DNA of 64,000 bases from Sipunculus nudus (Eukaryota > Annelida > Sipuncula > Golfingiida > Sipunculidae). Position numbers and translations under genes: made by a program. The stretch's first letter is position 1; each line of letters begins with the position of its first letter. The notes under the pieces were generated by a model. That model saw only the letters and a program-made list of their open reading frames with translations. It was not told the DNA's origin and made no database searches. This document shows, piece by piece, positions 1-64,000 of this stretch. The stretch spans positions 58,126,250-58,190,249 of the forward strand of contig CM049318.1 of assembly GCA_026874595.1 (NCBI GenBank), given 5' to 3'.

Positions 1-923
1 CCGGGACTCGGACTCGAGTGGCCTGGACTCGGACTTGGATCTCAGTGACCTGGATTCGGACTTCGACTCGGACTTGGGCTCGAGTGGCCGGGACTCGGAC
101 TTGGACGCGGATTTTGTGACCTCGACTACATCACTGGTTTATTCGTTGTTTGATTGGGGAAACATTTCCCGACCATGAATGTGCACCCATGTGTAATATT
201 AAACTGGATGACATATATATTTTTTCATGGATAAATCTCTTCAATTGTGCTACAAAGTTTAGAAATAAAATAAAGATCACACAAAAATAGAAACAACACC
301 CTCAATAATGCTATCTGGCCCGTAAAGTCGTAATGTCGATTTCTGTCTGGAATGGATTTAAAAGTGGCATAAATAAGATTACACTTTTTAAAATGCGCGA
401 CTTTCTGTCGAGCTTGGAAGTCAGAGTAAAGCTTCACATACTGGCTTTTGGAGCCATAAATTTATTTACTTTGGCAGGATATTGGCAAACTTTCTTGGCA
501 ATCTTGTCAGTATATACATGTCTGGACTAAAGCTACGATTCCTTTTACGCGGCTGCGGCCGCGGTACGGTCGCGCTTGCGGATTGAGTCGAACATATGAT
601 ATTATGAAGGACTGATTCCTTTTATGCGGTTGCGGAAGTTATCCGACCCGTCATCCGACAACATTTTTGTCGGATCATGTAGCGACCGATCCGACAAAAA
701 ATTTAAAAGGATGGGATCGGACGAGGAATCCCACTGAATTGTGTACGTCACATAAAGTTTATAACGTGTTTTAAAGTATATGCCTAGAGGAAAAACGTTT
801 TCCGCCTGAAAACATCGATTTACTTCATTGTGAATATGGAAAAACATTTGTCGGCCCTATGCATGTGTCTATTTCGATTCAAGCGGCTGGTTACCTATCT
901 TTTACTGCCACTTTCATAATGCT

Positions 924-927
<4 letters not shown>

Positions 928-973
<46 letters not shown>
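928..973. repeat. (AT)n microsatellite
   Basis: About 23 uninterrupted AT/TA dinucleotides inside the TA-flanked element. Confidence 0.95.
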
Positions 974-977
<4 letters not shown>

Positions 978-1440
978 CAATCTGTTGACATTCTCGTTCG
1001 TGTTAGGCGCAAGCCCATTTCGGTGCTATGGGAGGCTCGCGATTTGGGCTCTGGCTTGCGTGTGAAGTTTCACACGATTTACACGAACTGCTCATCTGGA
1101 TTATTTATGCTAAAAGACTCTTGTGGGACTGTGACAGTGGTGGTATCCAGAGCTCAAAGCCTAGTATCCGGACACTCAGGTGATGTACATTTTTATTATT
1201 GTTATATTGTGTAATTTTACTGATTTAGTGTATTGAAATGTTAGGATTGTTTTAAGAATAATTTATAATTATTTGTTAACAAAAAACCACTGACTTCTTC
1301 ATTCATTCCCCTAGACATTTCACGCTGCCTAGTGTTGCGGAATCTGATTTTTTTTATCTCCGTAACACATTTTATGCTGATCTAGCTTTCGTGATATGTT
1401 GTATTAGCTTCCGTAACATAAAATTGTGGGCTTGTCCGGA

Positions 1441-1445
<5 letters not shown>

Positions 1446-1502
<57 letters not shown>

Positions 1503-1509
1503 TATATAA
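1446..1509. repeat. (AT)n microsatellite
   Basis: TA dinucleotides with a short acacac break near 1491, also inside the TA-flanked element. Confidence 0.95.
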
Positions 1510-2035
1510 CCTTACATAAATATTATATCACATATACAAATATCCTTTTGATCCGCAACCGCGACCGCATAAAAAATCGGCCTTGCCGCATCCGCATACC
1601 GCGACCGCATACCGCAACCGCGTAAAAATATCGTAGCTTTACGTGTCCTGGAAATTGGAATAGAAAAGAATTGGACGAAACGTTGAAAGTATGTTCCAAT
1701 TTATAATTACTGAGACAAAATCTGTGGTCACAATGTACCTTTGTGGTTTTCGTTCCGTTTTAACGAACGAAGTGTTCTGAGAAACAGAGTATTATAGAAG
1801 TTATGCGGGTATCAGCCATGATATAAAATCGTATAGCGGCCGTTTCTGCCTCAAACGTAGAGGAGACCTCCAAGGACAAGACAGGCCCTTTCAATACAAC
1901 CAGATTGATTACCTATACGCAGTCATATTTCACGGCTAGAAAACGTGACGCCAAGAACGTAAATCACAAATGCGGCCTCCGCCACGTGGGTGGTCCTTAT
2001 GTGAGATACTTCGCAACTGGCGTTTTCATTCACTG

Positions 2036-3800
2036 ATTGGTCGATATTCCTATGTTCATTGGTGCATATGTTCCCTAACAAGTGTTCGACATCTTGTTTG
2101 TGAACATGATTAAGCGTTTAAATAAAAAGCAAGCCTTTTTCACCTCTCTTTATCCTAGAAGTAAAAATCATTTTCTTTTTTTTTACAAAACGTCAATACA
2201 TTATCATTCAAATAAAAAATAATCAACAATGTCTGAATATACTTACATCATAGCATTTGTTTTTCATGATAGGCAGTGGAAATTTTCTGCCTCGTCATAT
2301 ATAACATGTATGGGGGAATGGGATTTTGGCTATATATATATCAGTTTGAATTCTCAATGGGGAATTTGTGTTGAAATTATTTGTCCTTGTCGCTCTTTAA
2401 AAGAAAAAGCGTACAAAACGGAACAAGAAACTTAGGTAAACTGACAATGTTTTATACATTTAGCATCCTTTTATGGAAGATTTATCATCGATTACAAATG
2501 TATAAATTACCAAATAAATATGGAAATGATAATGCATAAATATGCGAACGAAAGAAATACATTTTATACTTCAGACGTATAAAGAAAAGAGATCTGACGT
2601 TTGAACGTATAAAAGCAAGTTATAGACTTAAGAAGCAACTGCACATATGGAAAAATAATTTATCTGTACCAGTTAATCAAAATGAACGCTGGTGACTAAT
2701 ATATCTAAAAGTAGTTAGAGAATGATATTCAATCACGAGTTATTTGTTTGCCTTTTCAATGATGTTTAATGCACTTTAATGTTTATATGTAGTTGTGTCT
2801 TTATTTTATGACTGATCAATTATTTGAGATTAAATAATGAATGAAATGTTTACATCGTTGGGCACTTGTGCTCACATCTCATGTTCATACCTATACGACA
2901 ACTTTAAAGTAGATTATTAATATACCCAAGTCTTTTTTATATTTTTAAATCGGTTGATAGAAAAAATAATTTCCAAATCATTTATTCTGTTGCTATAAAT
3001 TCCCCATTCTTACTGCTTGCTCCAGAAGAGCCTTTATTTGGTGAGTAAATGAATCCTCTGCGAAGCAAGGTTTATCACGTAATTATCGACGTTGGTTGAT
3101 TCGTCTGTTAGCAGTTGTACTCAACAGTTATAGATGGACTTATGAGGAGATCCAGAAAAAAATCCAAAATGATTTAGAGTTTACCTTGATCTCAATAATA
3201 TTTTTATTTAAAAGATGCTTAACTGTTGTGGAAAAAAAGGCGATCGAAAGACCGTCTTTATTTTTTTGGTTTTAGGGGAATCTTTAATTGAATATTAATT
3301 CCCGAAAGAGGCGAGCAGACCGGGTATGCAAATTCCTCATGAATAAATATAATCATCGCGCTACAAACTGTAAATACAAAAAATACACATAATATGAATT
3401 GTCTGACTTCAATGTCTGCTTTTACATTTTGTCTCAACTTTGTTCATGAGTTTCAAGTTGTAAACTATGTCTTGGAAATATAATAAATTGCAATTATGTA
3501 CCCATTTATAAAAATTCATAATTTACAAATTGTCAGATCGTATATGAAGTGGAAAAATGTAAAAGGTGTATTTTGATATTCATATCCGTGGAGTCATGTT
3601 TTGTTAGTTTGTAGTCTTGCAAATTATTTAATGTTAAACTGAAACTAAGACAACATGTTTACAAGTGATTTAATGTGGTAATGGCTATCTAATACCTCTT
3701 TCTCTCATTCATCAATAACAGTTGATTTTTTTTTGTAAAATCATTATTCTGAACTTCAAGAATGAAAAAGGGCAGTTTTTCGTTTTTCTTTAAAACGGCA
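2036..3800. other. AT-rich non-coding
   Basis: No exon with plausible splice signals, no long frame and no clear repeat structure seen in this stretch. Confidence 0.6.
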
Positions 3801-3803
3801 AAG

Positions 3804-3807
<4 letters not shown>

Positions 3808-3861
<54 letters not shown>
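3808..3861. repeat. (AT)n microsatellite
   Basis: About 27 dinucleotides bordering the left arm of the palindrome at 3900. Confidence 0.95.
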
Positions 3862-3864
<3 letters not shown>

Positions 3865-3899
3865 TGTATGAATAGCCATGCTGGTTCATTGTTTTATAG

Positions 3900-4074
3900 A
3901 TGGAAAGGGTATACACAGAAAAGTGGTTCACTGCCAGTCCGATTCGAACCCACGATCTTCCGATTTCCGGTGCGGCTGCCATAGTAGGACTAAGGCAGCC
4001 GCACCGGAAATCGGAAGATCGTGGGTTCGAATACCACTGGCAGTGAACCACTTTTCTGTGTATACCCTTTCCAT
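3900..4074. repeat. 81-bp-arm palindrome with tRNA-like B box
   Basis: The arms 3900-3980 and 3994-4074 are inverse copies with a 13-nt loop and only about three mismatched positions (ccg against ggt). Each arm contains gtgggttcgaa, a near-consensus pol III B box, so this is an inverted pair of SINE-head fragments. (AT)n tracts flank both sides (3808-3861 and 4072-4095). Confidence 0.9.
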
Positions 4075-4099
4075 ATATATATATATATATATATATGGT

Positions 4100-6200
4100 T
4101 ATGCAAAGTAGTTACTAGCCTCCCCCCTTGCAAAATCCTGGATCCGCCCCTGAGAGTTGCCGATTTTGTCCGTGTGCAAAGGCCTTGTTTGACATTCCCG
4201 TCGGAAAAAAATTATATAAAATTATTCTCTGTTCAACAGAAGGAGGGAACTTGACATGGGCAATTAAAAAAATTATCAATTTATCGAACAGCAATCTGGC
4301 TCTTGTCATGATTGTATCTCAGTACAATACCAGCTATTATGGTTGAAATAGGAAATGTTCTTCTTTTTTCCCCTTCAAGGATGGGAATTCGTTGTATTGA
4401 TTTTCCACAACAGATAATTACTGTTTTATGGTCTCATTTATATTCTCATCTCATGTCCGCTCATGAGGCTCGAGTCTGATGAGTCTTCTTTGTCCGATCA
4501 GCCTCTGTCACAGGATCCTTATGCAGATGTAAGTTAAAATACATTTTTCCCTAATACAAACTGCAGCGGGTTCTTTTTGTCCTTGGATGCCACACATTAA
4601 GAGATTGCAGAGAAGCAGCTTTTATGTAAAAAAAATACGGGTGTCCATAACTGAGTTGGAATTGAATCTTCTTTACTTGTTCATATCCAGTTAATCTCAA
4701 GTGTAATTACACAGAAATTTTGCTAGGTCGGACCTAAAGTACGCCGTGTATCAAATGCACAAGTACACCCGTGATCCCTCGTGGAAACCACAATTTTTTT
4801 CCACAATGTCTCCTTTCTTTATAAATGGTTGATATATGAAGGTCTGTTAAACAGCGGTCCATTGATCAGGGTAAGCTATTATTTGATGGGTTTGTGTACA
4901 TTTAATTTTGTATCACGTGCTATCTCTCACATTGCTCATTTTGCAGTGGTTATGCTACATTCGTGTAATTACTGCTTACACTTAACTACTGTTATCAATA
5001 CAATACGTGACTTAGATGCGCCACCAGGGAGTTGGCACAGGGAAAAGGATCGGATCATCCTTGGCCGTGTGCCAACTCCCACGTAGTGATACATAGGGAA
5101 CCGTGTTATAGAAATCAGTGGTAATGTAGAAGGAGATGCACAGCGACTGCAAAAGAAACCACTACGAAAGGGGTACATTTTCTGTCGGCAAATAAAATAC
5201 AATTTAGCTTAGTATCACGTATTCCTTTTCCTATTACTTCATGTTCGAAGTCGGGCGAAGCAAATATCTTTTGCGTAAGATAAAATCACTCGTTTTTAAG
5301 AATCACTGTCTTTTTTAAGACCTCCTGAAAATGATTTTATATTCTTTTTCTTACCCCTTTTATCAGCACTCTGTGTTTCCTGTTTTAAGTTATAAACTTT
5401 TATAAGTAATTTTATATTGATTGTACAAATAGTTATAAGAACTATTACGAGGCACTCTCCATGGCTCGGATTATGGCATTCTGTATAATCTGTGGAGGTG
5501 GAGGAAACCGGAGGACCCGGAGAATATCACCGACCTTGGACTGGCCGCGACAACCCACTCTCATGGCAACCCCGCGATCAAACCCGTGTCGCCAGCGGAG
5601 AGAGCCGAGCATTTTACCATCGACTGTCAAGGCCCCTATTTTTTTTTTTGTCCAGGCTCCTTTATTTTCAAAGTAGTTCCGAGATATACTCTCTCTTGTC
5701 AAAGAGACCAGTCTGAACAAGAAAAGGACATCCAAATTTTATGGGTGAAAATGTCGAGCATATGTCACAACATGTGGGAAATGTCCTTATCTTCATGAAG
5801 GATGATTGGCCCTATGCATGCTTTTGACTTTGGTATAAATAAATAAAAAAATAAATATATTGTTTGCTGATCAATTGAAGATTTAATATTCCATAGTCTT
5901 AGATCTCTTAGCAATTGCAGGAGTTTCACGCCTGATCATGAAACGGGTATCAAGTAGACATCTTACAGGCCGTGTGTGGGTCGTGCGGTTTATGTCTGAA
6001 ACAAGAGCCCCGAATGCTGTCTAAAGGTAATAAGACCGTGTTTTAAAAGGCCCAAACTAAAGTAATACAGCTATAGGATTATCACTTTGTGCATATTTTA
6101 TACACAATGTTTATAAAACATGCAAACACCTATATTTATTTAGTATATTTAAGCAATTATATACAAAAGTAGTTCTTTTTATTTCCAATTTTAATTATCT
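4100..6200. other. Non-coding
   Basis: Only short shadow frames. A GC-richer patch at 5450-5640 could be an old repeat, but no homology is recognisable. Confidence 0.5.
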
Positions 6201-6212
6201 ATATTGACGTAT

Positions 6213-6485
6213 GTGGGGGTGGTGGTATAATAGTTACGGTGCTGGGCTCGTGATCGAGAAGTCGTGAGTCGAGACCTATAGGCATGGCCCCAACCGCAAG
6301 TGTGCCTCTGTCCACCTAGCAGTAGAATTTGTTACCAGTAATATAAGGAAGGTAACCTGCGAAGGACTGGCGTCCGATCCAGAAGATTTTAACTCCTAAG
6401 CTGCTTCACGCTACAGCGACCGGGATAAGCTCCGGCCTTATGAGCCAGTTAGGCTCGGGTGTGAAAGCCCAACCGACTTTATATT
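6213..6485 (+). mobile_element. tRNA-derived SINE
   Basis: A-box-like tggtataatag at 6223-6233 and a degenerate B box gagtcgagacc at 6266-6276, with a ~200-bp unrelated body ending gaaagcccaaccgacttta. The spacing fits a tRNA-type head. Confidence 0.6.
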
Positions 6486-6529
6486 GATGTATTATGTCAT
6501 ATTTACATAAAATATACATTCTGCGATAT

Positions 6530-7500
6530 GTTTGGATTCGGACTTGTACTCGGCTTTCAGGTGACTCGGACTGGAAGAAGGTGTACATGTCCTCGAATCT
6601 CAAGGACTTAGACTTGGACTCGAGTGGCCTGGACTTGGACTTGCACTCGGACTCGCACTCGGACTCGGATGTTGTGACCTCGACTATCTCACTGGTTTTA
6701 TCATTGTTTGATTGGGAAACATTTCCCGACCATGTATGTGCATCCATGTGATATATTACACTGGATGACATATATTTTTTCAAGGATAAATCTCTTCAAT
6801 TGTGTTACAAAGTTAAGAAATAAAAAAAAGAGCATACAAAATAGATGTCTCCAGACATCTACCTCAATAATGCTATCTGGCCCTTAAAGTCGCAATGTCG
6901 ATTTCTGTCTGGCGTGGATTTAAAAGTGGCGTAAATAAGATTACACTTGTGACCATACGCAACGGTCTGCGAGCTTGGAAGTCAGAGTAAGGCTTCACAT
7001 ACTGGCTTTGGGAGCCATAAATTTATCTCATGCTTTGGCAGAATATTGTCAAAAAAGTTTTGCCATCTTTGGCCATCTTGTCAGGATATAAATGTATGGA
7101 CTAACGTTTGGTGGAAATTAGATAAAAAGGAAAAGGACGAAACGTTGATGTATGTTCCAATTTCTAATTACTGAGACACAATCTGTGGTCACCATGTACT
7201 TGAGTGCAATTTTCGTTCTGTTTTAACGGACGAAGTGTTCTGAGAAACAGAGTAATATTATAGAAGTTATGCGGGTTCAGCCATGATATAAATCGTATCG
7301 CAGCCGTTGCCGCCTCAAACGTAGGAGAGTCTACCAAGGACAAGATAGGCCCTTTCAATACAACCATATTGAATGCCTACGCAGTCATATTTTATGGCTA
7401 GAAAACGTGACGCAAAAAACTTCAATTAAAAATGCAGACCTCCGCCATGTGGGCGGTCCTTAATGTGAGATACTTCGCAATCCGTGTTTTCATTCACTTA
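6530..7500. repeat. Segmental duplication, copy B (uninterrupted)
   Basis: Direct repeat of copy A without the 1.1-kb insertion. It also starts with the ggactc/ggactt hexamer array (about 6535-6670). Divergence is moderate, with substitutions and small indels. Confidence 0.85.
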
Positions 7501-7559
7501 TATGGCCTATTTTCCCTTGTAAAAGCGGACATATGTGACTGCACATTCATTAAATATTC

Positions 7560-7775
7560 TGGAAGTCCTTTCTGGACCCGGGTCATGAACAGGACCCACA
7601 CCAAAATCTAATCGATTCTTAATTGGTTCATTCCCAAGGTGCCCTAAAAATTTATAGGATTCCGTTCATGAGTTATGGTGTGAACAAACGCACCTACACA
7701 CACACTGCTCCCCCCCCCCCCCCCACACACACACAAGAACAGGAATAAACGCATACCATCCTGACGATGGCAACA
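7560..7775 (+). repeat. Dispersed repeat with ...ggataaacgcatacc end
   Basis: Shares aatctaatcgattc, attccgttcatga and a CA-rich tract, then ggaataaacgcatacc, with 9655-9850. An inverted relative is at 38935-39115. It includes a C run (7709-7722). Confidence 0.7.
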
Positions 7776-7846
7776 TCCATTGAACAAGTTTACTCAGTTC
7801 AGTATTCATACAATCAATTAGATCAGATTTTTTTACATTTAAAACA

Positions 7847-8262
7847 TTACATTACTATCATCTGCAAATAATATGGAAAGAATGCATAAGATACATTTAC
7901 CAAATGATTGATGTATAACAAGTATAAGATTGACCCCAGTAATGAGCCTTCTGGAACTTCACATTGTATAGTACCAGATCTTAGTGAGATATTGTTTAAC
8001 GGGCATATTGTTTGCGATTTAATAGATAACTGATAAACCATCTGTGGGCTGAGAACACCTAAGTTCATATTTATAAAATTTGTCAAGTAGTACTCCATGA
8101 ATTACAGTATCAAAAGCTTTACTGAAATAAAGAACACATCAAGTACTATAACACCCATCCACAGAAGTTTCATAATTTTGTCAATTGAATCAATTAAAGC
8201 AAGATTGGTTCCATGTTTCTGCCTAAAACCAAACTTATATTTATATAAAAGCTTATTTTGGT
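7847..8262 (-). pseudogene. Non-LTR retrotransposon reverse transcriptase remnant
   Basis: On the minus strand, reading FGFRQKHGTNLALIDSIDKI then SKAFDTVIHG then VPEGSLLGSILYLLYIN then FADDS, i.e. RT blocks including the catalytic FADD (codons at 7854-7868). The blocks lie in different frames, so at least two frameshifts are present. It is similar in style to CR1/jockey-type RTs; the subclass is uncertain. The rest of the element is missing. Confidence 0.75.
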
Positions 8263-8410
8263 GACAAAAATGTTAATTTTCTTTTCCTGACGTTGGCAGA
8301 AGACAAACATATTTCTATGAATATATTATGTACGACACATGACAACCCTAAAAAATTACACCCCCTGATTGCTACACCTATGATAAATTGCATTTGTGTC
8401 AATATTGGCA

Positions 8411-8584
8411 CAGTCGCTCGAATCCCTATTTCAGGGGGAATGGGGAGAAACAGAGCATATTACAACTCTAAAGTGATACATGCTATCTCCGTACGAAGTA
8501 AGGCTCTACTATATACTCATATAGTGCACAGTTTCGTCCGTTTCTTGATAAAAGCATAAACACAAATAGGGATTCGAGCGACTG
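8411..8584. mobile_element. Small inverted-repeat element
   Basis: cagtcgctcgaatccctattt at 8411-8431 is the exact inverse of 8564-8584, with ~130 bp between. It has the size and form of a very short MITE, but no target duplication was resolved. Confidence 0.5.
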
Positions 8585-8599
8585 TGGTATGGGTAAAAA

Positions 8600-9600
8600 T
8601 ACCGAGGGACCGAAGACAAACCTGAACTAGAATCAAGGGCAGATACAGGAGATAAGAAAAGCGGGGGCTGAACACTCTAACATCGGTAAAAAAAAGGTGT
8701 ACCAGGGGTGCCGGTATGCCTTATATATAACACACTCACGTATGAGTATGCACGGGGAAGAAAATGGTGGAAGACGCAAAATCAGGCACTATATGACTGA
8801 TATTTGGCCGAAAGGGGGCACCCTTTCACCAGAGGTCATTACTACTCGAAACGAATCTCTTCTGTTTGGACACTGTGTAACAGCCGGGACTATTTGTTTC
8901 AACTGTCAAGCTTCAAAATCATTTTATTTTACATTTCAAGGACACATTTCAAAGTAAGCATGCTTACAAATATAACTTATCCCGTAAAGTCTTTTCCCAC
9001 AAAATCACCTACGTTTATGTAATTTTATTACCTTGAAACATTTCATATCCATCATACTTAAACTGACTACATTGTCCTCTTCACTACAGTTATACTTATG
9101 CCGTTGTTGTATAAAGAAGCCTCGATGTATTTTGGGGGTCAGATTTTGACTCCAGCAAATAGCTGAGTGTATTGAAAACCATGCAGTTATTGAACAATGA
9201 GCATAAAAGTAGGGTTTCAGTCTGTGGAAAACTATATAACTGCACAAATCCATAATAAAAACTGCACATTTTTTCTTTAACGACCGCACACATAGGGATC
9301 AGCTGCACGTTAAAATATACCCTGGGAATATCTGTAATATCTGCTAGAGTTCTTAGATTAATAAATTTATATGATCTCACGAAGCAGCTACATTAGGAGA
9401 AAAAAATGAGACAAAAATATTGAATGAAGTATACTTTTACCGGTCATACGTGTTAGTAATTTAGGAACAAAAACGCTACTGACATTCCAGCTGAGATACG
9501 CAAAAGACTAGAAATCGTCATTAAAAGGAATACAAGCCTTGAGGTCCTTATTGCGGGATGCTCCCTGATCTATGTTTGCATTCACTTATTTGTCCCAAAT
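8600..9600. other. Non-coding
   Basis: Short frames on both strands with no domain, splice or repeat evidence. Confidence 0.5.
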
Positions 9601-9654
9601 CCCAGGTTCATTCGTGCCACCAGCGACTTTAAATTTGTGAAAATTCCCGATGGC

Positions 9655-9850
9655 TGTTCTGAATCCGGATCAGGTTCCGGATCCACACCAAATTCTAATC
9701 GATTCATCATTCCCGAAATGCCCTGAAAATTTCATGAGATTCCGTTCATGACTGCGTGAGTAACGCTGTGAACACACATACAAACACACACACAAACACA
9801 CAAGTGAACGGGGATAAACGCATACCCGCCTGGCGGAGGCAATAAGAGGG
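9655..9850 (+). repeat. Dispersed repeat, second copy
   Basis: Ends gggataaacgcatacccgcc followed by tggcggaggcaata. Contains the CA-rich segment and attccgttcatgact seen at 7560-7775. Confidence 0.7.
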
Positions 9851-10326
9851 CGATGATTACAATGATTATATCTTGCTGCCAAATTAGCGGGAACATCGCC
9901 CCCCCCCCCCCCCAACAACGTACACATTTTGTGTTAATAACTTTAAAGTGGAATAAATACTTAAATGATATTTCAATTATGCATATCATAAAGGGAAAAA
10001 ATAGGATATTGCATCGTGAATTAAATTGTCATAAAATGTAAACCTTTTCTGGAATACTTAAATCAAATGGAAATTATATATCATAGAGTGCTGAAAATTT
10101 AAGCAACATTGTACTTGCATAATGAAAAATATCTAAGAATGTATGGTTGGAGTGAAGGAAATTTTGATATTCTGAGAGAGATATTTTATCCTGTTTGTCA
10201 TAAGCGGGAGTGGTTGATTGGAGATATTCAGAGGGTGTCCTTGCTGCGGGGACTACATCCGGTACTTTTATTAATGCCCCCATCCCCCACATAGACACAC
10301 ATTTTTTCCAGAAAACAAGGCCCTTG

Positions 10327-10328
<2 letters not shown>

Positions 10329-10406
<78 letters not shown>
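10329..10406. repeat. Compound (AT)n(GA)n microsatellite
   Basis: TA repeats to about 10376, then GA repeats to about 10406. Confidence 0.95.
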
Positions 10407-10409
<3 letters not shown>

Positions 10410-11503
10410 GGGAAGATGTATCAGCCAGCTATCTATGAATGGTTACTACAATGACGCTATCCAGATATGACAAAAAAATGGTAGTATTAGGGAGAACACA
10501 GTAAGCCAGTTCACAACATAAGGCTAGCGTATACATTAAGCATACATTAAGCGAGTTTACAGACGGGTACATGAAAGAGAAATAGAACCCCTCCCTATTG
10601 CCAACTCTGTCACATAAAAATACCCTCCTATAAGCCCTGCTGTAAATGTATTGCGTTGAGGGTTGAGGGTTTACACTTTACTAATGAAAAGTATCTCAAC
10701 GCTGTTATAGGTATACTATGGCAAAAGCAGTGCTGTTTATAAAAAAAGACAATAAAAACGGCTTTTGTTGACAGCTTATACTCAACTTAGTTCTTGGCGA
10801 CAAGCCATCTATAACTATCATTTCTGAGTGCCAAGTAACAAAACAGTGCACACGGTTTTTTTAAAGCACGTAAAGTATTTTCACATCCTCAGGGAAAACA
10901 CAACGTATACCGTGTTTTCCTTTATATTGGCGAGGACACAATTTCGCGAGGTTCACTTTCCCGAATATGAAGCCAGCCACCGTTTACCATGTGTTTTCCC
11001 TGAAGGTTAGGTAAACCTAAACGGTCGTGTGAGGTGAATGGAACATTTAATCCAGAATAGAGTCTTGGCCTTGATGTGACTGGCTGGGGCTAAGTTTGAC
11101 GTCACGGACAAAATTTAGAAATGACTTGAATCTAGCAAAAAATGGTCTTTTTATTCTTCTCTGAAAATTTAGGGCTGATAGATCAGAAATACTAAGCTTT
11201 TGATGAGATCAAGAAATTTTAGTCACAAGGGATTTTCTTGTGTGTGACGTCTATGCCGAGTTGACAGTGCTCATAGATGTGCCAATAGATTTTGAACAAA
11301 TCACACAACCTCGTGTTTTTGTGTGAAAAAATAGAAAAAGTGTTTTTGCTCCAGGAATTTGGATCAGTTTTTGTAAAATCTGTAGTAATATTTTCTTGTT
11401 AATAGCAAGGCAATTGTGTGATATGATAATATAATGAGGTTTGGAATACGTTTGCTTGACCTGAATATTTGGAAGTACCATACATTCTTTTAAAAACGTG
11501 TGG

Positions 11504-11850
11504 AGCGTGGTGGCGTAATGTTTAAGGCGCTGGAATTGTGACCGCATGTTGTGGGTTCGCGTCCCGTTCTGCCCGCCGTCTCCGCTAGGACTCCTAGACA
11601 AAGTCTTTAACACAACGGTGCGCTCTCTCGACCTAGTAGCGAATGTGTACTGGTCATTGGGGGCAGGCTAATGTAGGGCGAATAACCATCTAGCACCTGA
11701 TATGGCTACTTGGATTGTATGTTCTCTAGGGAGCCGAGAAAGGCTACTAGAGTTGGCACGCCCGAAAGACCAGGAGGGCAAAGTGTTAAAGTCTGATGAG
11801 ACGGAAATCGTCGGTGATATCAGACTATAAACCTCCACCTTAACCTTTTA
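11504..11850 (+). mobile_element. tRNA-derived SINE with near-perfect B box
   Basis: A-box region tggcgtaatgtttaagg from 11511 and B box ggttcgcgtcc at 11554-11564 (10 of 11 consensus positions). The body runs through gagaaaggctactagagttg to about 11850. Confidence 0.7.
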
Positions 11851-13425
11851 CATTTTACGTCGCTCAGAGTGGTCATGAAGCATCTTAAGCAGTGCTTTTC
11901 TAACGCCCGCTTCAGAGGGTCTGGGCGTCCGATCGGACGCGCGAATTTCTGGCTGTAAGACCCAGAGGACTAAAGCTGGTTCTTGTAGCAGTCACTGCAT
12001 GACCATTGCCGACAACCTCAATCAAATCAGTCTTACGTGAACACTGACAGCTGATCCTTATATGTCATATATATGTTTATATTGTCTCACTAAAATCAGG
12101 CTGAAGGCTGCAGTCTTTGAAATGCAGAACAAACAGGTACTCCAATTCATTTGTACCGAAGGCGTTCAGATTTTTTTTAACGCATAGATAAATTAAAACA
12201 TAATGTTACTAATTCTTTTTATACTCTTTTTGTACTGTTTCTTTGTTTTCACTCAACACTATATTTCTTATATGATATCACCCACAAAGCAAATTCCTGT
12301 ATTGGCATGGAATAAACCTTGTATCTTGTATAATGGAATAATGATGTATTGTCAAGGTTTACCAAAATATTAGTATACTATAATGACGTTAAATACTTTA
12401 AAAAGATTCAGTTCGACATTACGGTCATTACCCTACAAATTTGACACATATCTCGAACCCTTTAGACACTCTAATCCCACAGGTTTCTTCATTTTATAGC
12501 TTTCGCGTCCCTGACTTTTCTTCCTGCTGAAAGTCCTGCGTACGTTATCATATTGTTGTCTTGTTGGCTGTACCGTTTACCATATATGACAAAAAGGCCC
12601 AACACGAAGATTTCCTGGAACTCTTGAGGGGATCCCAAGTGATCGTAGGAGGAGTGGGGACTGGGGTGCTATTTATAGCCGGTGCATGGTAGAAGTGGGG
12701 GGGGGGTGAGGTCAAACACTTCCTTGTATCATTCCTGCTGGACTAACGAAACCACCCTTTTTGTGCCGTCAGCGATTTTTTAGGAATGCTTTCCATACGA
12801 GTATCATACCTAGGCGTGCATTGCCAATGTGTTCACAAATTTGTTAAGGTGACACAAACTCTCCCATTTTTAATGGATTTGTTTTACTTAAGCGAATTAA
12901 AAAAATGGATGTTTCTAATGCTCTTAGAGTAGTTCCTTGCGTGTATTCATAATGAAAAGTTTAAATGGAACAAATTTATGTTGTTCGTGCGCTCCATTTA
13001 AAGAATCATCTACATTTTTTATCATCCTGCAAACTGACAAAATATCAAATGTTATACATTGACCTATTTGTCTGAATAGAAACGAAAAAAAAAAAAAAAA
13101 ACAGAAAAAAAATGATCCATCGCTCGAATTTTGTCTGGCCTTAGGGCTGTGACCGCTACAATAAGAGCTCTCCCCGCCTGTCAGCTGAGAAAAAAAAAGA
13201 ACTTGAGAAGCTCTCTTCACGTCACTTTATTTCCATTCTGCCCAACCAGACGTAACGAAATTTCTCTGTACTTTTTGGGGGGTTTCAAATATAAACTTGA
13301 CATGTGTGACAACCTCACATTGGAGGGATCTCTCCTCTGGCAAGAGGCCAATTAGATTGTACGAAGTTTGCTGGCCTTGAGGGTTAGGCAGTGAAAAGAT
13401 GGACTGATGAGAACATGAAAGATAT
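11851..13425. other. Non-coding, AT-rich
   Basis: Contains homopolymer A and G runs (13085-13115 and about 12700). No gene signal seen. Confidence 0.5.
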
Positions 13426-13450
13426 ATGAGTTATAACTATATATACGCAC

Positions 13451-13535
13451 CCACACACACACACACAAACACACCCACACACACACAAACGCATACCCTC
13501 ACCTACGCACACACACGTACCTGTACACACACACC
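13451..13535. repeat. (CA)n-rich tract
   Basis: Interrupted CA repeats directly 5' of the exon-like block at 13576. Confidence 0.9.
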
Positions 13536-13575
13536 TTACTTAGTTGTCACGTTACATTCGTTCTTATCATTTCAG

Positions 13576-13679
13576 TTATCCACTGCTTGCATAGACGGTC
13601 TTTTCCGTATAATGCAGCCAAAGCGGAAACACAATTCCAAGTATGCCTCGACCAAAAGGCCATTTCACGTTTATAGAAG
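13576..13679 (+). other. Isolated exon-like block, function unknown
   Basis: Preceded by ttcttatcatttcag and followed by GAAG|gtatct. It is open in the frame that contains MQPKRKHNSKYASTKRPF. Composition is more balanced than the flanks. No partner exon was found, so this could be a chance splice-like ORF or a single exon of a gene with very long introns. Confidence 0.25.
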
Positions 13680-13729
13680 GTATCTCTTCATTCAAAATCC
13701 TAATCGCTGTTTGTTCAGTAGGTAAATTA

Positions 13730-15386
13730 CGGTAGACACTGTCTTTTTAGTCAAAGTGACACTTTTTACAGCTTTGACCTTGAGAATAAATAACGGTCCC
13801 TAAAACAGAAGGTACGTAGTCACGTGTATTGGAACAAAAACATGGCGGTAAACAAAAATAATAAAAAAAAATAACGACAGAAACAAATACCTCCACCAAT
13901 ATAAATATTGCAAAAAAAAAAAACAAACAGACAGAAATAATACAATTAAAAATCTATAATATAATTTTTTTCAGTCTTTCCTCTGTGTTTTGGGAAAACA
14001 TTTAGCGACATACAAACAAACAAAAACAAGAAAAGAATCATAGGAGAAACCCCTTTATAAGCCGGAGATAATTAAAAGTTGGTGCATGAATGGTCCATAG
14101 GATCGTAACCTCACGGACAGCCGCATAGCCATCAGTCTACACGCGTCATTACCCACAATACTTGGCGCTGGTCTCCGGCGGCGTCTGATTAATTGATATG
14201 TCAACGGGGACAGGGAACCGTTTCACGGGATAGTCTCGGGGGACCATATCGCCGCCAAACTTCAGGACAGCGCTTTGACCTTATCCCATCTCACACTCAG
14301 CCTGTCATCCCTATCACAGGGTCCAGTGTCTTACTCAATCCTACCTATTTCGCTCAATTCAGGAATGTTTAAAAAAAATTGCAAAAATATCAGCATTAGG
14401 CCAGAAGATGGTTGATTTCTCAGGCATCATTGCAGGTCAATCTTGACCCCCCGCATCAAAATTTTTAATATTGATTTCCAGTAGAAATTTAACATGTTTT
14501 GCTCGAGCTTCTCGGATATTTCTTTCAAGAAAATATCGTGCAAATTTCGATGAAACTTTATTTTTTTATGGTGTGCTTTTACCTGTTTCGCAAAACAATT
14601 CTGTTATTGTTTTTTTTTTAATATTTATTGACAAAAGAACACTGCATAAAATGTATACAAACAAAATACATACTCGGCAAACAGCATTAAGTTAGTCCTG
14701 CTGTGGAATATATGAACGTATCTATACAAACATTTCTATATACCTTTAAATGGACAAGAACATACAGACATAAAATAAATAAAGACAGATATCCATCTAC
14801 AGAAATATCAGAAAATTTCAAAAGCGTTGTATCAATACAGTAATGATTATCTAAGTATGTATACAGATCCAGCCCTTTAGCAATTTGTTCAAATGAAATA
14901 TTGCCAGTGTGAGTAAGCCTATCACTTCCATAAAATTATTTTTATTATTATTAATTCTGACATTATCACGCTACCCACTGATCATATGAAATTGTTATCG
15001 AAAACATAGAATAAAAAGGTAAAAAATGCCCCCCGGCTTTGAATTATGAAAAAAAGAGTCCAAGAAATATTCCAATTTGGGGGGATATAGGTTAAATAAC
15101 TAATTTTGTTCACAAACTTACTGTATACAAATTAATGGGAATACAACATGAGTCATAGTATATTTGGTCAATAAGATGTGAAACAATAACCTGGAGACCC
15201 TGGATCCAGTGACGTCACCAGAAACCTGCGGTCGTGACAAGAGGTCCAGTCACTCTGCATTGTCCGAGGTTGAGTTGGTTCCCTGTGAAATAATTATACC
15301 TTACAACATAAACCCTCTCTGCGTGATGATTAATTCTCCGGAGGACGGTTCATGCAGTTAATCCTGGCTCGTTCTTATTCCCAGTG

Positions 15387-15453
<67 letters not shown>

Positions 15454-16440
15454 AGAGAAGGAATTAAGGGCCAATCTGTTGTTCACAGGTATGTTGAAAA
15501 GATAAAGTTACTGGACACCACAGTCACTAGGATTCCACCTCAATTCAAATTTACAAACAAGGTATAAAGTCATGATTGAAGAGCTGTAAAGATTATTGGA
15601 ATCAGGTACCGTCCATATTCGATTATTTCATTGTAATCCCGGACAAAACAGAAGGAAACACGAGGACAGTCGAACATAATAATTATGATTTCTCATCCTC
15701 ACAATATTGTCTTCACCGATATAATTTCTGGTGACATTTAAAAGTCTGTGGTTATCTCACATTGTATTACTTTGCTATTAAATCCCAGGCTCTCCGTATG
15801 AATGCATTCGTATTAGTGTACTTAATTTATTTCCTCAGACATCGGGAAACCTGAAAAATGATTAAAAAACTGTTTTGTGGATGGACATTCTTAGACTCTA
15901 CAGAGTGCAAAAGCTTCAAATACAACAATTTTAATCTCGATTTCATTTTTTTCTGTGTTATGCCATTTTTGTTTGATGCAGATTTCCTAAATGTCCTATT
16001 TACATTAATAAGACACTATATTTGTCCTAAATCACAGATTTGCACCTGATATTTATTTTTGATCATGCCCTAATTTCAAATGTCGCCCACTCTGTTGCTG
16101 GTTCCCAATTATCACTCTGTTTGCTGGCGTCGGCGAAGGCTTTCACTGAATACTAAGCGATTGTACACATCTAGTGTTTCTTTTTTTATTTTTTTGTGTA
16201 CATCTAGGAAACCTGAAAAGTGATTTTTAACTTTTCTTTTTTTATGCATCTAATAGGGCACATTGAGAATAAATAGCCATCAGTTTTAATGATTTTTTTA
16301 AAGGCTAACGATTTCTTTGTGAGCTTTTATTGTATTATTTTTAATCCCGGATCTTTCCAAAATGAAAATTCAGAATTCGTTAATTTGCCAATCTTGGGTC
16401 CTTTTATTTCGAATTAAAATTTCAAAATTAATCTAAAGAA
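13730..16440. other. Non-coding with two GC-richer islands
   Basis: Islands at about 14090-14340 and 15180-15370 stand out from AT-rich flanks. They have no convincing frame, so they might be regulatory elements or old repeats. Confidence 0.35.
15388..15450. repeat. (CA)(TA)n microsatellite
   Basis: Short CA run followed by about 27 TA dinucleotides. Confidence 0.95.
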
Positions 16441-16555
16441 TTAAAATACAAAATTAAAATATATTATATAATTATATGAATAATAATGATAATAAAAATA
16501 GTAATAAATAATAATAATTTGAAAATAAAATTGATAATAACTATTATAATAAAAA

Positions 16556-16559
16556 TAAA

Positions 16560-16650
<91 letters not shown>
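16556..16650. repeat. (AAT)n(ATT)n palindromic microsatellite
   Basis: About 13 AAT units run directly into about 17 ATT units with a turn at aaatatt near 16594-16600. The two halves are mutually complementary and can fold into a hairpin. Confidence 0.93.
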
Positions 16651-17607
16651 GTTATGAAAGTAATAGTTATAGTAGTAAGCATTTTCCTCATTATAAGACA
16701 ATGTGGGTTTTATATTCATCACGTCTGTTTGAAGTTTTTTCTCTTTGTTTTAATGTGTGAAAGTAATACTACAATATTGATGACAGTGTAAGTTTTTGAC
16801 AGTTTGGCTTGTCTCAGACATAAAACTGCTAGCGTACATGCATATCAAGATGTGTACATCTATCTCAAATCAAGAAACGGCCATAAGTACTGACATCTGA
16901 TGGAGAGGTGATTAAGATAAAGCAAAACTTGGTTTTTACGAAGGGTTTTAGCTTCTGGGTGTTTTATTGCAGCTGTGTAAACAGCAAAACATTTTTCATA
17001 CTAAAGTATGGCGTTTGATTATTCTGAAAAAGAAATGATAAAATACGTACACCCACATTTTCACTGCGGCATTTACTCTGACACGTAAACTGTTGTACTG
17101 TTAAGGAATTTCACCAGTGTTTATTGGCCTCTGCGGTGCCAGCTGATTATTTCATACGCATATTTTTTTCCCAATTAACATTTATTTCATAATTTTGTGG
17201 TTGATTTAGGCCAGATAATTTTCATTTAACAAAATTTCTTAGGAAATATAAAATAAGTCTCATTTGGAGTGTTACTATTTGATGCTTAGCCCATGATAAG
17301 TTAAACGTGGGAATATTTATGGTAATTACTTTAAAATATTACGGTATCTCTCAGTATTTTCTTCTAGTACTGTTTGCTTACTCCTTTACTCCTGTTGTAA
17401 GCTCTCTTTTTCACTATGTCCATGGTTGATTGTTTCCTAAGTAATTTTTTTTTCAGTTTATTATAAGGCTAAGGCTCATTCTTTCATTTCATTGTTAAGA
17501 GTTTATGTTTGTAATTCATCTTTTATTTTATCTTGACCGCAATATTATGTAAGGAGGAAAGAACTATAATTTTCAAAATTGTTTCATTAACTGTTTGTTT
17601 ATCATAT

Positions 17608-18030
17608 CACAGGCGCTTGAATTGCTGCTAGTGTAGACTTCGGTTAAATTTGATACGTTTCTAGGTAATTTTCTTACTACTATTACTTATCTGACATTTT
17701 CCTAGCGTTTTTCAGATTTTCACATCGGTTTCAGGCTGAATTTGTAGTACGTGCGTGATTGGCTGAACTGTTGTTACGTCAGCGGTATCACCATCTGAAG
17801 ACTTCAGTAGTAGACATAGATCAGAAAGCGCGACCTCGGTTGCTGTGCCATGGCTGTCGGACCTAATGGTGGGGGCTTCTTGCTCAAATATGAAGTAAAT
17901 AATAAAGAGATGGACCATATAGTGTGAAAACGCCAGGAAAATGTCAGATAAGTATAAGTTGTGTGGAAATGACCCAGAAAAGTAACAAATTTAACCGAAA
18001 TCTACACTTATAGCAATTCAAGCGCCTGTG
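17608..18030. mobile_element. 423-bp MITE with 7-bp target duplication
   Basis: The termini are cacaggcgcttgaattgc, and the inverse match extends ~110 bp on each side. atcatat directly flanks both ends (17601-17607 and 18031-18037). There is no coding capacity. The superfamily is uncertain because 7 bp is not a typical duplication length; a hAT relative (8 bp) is possible. Confidence 0.8.
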
Positions 18031-18220
18031 ATCATATTTTATGGAGTTCACCAATTTACTGTACGTCATCATCTCGCTGTGTTAATATTTTAATTAGGAT
18101 TTCAGTGATTGTTTATGTGCGTTAAATCCTTTTTACCGGTGACGTTAGAACGCGTCTTGTACGTATTTTCTCAAAATGGCATCCTGAACTGTTTTAAATA
18201 GGAAGTGGCTAAACAGCTGC

Positions 18221-18962
18221 AAGGGGAAATTGACCTTGCCGGCAGTCTAGCCCACTGGATAAACTGCCGGAAAATTAATGTATGCTCTAGTTCAGTCTAT
18301 TTAAGTGTTATACTCCGTACTTTCCATTATTATTTGGACAATGAGCTGACAATATAGTGATGACTAAGCAAATTATCTATTTTACTGGTATTTATGTAAT
18401 AAGTATATTGGGTACTAATGAGTAGGTATTAAAGTGCATATTTGTGATATTTACAGGGTAGTTCTATATAAATTTCCTGATAAAAATTGTAATATTTACA
18501 GGATAGTTAATAGATTTTGAGATAAAAATATACAAGAAATGTGAATGTGTGTCCAGAGACTGTTTATAGTTTATACACTAGTGTGCTTATGAGCAAACAA
18601 ATAATTAGTGTGTGAAAACAAACTCAGGTTATGTCAAATAAATGGTCAAGGGATCAGCTAATTACTTGATCAAAGGTATAATCGAACAATCTTACACCGC
18701 ACCCAATAAATGCTGTTGAGCCTAGCTATTGTGCTGTGAGATGATGCAAGAAATATCCACACCAAATGGCATTTGTTACCAAAGGGCTATCAAAATATCT
18801 AATTTGGTAAGTCAGTACTATATTGTCAGCTTATTGTCAAAATAATAATGGAAAGTACGGAGTATCACACTGAAATAGAGCATATACAATGTTACATTCA
18901 TAATTTCATTTGCCGTCAGTTAAGCCAGTGGGCTAGACTCATGGTCAAGGTCAATATTCCCT
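18221..18962. mobile_element. Foldback element with ~140-bp inverted arms
   Basis: The left arm 18221-18358 and right arm 18819-18962 are inverse, sharing tctagcccactgg, atactccgtactttcc and agctgacaatatag. The ~460-bp centre is AT-rich and non-coding. Confidence 0.75.
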
Positions 18963-18969
18963 GCCGGCC

Positions 18970-21900
18970 TTTTAGCCTGTGGACTTAACTGCCAGCACCC
19001 TGTATGTATAAAGACATTGTGTTCATTTTTATCAAGGATTAGGTTACAATAACATATCATCTTTTGGACGGACAAAATCATGACTGTCAACAAAATAGTT
19101 ACCACTCAGAATGTACGAAAAAAAGGATGTTATACCATGATAAAGTGATTTATTTTCTGAAAAATATAAATATAAGTCATATGAATGATGGGGAATTTTG
19201 AGATTGATAATGAAGAATTGGAGTATCATGTTACTTTGCCTTGGTGCAAGGCTGAGAATTACACACCAGGTGACCCGGGCTCAGTTATGAACCCATAACA
19301 ACATGTTACTGTAATTCACGGTAGGTGGCGCTACTTTCCAGGGTGCACTCTCGATACCAATGTATGCGGAAGGCTCGGTCCAAAAGGATATTATTGTTAA
19401 TTCTCAAAAAGTTTACATGTTGCTTCATTTAGTATAACTCCGCCAGATTTCATCATATTGAAAAGGCCTTCATATCCATCTCGTTTGTTTTGGTATGTTC
19501 ATACAAATAGTAGTCACGTTAAAATAAATTAAAAAGATGTACACTATTCTAAACATAATAGCTATCCCCTGAATCCTCATTGCCTTTTTTATTTACCACT
19601 TTTGATTAACTTTGGTGTGAATATCATCTGACAACAATCTTTAACCACGCTTTTATGTATGCTATGTATGCGTTATTTATCTTTTTGATGTCAGATATGA
19701 TTGAAAATCATAAAAAGTATTAAGTGAGAAAGGAACACGTCCCATCTAAATTAATTTAAAAATTGAATACAGTACTATATTCAATGAAGAGTAGATGCAT
19801 AATCACTACTTTTAAAAGAAATTGAACTCAGGGCTGAAAAAATATTTTTAAAAGATGTAACCCTTAACTAAAACATTTTTTCTTTGAATAAAATACAGTT
19901 AAATACTAGTATACCGTTGTTAGCAAGCTTATCCAAACATTTCATTTTTTTTATCTGAAAAGGGCAATTGTCTTGCACACGCCGCTCATGAATAACCTTC
20001 CGCATTTTGAGTATAAAGGGTGTAAAGGTGTAGCTCCTGTCATGTGCAATAACAGGAGTTCGAATTGGCAGTGACAAGATGTTTATACTCGGTTCCTGAA
20101 ATGAATAATATGTCACTCACCCCCATGACCAGTTTAAACTAACTATAAGTCGTATGTACTTGAAATATTAAGGCAAAAAAAAGTTTGGTTCTCAGGCACT
20201 TTTTTTTCTGAAATCAGTGTGGGCGGGCGTTTTTTTTTCTAACCTTTTCTATGTTTCGATAAGGGAAAAGCATAATAATAACTTAAGTTTTTTTTTGCTA
20301 ATAAGGTTAAAATACTATATTACAAAGGAAATCTGATTAAATTGTATTATTTTATCTTCTTGAAAATGTCCGAGCCGCTGCTGCTCAAAATTGGTAAGTT
20401 TCTGTTGAAAATCAAAATAGAAATTGTTGACGCTTTTAATTTTTCACACCCCCCCCCCCCACCCCCGCATCAAAATTTTTTATAATTAAATTAATATAGT
20501 GCATGCGTTTAAACAATAAATGGGTCATCAACATGCGGGGTCCCGCACATATGAAAGGGGTCCCACATGGACAAAAAATCCACATGTTATGAAAGGCAGC
20601 CTGATATAGAAACTAGTGGTGATATGACCAAATAATTTATGTAAACCCAGTAACTCTATAAAATTATAATCGTATTGTTCAAATAAAAAAAAATACATCT
20701 TACATCAATGTCAAGAAATGGTACTTCTTATATTTCAAAGCCGAAATATTTTATCATAATTGCCCGTGTGTAAAAGTCTTCGGTGTATTTTTTTTATCTG
20801 TAAAAATATATAACCGTGTACTGTTGTTTTTTTTTAGAACTTAGACTAATTCACTAACCAAATTGATTATGTTTGTAAAAAAATGATATAAACAAGAGTG
20901 AGCCTTTTAAATTCATGTAATTCACTGATTGTATTCCAGTATTTTTATAAATGTTAAATTGCTATTATTTTTAAATGAAACGGATCTACGCGCTAAAACG
21001 AAATGTCATTTTTGTATTATGCAGCCTTTAAGTATCATCATAATTCAGCGAATGAAGCAATGAAACAGTTCTGTTTCTTCACGTTAAGAAACAAGCATTC
21101 CTCCTGCCCCATATGTGCTTTGTGATTCGCAGCTTGACCAAGAAACATTAAGTGACCTTGACCGATTAACATCAGGTGATTTGAAATTTACATCGGTGCG
21201 CATGCACTAAATGACCGATCAATCAAATCCAGCTGTGACACTGAAACTAACAAGGTGTGATTTGTCAGTTTCAGATCCCTCGACGCACCTGTATCGCGCA
21301 CTCCGTATTATATAATCTGTTCCTTGCAATCACTCTCCCATGTTTTCAGCAAGGAAACAACACATGCAATAAAAGAAAAAAAAACTTTCTTCTGATAGAA
21401 GTAATTCAGGCAAACCCCGCATTGTGGGATGTCAGCTGTTAAAGAGTACAGGGTCAGAGTAAAGAAAGAAAAAGACAACTTACGGCAAAGGTAGCAACTG
21501 AACTACAGTGGTCTGGTAAGTCAGAATTTGCCGCACCTCTAGGTCAAATTTCTACGTTATAAACATTTAGTGGACAACGCAGTTATACAAAATAATTCAT
21601 TTTTACATTTGTCGCCACACCCTGAAGAAAAAGTTCCTCTTTGCAGGCCCTATGACAGGGGGGTCAGCCGGTACACCCTATAGGGACCCGAAGGGCCAAG
21701 AACGACCAAGAATTCTCTATAGAGCAGAATAGTATGTTTGAAAATGTAGTCTCATTTAGTTTTTATTTTAGCTTATATAAATTTAAGCTAGAAGACCCCG
21801 ACAGGTCCAGGTCGGCCAGGTGTGTCCTATAGGACAGACGAAATGCGCGAAAGTGCGTTAGTCCCGTTTATCATTCGAAAAGCTAATGTTTACAGTAAAA

Positions 21901-24550
21901 ACTCGTTGTGTCGAAGTGACTTGTTAATTTACCTCGACACAACCGGAGTTCGAGACAACCGATATGCATTATACTCAACCTTCTTCAGCCTTGTTTAATA
22001 TCGATAAATACTGCACATGAATAGGGTCTATATTATATAGTTCTCATAAATGTTTGCGTGAAAGAATAACACAATTTTATAATTTATTTCTGTATTAATA
22101 ATAAAAAAGCGTGTAATAATAGGCCTATAATAGGGCGTGGTCCAAATGGGCTAAGGGACCCGCCCGTCAGGAGTTTCCTATGTAAAGTACGCCAGGAACT
22201 ACTTTGAAAGGGAAAATTTCTTTTGGTTTTTGTGTTAACATGCATATATATATAGTTTTCATCAGGAGGACACAAAAAAGGCTGGTTCATGCCTTATTAA
22301 GGGCCCAATTAAATGCTTGTTCCCGTTGGTTGCGGTATAGAAAACAAAATGGCCAGGCAAATCTTTCGGACTTCTATTCAGTACAACACATCCAGCGAAG
22401 AAATTAACCAAATTTAACATTTATTTGCTTTCATTCTACATAGCAAGGAGGGCCATGGAGAGCGTACTGTTTCGTTCCGGAGGTATATCCTGTTTGTTTT
22501 CAATGTATTATTTTACTCTGTATCAAGTATAAACTCAAACATGAATATCATATTTATGTTGTAGGGTTAGCTGCCTTTGTTGATATACAGTGTTTGTGAA
22601 TAGAATAATTCAATTTACCATATTAATATATTAATTCACGCTGAACATAAAACGATTCAGTGGAGTGCCCCTTTTATTTTTTTTTTTAATTTATCCGGTC
22701 GCTGTCCTGCATATGTGTGTGTTGGTATGTGGGGGGGGGGGGGCATCCTTTTGTTTATAAATCCCGTGTCACTATATATGCAAGCTATATATAATGTCGA
22801 CCATCATATTTTCACGAACCCATTTAGGGTCTTATTATTGTTACAAGCCAGGTATTAATGTGTTTGAGATGCCAAATATCAAATAGTCAAATTCATCTAA
22901 GCAAATGTAGGCCTGGTCTTTTTTATTATTAAACGTTTTTATCATAAATGGCGAATGTCCTTAGAAAGTAAACAAAACGTTGGCGGTTGCCTCGACCTGT
23001 TTGGAGGAACCTGATGCAAGCTGATGTGTACACTGCGATTTATTTTATGTAAAAAAGAGCACCCAATTTTTCACAGAAACACAGTATTTTATGACAAAAG
23101 AACACCAAATTTTCACAGAACCACAGTATTCGATGACATCATTCTAACACCTGTCAAAATATGTGACAATCTAATGCATCTGCACTGTAGCCTTGGCTGC
23201 GGCGGCATGACATGATGATCTATCAGACTATTTCAACCCCTTCTTTTGTTCCTGTGAATATTTTTTATTCTTCCAAGTTTCAATTGGGTGTGTCGTTATG
23301 GTGAAAGTATTGTTGTTGATATTACGTATAGCATGAGAGGCAAATGCAGACTGTATCCCGGGTGACATCTACATCGACTAAATGTAGATATCGTCCAGGT
23401 ATACCAGGATGGCACAGAATGTAGTGTGCGTAAAATCTTGTATGTTGCTTGCCTTGAAGTTATATATAGGGATGCCTGCAAAGAAGTCCATATGTTTTCT
23501 TAACAGTTTATCATGGTGGATAAAATAAATCTATGAGAATATACTTGGCAATAAATGGAGAAAAACAAAGCATTCCTCTGAAGAGTTAAATAGCGGCCTC
23601 GGGCTTAAACCGAATAAAGAGTAGATTAATTACGTAAAACCAAATGATTAAAAACTAGAAAAGTGGAGGGGTCCCGGAAACCCTTTTTTTTATCGCCTCG
23701 AAAAAAATCTCTCGGAGGCTGTTTTAAATTTAAAATAACATCTTTCAGTCTCAATTCAAAAAGGTGTGATTATTACGATCAAGCTGACAGAAGAGACTTA
23801 TATGTAAATAGAAAAAAAAAATATCATGGCATCGCACATTACACATATAATGCAGTTACTTAATTTTTATGGTGCACACATGACGACGTATGATTAGTTT
23901 AGTTCAAAACTGGCCATGGTTAAATGTATTTTTGGTGAGTATCATATTATTCATTTCAGAAACCAAGTGCCAATTCGAACTCACGTTATTGCATATGACA
24001 GCAGCTACACCTAATATAGTGCTTTCACCGCGGTAATGCAGCAAATCAGGCATTTAATTAGGCCTACCCTTTATGCCCAAAACGCGAAAGTTTATTCATG
24101 AGCTGGGTGTGGACATTTGTTTCAGATTAAAAATGAAATGTTTGGAAAAGCTAGCTAACAAACTCTTTTTTAATGGTATCTTCCTCACAGTAAAAACAAA
24201 AGCTTTAGTTCAGGGCTACATTTTCCTCAGCTGCACTTAGCTCAATTTCTTTTTTAAAGTAGTGATGAGCATCTCCTCTTAGTTGGATAAAGTATTGTAT
24301 TCAATTTAAATAAATTTGGGTGGAACATATACGCCATATGGAGTGCGTATCAAGCAAAACAAATCATGTGGCGATTTTTGCCAGTTCCGCATGGTACCCA
24401 GGAGCGACTCCAGGAAAAACATGCATGTTATGGTGCCAGTACGTTTGAAATCTCTCAACAACCATTCTGCATACCACATTTCATAAGGAATCTTAGTGTC
24501 TACAAAATTTATTAGTAAATTTTAGGTGGATTCATGTCCTGTCGCAATTT
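18970..24550. other. Gene-poor AT-rich DNA
   Basis: No supported gene. Contains homopolymer C/G runs at about 20450 and 22731. Frames present are short and lack splice context. Confidence 0.5.
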
Positions 24551-24554
24551 AATA

Positions 24555-25030
24555 AAAAAACTAGATGTGTCGGAACGACACGAACGCCCCCGCCTGGGGC
24601 AAATTAGAAACATTTGTAAAATTTTGAAAAATTTTTTAAGTTCAGGAGGTGTCGTATGGTCAAAAGTAGGTCAACAAGGGCAAAATGCAAACTCGATCTG
24701 TAACGGGTCATTATCAAGCAACACACCAAAAATCATGCCAGTATATGCAGGCATTGTGAAAAAAAGTCCATACATGTGCATTTTCCATAAAAATTTCTGT
24801 CTTTCATGAAATTTTCTATGTTTAGGAGCAGTAAAACAATCAAAAGTAGGTCAACCGGGATGAAACGCAAACTCGATCTGTAACTGTCATTATCTGCCAA
24901 ACACATAAAAAATCAGGGTGGTATCTGCAGGCATTGAGGAAAAAAATCAGTACATATGCATTTGTTATGAAAATTTCTATTTTTCATGAAACTTTCTATG
25001 TTCAGGAGCAGTCAAATGGTCAAACTGTTG
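24555..25030 (+). mobile_element. Pearl/Helitron-like head with two ~181-bp monomers
   Basis: It begins ctagatgtgtcggaacgac, then cgcccccgcctggggca. It is followed by two tandem monomers that each contain tcaaaagtaggtcaac and gcaaactcgatctgtaac at ~181-bp spacing, and a partial third. I recall this head-plus-core-monomer layout from bivalve non-autonomous Helitron-like elements. Confidence 0.55.
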
Positions 25031-25070
25031 ACCTGGGGGGAGAGGGGCAGAAATGAAACAAGGGACCCAA

Positions 25071-26709
25071 GGGACCCATGGGTCACGTCGTTCAGCTGGA
25101 TTTTGGAAAACAACATTAGCAACTGCAAAATATTTTTATTTCTTTGGTTTTTCATGTATATTAGCACTTGAAAAGCTAAGAGAAAATGGCCCTGCTAAAA
25201 TGAAACTCTTTAAATTATAGAATAATGGGCATAAGCTAATGTATATGTACTGTTTAATAAATGAAACCTGTGGCTTGAAACAATTTAATGATGCACCAAG
25301 GGAAAAAATGGGCCTATAAAAGTTACATTTCATAACAAATAATGTGTGAAGGTTATTAAGTTTTCAAAAGTTAAATATATGGCCATATGAGTTAAAAATT
25401 AATCCCACAAAGTTTGAGCAATTTTCTTGATTTTAAAACTAAGTTTAACAGTGTTATTCACACCTAGGCCCGGCCAACTTTAAGAGATATGAATGAAAAT
25501 GCTACAAGGTATTTATATCTTCTTAAATCTTGTCAGTTAGCACTTAAATTAGAACCTAATATTTTATCACATTTGAATATTAGGATCAAATTCCTGAACA
25601 TTTTTTTCTTTAAAAAATCGAAATTTTCCAAGTCTCAACAAAAAGAATATATAAAATATTAAAATTATAAGCTTTGTCTTGTTTATTAGTCCTTTGTATT
25701 GAAGGGAGGGATGAGGGCAGGGGTCTCTGTTGTTACTGCTCGTTGCTGAAAAAAAAATGTGAAATTATAAGATTCATCTTATTTAAAGTACAGGTCTTTC
25801 AACATAATGGAGGGGGGGGGGGGGAGAGAAAGGCTTCCTTGTGGTATTAACTGCAGACAGCCTGATCAAGCTCAACAAGAGAGAGGGCTTGCCCCAGTGA
25901 TGGGATTACATAACAACAATCTGGGGAGCATAGAGAGCTGCACTGAATGACCTACAGTGACCAAAGTAGACTGCTTGACAATGTAAGGGAATACAACAAG
26001 AGCCTCCAAAAAAATTCAATAACCAGTCTAATTTTGCAGCTTTTATTTTCAAATTTTAGATTTTAACAGATTAAATCTTTATGTGAACAAGCTGTGAAAA
26101 TTAAATCCACAGTACTTACAGGAAAAAAACGTGCCGTGGCCTAAGTTAGGCAAAATTTAAGGTACTGATTTTATATTTAAGCTAGTAACTTAAAAAGAAT
26201 TGCAAAATTCAGATCTAATTTTCGGTATACAATTGAATCTTGATTAAATGAGGTTATATCCCTGAAAAAAAGTCTCTAGCATCAGCAATTCTTATGTTAA
26301 GTGAGTAAATATATTTCCTGATTTTTTACAAGATGCATTATGTTTGGGACTATAACTTCAACAAATTAGGCAATACTGACCTAATTTTTGGTATGTGCAT
26401 AGGAAATGTTTGGAAGAATATGAATATTAACTATAATCAAATTCAGATTAGTGGTTTTGATAAAAGCCTGTCTTGAACTGTAACAACGGGTTTTTAATGG
26501 AAAACGGAGGTTTTTCCTTAATATCTCAAAGGAACAAAGTCTTAGTGACCCAATTTTTAGTATGGTTGGAGATATTTGGTATATCTGTATGCAAAATGTT
26601 GGATTCGTAGGCCAATTGGTTTCAAAATGTGCCCTGTTAACAGACGGCCGGCTGGACGGACGATGGACCACGACTATAGCTCAGATGACTTATGGTCAGC
26701 TGAGCTAAA
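25071..26709 (+). mobile_element. Non-autonomous dispersed element, uninterrupted copy
   Basis: The left end is gggacccatgggtcac followed by tcagctg. The right end is an ACGG-rich tract and then ctcagatgacttatggtcag and ctgagctaaa. It has no coding capacity. The interior includes cacttaaattagaacctaat at about 25541-25560, the empty equivalent of the DIRS insertion site. From memory the ACGG tract and layout resemble bivalve pearl/DTC84-type Helitron-like elements, but this is inference. Confidence 0.7.
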
Positions 26710-27342
26710 TAAAATATCTGTTGGTCTTTCAAATCCAGAAACAAGAAAAATTGTTGATCAGTGGAGCAGATCTGGTATGTCCTCCGCCTGTAGTGGAAGT
26801 ACAAGATTGCCCTTGTGACTTTGAAAACTGTGTCATGGTCATTCATATTGAAACTTGACCTAGCCCTGTATGAGGTTTATCAATACTGTAAGTTTGGTGA
26901 CTGTGCCTCAAATTCTTTTCAAGTTACTGGGTTAACATCATTTTAGCATTATCGTCTTTGTGACCTTGAAAAATGAGTCAAGGTTATCCATATTCAAACT
27001 TGACCTAGCAATCCATGAGTTGCATCAATGGTGTATGGTGACTTTATGTTATTTTGCTTTAATGTTATTGAGTTGATATCATATATGTGACTGACGGACG
27101 TTCAAATGGACAGACAGAAGGAAAGACAGACAGACACTCCCCATTTCTATGTTTCCTGCTGTCGCCAAAATAATTTGCTTGTTAAAAAGAAAAACCATTG
27201 TCTTTATCCATCCACCTGCACCCTGTTAACAAATGGGAACAAATGGGCACAACTAGCTAACCCCATATGCATGCATGCCTGGAATCCGTTTGGTGAAAAT
27301 GATCAAAGAAATTTAAGGCAGTAGTTAGTGACTGGAATAAAC

Positions 27343-27348
27343 TTTAAT
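27343..27348 (-). terminator. Candidate poly(A) signal ATTAAA for HAUS5
   Basis: ATTAAA on the minus strand lies about 115 nt beyond the HAUS5 stop codon. It is a common variant of AATAAA. No cleavage evidence is visible, so this is a suggestion only. Confidence 0.3.
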
Positions 27349-27462
27349 TAATGACATGAAAACATATCATGTAAAACAGGTTGTTATTAAAATGCCAAAA
27401 AATGTCTCCTTTTACAACACTTCCATTTCTGGTTAAACATCACTGAAGGCACTTTCTGCACA

Positions 27463-27592
27463 TCAGTGAGCAACTTTGTCCATCTGCTGTCTAAGTCTAG
27501 TAACACAAAGTGTCCAGTTCCCCATCCATTGTTGAAAAGTCATGTCATTAACCTTGACCCAGGGGGTTGCATCCTTAGCTGGTTGATCCCAC
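27463..27592 (-). CDS. HAUS5: HAUS5 last coding exon with stop codon
   Basis: The acceptor is tttttgcag|GTGGGATC. The exon is 130 nt and completes the WW pair, then encodes DQPAKDATPWVKV, QQWMGNW and the C-terminal RQQMDKVAH before TGA at 27463-27465. The WW-D/E-QP and QQW motifs are the strongest family signal. The 3' UTR follows at lower coordinates. Confidence 0.8.
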
Positions 27593-30500
27593 CTGCAAAA
27601 AGAAATTTACAGTTCCAAAATTATATCTACTTAATGTGAACAATCTCAGTTTCCCATTTCAATTAACCTTCTATATTCAACTGTATAAGATGGAAACACT
27701 ATCTGGAGAATTTTTTTTTCAAATTAGTTTTACTTGCTGAAACAGAATGAAGATAAATCATGTGCATGAGAAATTGCCTTTTTAACACTAAAACAGCGTA
27801 CAGTAACTTATTCATGATCAGGAGTATCAATACAGGGTGATATATATCTCCCTCACTTTGTAGCAAAGCAGGATGATCAATGTAATCAACCCCCCACTGT
27901 TCAGAAAAAAAAATTATATATTAGAAATTAAATTTTTTTATATATACTTTGCTTCAATTTTTCTTAGGAAAAAAAAGTGATTTTTTCAATATTTACTAGT
28001 TTATTCAAATAAAAATTGGCCCAGTTTAACCTTCCCATGCCTGTGAGTCATCCGCCACCCTGAAGATAATTCGATGACCACTGTTCAAGATAGAAATAAG
28101 TCAGAGTCACCAAATAAGCGGGAAAAGTAAAAAGGTATAAGATATCTCCATGTTTTAATTTCTTTTTTTAAAGGACAGAATGTTACCAAGAGATGAACTA
28201 GAATTGATTTGGCCATGTAAAGAGTCTGAAGTTAAGGCCCCTTTATATCCAAATCTCAATTTGCTTTGCTGGTCCAGAAATTGATAGCACACACAAGGTA
28301 CCAATATTCAGTAAAAATTTCACAGCATTTAGATTTCTTATATTTCTGAAATTTGCGTTGTGCACATTCTCAGTGCTCCCGCTCTGGTTTTTACCAAAAA
28401 TATATATATATTAATATATGAAATCTTACAAAAAATGTGTCAAATTGTCTGAAAAAATTATAGAAAGTAAAAAATCAATGCAAAATTGTGCAATTTTTGT
28501 ACAATTTTACAGCATGTGATACTCCTGAACACACTTCAGGAATGAAATTTGCAACTATGTGGCTAGTTATAGCATTGACTCCTCAGTCTTCCTCATATTT
28601 CGTGATTTTGTCAAACAGAAGGAAGATCACAAAGATCGAAAAAAAGACATTTTCATGAAATATTGATGAAGTATGTCTGCTGTACTCAGTAAGTTTATTA
28701 AAACAGCCTAAAATCAGCACTTGAAGATGATAATTTGATTTGAGAAATAAAATGTACAAAAAATGCATTATGATTAAAAAAGGATTAAATAGTTTTAAAA
28801 GAAGCCTTTCCTGAAAAAAAAAATACTAAAAAAAACAGTGTGTGTCAGAAGTGTGTTTGAGATAAAAGGGTGGAAAGAGTGTCAGAGAAGGACAGACAAA
28901 GGGGAAGGACATCTTACTATTATTTGGCAGCTGCCTGGACAAGGCACCAAAAAGGATTAAATGGCCCATGCAACACTGGCATGTCTTTCTTATATGTAAA
29001 GACAGACTCACCAGGCCTGCACAAAGTCTTTGACCTGTAGGCACTCTGACAGCGACTGGGTCAGCTTGGACATGCTGGTCTGCAGAACTGGCAGCAAGTG
29101 GTCAGTATGTCTTTTATCATGTCTCTTCACTTCCTCACACAAACCTGTAATATCCATGTCATACAATTCATCATTTATATTTTCTTTACCCAGTGTTTCA
29201 TGCCCTAACTGATCAGGCATGACTGCACACCTTCCAGCCCTCACACTTCTGGGGTTAAAAGGCAGACTTTAATACCCTAACTGTGACATGTACAAATTCA
29301 CAAACCTCCATTAAGGTAGCATTTCATATATTTGTATGCAGTACATGTGTTACATATGCATATGCAGCTGGGAATCAGACACTTTTATTTTCTCTTGGAG
29401 TGATTCCATATATGTATGCAGCACATTTTGATATCTCAGGGTAGGTTTAGAAAATCCATAGGCATGGTAAGGGATGGAGAATTCCAAATTTTGATGTCAG
29501 TGATAGGGTATTCTTCTGGCAGATGACTTCTCTACTCCTGCGGCTTTAAACCCAAGTTTGCTGCATAAAAAATGAATGTATATATATTAACAGAATCACA
29601 GGAGTCCATTTTCTGGCTTCATTTCACATATATTTTGCATACACATGTGTACATACCTACCGCATAGGAATATATGAAATGCTAGCTTTAAACTGGAAAG
29701 AACAAAAGGAAACCCAGAGCCTGAAACCCTGAGATGAAGATGCTTGATAAACTAGTAAAGTATTTATCTTGTATAGATGCTGCAAACAATTACTCTTGAT
29801 ACAATTTCCGCATTAACAAGGTTAACAGTCAAGCATTTTGGAGCCTGGCTTGCATTCCAATATAATAAAGGATGACATAATGCAACTTTTGCACTGTGAA
29901 GTTTTCACTTTGGATGACAGGGTCAACTGCCTAATAGTGCCTATATGGTTCCATAAATGTTTATGTAATGCATACAGCGCCATCCTCCAACTGATGTTAT
30001 CAAACGAAACCAGCAAAACGTCACTGCAATGCATATTCCAGTTAACATATCATCAACTCTCTGGCGCTATAAGCTAAATTAAAAGTATATATGTATTTTT
30101 AAGTGAAAATATATGTATTAGTTATAATATAAGTATTTGTAAATAAAAGAAGTAAATAAGATCAAACTTTGTTATCAAACTTAAAATGAAACCTGTACCG
30201 TTACTTTTCTTCAAATCCTTAATTATCTCTCAACATTGACTGATGTTTCAGCTGTTTTTCATTCTCCCAAACAATGTTCGATGCAATAGGAAAATAGTTT
30301 GGGAATAATGCTACCATTCATAATAAGCACAAAGGTTTTTGGTTTTGAGGAAAAGTAGTGGATTATCCTTGGTGAAAAATGGTACGTTACCTCTGACGTA
30401 GTCAACTGCTGATTTTTTCTCTGCATCTCTTCCTTCTGGACCTTGCGCCATGGAATTATGTATCTCCATGGCAACCATCATCTCCTCGGTCTCATTCTTC

Positions 30501-33500
30501 AGCTTCAGCACCTGCTCAAACAGGCACTCTGGAGCCTACCAAAATAAACAGAAATAATTTGGATTAGATCACTATGCTCCTCATGCAGCAGTTATACAAT
30601 GCAGGCATCCCAAACATCCTTTCCTGTAACCGCTGCTTTTTATGGCATGGTTCTCTGGGCAGGAACAACAGAGCAAAGAATTGTAATCAGACCACTAAGA
30701 GCATGGTATTGCATTGTGCATCCAGCCCAAATTTTAAACATGTGAAACCCGCTCTCACTGGTCTGATAACACCTGTTCCGGTACAGGGCCAAGAATCAGA
30801 CCAATGAGCACTTGTGTCCTTGTGTAATCAAGTGTCAAATCTGAAGAAAACAGATGTGGTTCTTCAAAAGTGATGGGGTTCACAAAAATCCTAGATTTGA
30901 TCTTAAAAAACAAGGATTACAGGTGGCGCCACAAGTCTTCACAGTCTGACAAAGCTATCAAAGATTTTTGGTTAACCAGATTTTTGGACAAATCCATGCA
31001 ATCTTTCTTTATTGATTTTTGTGTGATTTTCACCAAACAATGGACCTACTCAAGGTCAAGGTCACTCTCATAGTAAAGGCCATGACCTCATTTTGAATAG
31101 GCTTTCTCCCATCACCCATACCTATGCACAAGTACAGATTGATATCTTGCTCACAAGATTTTTCTGCTTCAGCTGCTGCAACGGTGGTGGGACCAAGCTA
31201 AAATCACAAGGGACCCATGGGTCACATGGCTCAGCTGAATTTTGGAAAATATTAGTAACTGCAAAATATTTTATTTCTTTTGGTTTTTCATGTATATTAT
31301 CATTAGAAAAGCTATGAGAAAATGGCCCTGCTAAAATGAAACTCTGTAAATTATAGAATAATGGACATGAGCTAAACCATTTAGTGATGCACCAAGGCAA
31401 CAAATAGGCCTACGGTAAGTGTAATATAAAAGTAACATTTCATAAACAAATAATGTGTGAAGGTAATTAAGTTATCAAAAGTTAAATATATGGCCATAGG
31501 AGTTAAAAATTAATCCCACAATGTTTGACCAATATTCCTAATTTTAATACCAAGTTAACAGTGTTATTCACACCTAGGCCCCGCCAACTTTAAGAGATAT
31601 GAATGAAATGCTACAGGTAAGTTAGCACTTACATTAGATCCCCCCCCATTCCCTCCCTGTGAATGGTGGTTTTGTTAGTAAACTGTTGTGAGCTTTTCTG
31701 TATTAATGAGAATTTTCTCTGTTAAAGTTTATATGCCAGAGTAAGCCAACCGAAAATTTTCCCTTATTGGGCCTATTATCGCCCATCCCGCCTCGTTCCC
31801 GTGTATCTAGGTCACACTTCCGTTACCCATAATCACATTTTCGAAGGCGTAAGGAAGAGGACTGGGAGGGAGTGATGTTTGTAATACAGAAAAGCTCACA
31901 ACAGTTTACTAACAAAACCACCATTCACAGGGAGGGAATGGGGGGGTTTTATTACGTAAACATAATTGTGAGCTGTTTCTGTATTAATGAGAAAAGAACA
32001 GACATGCCTTGGGGAGGGAGCACCTACCTGTAACGCTGGAACGAGGAGAATCTCAGTGCTGGGATGGAGCAGCAGACGACATCGGCGGTGGAACAGACGG
32101 AGAGGAAGAAGATGGCCTGGAAAATAGGAGGACCTCACCCGACGCAATCACAGGGCCTAGGGAGTAAAGGCCATAAGCCTGGAGCTGAACATCCTTCAGA
32201 TAAAAGCGTGTGAAGGTAGATGGGGATTTCCAGTATACCTTCTTGACCAATTGATTGGGTGAGATCCCGGAGAAATGGCCCAAGGAAGTCGAAAGAGCTC
32301 GAATGTCATGAGCCTTGATGTGAAGTTGTTCTAAGGTGGATGGAGAAGCTGATTCATATGCGGCAACGATAGTAGCTTTGAGCCACGCACTAATGGTGAT
32401 AGGGCTAATCTCCTTATTGGAAGTTGTGACTTTTGTAGAAATAAACAACTTCTTGCGCCCCCCCCCCCCCCCCCCCCGTAAAGACTGAGTAGCTTTAAGA
32501 TAATAACGTAACACACGAACCGGGCAATTGGTAGCCCCATAACAGTACTGACCGTTCGGGAGGGCCGGAACGTGCCAAGCAGACGGAGGATCATCGAAAT
32601 TTTGGTTCTTTCGATAAAAATCCGGAGGAAAATGCAGGGTGGCCGACGAACCGTCGGCCCCAATTTGCATGAATTTCGAATCAGCCACTAGGGCATGAAG
32701 CTCAGAACGGCGACCGACCGAGGAAAGAGCGAGGAGGAAAACCGTTTTCCGAGATAAATGGAGAAGATGGGCCGAACGCAACGGCTCATAAGGGGGTTCC
32801 CGGAGGTGACGTAAGACAACGTCCAGGCGCCAGGAAGGTGCAAAATACCGAGGACAAGATGCACGGGCATGAACCCCCTTGAGAAAATCCAACACCAACG
32901 GATGATGAAGGACACGATCGTGACCCAGCGGCAAAGCACAGACAGCAGGGCGGCACGATATCCACGCAGAGAGGGATAGGATAAATGTTTATCCTGCAGT
33001 AAGAACATGAAAAAATCCAAAACTGCGGCAAGCGACGGATCTAAAGGGGAGATTCCCCGGGAAGACGTCCACTCGGTGAAGAGACGCCACCGGGAGTCAT
33101 AGATGCGGTCCGAAGAACGAAGACGGGGAGCCGAGGCAAGGAGAGCAGCCGGACTTGAAATGCCCTGATCCTTGAGGTGTCCGAGGAGAGCACGCATGCG
33201 CATAGAGGGCACGACCGAAATGGGCGACGCGCTCGAGGGAACGACAGGAGCGCGATGCGGAGCGGTAGTAAAAGCGGGGGCGAGAGAGAAGCGAGCACCA
33301 CAGAGGAAACCAGGGAGCCGCAGGTTGAAACGGGAGGATGAGAAGAAGGGTAGTCTGGTCCGCGCGGGACAAGCGGAGAAGGACACGGCGGAGGAGATGA
33401 GGCACCGGAAACGCAAAAGAAACCGGTGAGACCATCCGGACGACAGCGTGTCGGGGAGACAGTCGCGAGGGTGACGTAGACGAGTCTCGGAAGGCACGAG

Positions 33501-36500
33501 AACAGGGGGGGACGGAAAATCGAACAGATCGAATTCCGGCCGCCCCAGGCGAGCGAAAACACTCCGAACATCCGGGAGCGGAAGGAGCGGCAGGGAAGGA
33601 GGAGACTCCCGATGACGGGAAAGTGCGTCCGCGAGGATGTTCGACACGCCCGGAAGATGGGATGCCTGAACCAATGCCCGGAGAGAGATGCATAGATTGA
33701 ATAAAAGGTAAGTCTCCTGCATGAGCGAGGGAGACCGAGTACCGCCCTGCCTGTTGATATATGCCACCACCGTGGTATTGTCGGTCCGGACGAGAATGTG
33801 ACGGCCGATCAAGCGGGGAGACCAGTGGGAGATCGCGCGACGGAGGGCACGCAGTTCTAGGATATTGATATGTAGCAGACGTTCCGACGGGGACCATATC
33901 CCCGAAGCGCGAAGATCGGCAAGATGGGCCCCCCAACCGAGGAGAGACGCATTGGTATAGATGGTGCAATCGACATCCATGGAAAAAGGAACGCCGCGCA
34001 GATAAAAGGAAAGGTCCATCCAGGGACGAAGGGACCGCCAGGTGAGCCGAAACGGGAGGATCGTAGGACGAACCGAGGTTAAACAGAAGGCCGTGACGGC
34101 GCAGGATAGACTGAATCGGACGGAGGTACAGTCGGACGAACGGGATAAAGGACGCGGCCCAGTTGAGAGCACCGTGGAGAAGGCCGCTGTGCGCGAGTCT
34201 ACATGGCGCCGCGTGAGAAAAGAACGAATTAGTCGGCGGAGCTTGAGAGCAAAATCTCGTGGGAGCGACGCCGTGCAGGACGCAAAATCGAGCGTGACAC
34301 CCAGAAATTGGAGGGACTGGGTGGGAGTGAGAAGAGATTTCTCTGCATTGACCAGGAAGCCAAGGTTTCGAAGTAAGTAGAGAACCTGGGAGCGATGCGA
34401 CAGTAAGAGGGAACGATCAACGGCATGGACCAGCCAATCGTCCAGATAAGGGAGCACAGAAATGCCCTGTGAACGGAGATAACTCGTGACCGTGTGAACC
34501 AGCATGGTAAAAATCCAGGGGGCCACGTTGATCCCGAACGGAAGGGCCCGGAACTGAAAAACGCGGTTCTGATACGCGAAGCAAAGAAACGGTTTAGAAG
34601 AGGGATGGATTGGAACGTGAAAATAGGCATCCGTAAGGTCTATTTTGAACGCCCAATCCATCGGCTGAACAATGCGGAGCACAACATGGATATTGAACAT
34701 CCGAAACGGGGGCGGACGGATGAACGAATTGAGGCGCTTCAGGTCTATGATCGGGTGCCAGCGGCCGTGCGGTTTGGGAACAAGAAAAAGGCGAGAGTAA
34801 AACCCCACGGTGGAAGGGAAAACATCTAAAATTGCCCGTTTGTCTTACATAGATTGAATGGCCTCCTCCAAAGCGAGGTGTTTTGCCGGATCTGACGGAG
34901 GCGGAGTGAAGAACAGGTGCATGGTGACGGGAGGTGCGTGCAAAAACGTAAGATGGAACCCGAACTTTATGGTGCTGAGAATTAACCGCTGTGAGGTGAT
35001 ACCCGCCCACGGGGGAAAATGGGCGCTGAGATGAGCGCCGACTGGAGCGAGAGAGTCATTTCCTGGTCTTACCTCATTTGGAGGATCGACCAGGAAAAGG
35101 CTGAGAACGACTGGAACGTCATGAAGGACGAGAAAACGTAGCAGACGGGCGACGCGGCCAAGCGGAAGCCGCAACCAGAGGCCGAGGGCGGGGAACGCGG
35201 AAGGATGGCGGAGGCACAATAGAGGTCGAGTGGAGGCGGGCCTGATGATCCTAGTGCTCCAAGGCGCGGTCAAAAAGAGGCCGTAATTGGCCGCCAAACA
35301 GCAGGGAACCGGTTAAAGGCTGAGAATAAAGCTCGGTTAACTCCGCCTGAGTAAGCTCCGGCTTTAAGTGCTTTGATGACTGAATGAAAGCCGTGCGGCG
35401 TAACAAGATGCAATTTTCAACCAGGCACCAAACGACCTGATTCAATTCAGTGCAAGTATGGGCAGAAGCCTGCCATATGTCGTTGAGAGTGAGCGGGTCT
35501 GGAGAAACGGCGAGCAAGCTAGTGACAGCCTGCAAGTCGTTAACCATACCGGCCGCTTGCCGGCCGAGCCCCTCCAGATCCGACAGGTGACGATTGGAAA
35601 ACTGGACAGAGGACGGAAATAAAGACTTACCGTCCGCAAACGGCTGTTCCAGGCCGGACTCGAGTCGCATCAGAGCTGACGGAATATCCGGGTGATCAGG
35701 AAAAGGGAGCAAGCGATCGAAACAGGTAGCCCGGTACCCACGTGAATTCCAGAGGGTACCGGGGGACCAAGGTTTATCCGAACCCGGCGGAAGCGGGGCC
35801 CCAGTAGTAGAAGAGCGAGACCCCGAGACCACCGCGTGGTGCTCACGTAAGAGATCCCCCGTGTGGTCTGTAAATTCCATACACACGGCGGGCGCGGCGG
35901 AGGGCGATTGAAGGGCGGCAGGATTCAAATAAGAACCGGCCGCCGAAGCCGAGGAAGTCCGAGGTTGTAACCTACGGAACTTTGGACCACTAGGGTTATC
36001 CTCCTGTGTGGAGGTAGCCACTAGGTCCAGAAGCGCAGATTTGCGCATATGCCAAACCTGGCGTTGCAGCGCGATCTCTGACCACTGGTCTGGTGCCAGG
36101 GCGGGATCGGCTGACTGAGAAGTCGGGGACCCTGGAGAACCCCGGGTAGGGGGAGCCAGAGAGACCCGCTGAGCCAGAACCACCGGAGGCTGGAAACAGG
36201 AAGCAGGGGAACAAGCAGCAGCAGGAACCATCCTGGAAGGCACAGGAACCGGAGCTGCAGGCAGCACAGCAGACGGTAACTGAAAGAAAGAGCCGGCCGG
36301 CCGGGGAGGAAGGGCAGCAGACGGAGGAACTGGAGGCGAAGCCGGCTGCCCCGAAACGGAGGCAGGAGGGACCGACGCACTTACCTGCACACCAGGAAGG
36401 TAGGGCGATCCAGCGGGACGGCTCCAGCCGGCCCCGGAGATAATGAAGGAATCCGGGAGGAGCCGGGGGCGATGAGAACGGCCGGGGAGAAAGTACCGGG

Positions 36501-39500
36501 GGTGCCGGCGAGGGCGCCGGGCGGACTGATTCGGGTCTAGACGAATCGTCGAGATCCTACATAAGTGATGAGCAAAACCGGGACAATTTATGTAATATGG
36601 AATAGGCAGATGTGCTGTCAGAACGGGAGGCCGCAGGAACGGGGGAAGACTTCTGTTTCCGTGAATGAGAAAGCAATGATTTAACTGTCGAAACCACTGG
36701 AGAGGTGACAGGACCGGCGGGAACGGACGGTGAACGCAGCACGGCCGTGTTGCGTTCAACCAGGGTAGGCTCCCCCCCTCCCCCCCGGAGACAACCACAG
36801 GGCCAGACAATGGAATATTGGAGGGGGAACCCCCAATTACCGGGGAATGAGCCCAATCCTGAAACAAGGCCCACTTGTCAGTGGACCACGTCTGGCAATG
36901 AAAACAAGGATCAGCCGGACCACGGCAGGAGTCATTGTTGGTGCGGCAACAAAGACAAGTGGGGTGGGAGTCCCAACCCGGGATTACCGTGCCACAAGAG
37001 ACACAATACTTGGGGTTCTCCATGGCGGGCAAGGGAAAAAAGTAAGTACAACTAACAATCAGTTGGCAAACTCAAAACGACAAACCCAACAGTGGACGAA
37101 TCTCGCAGCGCGGGATCATACGTCCATCATGGCGTACGCCAGAAGAAAATGTGATTATGGGTAACGGAAGTGTGACCTAGATACACGGGAACAAGGCGGG
37201 ATGGGCGATAATAGGCCAAATAAGGGAAAATTTTCGGTTGGCTTACTCTGGCGTATAAACTTTAACAGAGAAAATTCTCATTAATACAGAAACAGCTCAC
37301 AATTATGTTTACATAATAAAACCTAATATTTTATCACATTTGAATATGAGAATTAAATTCCTGAAATTTTATTCTTTAAAAAAATCAAAATTGTCCAAGT
37401 CTCATCAAAAAGAATTTATTTAACATTAAAATAATAAGATTCATCTTGTTTATTAGTCCTGTGTATTGAAGGGGTGGGTGGGGGGAGACGTCTCCGTTGT
37501 TACTGCTTGTTGCTGAAAAAAATGTTAATTTTAAGATTCATCTAGTTCATAGTACAGGTCTGTCAACAGAATGGGGTGGGGGGGGGGGGGGGTGCCAGAG
37601 CAAAAGGCTCCCTGTGATATGGTATTAACTGCAGACAGCCTGATCAAGCTCAACTCAGTGAAGAGAGGGCTTGCCCTAGTGGTGGGATTGCATAACAGTA
37701 TGCCAACAGCCTGGGGAACATAGAGAGCTGCACTGAATGACACCAAAGTGGACTGCTTGACAATGTAAGGGAATACAACAAGAGCCTCCAAAAAAATTCA
37801 ATAACTAGCCTAATTTTGCAGCTTTTATTTTCAAATTTCAGATTTCAACAGATTAAATCCTTATGTGCACATGCTGTGAAAATTAAATCCACAGGACTTA
37901 CAGGAAAAAAAAAGTGCTGCACTGAATGACCAAGTCATCAAAGTGGACTGCTTGACAATGTAAGGGAATACAACAAGAGCCTCCAAAAAAAATTCAATAA
38001 CTAGCCTAATTTTGCAGCTTTTATTTTCAAATTTCAGATTTCAACAGATTAAATCCTTATGTGCACATGCTGTGAAAATTAAATCCACAAGACTTACAGG
38101 AAAAAAAACGTGCCATGGCCAAAGTTGGGCAAAATTTAAGGTACAAATTTTATATTTTTGCCAATATTTAAAAAAATTTAAACTATTTTTGGTATACAAT
38201 TAAATTTTGATTAATTAAAGTTGTAATACTGAAAAAAAAAGTCCCTACCTTTCACACTTTTGGTCTTAAGTGACCAAATATCTTTCCTGATTTTTTTACA
38301 AAGTCCATTATGTTTGGGCCCATAACTTTTTTAAATTAAATAATACTGACTTAATTTCCGGCATGTACATAGGAACTATATAGAGGAATATTTATGGTAA
38401 ATATGAGGAAAACCAGATGAGTTGTTTTGATATTAGGCAGTCCTGAAGTGTGAAAATTGATTTCTAATAAAAAATTGACCCAATTTTCAGCATGGTAGGA
38501 GATTTTGGGGACATCTAACTGAAATCAGATTTGTAGGTTGAATGGTGTTGAAACGTGCCAGTCTTACGGACGGACATCCAGATGGACGGACAGACGGATG
38601 GACGACGGACAATGGACCATGACTATAGCTCAGATGACTTATAGTCAGCTGAGCTAAAAATATCCCTTTGTCTGGGGATACAATTAATCAAAATGGAAAA
38701 TTCAGTAGAGAATTATGGAATGCTGGCTCTGGGGCAAAGATGCCAAAAACTTGCAACCTGATAATCAACTTCAGTTGCCAAAGCCGTTACAAATTCCCTG
38801 ACTTCCCTAGTTATTAAAGAATTCCCTGACTTTTAATGAAATTTTCTGACTTTTCCCTGACCTTGAAACATGTTTTTACTGACTTTTCCCCTTACTGCTG
38901 GCAACCCTGCTCATTATTTCCATTCATTTCCATTCCTGTGTTTGTGTGTATTTGTTCACAACAGAATTCACAACCGTGAACAGAATTTCATGAAATTATC
39001 AGGGTGTTTCAGGAATAGGCCAAGGAAGAATCAATTAGATTTTGGTGGGGATGCACCCAATGATCTAGGTTCAGGAAATTCAAGGAATATTCACAAATGT
39101 ATAGTCACGCATGAATGAACCTGGGAAAACGGGCCTTTTAGGTGAATGTTAACACAGGTTGGGGGGAACCTCTGCAGAAATGAACCTGGGAGTGTGGGCA
39201 AAAAGGGAATGCAACAAGTGACCCATGGGTCATGACGCTCAGCTGCCAAGCATGACCTGTGACATCATGGACTGAGATTCACAACTTCCAGTCAAATTTT
39301 GAAGAACCAATTTGCCAACTTGTTGAAAATTTTCTATGACAACAGAAATATATATCACCTATGTCTGGTTAAAACACAGTGAATTAATGGTCTGAGGAAA
39401 AGGCATGATTGTTAAGCTATCAGGAACTACTGTGGTTGGCTTCATATTCGCGAGGCTGAAATTTCGCGATTTTTTCATTTTTAATGTTTTGCGAGGGTCT

Positions 39501-42500
39501 CATTTTCGCGATCTCACCAGAACCTATATCAAATCTTTGGTAAAGCCATTCATGTGTGTATTATAAATTAAGAATAATTCATGAGCGTCTCATATAAGGA
39601 TGGCCCTTACACAGAGCACAGGTTCTTTAGTTCAAATTTAAGGGAATGTTTTCACTACACCTGCATGGATGTATTTTATATTAAGATTTCTCACTGTTCT
39701 AACCTATTCCCATACAAGTATTGGCTACACTTATTAAGAAGGACATACTCAGTTGGCCAATTATTCCCGAGGGTGTCATTTTCGCGATTATTTCCCATTC
39801 GCGAATATCGCGAAATTAAAACCCTCGCGAACAAAAAGGCAACCACAGTATTCCAACAGCTTGCTTGAAACCTGTCAGTCTCAAAAGGAACACTACAAAG
39901 GGCAAATATAAGATCAAAATATATAGCAAAAATCAAGGAAATACATGCAAGAATTATTGAGAAACAGGTGTTTCTGTATGAATTTTTATTCAATACAAGC
40001 AAATTGTACTGCACTTTTATAAATGATGGTAAAATTTATTCAGAAATATTTGACCCAATCCTTTACAAGATTACATAAATATACATCCAACTGCATTCAC
40101 TTTAACTGTTCTTGAGATAATATGATCAAAAGGAATTAAAAGGTGGTTGCCTAGTGGCCATATTGGACTTCTAGCAAGTCTGAAATCAGACAACAAACAT
40201 TCTCTAAATCGGACCAAACATTAAAAAAAATTACTGAAACTGCACTGAAGAAAGAATTTCTAAGGTGGCTAACTGGCAGACATAATGGATTTCTGACAAG
40301 TATGACATTTGATATCCCACATTCCCCAATAAGAGACCTAACTTGGGGCAAATTATCCAGTAATGAATGCCCAAAATAATTCAAAAGGCATGTCCAGGCC
40401 CTCATATCAGATTTATAGATATGCAATTGTAAAAAGTGTAAGTCCAATATTTTTATTATCACTCTGCTTTTCAATGGGGTCAGCAGGGTAGGTAAACTGC
40501 CAAACCTGAAAGAAAAGAAATGCAGAAAGCATGACTAAGAGTCTTGAAATAAAACAAAAAGCCATCCTAAATCAAGGTACACATCCACATATTATGAGAA
40601 CAAACACTTGCTTTTATATGTGGTGATATATATTAAAATATTCAGATATCTAGGAAACTAAGTTTATTGCTAGGATTCCTAGCATTCCACAAAATAAACT
40701 GCAAAATGTTCCCATCATCTTATAAATCAGTAGCTAAACCTTAATACTATACTCTCATAGTCTTAATGTCTGGCTGAAGCATTCTGACAACAGTGTTTTT
40801 GTTATGAAGTAATGAGGTACCTATCACTGAGCCTTATCACTTAATAGGCTGATACAAAAGGGAGTCATATGTCACCAGTGTCACTCACAATTACAGCCAC
40901 ACAGGGAGATGTACCAGCTGGAGTGGGATGGTTATATATACAAGAAAGATAGAGATAGTCTATAAAATAAGTAATTGTGAACATCCCTGACCTATGACCT
41001 TGGCCTTTTGCCCATATATCAACTGGATTCTTTCTAAATGACGGGTAACTACTAACTACTTAAATCTGGTGTAATTACTTGGCAACCAATGGGTGGATAA
41101 CTTTGACCTGCAACCTTTAACCTGCTGACCAGATGACCCCAAAATCAATAAGTTATTTATTCAAGCAAAAAGTCCCATAAATATGAAGTTTGAGTCAAAC
41201 TGAGTGATGCATATATGTGGCATATGTGAAAGACTGAAGGTCTGGGTTGAACAGTTACACTTGAAATATGCTCACAAGCATTTAGAACAATTAAATATTG
41301 TGACCTTGACCTTTGACTTTTTGACCTCAACATCAATAGGCTTCTTCCCTTATTGGTAGGTAAGCCATATAGGACAGATGGAAGGTACAGATTGAAAAGT
41401 TTGCCTGAAAATGACTCCACGCAAGAAGTGGGTGCTGTGAACTTGACCTTTGACCTCAAAATCAACAGGTCTTTTCCCCTGTTGGCAGAGAAGCGTTATC
41501 AGTGCTGGAAGGTTTGGAATGAAAAGTCTAGCTTGAAATGTGTCCACAACCTTTTCAAATAAGTGGATCCTGTGACCCTGACCTTTGACCTTGTGACCTC
41601 AAAATCTATAGGATTCTTCTCCGACTTAGTAGGTGAGCTATATGTGAAAGATCAAAGAATTGGGATGAAAGGGTTGGCTTAAAATGCATCCACAGGCTTT
41701 TCAAAGAAGAGGCTCCTGTGACCTTGACCTTTGACTTTTTGACCTAAAAAAATTATGGTTCTTTCCCTGTTGGTAGGTGAGCTGTATGTGAAAGATGGAA
41801 GGTTTTGGATGAACATTTTGTCTCAAATAGTTATTTCTGGGGGGGTGCAATTACAGCCCATAACTTCGAGAATATAGGTCGCAGTGACCTAATTTCAGCT
41901 TTGCAAGGAGATCTTTTTATAACCTCTAAGACTGCATAGGGTTCATGGCCGGACAGACGGAAGGACGACGGACAAAGACCCATCGCTATAGCCCAGCATG
42001 ACTGAAAGTCAGCTGAGCTAAAAACGTTTTTTTTGAGATTATCTTACATTTAGGACCCCCCTCATGGTGGAGTCCTGCATTCTTGAGAATGCATATTTCT
42101 AGTTGTAAGATATGTGAGGAATTTTTCTTAACAAGAATTATCTATAGTTCGAAATTGAGTGCATCATAAGCCAGAAATCACCTAAATTTTACAGAAAAGA
42201 CAGGCCAACAGCTGGCTTTAAGACCAGCTGCTGCTGGCTGAATGTATTCACCTTGTACAGAGGAAACTCCAGGATGGCTAGAACTCTGGTCATGGATTCT
42301 GTGTGACTGGAAGACTTAGGACTGCCCACCATCTTGTTGATTGACAGATCTATGATGGCAGCCTTCTGAGTGCTACAGTGACATGAATGTTATTGTAAGA
42401 AATTCAAAACAGATACTTAGACTGAAATAAACATATTATCTGCTGAAAAACTTCTGTTATCTTTCAAGATGCATTTACAATTAAAGTAATTATCAATTAA

Positions 42501-45500
42501 ATTAATTGCTTAGGCAAAAAAAAATTAATTTTATGCTTCTCAGGCACTTTTTTGGGAAAATGATGTGGGCAGGCGGCTTTTTAGTTTTATTCCCCTCAAA
42601 ATATCATAAAATATTGTTATTTCTCAAGCACTGGCACAGAAATGACAACCAATGGTTAAAATGTAAGAAAATAAACGATCTATATGTTGAATTAGTCAAA
42701 AGTTTGAAGAATCCTTGAAATATGTGACATTTTTATTTCTTTGTACATGTTATATTAACATACAAACCAGATTAAAAAGGACTATGAGGGTCAAATCTCG
42801 GGGGGAATCCTGGAACACATGGGCCATGACGTTGGTCATGAGATGGGGGATTTCCCATCGAAAAACATGATGGTCATGCCTCGTTAAACAAGACCTGAGA
42901 CCATTTAATTAAGAAAACAAGGGACCCATGGGTCACTGTGCTCAGCTGAAGTTGACCTTGAAGGTAAAAATCTAAAATAATATCAAATGGAGATAAAGTC
43001 CAAGAGGAAAAGGTAATACAGGCCACGGCTGGTTAACATGATTGGTTTGTATTGATGTGTAAGAAATTGTTGCAAATAATATTTTGTGATCAAAACATAC
43101 ATTTCCTAAGGTTAAAATTGAAGCAGGTGACCAGTTTGTGACAAGTTTCAGACCTGAATAGCTTTAATCAATCCACATACAGCATATGAAAGTTATTTCA
43201 ACAGTGCTTATAGAATTAATTGAATAATTAATATATATTTAATGATAAAGGAGACATGATGGACAGACAGAGCTGATTATTTTATGTTCCATTCACCTGA
43301 AGCAAGAATATGTTTTAATTAAATTTTAATTTTTTTTCTTATCCAATTATCTTTTAAGTTAAATATATTTTACACATTTGCAATAAAAACTGATGTCCCA
43401 GTGCACAGGTGCAAAGGAATCAATGGCAGCAGAGAGTGTGTGTGTGTGGGGGGGGGGGGGGGCGCAGTGGCAGGGGGAGGTAGCATTTACATCACTTCTG
43501 CATATATACATACAGGGCAAACAAAGTCTGATCTCCTATTCTGCTGAGGTAGGAAAATAATGAACAAATGTTTGTATTAGATCCTCATTATTTTATCACA
43601 TCAATTTTTTTAATGTTTAGTTTATATTTCTATACATTTCAAATATAACATATATATCTGAATCTAAAAGTTGATTTATAATTCTAAATTGCATCATCAT
43701 TAATCTCAATCTTGTCACATCATGCATTCAAATGTGTATATTTATTTTTTTACCACAAAAATATATCTTTTTAATTTACAAAACAATAAATATCTAAAAA
43801 TAATATTTGGTTCAGATTTCACAATTTTAAACTGTGCCTTTATTTATCCACAATTTGCTTTATATTTTATAAATTTATGCATACTGCTGGGTCTTATTTT
43901 ATTTGAATTGGTTAAAATCATTTAAATAAAATTGATTTCTTTAAAAATGCTACATTAACCCAACATGGCATCTTCCAGATTACTCCTTGAATTACTTTTT
44001 TCAAGGAAAGTTTGTATATTGGAGTGGAAACAGCATTACAAGTAACTAATTCAGTGCAATTAATAACAATTACTGCATAACAATTACTGGTGTGTAGGGC
44101 TGGTGGCTGGGGGGGGGGGGGATGGTATGAGAATTACTGTACACCTGTCACAGCAGGGCATCTCCCCCAGTGACTGTAATAAAAACTGGCATAGCTGACT
44201 TCCAGTGACCAGGAGTGCATATGGATAAACCAAGTAACTACAAAAGAGCCTAAATGAAAAATTCAATAACTAGCCTAATTTTCAAGCTTTTATTTTCAAA
44301 TTTCAGATTTAAACAAATTAAATACTTATGTTTACATGCTGTGAAAATTAATTCAGCAGGACTCACAGGAAAAAAAGTGCCATGGTCAAAGATGGGCAAA
44401 ATTTAAGGTACTGATTTTATTTTTTTGCTAATAACTTAAAAAATTTACAAAATTTGGATCTAATTTTGGGTATACAATTGAATCTTAATTAAACAAAGTT
44501 ATATACTTGGAAAAACAATCTCTAGCTTAAAAAATTTTCATGTTTAGTGAGTAAATATTTTTTCTGATTTTTTACAAAGTGCATTATGTCCAGGCTCATA
44601 ACTTCAAGAAATTACATTCAACGAACTTAATTTCTGGCATGTATATAGGAAATATATCAGAGAATACTTATGGTAAATATTAAGGAAAACAGTTTGGTGG
44701 TTTTAATACAAGGCAATCCTGAAGTGTGATAATAGGATTTTTATTGAAATTTAAGGTTTTCCCTTAATATCTTGAAGGAATGAAGTTGCAGTGGCCCTAT
44801 TTTTGGTATGGTAGGAGATCTTGGGGACATCTAACAGTATGCCAAATTTTGGATTGGTAGGTCTAACAGTTTCAAAACATGCCAGTTTAATGGACAGACA
44901 GACAGATGGACAAAGGAACAGCCGACGGACAAAGGACAATGACTATAGCTCAGATGACTTATAGTCAACTGAGCTAAAAAATCGAAATTTTTAAAAATAA
45001 AATATAATCTTTGTTGATTTTTCTTATTAAATTTTAATTGCAAAGAAAGTATATTGGAAGTTTGTCAAAACATGATCTCCACCGATGGGCCGCATTGGCA
45101 GCCATGTTTATTCTCACCGAACAGTCAAGGGTCACGAAGCATGACAGTGAGAGCACACAAATATAATCTCTTTATGGGACGAAATTTTACATTTGAAGAC
45201 AATTACACAAAAAGTAGACCAATTCTAAGTGTTTACACAAATATTGGTATGTAGTTTTTTATGGAAAATGAGGGTATTAACACATGGTTAGCTATGAACA
45301 CTGCTGCTAAAGAAAGTTAGTTTTTTTTTATTAGTGATCAACTATGTTACCAGAACATCACCTGTCACTTGGGCAAATAAAAATGTTTGACAATGTAGGT
45401 TTAAAGCAATGTGGGCGGTGCCTGAGAAACATATATGTTTATTTGGCCTTACAAAGAATTACCAAAAAATAAATTCCCAGTGCAATTTACATCCTGACAT

Positions 45501-48500
45501 TATCTGTCTGGTGTGGTGTATATCCTGATATTACCTGTCTAGTGTGGTGTACATCCTGATATTACCTGTCTAGTTTGGTGTTCATCCTGATACTACCTGT
45601 CTCTTGTGGTGTACTTCCTGATGTTACCTGTCTCTTGTGGTGTACATCCTGATACTACCTGCCTAGTGCGGTGTACATCCTGATATTACTAGTCTAGTGT
45701 GCTGTACATCCTGATATTATTTGTCTAGTGTGGTGTGCATTCTATTACCTGCCTAGTGTGGTGAACATCCTGATGTTACCTGTGTAGTGTGCTGTACATC
45801 CTGATGTTACCTGTGTAGTGTGGTTTACATCCTGATATTACCTGTCTAGAATGGTGTACATCCTGATATACTGTCTTGTGTAGTGTACAACCGGAGTTTA
45901 CCCTTCCAGTGTGGTGTACGTGTTGAGTGTACCGGTCTAGTGTGGTGCACATCCTGATATTACCTGTCTTGTGTGGTGTACATCCTGATATTACCTGTCT
46001 TGTGTAGTGTACAACCGGAGTTTACCCTTCCAGTGTGGTGTACATGTTGAGTGTACCGGTCTAGTGTGCTGTACATCCTGGTATTACCTGTCTAGAATGG
46101 TGCACATCCTGATATTACCTGTCTTGTGTGGTGTACAACCGGAGTTTACCCCCCCAGTGTGGTGTACGTGTTGAGTGTACCAGTCTAGTGTGGTACACAT
46201 CCTGATATTACTTGTCTAGTGTGCTGTACATCCTGAGTTTACCCTTCGAGTGTGGTGTACGTGTTGAGTGTACCGGTCTAGTGTGCTGTACATCCTGGTA
46301 TTACCTGTCTAGAATGGTGTACATCCTGATATTACCTGTCTTGTGTAGTGTACAACCGGAGTTTACCCTTCCAGTGTGGTGTATGTGTTTAGTTTACCTG
46401 TGTAGTGTGGTTTACATCCTGATATTACCTGTCGAGAATGGTGTACATCCTGATATACTGTCTTGTGTGGTGTACATCCTGAGTTTACCCTCCCAGTGTG
46501 GTGTACGTGTTGAGTGTACCGGTCTAGTGTGCTGTACATCCTGGTATTACCTGTCTAGAATGGTGCACATCCTGATATTACCTGTCTTGTGTGGTGTACA
46601 ACTGGAGTTTACCCTCCCAGTGTGGTGTACGTGTTGAGTGTACCGGTCTAGTGTGGTACACATCCTGATATTACTTGTCTAGTGTGCTGTACATCCTGAG
46701 TTTACCCTTCGAGTGTGGTGTACGTGTTGAGTGTACCGGTCTAGTGTGCTGTACATCCTGGTATTACCTGTCTAGTGTGGTGCACATATTAAGTTTACCA
46801 TTCAAGTGTGGTGTACATATTGAGTTAACCTGTCGAGTGTGGTGTACATATTAAGTCTACCTGTCAAGTGTGGTGTACATATTGAGTTTACCTGTCTAGT
46901 GTGGTGCACATATAAAGTCTATTTAAGTGTGGTGTACATATTGAGTTTACCTGTCCAGTGTGGTGTACATATTAAGTTTACCTTCAAGTGTGGTGTACAT
47001 ATTAAGTTTACCTGTCTAGTGTGGTGCTCATATTTAGTTTACCTGTCAAGTGTGGTGTAAATATTGAGTTAACCTGTTGAGTGTGGTGTACATATTAAGT
47101 TTACCTGTCAAGTGTGGTGTACATATTGAGTTAACCTGTCAAGTGTGGTGTACATATTAAGTTTACCTGTCAAGTGTGGTGTATATATTGAGTTTACCTG
47201 TCTATTGTGGTGCACATATTAAGTTTACCATTCAAGTGTGGTGTACATATTGAGTTTACCTGCCTAGTGTGGTGTACATATTAAATTTATCTGTCAAGTG
47301 TGGTGTACATATTGAGTTTACCTGTCTAGTGTGGTGTACATACTGAGTTTACTTGTCTAGTGTGGTGTACCAATTGAGGTTACCTGTCTAGTGTGTTGAA
47401 AATCCTGATGTTACCTGTGTAGTGTGCTGTACTTCCTGATGTTACATGTGTAGTGTGGTTTACATCCTGATATAACCTGTCTTGTGTGGTGTACAACCTG
47501 AGTTTACCTGTCTTGTGTGGTGTACATCCTGAGTTTACCCTCCCAGTGTGGTGTACATGTTGAGTTTACCGGTCTAGTGTGTTGAAAATCCTGATGTTAC
47601 CTGTGTAGTGTGCTGTACATCCTGATATTACTTGTCTAGTGTGCTGTACATCCTGATATTACCTGTCTAGTATGGTGTACATCGTGATATTACCTGTCTA
47701 GTGTGGTGCACATATTAAGTTTACCATTCAAGTGTTGTGTACATATTGAGTTTACCTGTCCAGTGTGGTGAACATATTAAGTTTACCTGTCAAGTGTGGT
47801 GTACATATTGAGTTTACCTGTCTAGTGTGTTGATAATCCTGATATTACCTGTCTAGTGTGCTGTACATCCTGATATTTTGTCTAGTGTGGTGTACATCCT
47901 GATATTACCTGTCTAGTATGGTGTACATCCTGAAAATACCTGTCTAGTGTGGTGTGCATCCTGAGTTTACCTGTCTAGTGTGGAGTACATCCTGATATTA
48001 CCTGTCTAGTGTGGTGTACATACTGTACTGATATTACTTGTCTAGTGTGGTGTACATCCTGAGTTTACCTGTCTAGTGTGGTGTACATAAGGTAAGGCAG
48101 CTGGAGCTGACAGAACGTGTCCATTTCTCTGCTGATACAGTCCTTCATGTCAGCGCTGGTCAATTTGAGTTCAGTCTCTCTCCCACTAAGGGTATCCTGT
48201 ATGTACTTCACAATCTAATGGAAATCATACAACCAAAATTATGGTTATTTATAATGTAATGCAAAATATTTGCTTACTTGAGACACAGAATGTTTAATGA
48301 CTCCATCTAATGATAATAGCAGACTCAAAATTACTGACGGAGGTAGGTAATGAAATGGAAAATGTTCTGTGTGACCATGTAAATGAAATATATTGATTTC
48401 AAATTAGGACAAACAGCCCATACTATATAAATAACTGTTCCACAATATCACTGCTTCTTTTTTTCAAAGAATAAACACTTGGTTGCTTGCTGCTCTTCTA

Positions 48501-51500
48501 TCAATCTACTGAAGAAATTAAAAGTGTTCAAATGCAAAATTCTCATTCAATAAGGTATCACTGAAAATGTATAAACTTTGTGTCTTTTTTTATGTCCAAC
48601 ATTTAAAAAAAATGAGATACATTATGGTATCCTTACAAGTTGGCAAAATTTCATGAATTTTTGTCTTAACCAATAAATAGCTTTTTAAATTCAGACTTAT
48701 GTTTTTTACCTTGTCATAGAAAGCTGCCTTTTTTTAAATGAATACAACACCATGATAAAGATGAAGCAGGGTACATCAGAAGATATGGGGAAATACAAAT
48801 GCTGCTTTCTTTTAAACAACAGAGAACCTAAGCTACTGTTCATCTCAAACTAATTTGACTGGCCCATTACCAGTTCTCTTGTAGTTAACTTAGTTCCTGA
48901 TAGATGGCACTGTAATAACCTCTCAGTGAAAGAATGTTTAATTTCAAGGATTAACTGTCAATTGTTACATTCTGAATAAAAAAACACACAAAAACACATG
49001 AACTGGAATGAACACATACCCACCTGGCAGAGTAAAAAAATACTTTATTTTGAATACAAAACACCTGAAGTGCTAGTTAATTACCTCAAGTTGCTGACCT
49101 CGTAAGCGGCATTCTGCACTGACATTTTGCTTGATGAGTACACGAATCATGTTCTGTTTCATATCCTGCAAAGAGAAGAAACATTTCTATACATCAAAGT
49201 TTCAGAATTCAGCCAAGATTCGGATGCAGAACTGGCACGTGGAGTGCAGATAAAAATCAGTAATGACTAAATAAAAAAATAAATAAGGTGAGAATCCTTA
49301 TGCCTGGACCAGTATGCAGAATGCGCAACCGGCAAAATGAATCATAACATGTAGCATTATTTGCTGGTTCAACATGACATGTCTGAATGACATGTAGAAA
49401 ACATGCATGTAGCCATGCTGGTAGAAAACGAAATCTCTCAACATACATTCCGCATGCCATATACTGTACATAAAGAATCTTAGCTTTCTGAATGATATAT
49501 ATATATATACACACAATTACTCTAACACAAGTATAACCTCAGGTGGCTTATTCTTATTACTATCAAATATTCCCTTTGTGGCATTTTGGCGATCTGACTT
49601 TTAGCCAGCCTGAGGCAAGTGTTCTAGCTGTCAGAGTGCCTTTACATTCTCAAACAAGGAAGGCACTTTGAGGGTGCAAATATTTTCGTAAATTTTGACA
49701 ATGCCTGATGGCCTACAAGTACAGCATATTGGCTTATCCCTCTGCATGTTTGTTGAATTTCTGACTGCATGAATACAAGCATGGCTCGCACAGGTTAAGC
49801 GATGGCAGTGAATTTGTAAGCCATACAGGAAATGAAGGAGTTTAAAATCGGGATGTGAGTTCCCATGTATTCTTTTGTGTTAATTCATCATTCGTAGCCT
49901 AATGTTAACATTATTGGCTGTTTACAATGATATAAATGCAACATGATGGAAGACCACTGCGATGCTTTCTTCCATATATCAAACTTGTATCACAACTCAA
50001 GTTAGGCTTACCAGCCAAATATAAACACTTACAAAGTCGAGTATTCAAGGCTAACATTCCATATGTCCAGCATCAAATGACATAATCACTTTCACTTTGA
50101 TAAATAAAGAGCATATATAGACTTAGTGGTAAGAACCGAATACAAAATCATGTTTAATATATGAAAAGCAAAAAATGACTGATGACCAATCATGAATTGA
50201 TTATTTTTTGTACCTTCCATATTATTGCAGTATCTGCTGTATAGATGACTTTCAGTTAGCTGTGCTAAAAAAATATTATGGTCAAACTGGTCAAAAGTGA
50301 TACAGAAACTTCTGTGTTCTGAAGTATTTTTATGGTTAAAAATGGTCCAAATATTATTAGGAAGGAAAATGATTGACACGGGAGTCAGATTTTTTTTTAG
50401 CAACGACTCCAGATCACCACCTGTCACTTCGGCAATAAAAACATTTGATGCAGGGGTTTAAAGTGATGTGGTCAGTACGTGAGAAACAAATGATTAATTT
50501 TTTTTTGCCCAATGGAAGCACAAATGACAGGTGTGACCACTACTGGTTCAGCTGATGTATATTGTTATCATCAGATCAGCTCAGAGGATGTCAGGGTTGG
50601 GAGAGAAGGCATAATATTGACATGCTAGTAGATACAGTTAAATCTCCCCTTATGACCACCTCAAAGTAACGACCACTTGTCCTAGTCCCAGTTTCTGTTT
50701 TCTGTTTATCTGAGGCCTCCCTTAGATGACCACCTCGAAAATGCACCACTTTATCTAGGTTCCACTAGTGGTTGTAATTTTGAGGTTTTACTGTATAATC
50801 ACTGTACCCACGGCAAGTTTTGTGAAGCCCTGAATCTTCTGGTACTTGACATACAGATCTTTCTTCTCCTGTGTCAGCTGACAATTCTTCTCCTTCAGAT
50901 TCTCAGCTTCCTGCATCAACGTCCTCACTGCCGTCTTCAGTATCATAACCTCCACTTCAGCGTCAAACAATTTCCTATCAACAATATACAGTAGAATGTT
51001 GTTTATCCGACCACTTTGGGGGACAAGGTTTCAGATATAGGTCATTCAGATAAATGCATGATCATTCGGATAAACAACCATTTGAATAAATGATTTTGCA
51101 TGAGATTGCATCAAGCACAATGCTTGCAGACCTGCTGCCAGATAATGGACGTTATCGGATACTGAGAGATCCAACTTTATTAAGCTGACATATAATAAAT
51201 ATTGGCAGCAATATTTGTGTTACACTTTCCATCAGTTTGTGAATATAAGATCTATACTATTACCATGATCATTGGTTGGCTTTTTGATAAGCTGCTGACA
51301 GTTCAGCAGTTTACACAATTGTTGAATTAGATCCAATTTTTTAAACCAAATAACTCAGATGACTTAAAGTCAGCTGAGCTAAAAATTGGTAATTCCTTTT
51401 CATTTGCATATTAGTAGTCACAATTTAGGTTTGGGATGGAAATTCAGGCAATCCACAGAACACAGATTACATGCATTATCTAGTTTACAAAATTAATCAG

Positions 51501-54500
51501 ATCTTTATTTCAACATGTCACCATTTAGTTTGATTATTTTGTTTCTCATGATAGTTCAAACATGGTATTATCTGAGACTAGTGGTGGGAGTCGGTTCTTT
51601 TTTCATAATCGATCATCGGTTTGGGCAAATCGATCGATGATCGATTATTATTTGGTTCAGACAAATATAAAGAAATGTGAAATTATCTTTGAAACTGTAC
51701 TCTCTTAACCCAGCCCGCATGTCTAAGTAATTCTACCTGAAGAAAAGAAGATTTTGCCTTTTTTATATTTTCCTTTTATCACTAAGATATGGTATTCAAA
51801 ATTTTATTTTAATTAATTATAGTTATCAAGAATTAAACACAGTCCAGGACATCTACTTGCTGGCCCTCTTGAATACTCCCGCGTATCATTTTAAATTCAC
51901 CACCAGGACTTTCATTTTATAACAATTATAATGACTGCAGACATGCATATTGGTTTCACAGGCCTGCCAGAAAAATTACAGGCCCATATAATTTTTGCTA
52001 AAAATTAAAAAAATAAATAATTGAAAGCAAAAAATATAATTACTCATGCGGCAGATGAACCTGACATCAGTTGAGGAGATTATTTCTAAGAGAATCTTGC
52101 AAAATTGGCATAGACCTTGAGCATTATGGAGCATTTTAACGCCATCAGCCCATATTTGCAATGAACATCTCGTTAGAAAACTCTCCGCTAATTCTCCAAC
52201 TCCCTGCCAGTTCACAGAGGTTTAATAAAACCTCCGTTCTCTCATCTACCGTGTCACCTACCGTCTCATCTACCGAGGTTATTTGGGAACACAGACTCAT
52301 TATATGAAGTATTGTAAAAAATGGAAGAGTACTTTTTGCCTATAACTTAAAGGCATTCTGGTAAAAACAGTCATGAGTATGATGTAATCAATAGTTGCCT
52401 TTCGTAATCGAGCACTTGAACGTGGCTGCAAACCAACTGACTTTAGAAAAACCTAGATGCTCGGCCCACCACTATCTGAGACAGTTATATTTTATTTGAC
52501 ATGTCATAAACTGAACATCAGTCATAAAATTGACAGTGTACCTGAGGATCATACTACCTTTAAAAGTTATGATATTCTCATTGGTCTAATTACACCAGGT
52601 CACCCTACACTTGTTAGTCTGATTCTTGGCCCTGTGCCAGAAAATGTGTTATCAGACCAACCAGAGCAGGTGTTGCATGTTTAAAATATTACGGAGCTGG
52701 ATGCATAATGAGATAACAAGCTCTCATTGGTGTGATAACAATTCCTTGCTCTGTGCACACCCTGGTGGTCGAACCCAGAAAATCTTGCTATACAAAGCAG
52801 CGGTTACAGGAGAGGAGACCTGGGATGACTGCAATGTATAACTGTATACACTATGTGTGGAGCGATGCTTCACATGATGTTTATGAGACTGAGTGTCTGT
52901 TCTTACCTGGCCAATGAAAGTGCCCCTGGGTTAGCTTTCATGTTGTTACGCAGATAATGATGAACTTCTTCGACAGTTTGTGAGAGCTGCTTGTTCCCTT
53001 TCCATGCATTGTTTTTAGCTTTTTGAGTCTCAAAAAATGTCCTCACATCTCGCACTTGGGCATCCTGAAAAATGTATTGTTATCACATTGTGCCAGTGAG
53101 GTGATACAGTAAAATTTTGCCAGATTGCCAGACCATCCCGCAATGATGACCACCGCCTCTAAGACGGCCACTTTTCTTGGTCCAAGACTAATATAAATCA
53201 TCATAAAACCTCTCACAATCATGACCACTCCACTAACATGACCACTTTGGCTGGTCCCGAGGTGGCTGTGTTAGTTAGATTTAACTGTATTTATATTAAG
53301 GCCTGCACTAATACTAATGAGTTCAAACTGGAAGTAAATACTACAGACCAGTACCTCCTGATCATTAATTATTACTGTCACACAGTGACATGAATTTAAT
53401 TAAGTAAAAGAGGTAACAGTTGGGTTTATGGTCTGATATCACTCACTGAGTCTCATCTAAATTTATAATTTTTTTCTTGGTTTATGGTTCTGTTCATTAT
53501 TGAAGATTTTCTTTGGCTCCCAGGGGAGCATACACCCTAACACAAACCTTCATAGAGCAACAGAGTCATCCATTGCCTGCATGACCAGTGACCATTCACC
53601 ATTAAGGGAGAGGGCTTTGGCCAGGAGTCTTAGCAAGGAAGGCAGTCTCAACTGGATTAAAACCCAAAACCTTATGGTCATAAGTCTAGTGGCCTTACCA
53701 AAACTCTAAACACACTCCCTGTTATTGGTTAATAAGTGATGTTAAAAATTAAAACACTCTACACTCATTTACATACTGTTTATGTATATATGAAAATAAT
53801 ACCTGTACATAACATAATTTATGTTAGTAACTAACAAGAAATTTACACACATTAAAAGATAGATACAGACAATTAAAATGGAATAAATAACATGTGAATG
53901 ATATGACTACTTGATCTTAAAGGTTCTCTAAAATACAAAATAAAATACATACCTGTAGGCACTGATGAACAGTCTGGAGAGTTGTAGGAGGAGAGGAAAC
54001 ATCCACAAGTTCACCACTGTTCTCATATCGGAACCTGCAATGTGGAAGCTATCTCGCTATATCTATTTTTCTTTTATACAGAAAACTTGTGCAAAATGTC
54101 TTACCTATTTCTGAAACAACAACTAAATAAACATAAGGTTCCCAGCATTTCCCCAAAAATATACTCCTGCGTCCCCCTCCCCCTCCCACATCCCAGCCCC
54201 CCACTCAAGTTTTTCCTGTCAAATTTAAAGACCTTTTTTTTCCAAGTCTGACTTGCCTTGTGAATTGTACCATTTTGACTACGCAACACTGAGAGGCTCA
54301 TATCTTTGTATATTACCAATAGGCCTCACTTTTTCCTGGGAACATAGGGTTCCCAGCATTTCCCCAAAAATATACTCCTGCGTCCCCCCCCCCTCCCCAG
54401 CCCCCCACTCAAGTTTTTCCTGTCAAATTAAAAGACCTTTTTTTTCCAAGTCTGACTTGCCTTGTGAATTGTACCATTTTGACTACGCAACACTGAGAGG

Positions 54501-57500
54501 CTCATATCTTTGTAAATTACCAATAGGCTTAACTTTTTTTCTGCGGCAACGACAAACATACCACTTTTTTAGTTTAAAGTTTACTTGTGTTTTTCTGAGA
54601 ATCTCTGTCTCTTGTTGGGGTATAGCTGAAATTCTCCACATCTTATTTGTGTTTACCTGAGATTCTCCATGTCTTGTATGTGTTTACTGTTTACCTGAAA
54701 TTCTCCACGTCTTGTTTGTGTTTACCTGAGATTCTCCACATTCTGCTTGTGTTTACCTGAGATTCTCAATGTCTTGTTTGTGTATACCTGAGATTCTCCA
54801 CAATTTGTTTGTGTTTACCTGAGATTCTCCACCTTCTGTTTGTGTTTACCTGAGATTCTCCACCTTCTGTTTGTGTATACCTGAGATTCTCCATGTCTTG
54901 TTTGTGTTTACCTGAGATTCTCCATGTCTTGTTTGTGTATACCTGAGATTCTCCACAATTTGTTTGTGTTTATCTGAGATTCTCCACCTTCTGTTTGTGT
55001 ATACCTGAGATTCTCCATGTCTCGTTCGTGTATACCTGTCAGGTTCAATTTTTCAGCCCGCGCAGGGCCCTAATACCTGAGATTCTCCACAATTTGTTTG
55101 TGTTTACCTGAGATTCTCCACATCTTGCTTGATATCTAGTCGTTTAGTCTTCTCAGCTAGCTGTATCACAGAGTCCAGTGCATTGTTAGTTAGGTACATC
55201 AAAATGAGGCTGGGCGGGTGATCACGCAGAACCTTGCTCAGTTTACTCCATACTTTCTCTCGCTGCTGCTCCCTGAAAAACAAAAGTGCCATCCCTGTAT
55301 TATACATCAGTGCTAAAACAATACATTAATACTGCACGATACAACACATATTTTGATACTTTGCTCACAATGATATACATAGGGTGGTACTTTGCTTACG
55401 ATATAATCCAATATCGCGATACTTTGCTCATGATATAATATATTGTTATGTAGCTTGTGAGATCCGATACATTATCACAATACCTTACAATAAATAGTGT
55501 GTTACTTTGCTGACAATATGATACATATTGCAACACTTTGCTCACAAAATCAAAGTCAGCTGATCTTAAAAGTTTAAATGTGACTTGAAGCCCATGATTC
55601 AACCTTGCACAGTATTTTAGTATAATTAAGATATCACTTCATATGATACTTTGTGGATATACACACAAAACAGATGAGTGATTTGCACTTCAACCCACTG
55701 TGAGCAAGGTCACAATTTCATCTCAGTGACCACATCATACCTGTAGAGTGGTAAGAATGGTAGTATGACATAATAATAATGGAAGTGTGTTATCACAATA
55801 ATGGAAGTATGACATCAAAATAATAGAAGCATGACATCATAATAACTGAAGTATGGCATCATAATAATCAAAGTATAACATCATAATAACAAAGTATGAT
55901 ATCATAGCAATGGAAGTATGACAGAATAATGGAAGCATGACATCTTAACAATTGAAGTATGACATAATAATGAAAGTAAGATATCATAGCAATGCAAGTA
56001 TGACCTCATAATAATGGAAGTATTACATCACAGCAATGGAAGTATGACATCATTACAATGGAAATTTGACATCATAATAATGGAAGAATGACATCATAAT
56101 CAAGGAAAAACAACATCATAATAATGGGGAACAACATCATAAAATTGGAATAATGAATAAGAAAGAATTACATTCACCTGATGTGTAGGCTTGGGATATC
56201 AGTTTTCTATATCAAGATAATGTTGTAAAATTTATTGAGATATATTGTGATATCATAATACCAGTATTTGGTGTGGAAACTCTAGTGCTTTTTATAATAT
56301 CACAAATGTAAGTATTTTCTGCCATGAGATACATAAAGATATCCCAATATCAGAAAATCTAGCATTATCATCAGATCACAGCTGTAAGTAATGTTTCTAG
56401 GACTACCTACAAGTTGGCGAATCCCCTGAGTTTTTTTCAGAAAACCTGATGGTCACTTCGTTAAACAGCATAATTTTGAACATTTTAATATACCAATGTC
56501 TATTTAATTTTATGATTATTTCTACATAGAATTAAAGGTGATTCATTAAAAAAAATGTTATCCTTGAAACTAAATGATTTTCCAAATACAGAAAGACTCT
56601 AGCGTTCAGGTAATAATCCTATAGGGCATGTTTGTACATCCAAAAGTAAATGATTTTTCAAACACAGAAAGACTAGTGACTCACGTTCAGGTAATATTCC
56701 TAAAAGGGCATGTTAGTGTATCCAAAACTGTGGAAAAAAATGTGTGCATCATGATATCAGAATAACAGGGAAGTTGACAACATGATTATAGCAGCTGTCA
56801 GATATTATGATAATCCCTAATATTAGTTATCATCCCAACCCTAATGATGCAGTAATACATATTCGTTATAAACAAAAATCTAATTGGCCTGGAGTCAAAC
56901 CCTGTATAGAAGGCAAATAATTGATTTATTTATGAAGATTCAAGCAATCTTAAATATGCAGATGATCAGCAATGCAGCCAACTCTAGTGGCAAAAAGTGT
57001 TTGTTGTCCATATCTTCTAATAGTAGACCATAGGTAAACTACTACTTGTTGGGTAAGATACTCTAATTTTGGGGCAGTGCAAGATACAGCTCTAGGCACT
57101 GAGAGAGTTAGATGCTCTGTGAGAGCTTTTTATTTAAAATTAAAACATGCACCAGTCAATCTGAATGTCTGTAAACTTTCAAATCACAAGGTTTAAACTA
57201 TTACAGGACTGGGTCCCATGGTCTAGGGGTACAGCATAGGGCTCAAAGCTGGGAGACCATGAGTTCAAATATCAGCCAAGCAGTTGAGATTTTTCATGGT
57301 TGGCCCCTATCCAGGGTGAGCCCTTGCTAAATGAGGAGATGCCCAAACGTCATGTTTCACTCACATATGAGTGTACCTTTTGGGGGTTCCTCAGAGTTAT
57401 AGATCCAGGACCACAGAGCCTCGTTGATGTCATGTGTTTCCCCCAGTCACAAAGTGTGACACCAAACTGGTGAACATAATACAAAGTTTTATAAAAAAAA

Positions 57501-57591
57501 CTCACACAGGAGCAGAAGATGACCCAAATTCTCCCTTTAAGAGCTGGTCCAGAAATAACTGGATTTTCTCACATGTATCTCTGACGTCTGT
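27463..57591 (-). CDS. HAUS5: HAUS5, augmin complex subunit 5 (3' part, 11 exons)
   Basis: Eleven exons, read right to left, join in phase to an open frame of about 470 codons ending in TGA at 27463-27465. Exons: 57506-57591, 55108-55272, 53953-54034, 52907-53064, 50812-50974, 49085-49165, 48069-48214, 42252-42372, 30391-30535, 29012-29144 and 27463-27592. All introns are GT-AG. The product is mostly helical with a heptad-like stretch in the 50.8-kb exon. From memory it matches vertebrate HAUS5 in order: a DHPPSLIL segment, IRVLIKQN, FPLYKAPECL, and the C-terminal WWDQPA followed by QQW..NW. HAUS5 is a core subunit of augmin, which docks gamma-tubulin ring complexes on spindle microtubules for branching nucleation. 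The human protein is ~630 residues, so about the first 160-180 residues and the promoter lie beyond the right edge. Assignment rests on remembered motifs, not a database search. Confidence 0.78.
29012..29144 (-). CDS. HAUS5: HAUS5 exon, acceptor ambiguous
   Basis: The donor is GCCTG|gtgagt. The acceptor at 29144 (gatattacag|GT) gives R-G-LCEEVKRHDKRH. A second acceptor at 29222 (ggtgtgcag|TC) is also phase-compatible and would add 26 in-frame residues containing VMPDQLGHETLGKENI. Neither has a strong pyrimidine tract, and both could be used alternatively. The exon ends KDFVQA, with TG left over to start the WW of the last exon. Confidence 0.7.
30391..30535 (-). CDS. HAUS5: HAUS5 exon
   Basis: The acceptor is attttggtag and the donor is GTCAGAG|gtaacg. 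The exon is 145 nt (48 codons + 1). It encodes APECLFEQVLKLKNETEE and ends KKSAVDYVR. It lies just downstream, in gene sense, of the DIRS-bearing repeat. Confidence 0.78.
30570..30810 (-). repeat. Dispersed repeat, pair with 52.57-52.77 kb
   Basis: In reverse complement this shares ttggtctgattcttggccct, ggtgttatcagacca and atgtttaaaat with 52570-52770. Both copies are in HAUS5 introns in opposite orientation. Confidence 0.7.
31668..31842. repeat. DIRS left inverted terminal repeat
   Basis: It begins ggttttgttagtaaact and is the inverse of 37145-37323 over ~175 bp, with few mismatches in the inner ~130 bp. A 29-bp terminal extension (31639-31667, a C run followed by attccctccc) lies outside the repeat and is copied in the internal complementary region. 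Confidence 0.9.
31883..31993. repeat. DIRS internal complementary region
   Basis: Bases 31883-31946 are the reverse complement of the extreme left end. Bases 31947-31993 match the reverse complement of the extreme right end with one difference (attacg against attatg). In DIRS1 models this region templates joining of the two termini in the circular intermediate. Confidence 0.9.
32053..32934 (-). CDS. DIRS ORF3, tyrosine recombinase catalytic domain
   Basis: The open frame of ~293 codons has no ATG at its start. The frame is open from about 32988, and real homology begins near 32934 (LGHDRVLHHPLVLDFLKG). Catalytic residues of the phage-integrase family are present, numbered from 32934: R75 in GRRSELHAL, H209-x-x-R212 in HDIRAL, and nucleophile Y245 in FTRFYLKDV. 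The enzyme would integrate the circular DNA copy by recombination. The matching N-terminal core-binding domain is in the ORF2 frame, one base off, so a -1 shift near 32935 would be needed for a full enzyme. Six glycines (154-159) come from a 19-base C run at 32459-32477 that is prone to length change. Confidence 0.87.
   Translation of the reverse strand: MPLGHDRVLHHPLVLDFLKGVHARASCPRYFAPSWRLDVVLRHLREPPYEPLRSAHLLHLSRKTVFLLALSSVGRRSELHALVADSKFMQIGADGSSATLHFPPDFYRKNQNFDDPPSAWHVPALPNGQYCYGATNCPVRVLRYYLKATQSLRGGGGGGRKKLFISTKVTTSNKEISPITISAWLKATIVAAYESASPSTLEQLHIKAHDIRALSTSLGHFSGISPNQLVKKVYWKSPSTFTRFYLKDVQLQAYGLYSLGPVIASGEVLLFSRPSSSSPSVPPPMSSAAPSQH
32688..35297 (-). pseudogene. DIRS ORF2, reverse transcriptase-RNase H (broken)
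   Basis: The frame from 35297 is interrupted by TAA at 34845-34847 and continues in frame to 32688. After the stop, a 706-residue stretch carries RT motifs KIDLTDAY (55-62), ALPFG (88-92) and catalytic YLDD (121-124). RNase H follows with TNAS (N286 where Asp is expected), ELRA, VRTDN (D343) and LADALSR (D394). Its tail (about residues 560-620) is the core-binding domain of the tyrosine recombinase. The piece before the stop holds the normal RT N-terminus (LSAHFPPW..IT, ending LALEEAIQSM). Family-like sequence appears in other frames near 34180-34050 and 33430-33260, suggesting paired compensating indels. No ATG precedes 34922, so initiation or frameshifting from ORF1 is unclear. Confidence 0.85.
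35251..37023 (-). CDS. DIRS ORF1, gag-like protein
   Basis: 590 residues from ATG at 37021-37023. The preceding in-frame codons are not ATG. The N-terminus has a zinc-binding-like cysteine cluster: C7-x2-C10, C23, C26, C33, C40-x2-C43, with D18 and H20 in between. This is followed by a proline/serine-rich middle (roughly residues 150-300) and a helical C-terminal part ending RPLFDRALEH. This matches the layout of DIRS-order ORF1 proteins, thought to act as the structural (gag) component, although the family is poorly conserved. The frame is intact. It overlaps the upstream extension of the RT frame by ~46 nt. Confidence 0.82.
   Translation of the reverse strand: MENPKYCVSCGTVIPGWDSHPTCLCCRTNNDSCRGPADPCFHCQTWSTDKWALFQDWAHSPVIGGSPSNIPLSGPVVVSGGEGGSLPWLNATRPCCVHRPFPPVLSPLQWFRQLNHCFLIHGNRSLPPFLRPPVLTAHLPIPYYINCPGFAHHLCRISTIRLDPNQSARRPRRHPRYFLPGRSHRPRLLPDSFIISGAGWSRPAGSPYLPGVQVSASVPPASVSGQPASPPVPPSAALPPRPAGSFFQLPSAVLPAAPVPVPSRMVPAAACSPASCFQPPVVLAQRVSLAPPTRGSPGSPTSQSADPALAPDQWSEIALQRQVWHMRKSALLDLVATSTQEDNPSGPKFRRLQPRTSSASAAGSYLNPAALQSPSAAPAVCMEFTDHTGDLLREHHAVVSGSRSSTTGAPLPPGSDKPWSPGTLWNSRGYRATCFDRLLPFPDHPDIPSALMRLESGLEQPFADGKSLFPSSVQFSNRHLSDLEGLGRQAAGMVNDLQAVTSLLAVSPDPLTLNDIWQASAHTCTELNQVVWCLVENCILLRRTAFIQSSKHLKPELTQAELTELYSQPLTGSLLFGGQLRPLFDRALEH
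37145..37323. repeat. DIRS right inverted terminal repeat
   Basis: Inverse partner of the left repeat, ending acataataaaa at the junction with the host repeat (acctaatattttatcac). It lies upstream of the gag-like gene and so probably carries the element's promoter. No specific promoter motif was identified. Confidence 0.88.
38935..39115 (-). repeat. Dispersed repeat, inverted third copy
   Basis: Inverse relative of 7560-7775 and 9655-9850: gtgtttgtgtgtatttgttc, aatttcatgaaatt, then caattagattttggtg. Confidence 0.6.
39218..42024 (+). mobile_element. Dispersed element copy with the same ends, divergent interior
   Basis: The left end is gacccatgggtcatgac with gctcagctg. The right end is gacggacaaagacccatc, then gtcagctgagctaaaaa. 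The interior contains several gaccttgacctttgacct motifs (41060-41760) and short palindromic pieces with ttcgcgaa (39440-39840). It may be a composite of more than one element. Confidence 0.45.
42252..42372 (-). CDS. HAUS5: HAUS5 exon
   Basis: The acceptor used is cactgtag|CACTCAG. An AG six bases further in would break the phase. The donor is TACAAG|gtgaat. The exon is 121 nt (1 + 40 codons). It encodes TQKAAIIDLSINKMVGS and ends AILEFPLYK, which joins APECLF of the next exon. The combined FPLYKAPECL recalls a vertebrate HAUS5 segment. The following intron is 11.7 kb and contains the DIRS element. Confidence 0.78.
42921..44981 (+). mobile_element. Dispersed element copy
   Basis: The left end is gggacccatgggtcactg with gctcagctga. 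The right end is gactatagctcagatgac, then gagctaaaaa, preceded by an ACAG/ACGG-rich tract. The right 750 bp is close to the 61-63 kb copies. G runs occur at ~43448 and ~44110. Confidence 0.6.
45489..48088. repeat. 31-bp minisatellite seeded at a HAUS5 splice donor (~84 copies)
   Basis: The + strand unit is ctgtctagtgtggtgtacat followed by cctgagtttac or cctgatattac (31 bp). It fills 2.6 kb of intron and ends exactly in the 48.1-kb HAUS5 exon. Subfamilies differ in the second half: cctgatatt, tattaagttt or tattgagttt, and ccggagttt with cgtgttgagtgta. These are arranged in blocks and higher-order groups. On the gene strand each unit reads GACAG|GTAAA or GACAG|GTAAT, i.e. a splice donor copy. 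Confidence 0.95.
48069..48214 (-). CDS. HAUS5: HAUS5 exon, donor at the edge of a 2.6-kb minisatellite
   Basis: The acceptor is tttccattag. Two donors are possible. CTAGACAG|gtaaac (exon end 48069, chosen) is near consensus and gives the same exon/intron geometry as the other splice-site minisatellite. CTTAT|gtacac (exon end 48087) is weaker. Both leave two bases and so keep the frame. They differ by six residues (MYTTLD). The exon encodes IVKYIQDTLSGRETELKL onward. The leftover AG (or AT) joins C of the next exon. Transcript data would settle the donor. Confidence 0.72.
49085..49165 (-). CDS. HAUS5: HAUS5 exon
   Basis: The acceptor is tctctttgcag and the donor is CTTGAG|gtaatt. The exon is 81 nt, 27 codons, phase 0 to 0. 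It encodes DMKQNMIRVLIKQNVSAECR and then LRGQQLE. The IRVLIKQN.SA.CRL block is one of the segments that recalls vertebrate HAUS5 (remembered as RLLIKGNSAS). Confidence 0.8.
50812..50974 (-). CDS. HAUS5: HAUS5 exon, coiled coil
   Basis: The acceptor is gttgatag and the donor is CTTGCC|gtgggt. The exon is 163 nt (1 + 54 codons). It encodes KLFDAEVEVMILKTAV and then RTLMQEAENLKEKN, a clear amphipathic heptad pattern expected for a HAUS coiled coil. The donor is a less common GTGGGT, but it is the only one that keeps phase with the 49.1-kb exon. Confidence 0.8.
52570..52770 (+). repeat. Dispersed repeat, pair with 30.6 kb
   Basis: Contains attggtctaattacacc, gattcttggccctgtgcc and atcagaccaaccagagcagg. 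It is inverse to the 30.6-kb copy. Confidence 0.7.
52907..53064 (-). CDS. HAUS5: HAUS5 exon
   Basis: The acceptor is catttttcag and the donor is GGCCAG|gtaaga. The exon is 158 nt (52 codons + 2). It begins DAQVRDVRTFFETQK and ends NPGALSLA. The trailing AG joins G of the next exon as arginine. The sequence is polar and helical, consistent with the coiled-coil body of an augmin subunit. Confidence 0.8.
53953..54034 (-). CDS. HAUS5: HAUS5 exon
   Basis: The acceptor is cacattgcag and the donor is CTACAG|gtatgt. The exon is 82 nt (1 + 27 codons). It encodes FRYENSGELVDVSSPPTTLQ and then TVHQCLQ. Its leading G completes the AGG arginine split with the 55.1-kb exon, and it ends in phase 0. Confidence 0.78.
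54137..54548. repeat. 211-bp direct tandem duplication
   Basis: Two near-identical copies begin ggttcccagcatttcccc at 54137 and 54348. Each contains a C-rich run and a T-rich run. The copies differ mainly in the length of the C-rich run. It is intronic in HAUS5. Confidence 0.9.
54586..55127. repeat. 31-bp minisatellite seeded at a second HAUS5 splice donor (~16 copies)
   Basis: The + strand unit is ctgagattctccacatcttg followed by tttgtgtttac (31 bp). It is more degenerate at the left end and interrupted by an unrelated ~40 bp at about 55036-55075. The rightmost unit is the real exon end (55108-55127). On the gene strand each unit reads AATCTCAG|GTAAAC. Confidence 0.93.
55108..55272 (-). CDS. 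HAUS5: HAUS5 exon, donor embedded in a 31-bp minisatellite
   Basis: The acceptor is gtttttcag and the donor is AATCTCAG|gtaaac. The exon is 165 nt (1 + 54 codons + 2). It encodes a helical segment with KVLRDHPPSLILMYL, which resembles the NHPP segment remembered from vertebrate HAUS5. The last 20 nt of this exon plus the first 11 nt of its intron are repeated many times downstream (54586-55127), so the junction sits at the edge of a tandem array. Confidence 0.8.
55762..56160. repeat. ~22-bp degenerate tandem repeat
   Basis: The unit is close to ataataatggaagtatgaca with tc, repeated about 18 times with frequent substitutions and small indels, inside the intron upstream of the 55.1-kb exon. 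It is unrelated to the 31-bp arrays. Confidence 0.85.
57208..57470 (+). mobile_element. Degenerate tRNA-derived SINE
   Basis: A-box-like tggtctaggggtacagc and B-box-like gagttcaaatatc about 40 nt apart, followed by a body with cacatatgagtgtacc. It lies just downstream, in gene sense, of the 57.5-kb HAUS5 exon. Confidence 0.45.
57506..57591 (-). CDS. HAUS5: HAUS5 exon (most 5' exon in window)
   Basis: The acceptor is tctctttccag and the donor is CCTGT|gtgagt. The exon is 86 nt, starts in phase 0 and leaves two bases (GT). It encodes 28 residues beginning TDVRDTCEKIQLFLDQLL. The leftover GT joins the G of the next exon to give valine. No upstream partner with compatible phase was found between 57.6 and 64 kb, so the preceding exon is probably off the window. 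Confidence 0.75.
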
Positions 57592-57599
57592 CTGGAAAG

Positions 57600-60480
57600 A
57601 GAAAATTACAAAACATTTTCCATTAAAAAAGTAGCACAGATCAACTGACCTGTTTTTTGTTCTGATAAATAATGCATGAATATTATTTCTTCTAGCTTAA
57701 TCCATCTGAGTCAAAGATAAGGAAATTTAAAAAGAAATGGAAATAAAATTCCTGATTTATGATATTTACAGCAATATGGATAACTAGTGGTATTTAAGGA
57801 AGAGTACTGCAAAGGTGCATAATACACCTTTCATGTCTTGTGACCCCTGACCTTATTAAATTTGGGGATTTTGAAATTAGATGTGCATATTTTAGAAAAT
57901 CTAATGGTAAATTTGTATTATGAATTTCATGAAAATCCATCAAATTCTTGGTAACTCATAACATTAACAGAGTCACCAAGGTCTAGTGACCTCTGAATCA
58001 AACTTAGGCCAGATATAATATTGGTTAATATATCTGTTCCATTTCATCCAATCCATAATATTCCTGGTGATTTATTGCAATGACACCACAAAGTAGCCTG
58101 GCCACCTCTGAGATATATGTGGATGTTGTATTCAGTTATCAAACTCTGGCAAAATAATTTATTGGTAAATACAGTTATGGTGAGTTTCATATTCCATCAA
58201 AGCCCTGTTATCACAACAGCACTAAAAGTTAATGGATGGACAGCCAGCCGGACAGGCCATGAGTATAAGTACAAAATACACATACATACAAAACACAATA
58301 TTACATGATATACAAGAAATAAAATAAAGCATCACAGTAAGCATATAAGTTATATCTATCACCTCACCCTCCTGCCTCCTTCATTCATACAACAACACAA
58401 TAATGATTGTTAGGCTGCATGTTCAATGCATTCAGAGGCAAATGATAAAATAGTATTTCAAGGTTTAAAAGATCACTGAGTGGTGATACAGCACGAGGAA
58501 AGAAAGAGTTAATGTACTGATTAGTTTTGACGTCTGGTGCCCACCTCTCCATATCTGGCATTCACCATTTTCTGCCATTTTCCCCAAAATATGTACACTG
58601 TATGCAGGGCTCCCATCAAGCTCCGGAAGATATATTGGAATTTTTATGGGAGCACTTTAGACAAAAATATAGGAGCTTATAGACATTTTTTGGTGACAAA
58701 ATTCCATTCATGATTACTTGAGTTATGTTGTCAACAAACACAATAAGAGCACTACAAACATGCATGATTCGCCTGCCATGTATCTGCTGACCTTTAACCT
58801 CATTAAATATGTGTGAATTTTGATGAGAAGGTAATTCAGGTGAGAAACTCTATTTGTAAATATGTATAATGAGTTTCATGACAAGGGACCCATGGGTCAC
58901 GGCACTCAGCTGATCGTGATTGGACTATAAATGTTTCTCCACTGTGATACTCTATGGAGTCGATAAAGCTTATGAATATCATAGACATGTTGGGCTATTA
59001 TAAAGGAATGTAATGTAATATGTGAATAAATGATAAATGAAATTACCTGACTGATGGATTAATAGAGTTAAATATAGTGGTTATCTTTTTTATTTATTTA
59101 GGAGGGGTTGAAAATTGTGATATATTTGAGCAAATATGAATTCAATGACAGCAGTTATAAGCAGTAGTAGAATGATGATCAGGCTATTTGTTGAAGGATC
59201 TAAAGTGTATGGTAGTCTGCAAGCTTTCAATTTGACAGATATGATGTTATGATTAACTATGCTGATGAAGTGATTTATGAATTTGTGACTGTATGACACA
59301 ATATCTCTTTAGTCTTGACAAGGTACATTATTGTGATGCCCACTATGTCTACATATTACACAATATTGACATAATTTCTGGCATGTACATAGGTACCTAT
59401 GGACGAATAGTTATACAAAATATTAAAGTATGAATATATCTGATTCATCTTGTTCTTGCTTACTGAGGCTGACTTTGGGATGGGGTTCAGAGAAGGGAAA
59501 AGTGAGGGCAGCACAAATGTGGATGTAGAAATATTCTATTGTAATGTTTTTCATTTATATAAGAATATGAAAAGCTAAGAGGAAAGGGGCCCTCCTACTT
59601 CGTTATAGTAAAGTTCTAAATATATGATTGCAAACTAATACTCTGACAAGACTGTCATGAAGAAAAACAGTAAAAGTTTTGAGATACTGATGCATATGAA
59701 AATTTACAGATGAACAGGCAAGTGGACAGAATGGACTAATACCTTTATTTCACTTTCAAGGGAATAATGCATTTAAGTTTATATATAAGCCTATTTTTTT
59801 TAAGCATATCCACTTTTTTCATTAAGAAGTTTTTATCTGAATCATTTTTTTATTTACAGGTTTTATAAAATTTTAATAAAAAACAACTGAAAATATAAGT
59901 TAAAATATTAGAATTGTTGCAAAAGTTGCAATCATCATATATCCAGAGTGTAGCTCATATTGGGTCATATTATGCATACAGATATATTTTATTATTTTTA
60001 AATCATAAATGTTTAAACTGAATTTAAAAGAAAATAATGCCACAACATGGCAACTACAAGAATATTTCTTTGAATCACTATTAAAAAGTTTTGCACATTG
60101 GAGTTTTCAGTACATGCTTAATTTTATTCACCAAAATAAAATAAAAGTAAATTTGATAAAATAAAACATCTTTTCAAATAAAGTATACACACTGTTGGTT
60201 AAATGAGGGACAAACAATATCATTGTGCTAATTACTATCCCAGTTTTAATTTATTACTGGAATTAATAGTCAATTTCATACCTGGTGAAGTTTTTACTCT
60301 TCTGAAGTAAGGAATTACTTATCTGATGAACATCCACACTTTCATAACAATACACCACTTTGTGGACACAATTAAATGTACACTTTAATCATTGTAACCC
60401 TGGTGGTACAATACAAAATCTAAAATGTAGCATAGCCTAGAATAAGAATGAATCAAATACAGAAAATAATAACATTCATC
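57600..60480. other. Intron or upstream DNA of HAUS5
   Basis: AT-rich, with fragments of a repeat containing catgaaaatccatcaaa (57.93-58.2 kb, related to 63.2-63.45 kb) and a dispersed-element left end at 58885. No phase-compatible upstream HAUS5 exon was recognised. Confidence 0.5.
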
Positions 60481-60945
60481 TAGTTTATGCACCATCTGGG
60501 GGGGGGGGGGAGTGCAGGGCAGAGGGGAAGCCTGCTGGTAGTGGCCAGGCTGACCCAAGGCAAGCTGCCTGGGGTTGGTTACATAATGCAAGTGAAGGCT
60601 GTACTACTAGGTGGGCTAGATGTAAACAACACTTGACATGGTGTATGAAAACATGAATAAAAGCTATTCTTTCCAATCATTTTATTCGAAATTTCAGATT
60701 TTAAAAGATTAAATCCTTATGTATATATGCTGTGAAAATTTAATCAACAGTGCCGAAGTTGGACAAAATTTAAGGTATTGATTTTTTATTTATGCTAATA
60801 ACTTGAAAAATTTGCAAAATTCAGATCTAATTTTGGGTAAACAATTGAATCTTGATTAAATAAAGTTATATTCCTGAAAAAAAGTCTCTAGGTTCAGTAA
60901 TTCTCATGTTAGGTGAGTAAATATATTTCCTGATTTTTTAAAAAA

Positions 60946-62045
60946 ATTGCATTATGTTTTGGCCCATAACTTCAAAATAATACCCAATACTGACCTAATT
61001 TTTTTTATGTTCATAGAAAATGTATGAAAGAATGTGAATACTAAATACGATCAAAAACAGATCAGTGGTTTTGATATTAGGCAGCCTTGAAGTGTAACAA
61101 TGGCTTTTTTTATGGAAAACAGAGTTTTTTTTCCTTAATATCTCGAAGGAACGAAGTCCTAATGACCCAATTTTTGGTATGGTAGGAGATTTTGGGGACA
61201 TCTAAAATTATGCCAACAGCCTGGGGAGCATAGAGATGTGCACTGAATGACCTACAGTCATCAAAGTGGACTGCTTGACAATGTAAGGGAATACAACAAG
61301 AGCCTCCAAAAAATTCAATAACTAGCCTAATTTTGCAGCATTTATTTTCAAATTTCAGATTTTAACAGATTTAATCCTTATGTATACACGCTGTGAAACT
61401 TAAATCCACAGTACTTACAGGAAAAAAACGTGCCGTGGCCAAAGTTGGGCAAAATTTAAAGTACCAATTTTATATTTTTGCCAATATTTAAAAAAATTTA
61501 ACAGATTTTGATCTAATTTTTGGTATACAATTAAATTTTGATTAATTAAAGTTGTATTACTGGAAAAAAGTCCCTACCTTTAACACTTTTGGTCTTAAGT
61601 GACCATATATATTCCTGATTTTTTTACAAAGTCCATTATGTTTGGGCCCATAACTTTTTTAAATTATATAATACTGACTTAATATCTGGCATGTACAAAG
61701 GAACTATATAGAGGAATATTTATGGTAAATATGAAGAAAACCAGATGAGTGGTTTTGATATTAGGCAGTCCTGAAGTGTAAAAATAGATTTCTAATAAAA
61801 AATTGAGGTTTTTCCTTAATATCTCGAAGGAACGAAGTCCTATTGACCCAATTTCAGCATGGTAGGAGATTTTGGGGACATCTAACTGTATGCCGAATTT
61901 TCAGATTCGTAGGTCCAACTGTGTCGAAACGTGCCAGTCTTACGGACAGACATCCGGACAGACGGACTGACAGACAGACGGACGGACGACGGATAATGGA
62001 CCACGACTATAGCTCAGATGACTTATAGTCAGCTGAGCTAAAAAT
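60946..62045 (+). repeat. 1,098-bp tandem duplication, copy 1 (dispersed element)
   Basis: It starts at attatgttttggcccata and ends ctgagctaaaaattg with the ACGG tract before it. It is repeated at a spacing of 1,098 bp by 62044-63140. The copies are highly similar throughout, suggesting an unequal-exchange duplication. A dispersed-repeat left end (gggacccatgggtcacgg) lies upstream at 58885. Confidence 0.85.
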
Positions 62046-63140
62046 TGCATTATATTTTGGCCCATAACTTCAAAATAATACCGAATAAATACTGACCTAA
62101 GTTTTGGTATGTTCATAAAAAGTATGAAAGAATGTGAATACTAAATGTGATCAAAAACAGATCAGTGGTTTTGATATAAGGCAGCCTTGAAGTGTACCAA
62201 TGGCTTTTTTTATGGAAAACAGAGGTTTTTCCTTAATATCTCGAAGGAACGAAGTCCTAATGACCCAATTTTCGGTATGGTAGGAGATTTTGGGGACATC
62301 TAAAATTATGCCAATAGCCTGGGGAGCATAGAGATGTGCACTGAATGACCTACAGTCATCAAAGTGGACTGCTTGACAATGTAAGGGAATACAACAAGAG
62401 CCTCCAAAAAAATTCAATAACTAGCCTAATTTTGCAGTTTGTATTTTCAAATTTTAGATTTTAACAGATTAAATCCTTATGTGTACATGCTGTGAAAATT
62501 AAATCCACAGTACTTACAGGAAAAAATGTGCCGTGGCCAAAGTTGGGCAAAATTTAAGGTACCAATTTTATATTTTTGCGATAATTAAAAAAATTTAACA
62601 GATTTTGATCTAATTTTTTTGTAAACTATTAAATTTTGATTAATTAAAGTTGTATTACTGAAAAAAAGTCCCCAACTTTAACACTTTTAGTCTTAAGTGA
62701 CCAAATACCTTCCTGATTTTTTACAAAGTCCATTATGTTTGGGCCCATAACTTTTTTAAATTAAATAATACTGACTTAATTTCTGGCATGTACATAGGAA
62801 CTATATAGAGGAATATTTATGGTAAATATGAAGAAAACCAGATGAGTGGTTTTGATATTAGGCAGTCGTGGAGTGTAAAAATAATTTCTAATAAAAAATT
62901 GAGGTTTTTCCTTAATATCTCGAAGAAACGAAGTCCTTTTGACCCAATTTTCGGCATGGTAGGAGATTTTGGGGACATCTAACTGTATGCTGAATTTCAG
63001 ATTCGTAGGTCCAAAGGTGTCGAAACGTGCCAGTCTTACGGACGGACATCCGGACATCCGGACGGGCAGACAAACGGACGGACGACGGACAGTGGACCAC
63101 GACTATAGCTCAGATGACTTATAGTCAGCTGAGCTAAAAA
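62044..63140 (+). repeat. 1,098-bp tandem duplication, copy 2
   Basis: Second copy of the 60946-62045 segment, ending tcagctgagctaaaaa at 63140. Small indels distinguish it from copy 1. Confidence 0.85.
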
Positions 63141-64000
63141 TTCATAGGATTTTTGGTAAGTCACCAAGGTGCTTCCAAAGTGCTGTGACCTCTGACCTCA
63201 TTAAATATGCATGGATTTTGCTGGAAATCAAACGTATGCAAGATATTTTATTGATTAACATTTCATCAAAATCCTTCATATTCTTTGTAAGTTATAGCAG
63301 CAACACCACAAAGTAGCCAAGTGACCTGTGACCTTATTAATAAAGCGTGGATGTTGCCCATAATAAAACTGGGGTGAGATAATCTGTTGGTAAGTAGTTA
63401 TGATGAGTTTCATGAAAATCCATCAAAGCCCCGGTAAGTTATTGCAGCGACACTAAAAGTTAACAGAAGGACTGTGGGTATTCTATAATTCTCTCGTCAT
63501 ATGACGGACATTTAAAAACACAAACAAATGGGGATGAACATGTGACAAACCCTCCTTGAGGGGGCAATTATAGGAGACAATGTTTTTCATCAGAAAATAT
63601 AGGATATATAGGAGTTAGTGGGAGCCCTGTGTGTGTAACAGCCTGCTGCTCTGTTCTGGTCCTATGTGGTAGCACTGCTAGCCTTGTTTAGAAGGGCCTA
63701 TTCTGATATCAGACATGTATTGCATTAAGATAATCTTTTGAATCTTTGGAAAGCTTAAGCCAAAAAGTGAACATCCCTCGGTGCGCAAGCTCTCAGTTTG
63801 GTTTTTACTGACATGTTTACAACTTGTGGGGGCCCACCGAAATAATCCAAACATATTCAAATAAGACACCTTATGGCCACTTTGATGAACCAGAGTTTTG
63901 CAAGGGTATTTTAAAACTGGTGACTTTTCAACTGCCAAACATATGCAATCTACCACCTTAGGTAGCACCATATCGGCCCTCTGACATCACGACCAGATTT
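63141..64000. other. Repeat-derived non-coding DNA
   Basis: Contains tgacctctgacctcatt and catgaaaatccatcaaag shared with 57.9-58.2 kb, and an ending gggatgaacatgtgacaaac like the 7.6/9.7-kb repeats. The minus-strand frame at 63678-63971 has no domain evidence. Confidence 0.5.

Follow-up and report, generated by a model that had tools for sequence, protein, structure and literature searches.

Minisatellites that run across exon-intron boundaries have been described in amphioxus, where those of Adh3, the globins BflGb6 and BflGb9, PGBD5, and TnC are called mirages (PMC3087553, PMC3902484); the name was coined in cephalochordates and covers few genes so far. Their unit length is given there as 10-72 bp in Adh3 and 150-160 bp in the globins (PMC3087553). 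Internal tandem repeats in human segmental duplications are likewise minisatellites, with units of 30 bp on average, and those at an exon-intron boundary may form novel introns (PMC2812944). In the potato RdRp gene, a tandem duplication over the exon-intron boundary doubles the splice signals (PMC4974935).

Two arrays comparable to mirages are found in a gene on the minus strand of the 64-kb stretch of Sipunculus nudus DNA analysed here (the window). The gene was identified as HAUS5 by five joined exon peptides, which matched the Pfam family HAUS5 (PF14817) at E=1.4e-20. The exon at the array 2 donor (55108..55272; CAG/GTAAAC, the slash marking the junction, G at 55107) matches this family on its own at E=2.4e-7 through its final residue (5-55 of 55), and the plant AUGMIN5 residues DVRADAEMLR align with DIKQDVENLR, the terminal residues of the exon. 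The exon at the array 1 donor (48069..48214; AG/GTAAAC, G at 48068) alone matches at E=0.021, below Pfam's cut-off, over residues 2-48 of 49, and at E=3.8e-6 together with the preceding exon. The frame is open up to both exon ends, 48069 and 55108 (ends counted by hand), and runs into a stop straight after the donor (LDR-stop in array 1 and NLR-stop in array 2). The upstream exon (57506..57591, donor GTGAGT) and the exons at 53953..54034 (GTATGT) and 52907..53064 (GTAAGA) have no array at the donor; nor has the exon at 50816..50974, whose 3' end is approximate, with the donor not pinned. No HAUS5 exon was found downstream of array 1 within the window.

As in mirages, so far as the cited accounts describe them, the units of both arrays span the exon-intron boundary, many keep their splice signals, and the unit length of 31 bp falls within the range given for Adh3. 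Array 1 (45488..48088) was delimited by TRF (45488-48088, period 31, 84.2 copies, the units having diverged to a 78% match) and by unit-by-unit wraparound alignment, in which the exon copy is unit 0; it comprises 84 full units, 77 of them exactly 31 bp long. Its consensus, ATGTACACCACACTAGACAG up to the junction and GTAAACTCAGG beyond it, consists of 20 nt of exon and 11 nt of intron; unit 0 (48088-48058) holds the final 20 nt of the exon, with which the consensus agrees at 20/20 positions. Array 2 (54585..55131), analysed in the same way, comprises 17 full units, 13 of them exactly 31 bp long, TRF giving 54585-55038 with period 31 and 14.4 copies; unrelated sequence interrupts units 1-2. Here the consensus is CAA(A/G)CAAGATGTGGAGAATCTCAG followed across the junction by GTAAACA; unit 0 takes in about 24 nt of the exon, and 22 of the 24 nt matched are identical. 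Both arrays start within a HAUS5 coding exon and continue solely into the intron. The preliminary description had reported two 31-bp minisatellites seeded at 5' splice junctions of HAUS5 and reaching downstream only, and both the alignment of the units to the exon junctions and the Pfam match bear it out. The unit geometry that it gave for both arrays, 20 + 11, is sharp in array 1, whereas 24 + 7 fits array 2 better. Its figures of roughly 84 and 16 extra donors have to be lowered: with the real donor included, the GT is intact in 79/84 units of array 1 and 14/17 of array 2 (lost in 5/84 and 3/17), which puts the number of additional copies with a GT at about 78 and 13.

Apart from the donor CAGGTAAAC that they have in common, the two arrays have units identical at 3/22 positions (shuffle mean 6.1). 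This rules out a common origin of the units and confirms the independence already proposed for them; since the units are unrelated, the arrays represent two separate events. The exon is regarded as the ancestor and the array as the copy, because the array 2 exon matches HAUS5, and AUGMIN5 at its end, up to the final residue, and the array 1 exon matches HAUS5, more weakly, up to the last but one. Both HAUS5 arrays stop 3-5 nt beyond a whole unit, as a duplication at microhomology would leave; among full arrays, the end lies near a unit start in only 5/9.

These data are best explained, with a probability of roughly 0.8, by exon-seeded minisatellites of the 5' splice site, in which the junction was duplicated and expanded, the first donor is used, and which form a population at other genes. 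A short segment across the exon end and the intron start of HAUS5 would have been duplicated in tandem and then expanded into the intron via slippage or unequal exchange. The intronic copies would be free to drift, the exon copy (unit 0) being fixed by coding constraint. Splicing probably still uses the donor at the edge of the exon; in both arrays, a later copy would bring in AG/G TAA and with it a stop in frame straight away, and mis-spliced messages would therefore be degraded rather than translated. Arrays of this kind would make up a population in the genome, at other genes as well as at HAUS5.

For a genome-wide sample, tandem arrays with donor words were sought by pattern over the 1.43-Gb genome, with periods limited to 18-48 bp. 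This genome is larger than those of Branchiostoma; the two COX1-type loci read in it (L089 and L090) are both bacterial, and no mitochondrion of the host was found. Triples of CAGGTGAGT yielded 24 array loci among the first 100 of 402 matches listed (some of them related copies, 19 remaining if two repeated families are each counted once), and the backwards word 3 array loci in all 45 matches. Triples of CAGGTAAGT yielded 17 array loci among the first 100 of 303 matches listed (contigs C1-C7), and the backwards word 4 in the same contigs. In matched contig ranges the two donor 9-mers thus account for at least 41 loci, as against 7 for the backwards controls, and this comparison, as far as it was run, speaks against junction-spanning arrays being no commoner than chance, the outcome that would have refuted the preliminary description. 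Match counts by themselves are weak evidence: the word CAGATAA, in which the GT is destroyed, reaches a ratio of 2.4 (4023 matches vs 1694 backwards), and CAGGTAAGT only 2.3. CAGATAA is not a clean control, as one giant array (C1:12.30M) dominates its matches; one array mixes CAGATAA units with CAGGTAA units. The match counts for CAGGTAA and AAGGTAAGT are inflated by a few large arrays. The acceptor word TTTNCAGG gave a weak, 1.5-fold excess (2764 matches vs 1862).

By eye, 24/44 array edges adjoin a plausible coding exon, 16 have no exon (among the edges read, none was seen at the right edge of L086), and 4 are unclear; L076 was counted as unclear, its first same-unit array beginning 60 nt short of where the stretch read stops, with the frames open there. 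Exons were called at 11/15 edges for CAGGTAAGT, 11/20 for CAGGTGAGT (22/35 for these two sets), 1/4 for AAGGTAAGT, and 1/5 for CAGGTAA. The last word is present in HAUS5 itself, yet its exon yield is only this one in five. A mechanical acceptor-ORF-donor test was passed by 21/44 edges vs 104/500 control anchors (Fisher p=2.3e-4) and by 1/10 opposite-strand anchors; it passes four edges judged empty by eye (L064, L068, L097, and L099) and misses nine judged to be exons. At the two donor-free arrays read (L108 and L109), a clear exon was seen at neither. When 26 array-adjoining peptides were compared with Pfam, nine matched a family at E<=0.05, where about one match is expected by chance, and five at <=1e-3. 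The best families were Kunitz (4.1e-20), thioredoxin (1.1e-10), and LRR (7.2e-7), the only three of the nine to pass Pfam's own cut-off; ABC transporter (3.4e-5) and permease (4.7e-4) were weaker. Seven of the 26 peptides were also run against PDB: the ABC transporter peptide matched ABCC2 at 9e-9, with similarity through the final exon residue, nothing useful was obtained for L045, L063, L069, and L105, and L102 reached only E 0.61.

The exon-abutting arrays number 26 (the 24 called by eye and the two of HAUS5), of which 22 were measured, those omitted being L045, L069, L074, and L102, with the array displaced or the exon match short; the unclear loci likewise lie outside the 22. In the 22, HAUS5 included, periods range from 21 to 48 bp and exon parts from 14 to 33 nt. 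The period of 31 bp is confined to the two HAUS5 arrays, one other having 30 bp; with 0/20 of the other measured arrays at 31 bp (periods 18-48 searched), a general 31-bp rule is rejected. The 20 + 11 geometry is no rule either, and the mechanism that the shared length and geometry had been thought to imply is not supported. The common length is probably a coincidence within HAUS5. Nor is a fixed place of the donor within the unit established: its position shows no clear departure from uniform (dispersion p 0.12 for 12 arrays; 0.012 for 22 arrays, short matches dropped).

It is conceivable, though we rather doubt it, that the donor is a mutational hot spot, at which R-loops, U1-bound nascent RNA or stalling of the polymerase where exon gives way to intron seed tandem duplication, so that arrays form at donors far oftener than at random sites. 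The excess of donor 9-mer loci over the backwards controls speaks for such a hot spot, as does the figure of only 1.5-fold for the acceptor word. Moreover, this excess appears to follow exons and not the words, 22/35 edges adjoining exons despite many chance copies of CAGGTGAGT and CAGGTAAGT, estimated at ~6,500 and 10,600 in the genome. Such chance copies outnumber the real donors expected with these words. However, only a rough figure can be put on the count that random seeding would give, there are related copies among the loci, and donor position within the unit gives the hot spot no clear signature. The asymmetry between donors and acceptors can also be survivorship, because donor-spanning duplications are those best tolerated by selection, whereas acceptor-spanning ones would alter the exon start. 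We are equally tentative about the joint proposal that tandem arrays in this lineage are seeded by mutation at donors much more than at acceptors, with a process linked to transcription or splicing repeatedly duplicating ~20-50 bp across the exon-intron step, and that the exon copy, held by coding, keeps acting as the template.

A role of the arrays as splicing decoys or poison sites tuning HAUS5 expression appears improbable. Splicing at any of the later donors would introduce a stop in frame, and in 41/83 extra copies of array 1 and 8/16 of array 2 a simple 9-mer score is as high as that of the real donor. However, the GT of array 1 is kept no better than other well-conserved columns, it is lost in some units of both arrays, and regular splicing is reportedly left undisturbed by the Adh3 and globin mirages of amphioxus (PMC3087553).

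Very little speaks for the reverse order of events, in which older minisatellites supplied donors to exons recruited by exonisation. In that case, too, the exon would end in the same sequence as the unit, but the array 2 exon is HAUS5 through its final residue, where it aligns with AUGMIN5, the array 1 exon matches to the last but one residue (at the E=0.021 given above), and in another gene the ABCC2 similarity reaches the last residue of the exon. Chance juxtaposition or an assembly artefact is just as improbable, for although tandem arrays abound in the genome and long ones are easily misassembled, the units are diverged rather than collapsed copies and the pattern recurs at other loci.

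If exon-seeded arrays are indeed widespread, the splicing machinery has to recognise the true end of an exon among many copies that resemble it. Such loci amount to a test, set up by nature, of how a 5' splice site is chosen, with up to ~80 donor copies behind a single exon, about half of them equal to the real donor by the simple score, and allow one to ask whether adjacency to the exon alone decides donor use. Mirages, few so far in amphioxus, become surveyable across a genome, which also bears on the route from duplicated splice signals to new introns. Should donors in fact be the seeds, many genes must pick the exon-borne donor from tens of equals.

Among the known systems, the IFI6-type minisatellite reportedly has a shorter unit than the HAUS5 arrays. 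Judging by a title cited in PMC2572611, it repeats a splice donor, as they do; its evidence reportedly comes from transcripts, that for the HAUS5 arrays from genomic DNA. The human internal tandem repeats (PMC2812944) have about four copies on average, half in coding sequence, and concern recent paralogues, whereas HAUS5 has tens of copies within an existing intron. Unlike the intron gain outlined for potato RdRp, the HAUS5 copies sit inside one existing intron, and no new intron was seen there. The amphioxus cases include acceptor-side mirages in the globins and PGBD5; the present sample was drawn by donor words, and the acceptor excess is much weaker. It also differs from them in extent: besides HAUS5 it takes in about two dozen other loci, and the arrays whose units were counted have as many as 84. 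The HAUS5 arrays match the amphioxus mirages; what is new is the genes and the genome-wide sample, weighted to donors.

The gene carrying the arrays is HAUS5, as five of its exon peptides joined in order matched the Pfam HAUS5 family (E=1.4e-20) and six joined matched augmin chain 8at2_E (1.6e-10). Six HAUS5 exons were mapped within the window, and two of them have an array at the donor; the exon downstream of array 1 was sought in the window and not found. Array 1 (45488-48088 by TRF) and array 2 (54585-55131; TRF span 54585-55038), both 31-bp minisatellites on the minus strand, begin, when that strand is read, within coding exons (48069..48214 and 55108..55272). Wraparound alignment gave 84 and 17 full units, respectively, with the exon copy taken as unit 0. 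The array 1 consensus is identical to the last 20 nt of the preceding exon at all positions; that of array 2 matches the exon end over 24 nt, 22 of them identical. The 20+11 split of the preliminary description is sharp for array 1, but array 2 is better described as 24+7.

GT is intact in 79/84 units of array 1 and 14/17 of array 2. Scored by simple match to CAGGTAAGT, the real donor is equalled or exceeded by 41 of 83 extra copies in array 1 and by 8 of 16 in array 2, where the sole copy scoring above it sits in an interrupted unit. The frame over both donors is AG|G TAA, so any retained repeat would introduce an immediate stop.

The array 2 exon alone matched Pfam HAUS5 (2.4e-7) up to its final residue, and its end DIKQDVENLR aligned with DVRADAEMLR of plant AUGMIN5; this end is old coding sequence, from which array 2 is derived. 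The array 1 exon matches less strongly, at E=0.021 on its own (residues 2-48/49) and at 3.8e-6 together with the preceding exon, and its second stretch against 8at2_E is non-significant (4.5 bits).

Other repeats occur nearby: two copies of a 204-bp unit (94% match, 54130-54538) immediately past the far end of array 2, and two minisatellites in the HAUS5 intron that precedes the array 2 exon, one weak with a 31-bp period (3.4 copies, 55335-55440) and the other with a 22-bp period (17.4 copies, 55752-56127), neither of which begins at a donor or contacts an exon. Long minus-strand ORFs of 718, 606 and 311 aa at 32053-37071 may belong to a DIRS-type retroelement.

The window's own genome (1,426,538,692 bases) was searched for three copies of a given word at periods of about 18-48 bp, each word read backwards serving as its control. 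Matches numbered 6421 vs 729 backwards for CAGGTAA, 402 vs 45 for CAGGTGAGT, 303 vs 133 for CAGGTAAGT and 252 vs 57 for AAGGTAAGT; the acceptor word TTTNCAGG gave 2764 vs 1862, and CAGATAA, with GT destroyed, 4023 vs 1694. As large arrays inflate such counts, loci were counted where the lists permitted. The first 100 listed of 402 CAGGTGAGT matches (C1-C11) comprised 24 loci, or 19 when the ATCATCTC family is counted once and so are three similar arrays on C11, against 3 in the complete backwards list (45 matches). For CAGGTAAGT, 17 loci were found among the first 100 listed of 303 matches (C1-C7), against 4 backwards within C1-C7 (10 or 11 among the first 100 listed of 133, reaching C12). Combined, the two words gave 41 loci vs 7 backwards in matched ranges, among the matches listed.

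Donor-side edges were examined at 44 loci, and a plausible coding exon abutted 24 of them by eye (CAGGTAA 1/5, CAGGTGAGT 11/20, AAGGTAAGT 1/4, CAGGTAAGT 11/15); four were unclear (L075, L076, L081, L091) and 16 had no abutting exon. L088 was counted together with L079. Outside this set are L070, L078, L085, L104 and L107, where the edge was not reached, the listed loci C11:39.46M, C11:39.53M and C4:24.48M, and the CAGATAA locus L087, which has no exon. In some cases the array lies beyond the exon donor (by 48 nt in L045, 97 nt in L074, 49 nt in L067 and 13 nt in L069). A mechanical test, requiring a pyrimidine-rich acceptor, a 60-300 nt open frame and an AGGTR donor close to the edge, was passed by 21/44 edges, compared with 104/500 window anchors (p=2.3e-4) and 1/10 opposite-strand anchors (p=0.036); it missed nine by-eye exon edges and passed four "empty" and two unclear ones.

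Arrays of the unit ATCATCTCTGATTATGCTTACAGGTGAGTG occur at four places on different contigs (L066, L068, L085, L086), and none of the three edges examined (L066, L068 and L086, which form one dispersed family) has an exon; this is a dispersed tandem family bearing a donor-like word. At L026 (G000:C1:1642965-1646043), a 36-bp CAGGTAA array is found close to a possible opposite-strand exon, on its acceptor side; this exon had no Pfam match and has a 30-bp array on its other side.

Twenty-six peptides adjoining arrays (one, from L026, on the opposite strand) were compared with Pfam, and seven of these also with PDB; nine of the 26 had matches at E <=0.05. Kunitz (L062, 4.1e-20), thioredoxin (L103, 1.1e-10) and LRR_8 (L058, 7.2e-7) passed the Pfam cut-off. 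Below it were ABC_membrane (L095, 3.4e-5; in PDB, ABCC2 at 9e-9), permease (L105, 4.7e-4), PTB (L073, 0.0057), UBC (L075, 0.014) and PH (L094, 0.016); PRMT5 (L077, 0.024) was matched in PDB only. In PDB, L069 and L063 had no matches, L045 and L105 unrelated ones only (E 0.97, 0.67), and L102 a weak one to DNA-PKcs (0.61). L027 is a candidate securin. Arrays like that of the PRMT5-like exon were seen at two nearby places on C11 (G000:C11:39.27-39.53M) and may reflect joint duplication of exon and array.

Across 22 arrays with a measured exon match, those of HAUS5 among them, the period ranges from 21 to 48 bp, averaging 38, and the exon contributes 14-33 nt; four of the 24 exon-abutting loci (L045, L069, L074, L102) were left out because of a displaced array or short match. 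None of these arrays outside HAUS5 has a period of 31. Therefore, the common length, previously taken as a sign of a junction-tied mechanism, is a coincidence within one gene. The accompanying claim of independence is borne out: once the nine donor bases are set aside, the HAUS5 units are identical at 3 of 22 positions, below the level of shuffles, and the arrays represent two independent events, the pattern being found again at other loci.

The unit contains the exon end, and the HAUS5 arrays extend solely into the intron. Such arrays would arise by tandem duplication spanning the exon-intron junction, followed by expansion of the duplicated unit; the intron copies would then drift, with the exon copy held constant by coding selection and the exon-borne donor remaining in use. 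Both HAUS5 arrays finish 3-5 nt beyond a whole unit, which is consistent with microhomology in the first duplication; only 5/9 full arrays end as near to a whole unit. Arrays may originate at donors more frequently than elsewhere, or donors may merely be more tolerant of duplication than acceptors.

COX1-type matches were found on small contigs (C60-C89 and C123) of the same assembly, including a bacterial cbb3 oxidase cluster (L090) and a bacterial-looking oxidase operon with a 578-aa COX1-like frame (L089), close to which most remaining matches score; the assembly seems to include bacterial companions of the host.

One human parallel is reportedly IFI6. In the literature searched, mostly by title or abstract opening, neither a genome-wide survey of donor-spanning arrays nor a mollusc report of them was recognised. 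The HAUS5 arrays are a real, well-described feature of an already known kind, and there is evidence that this kind recurs across the window's genome. A further human parallel is provided by tandem repeats located at exon-intron boundaries within segmental duplications (PMC2812944).
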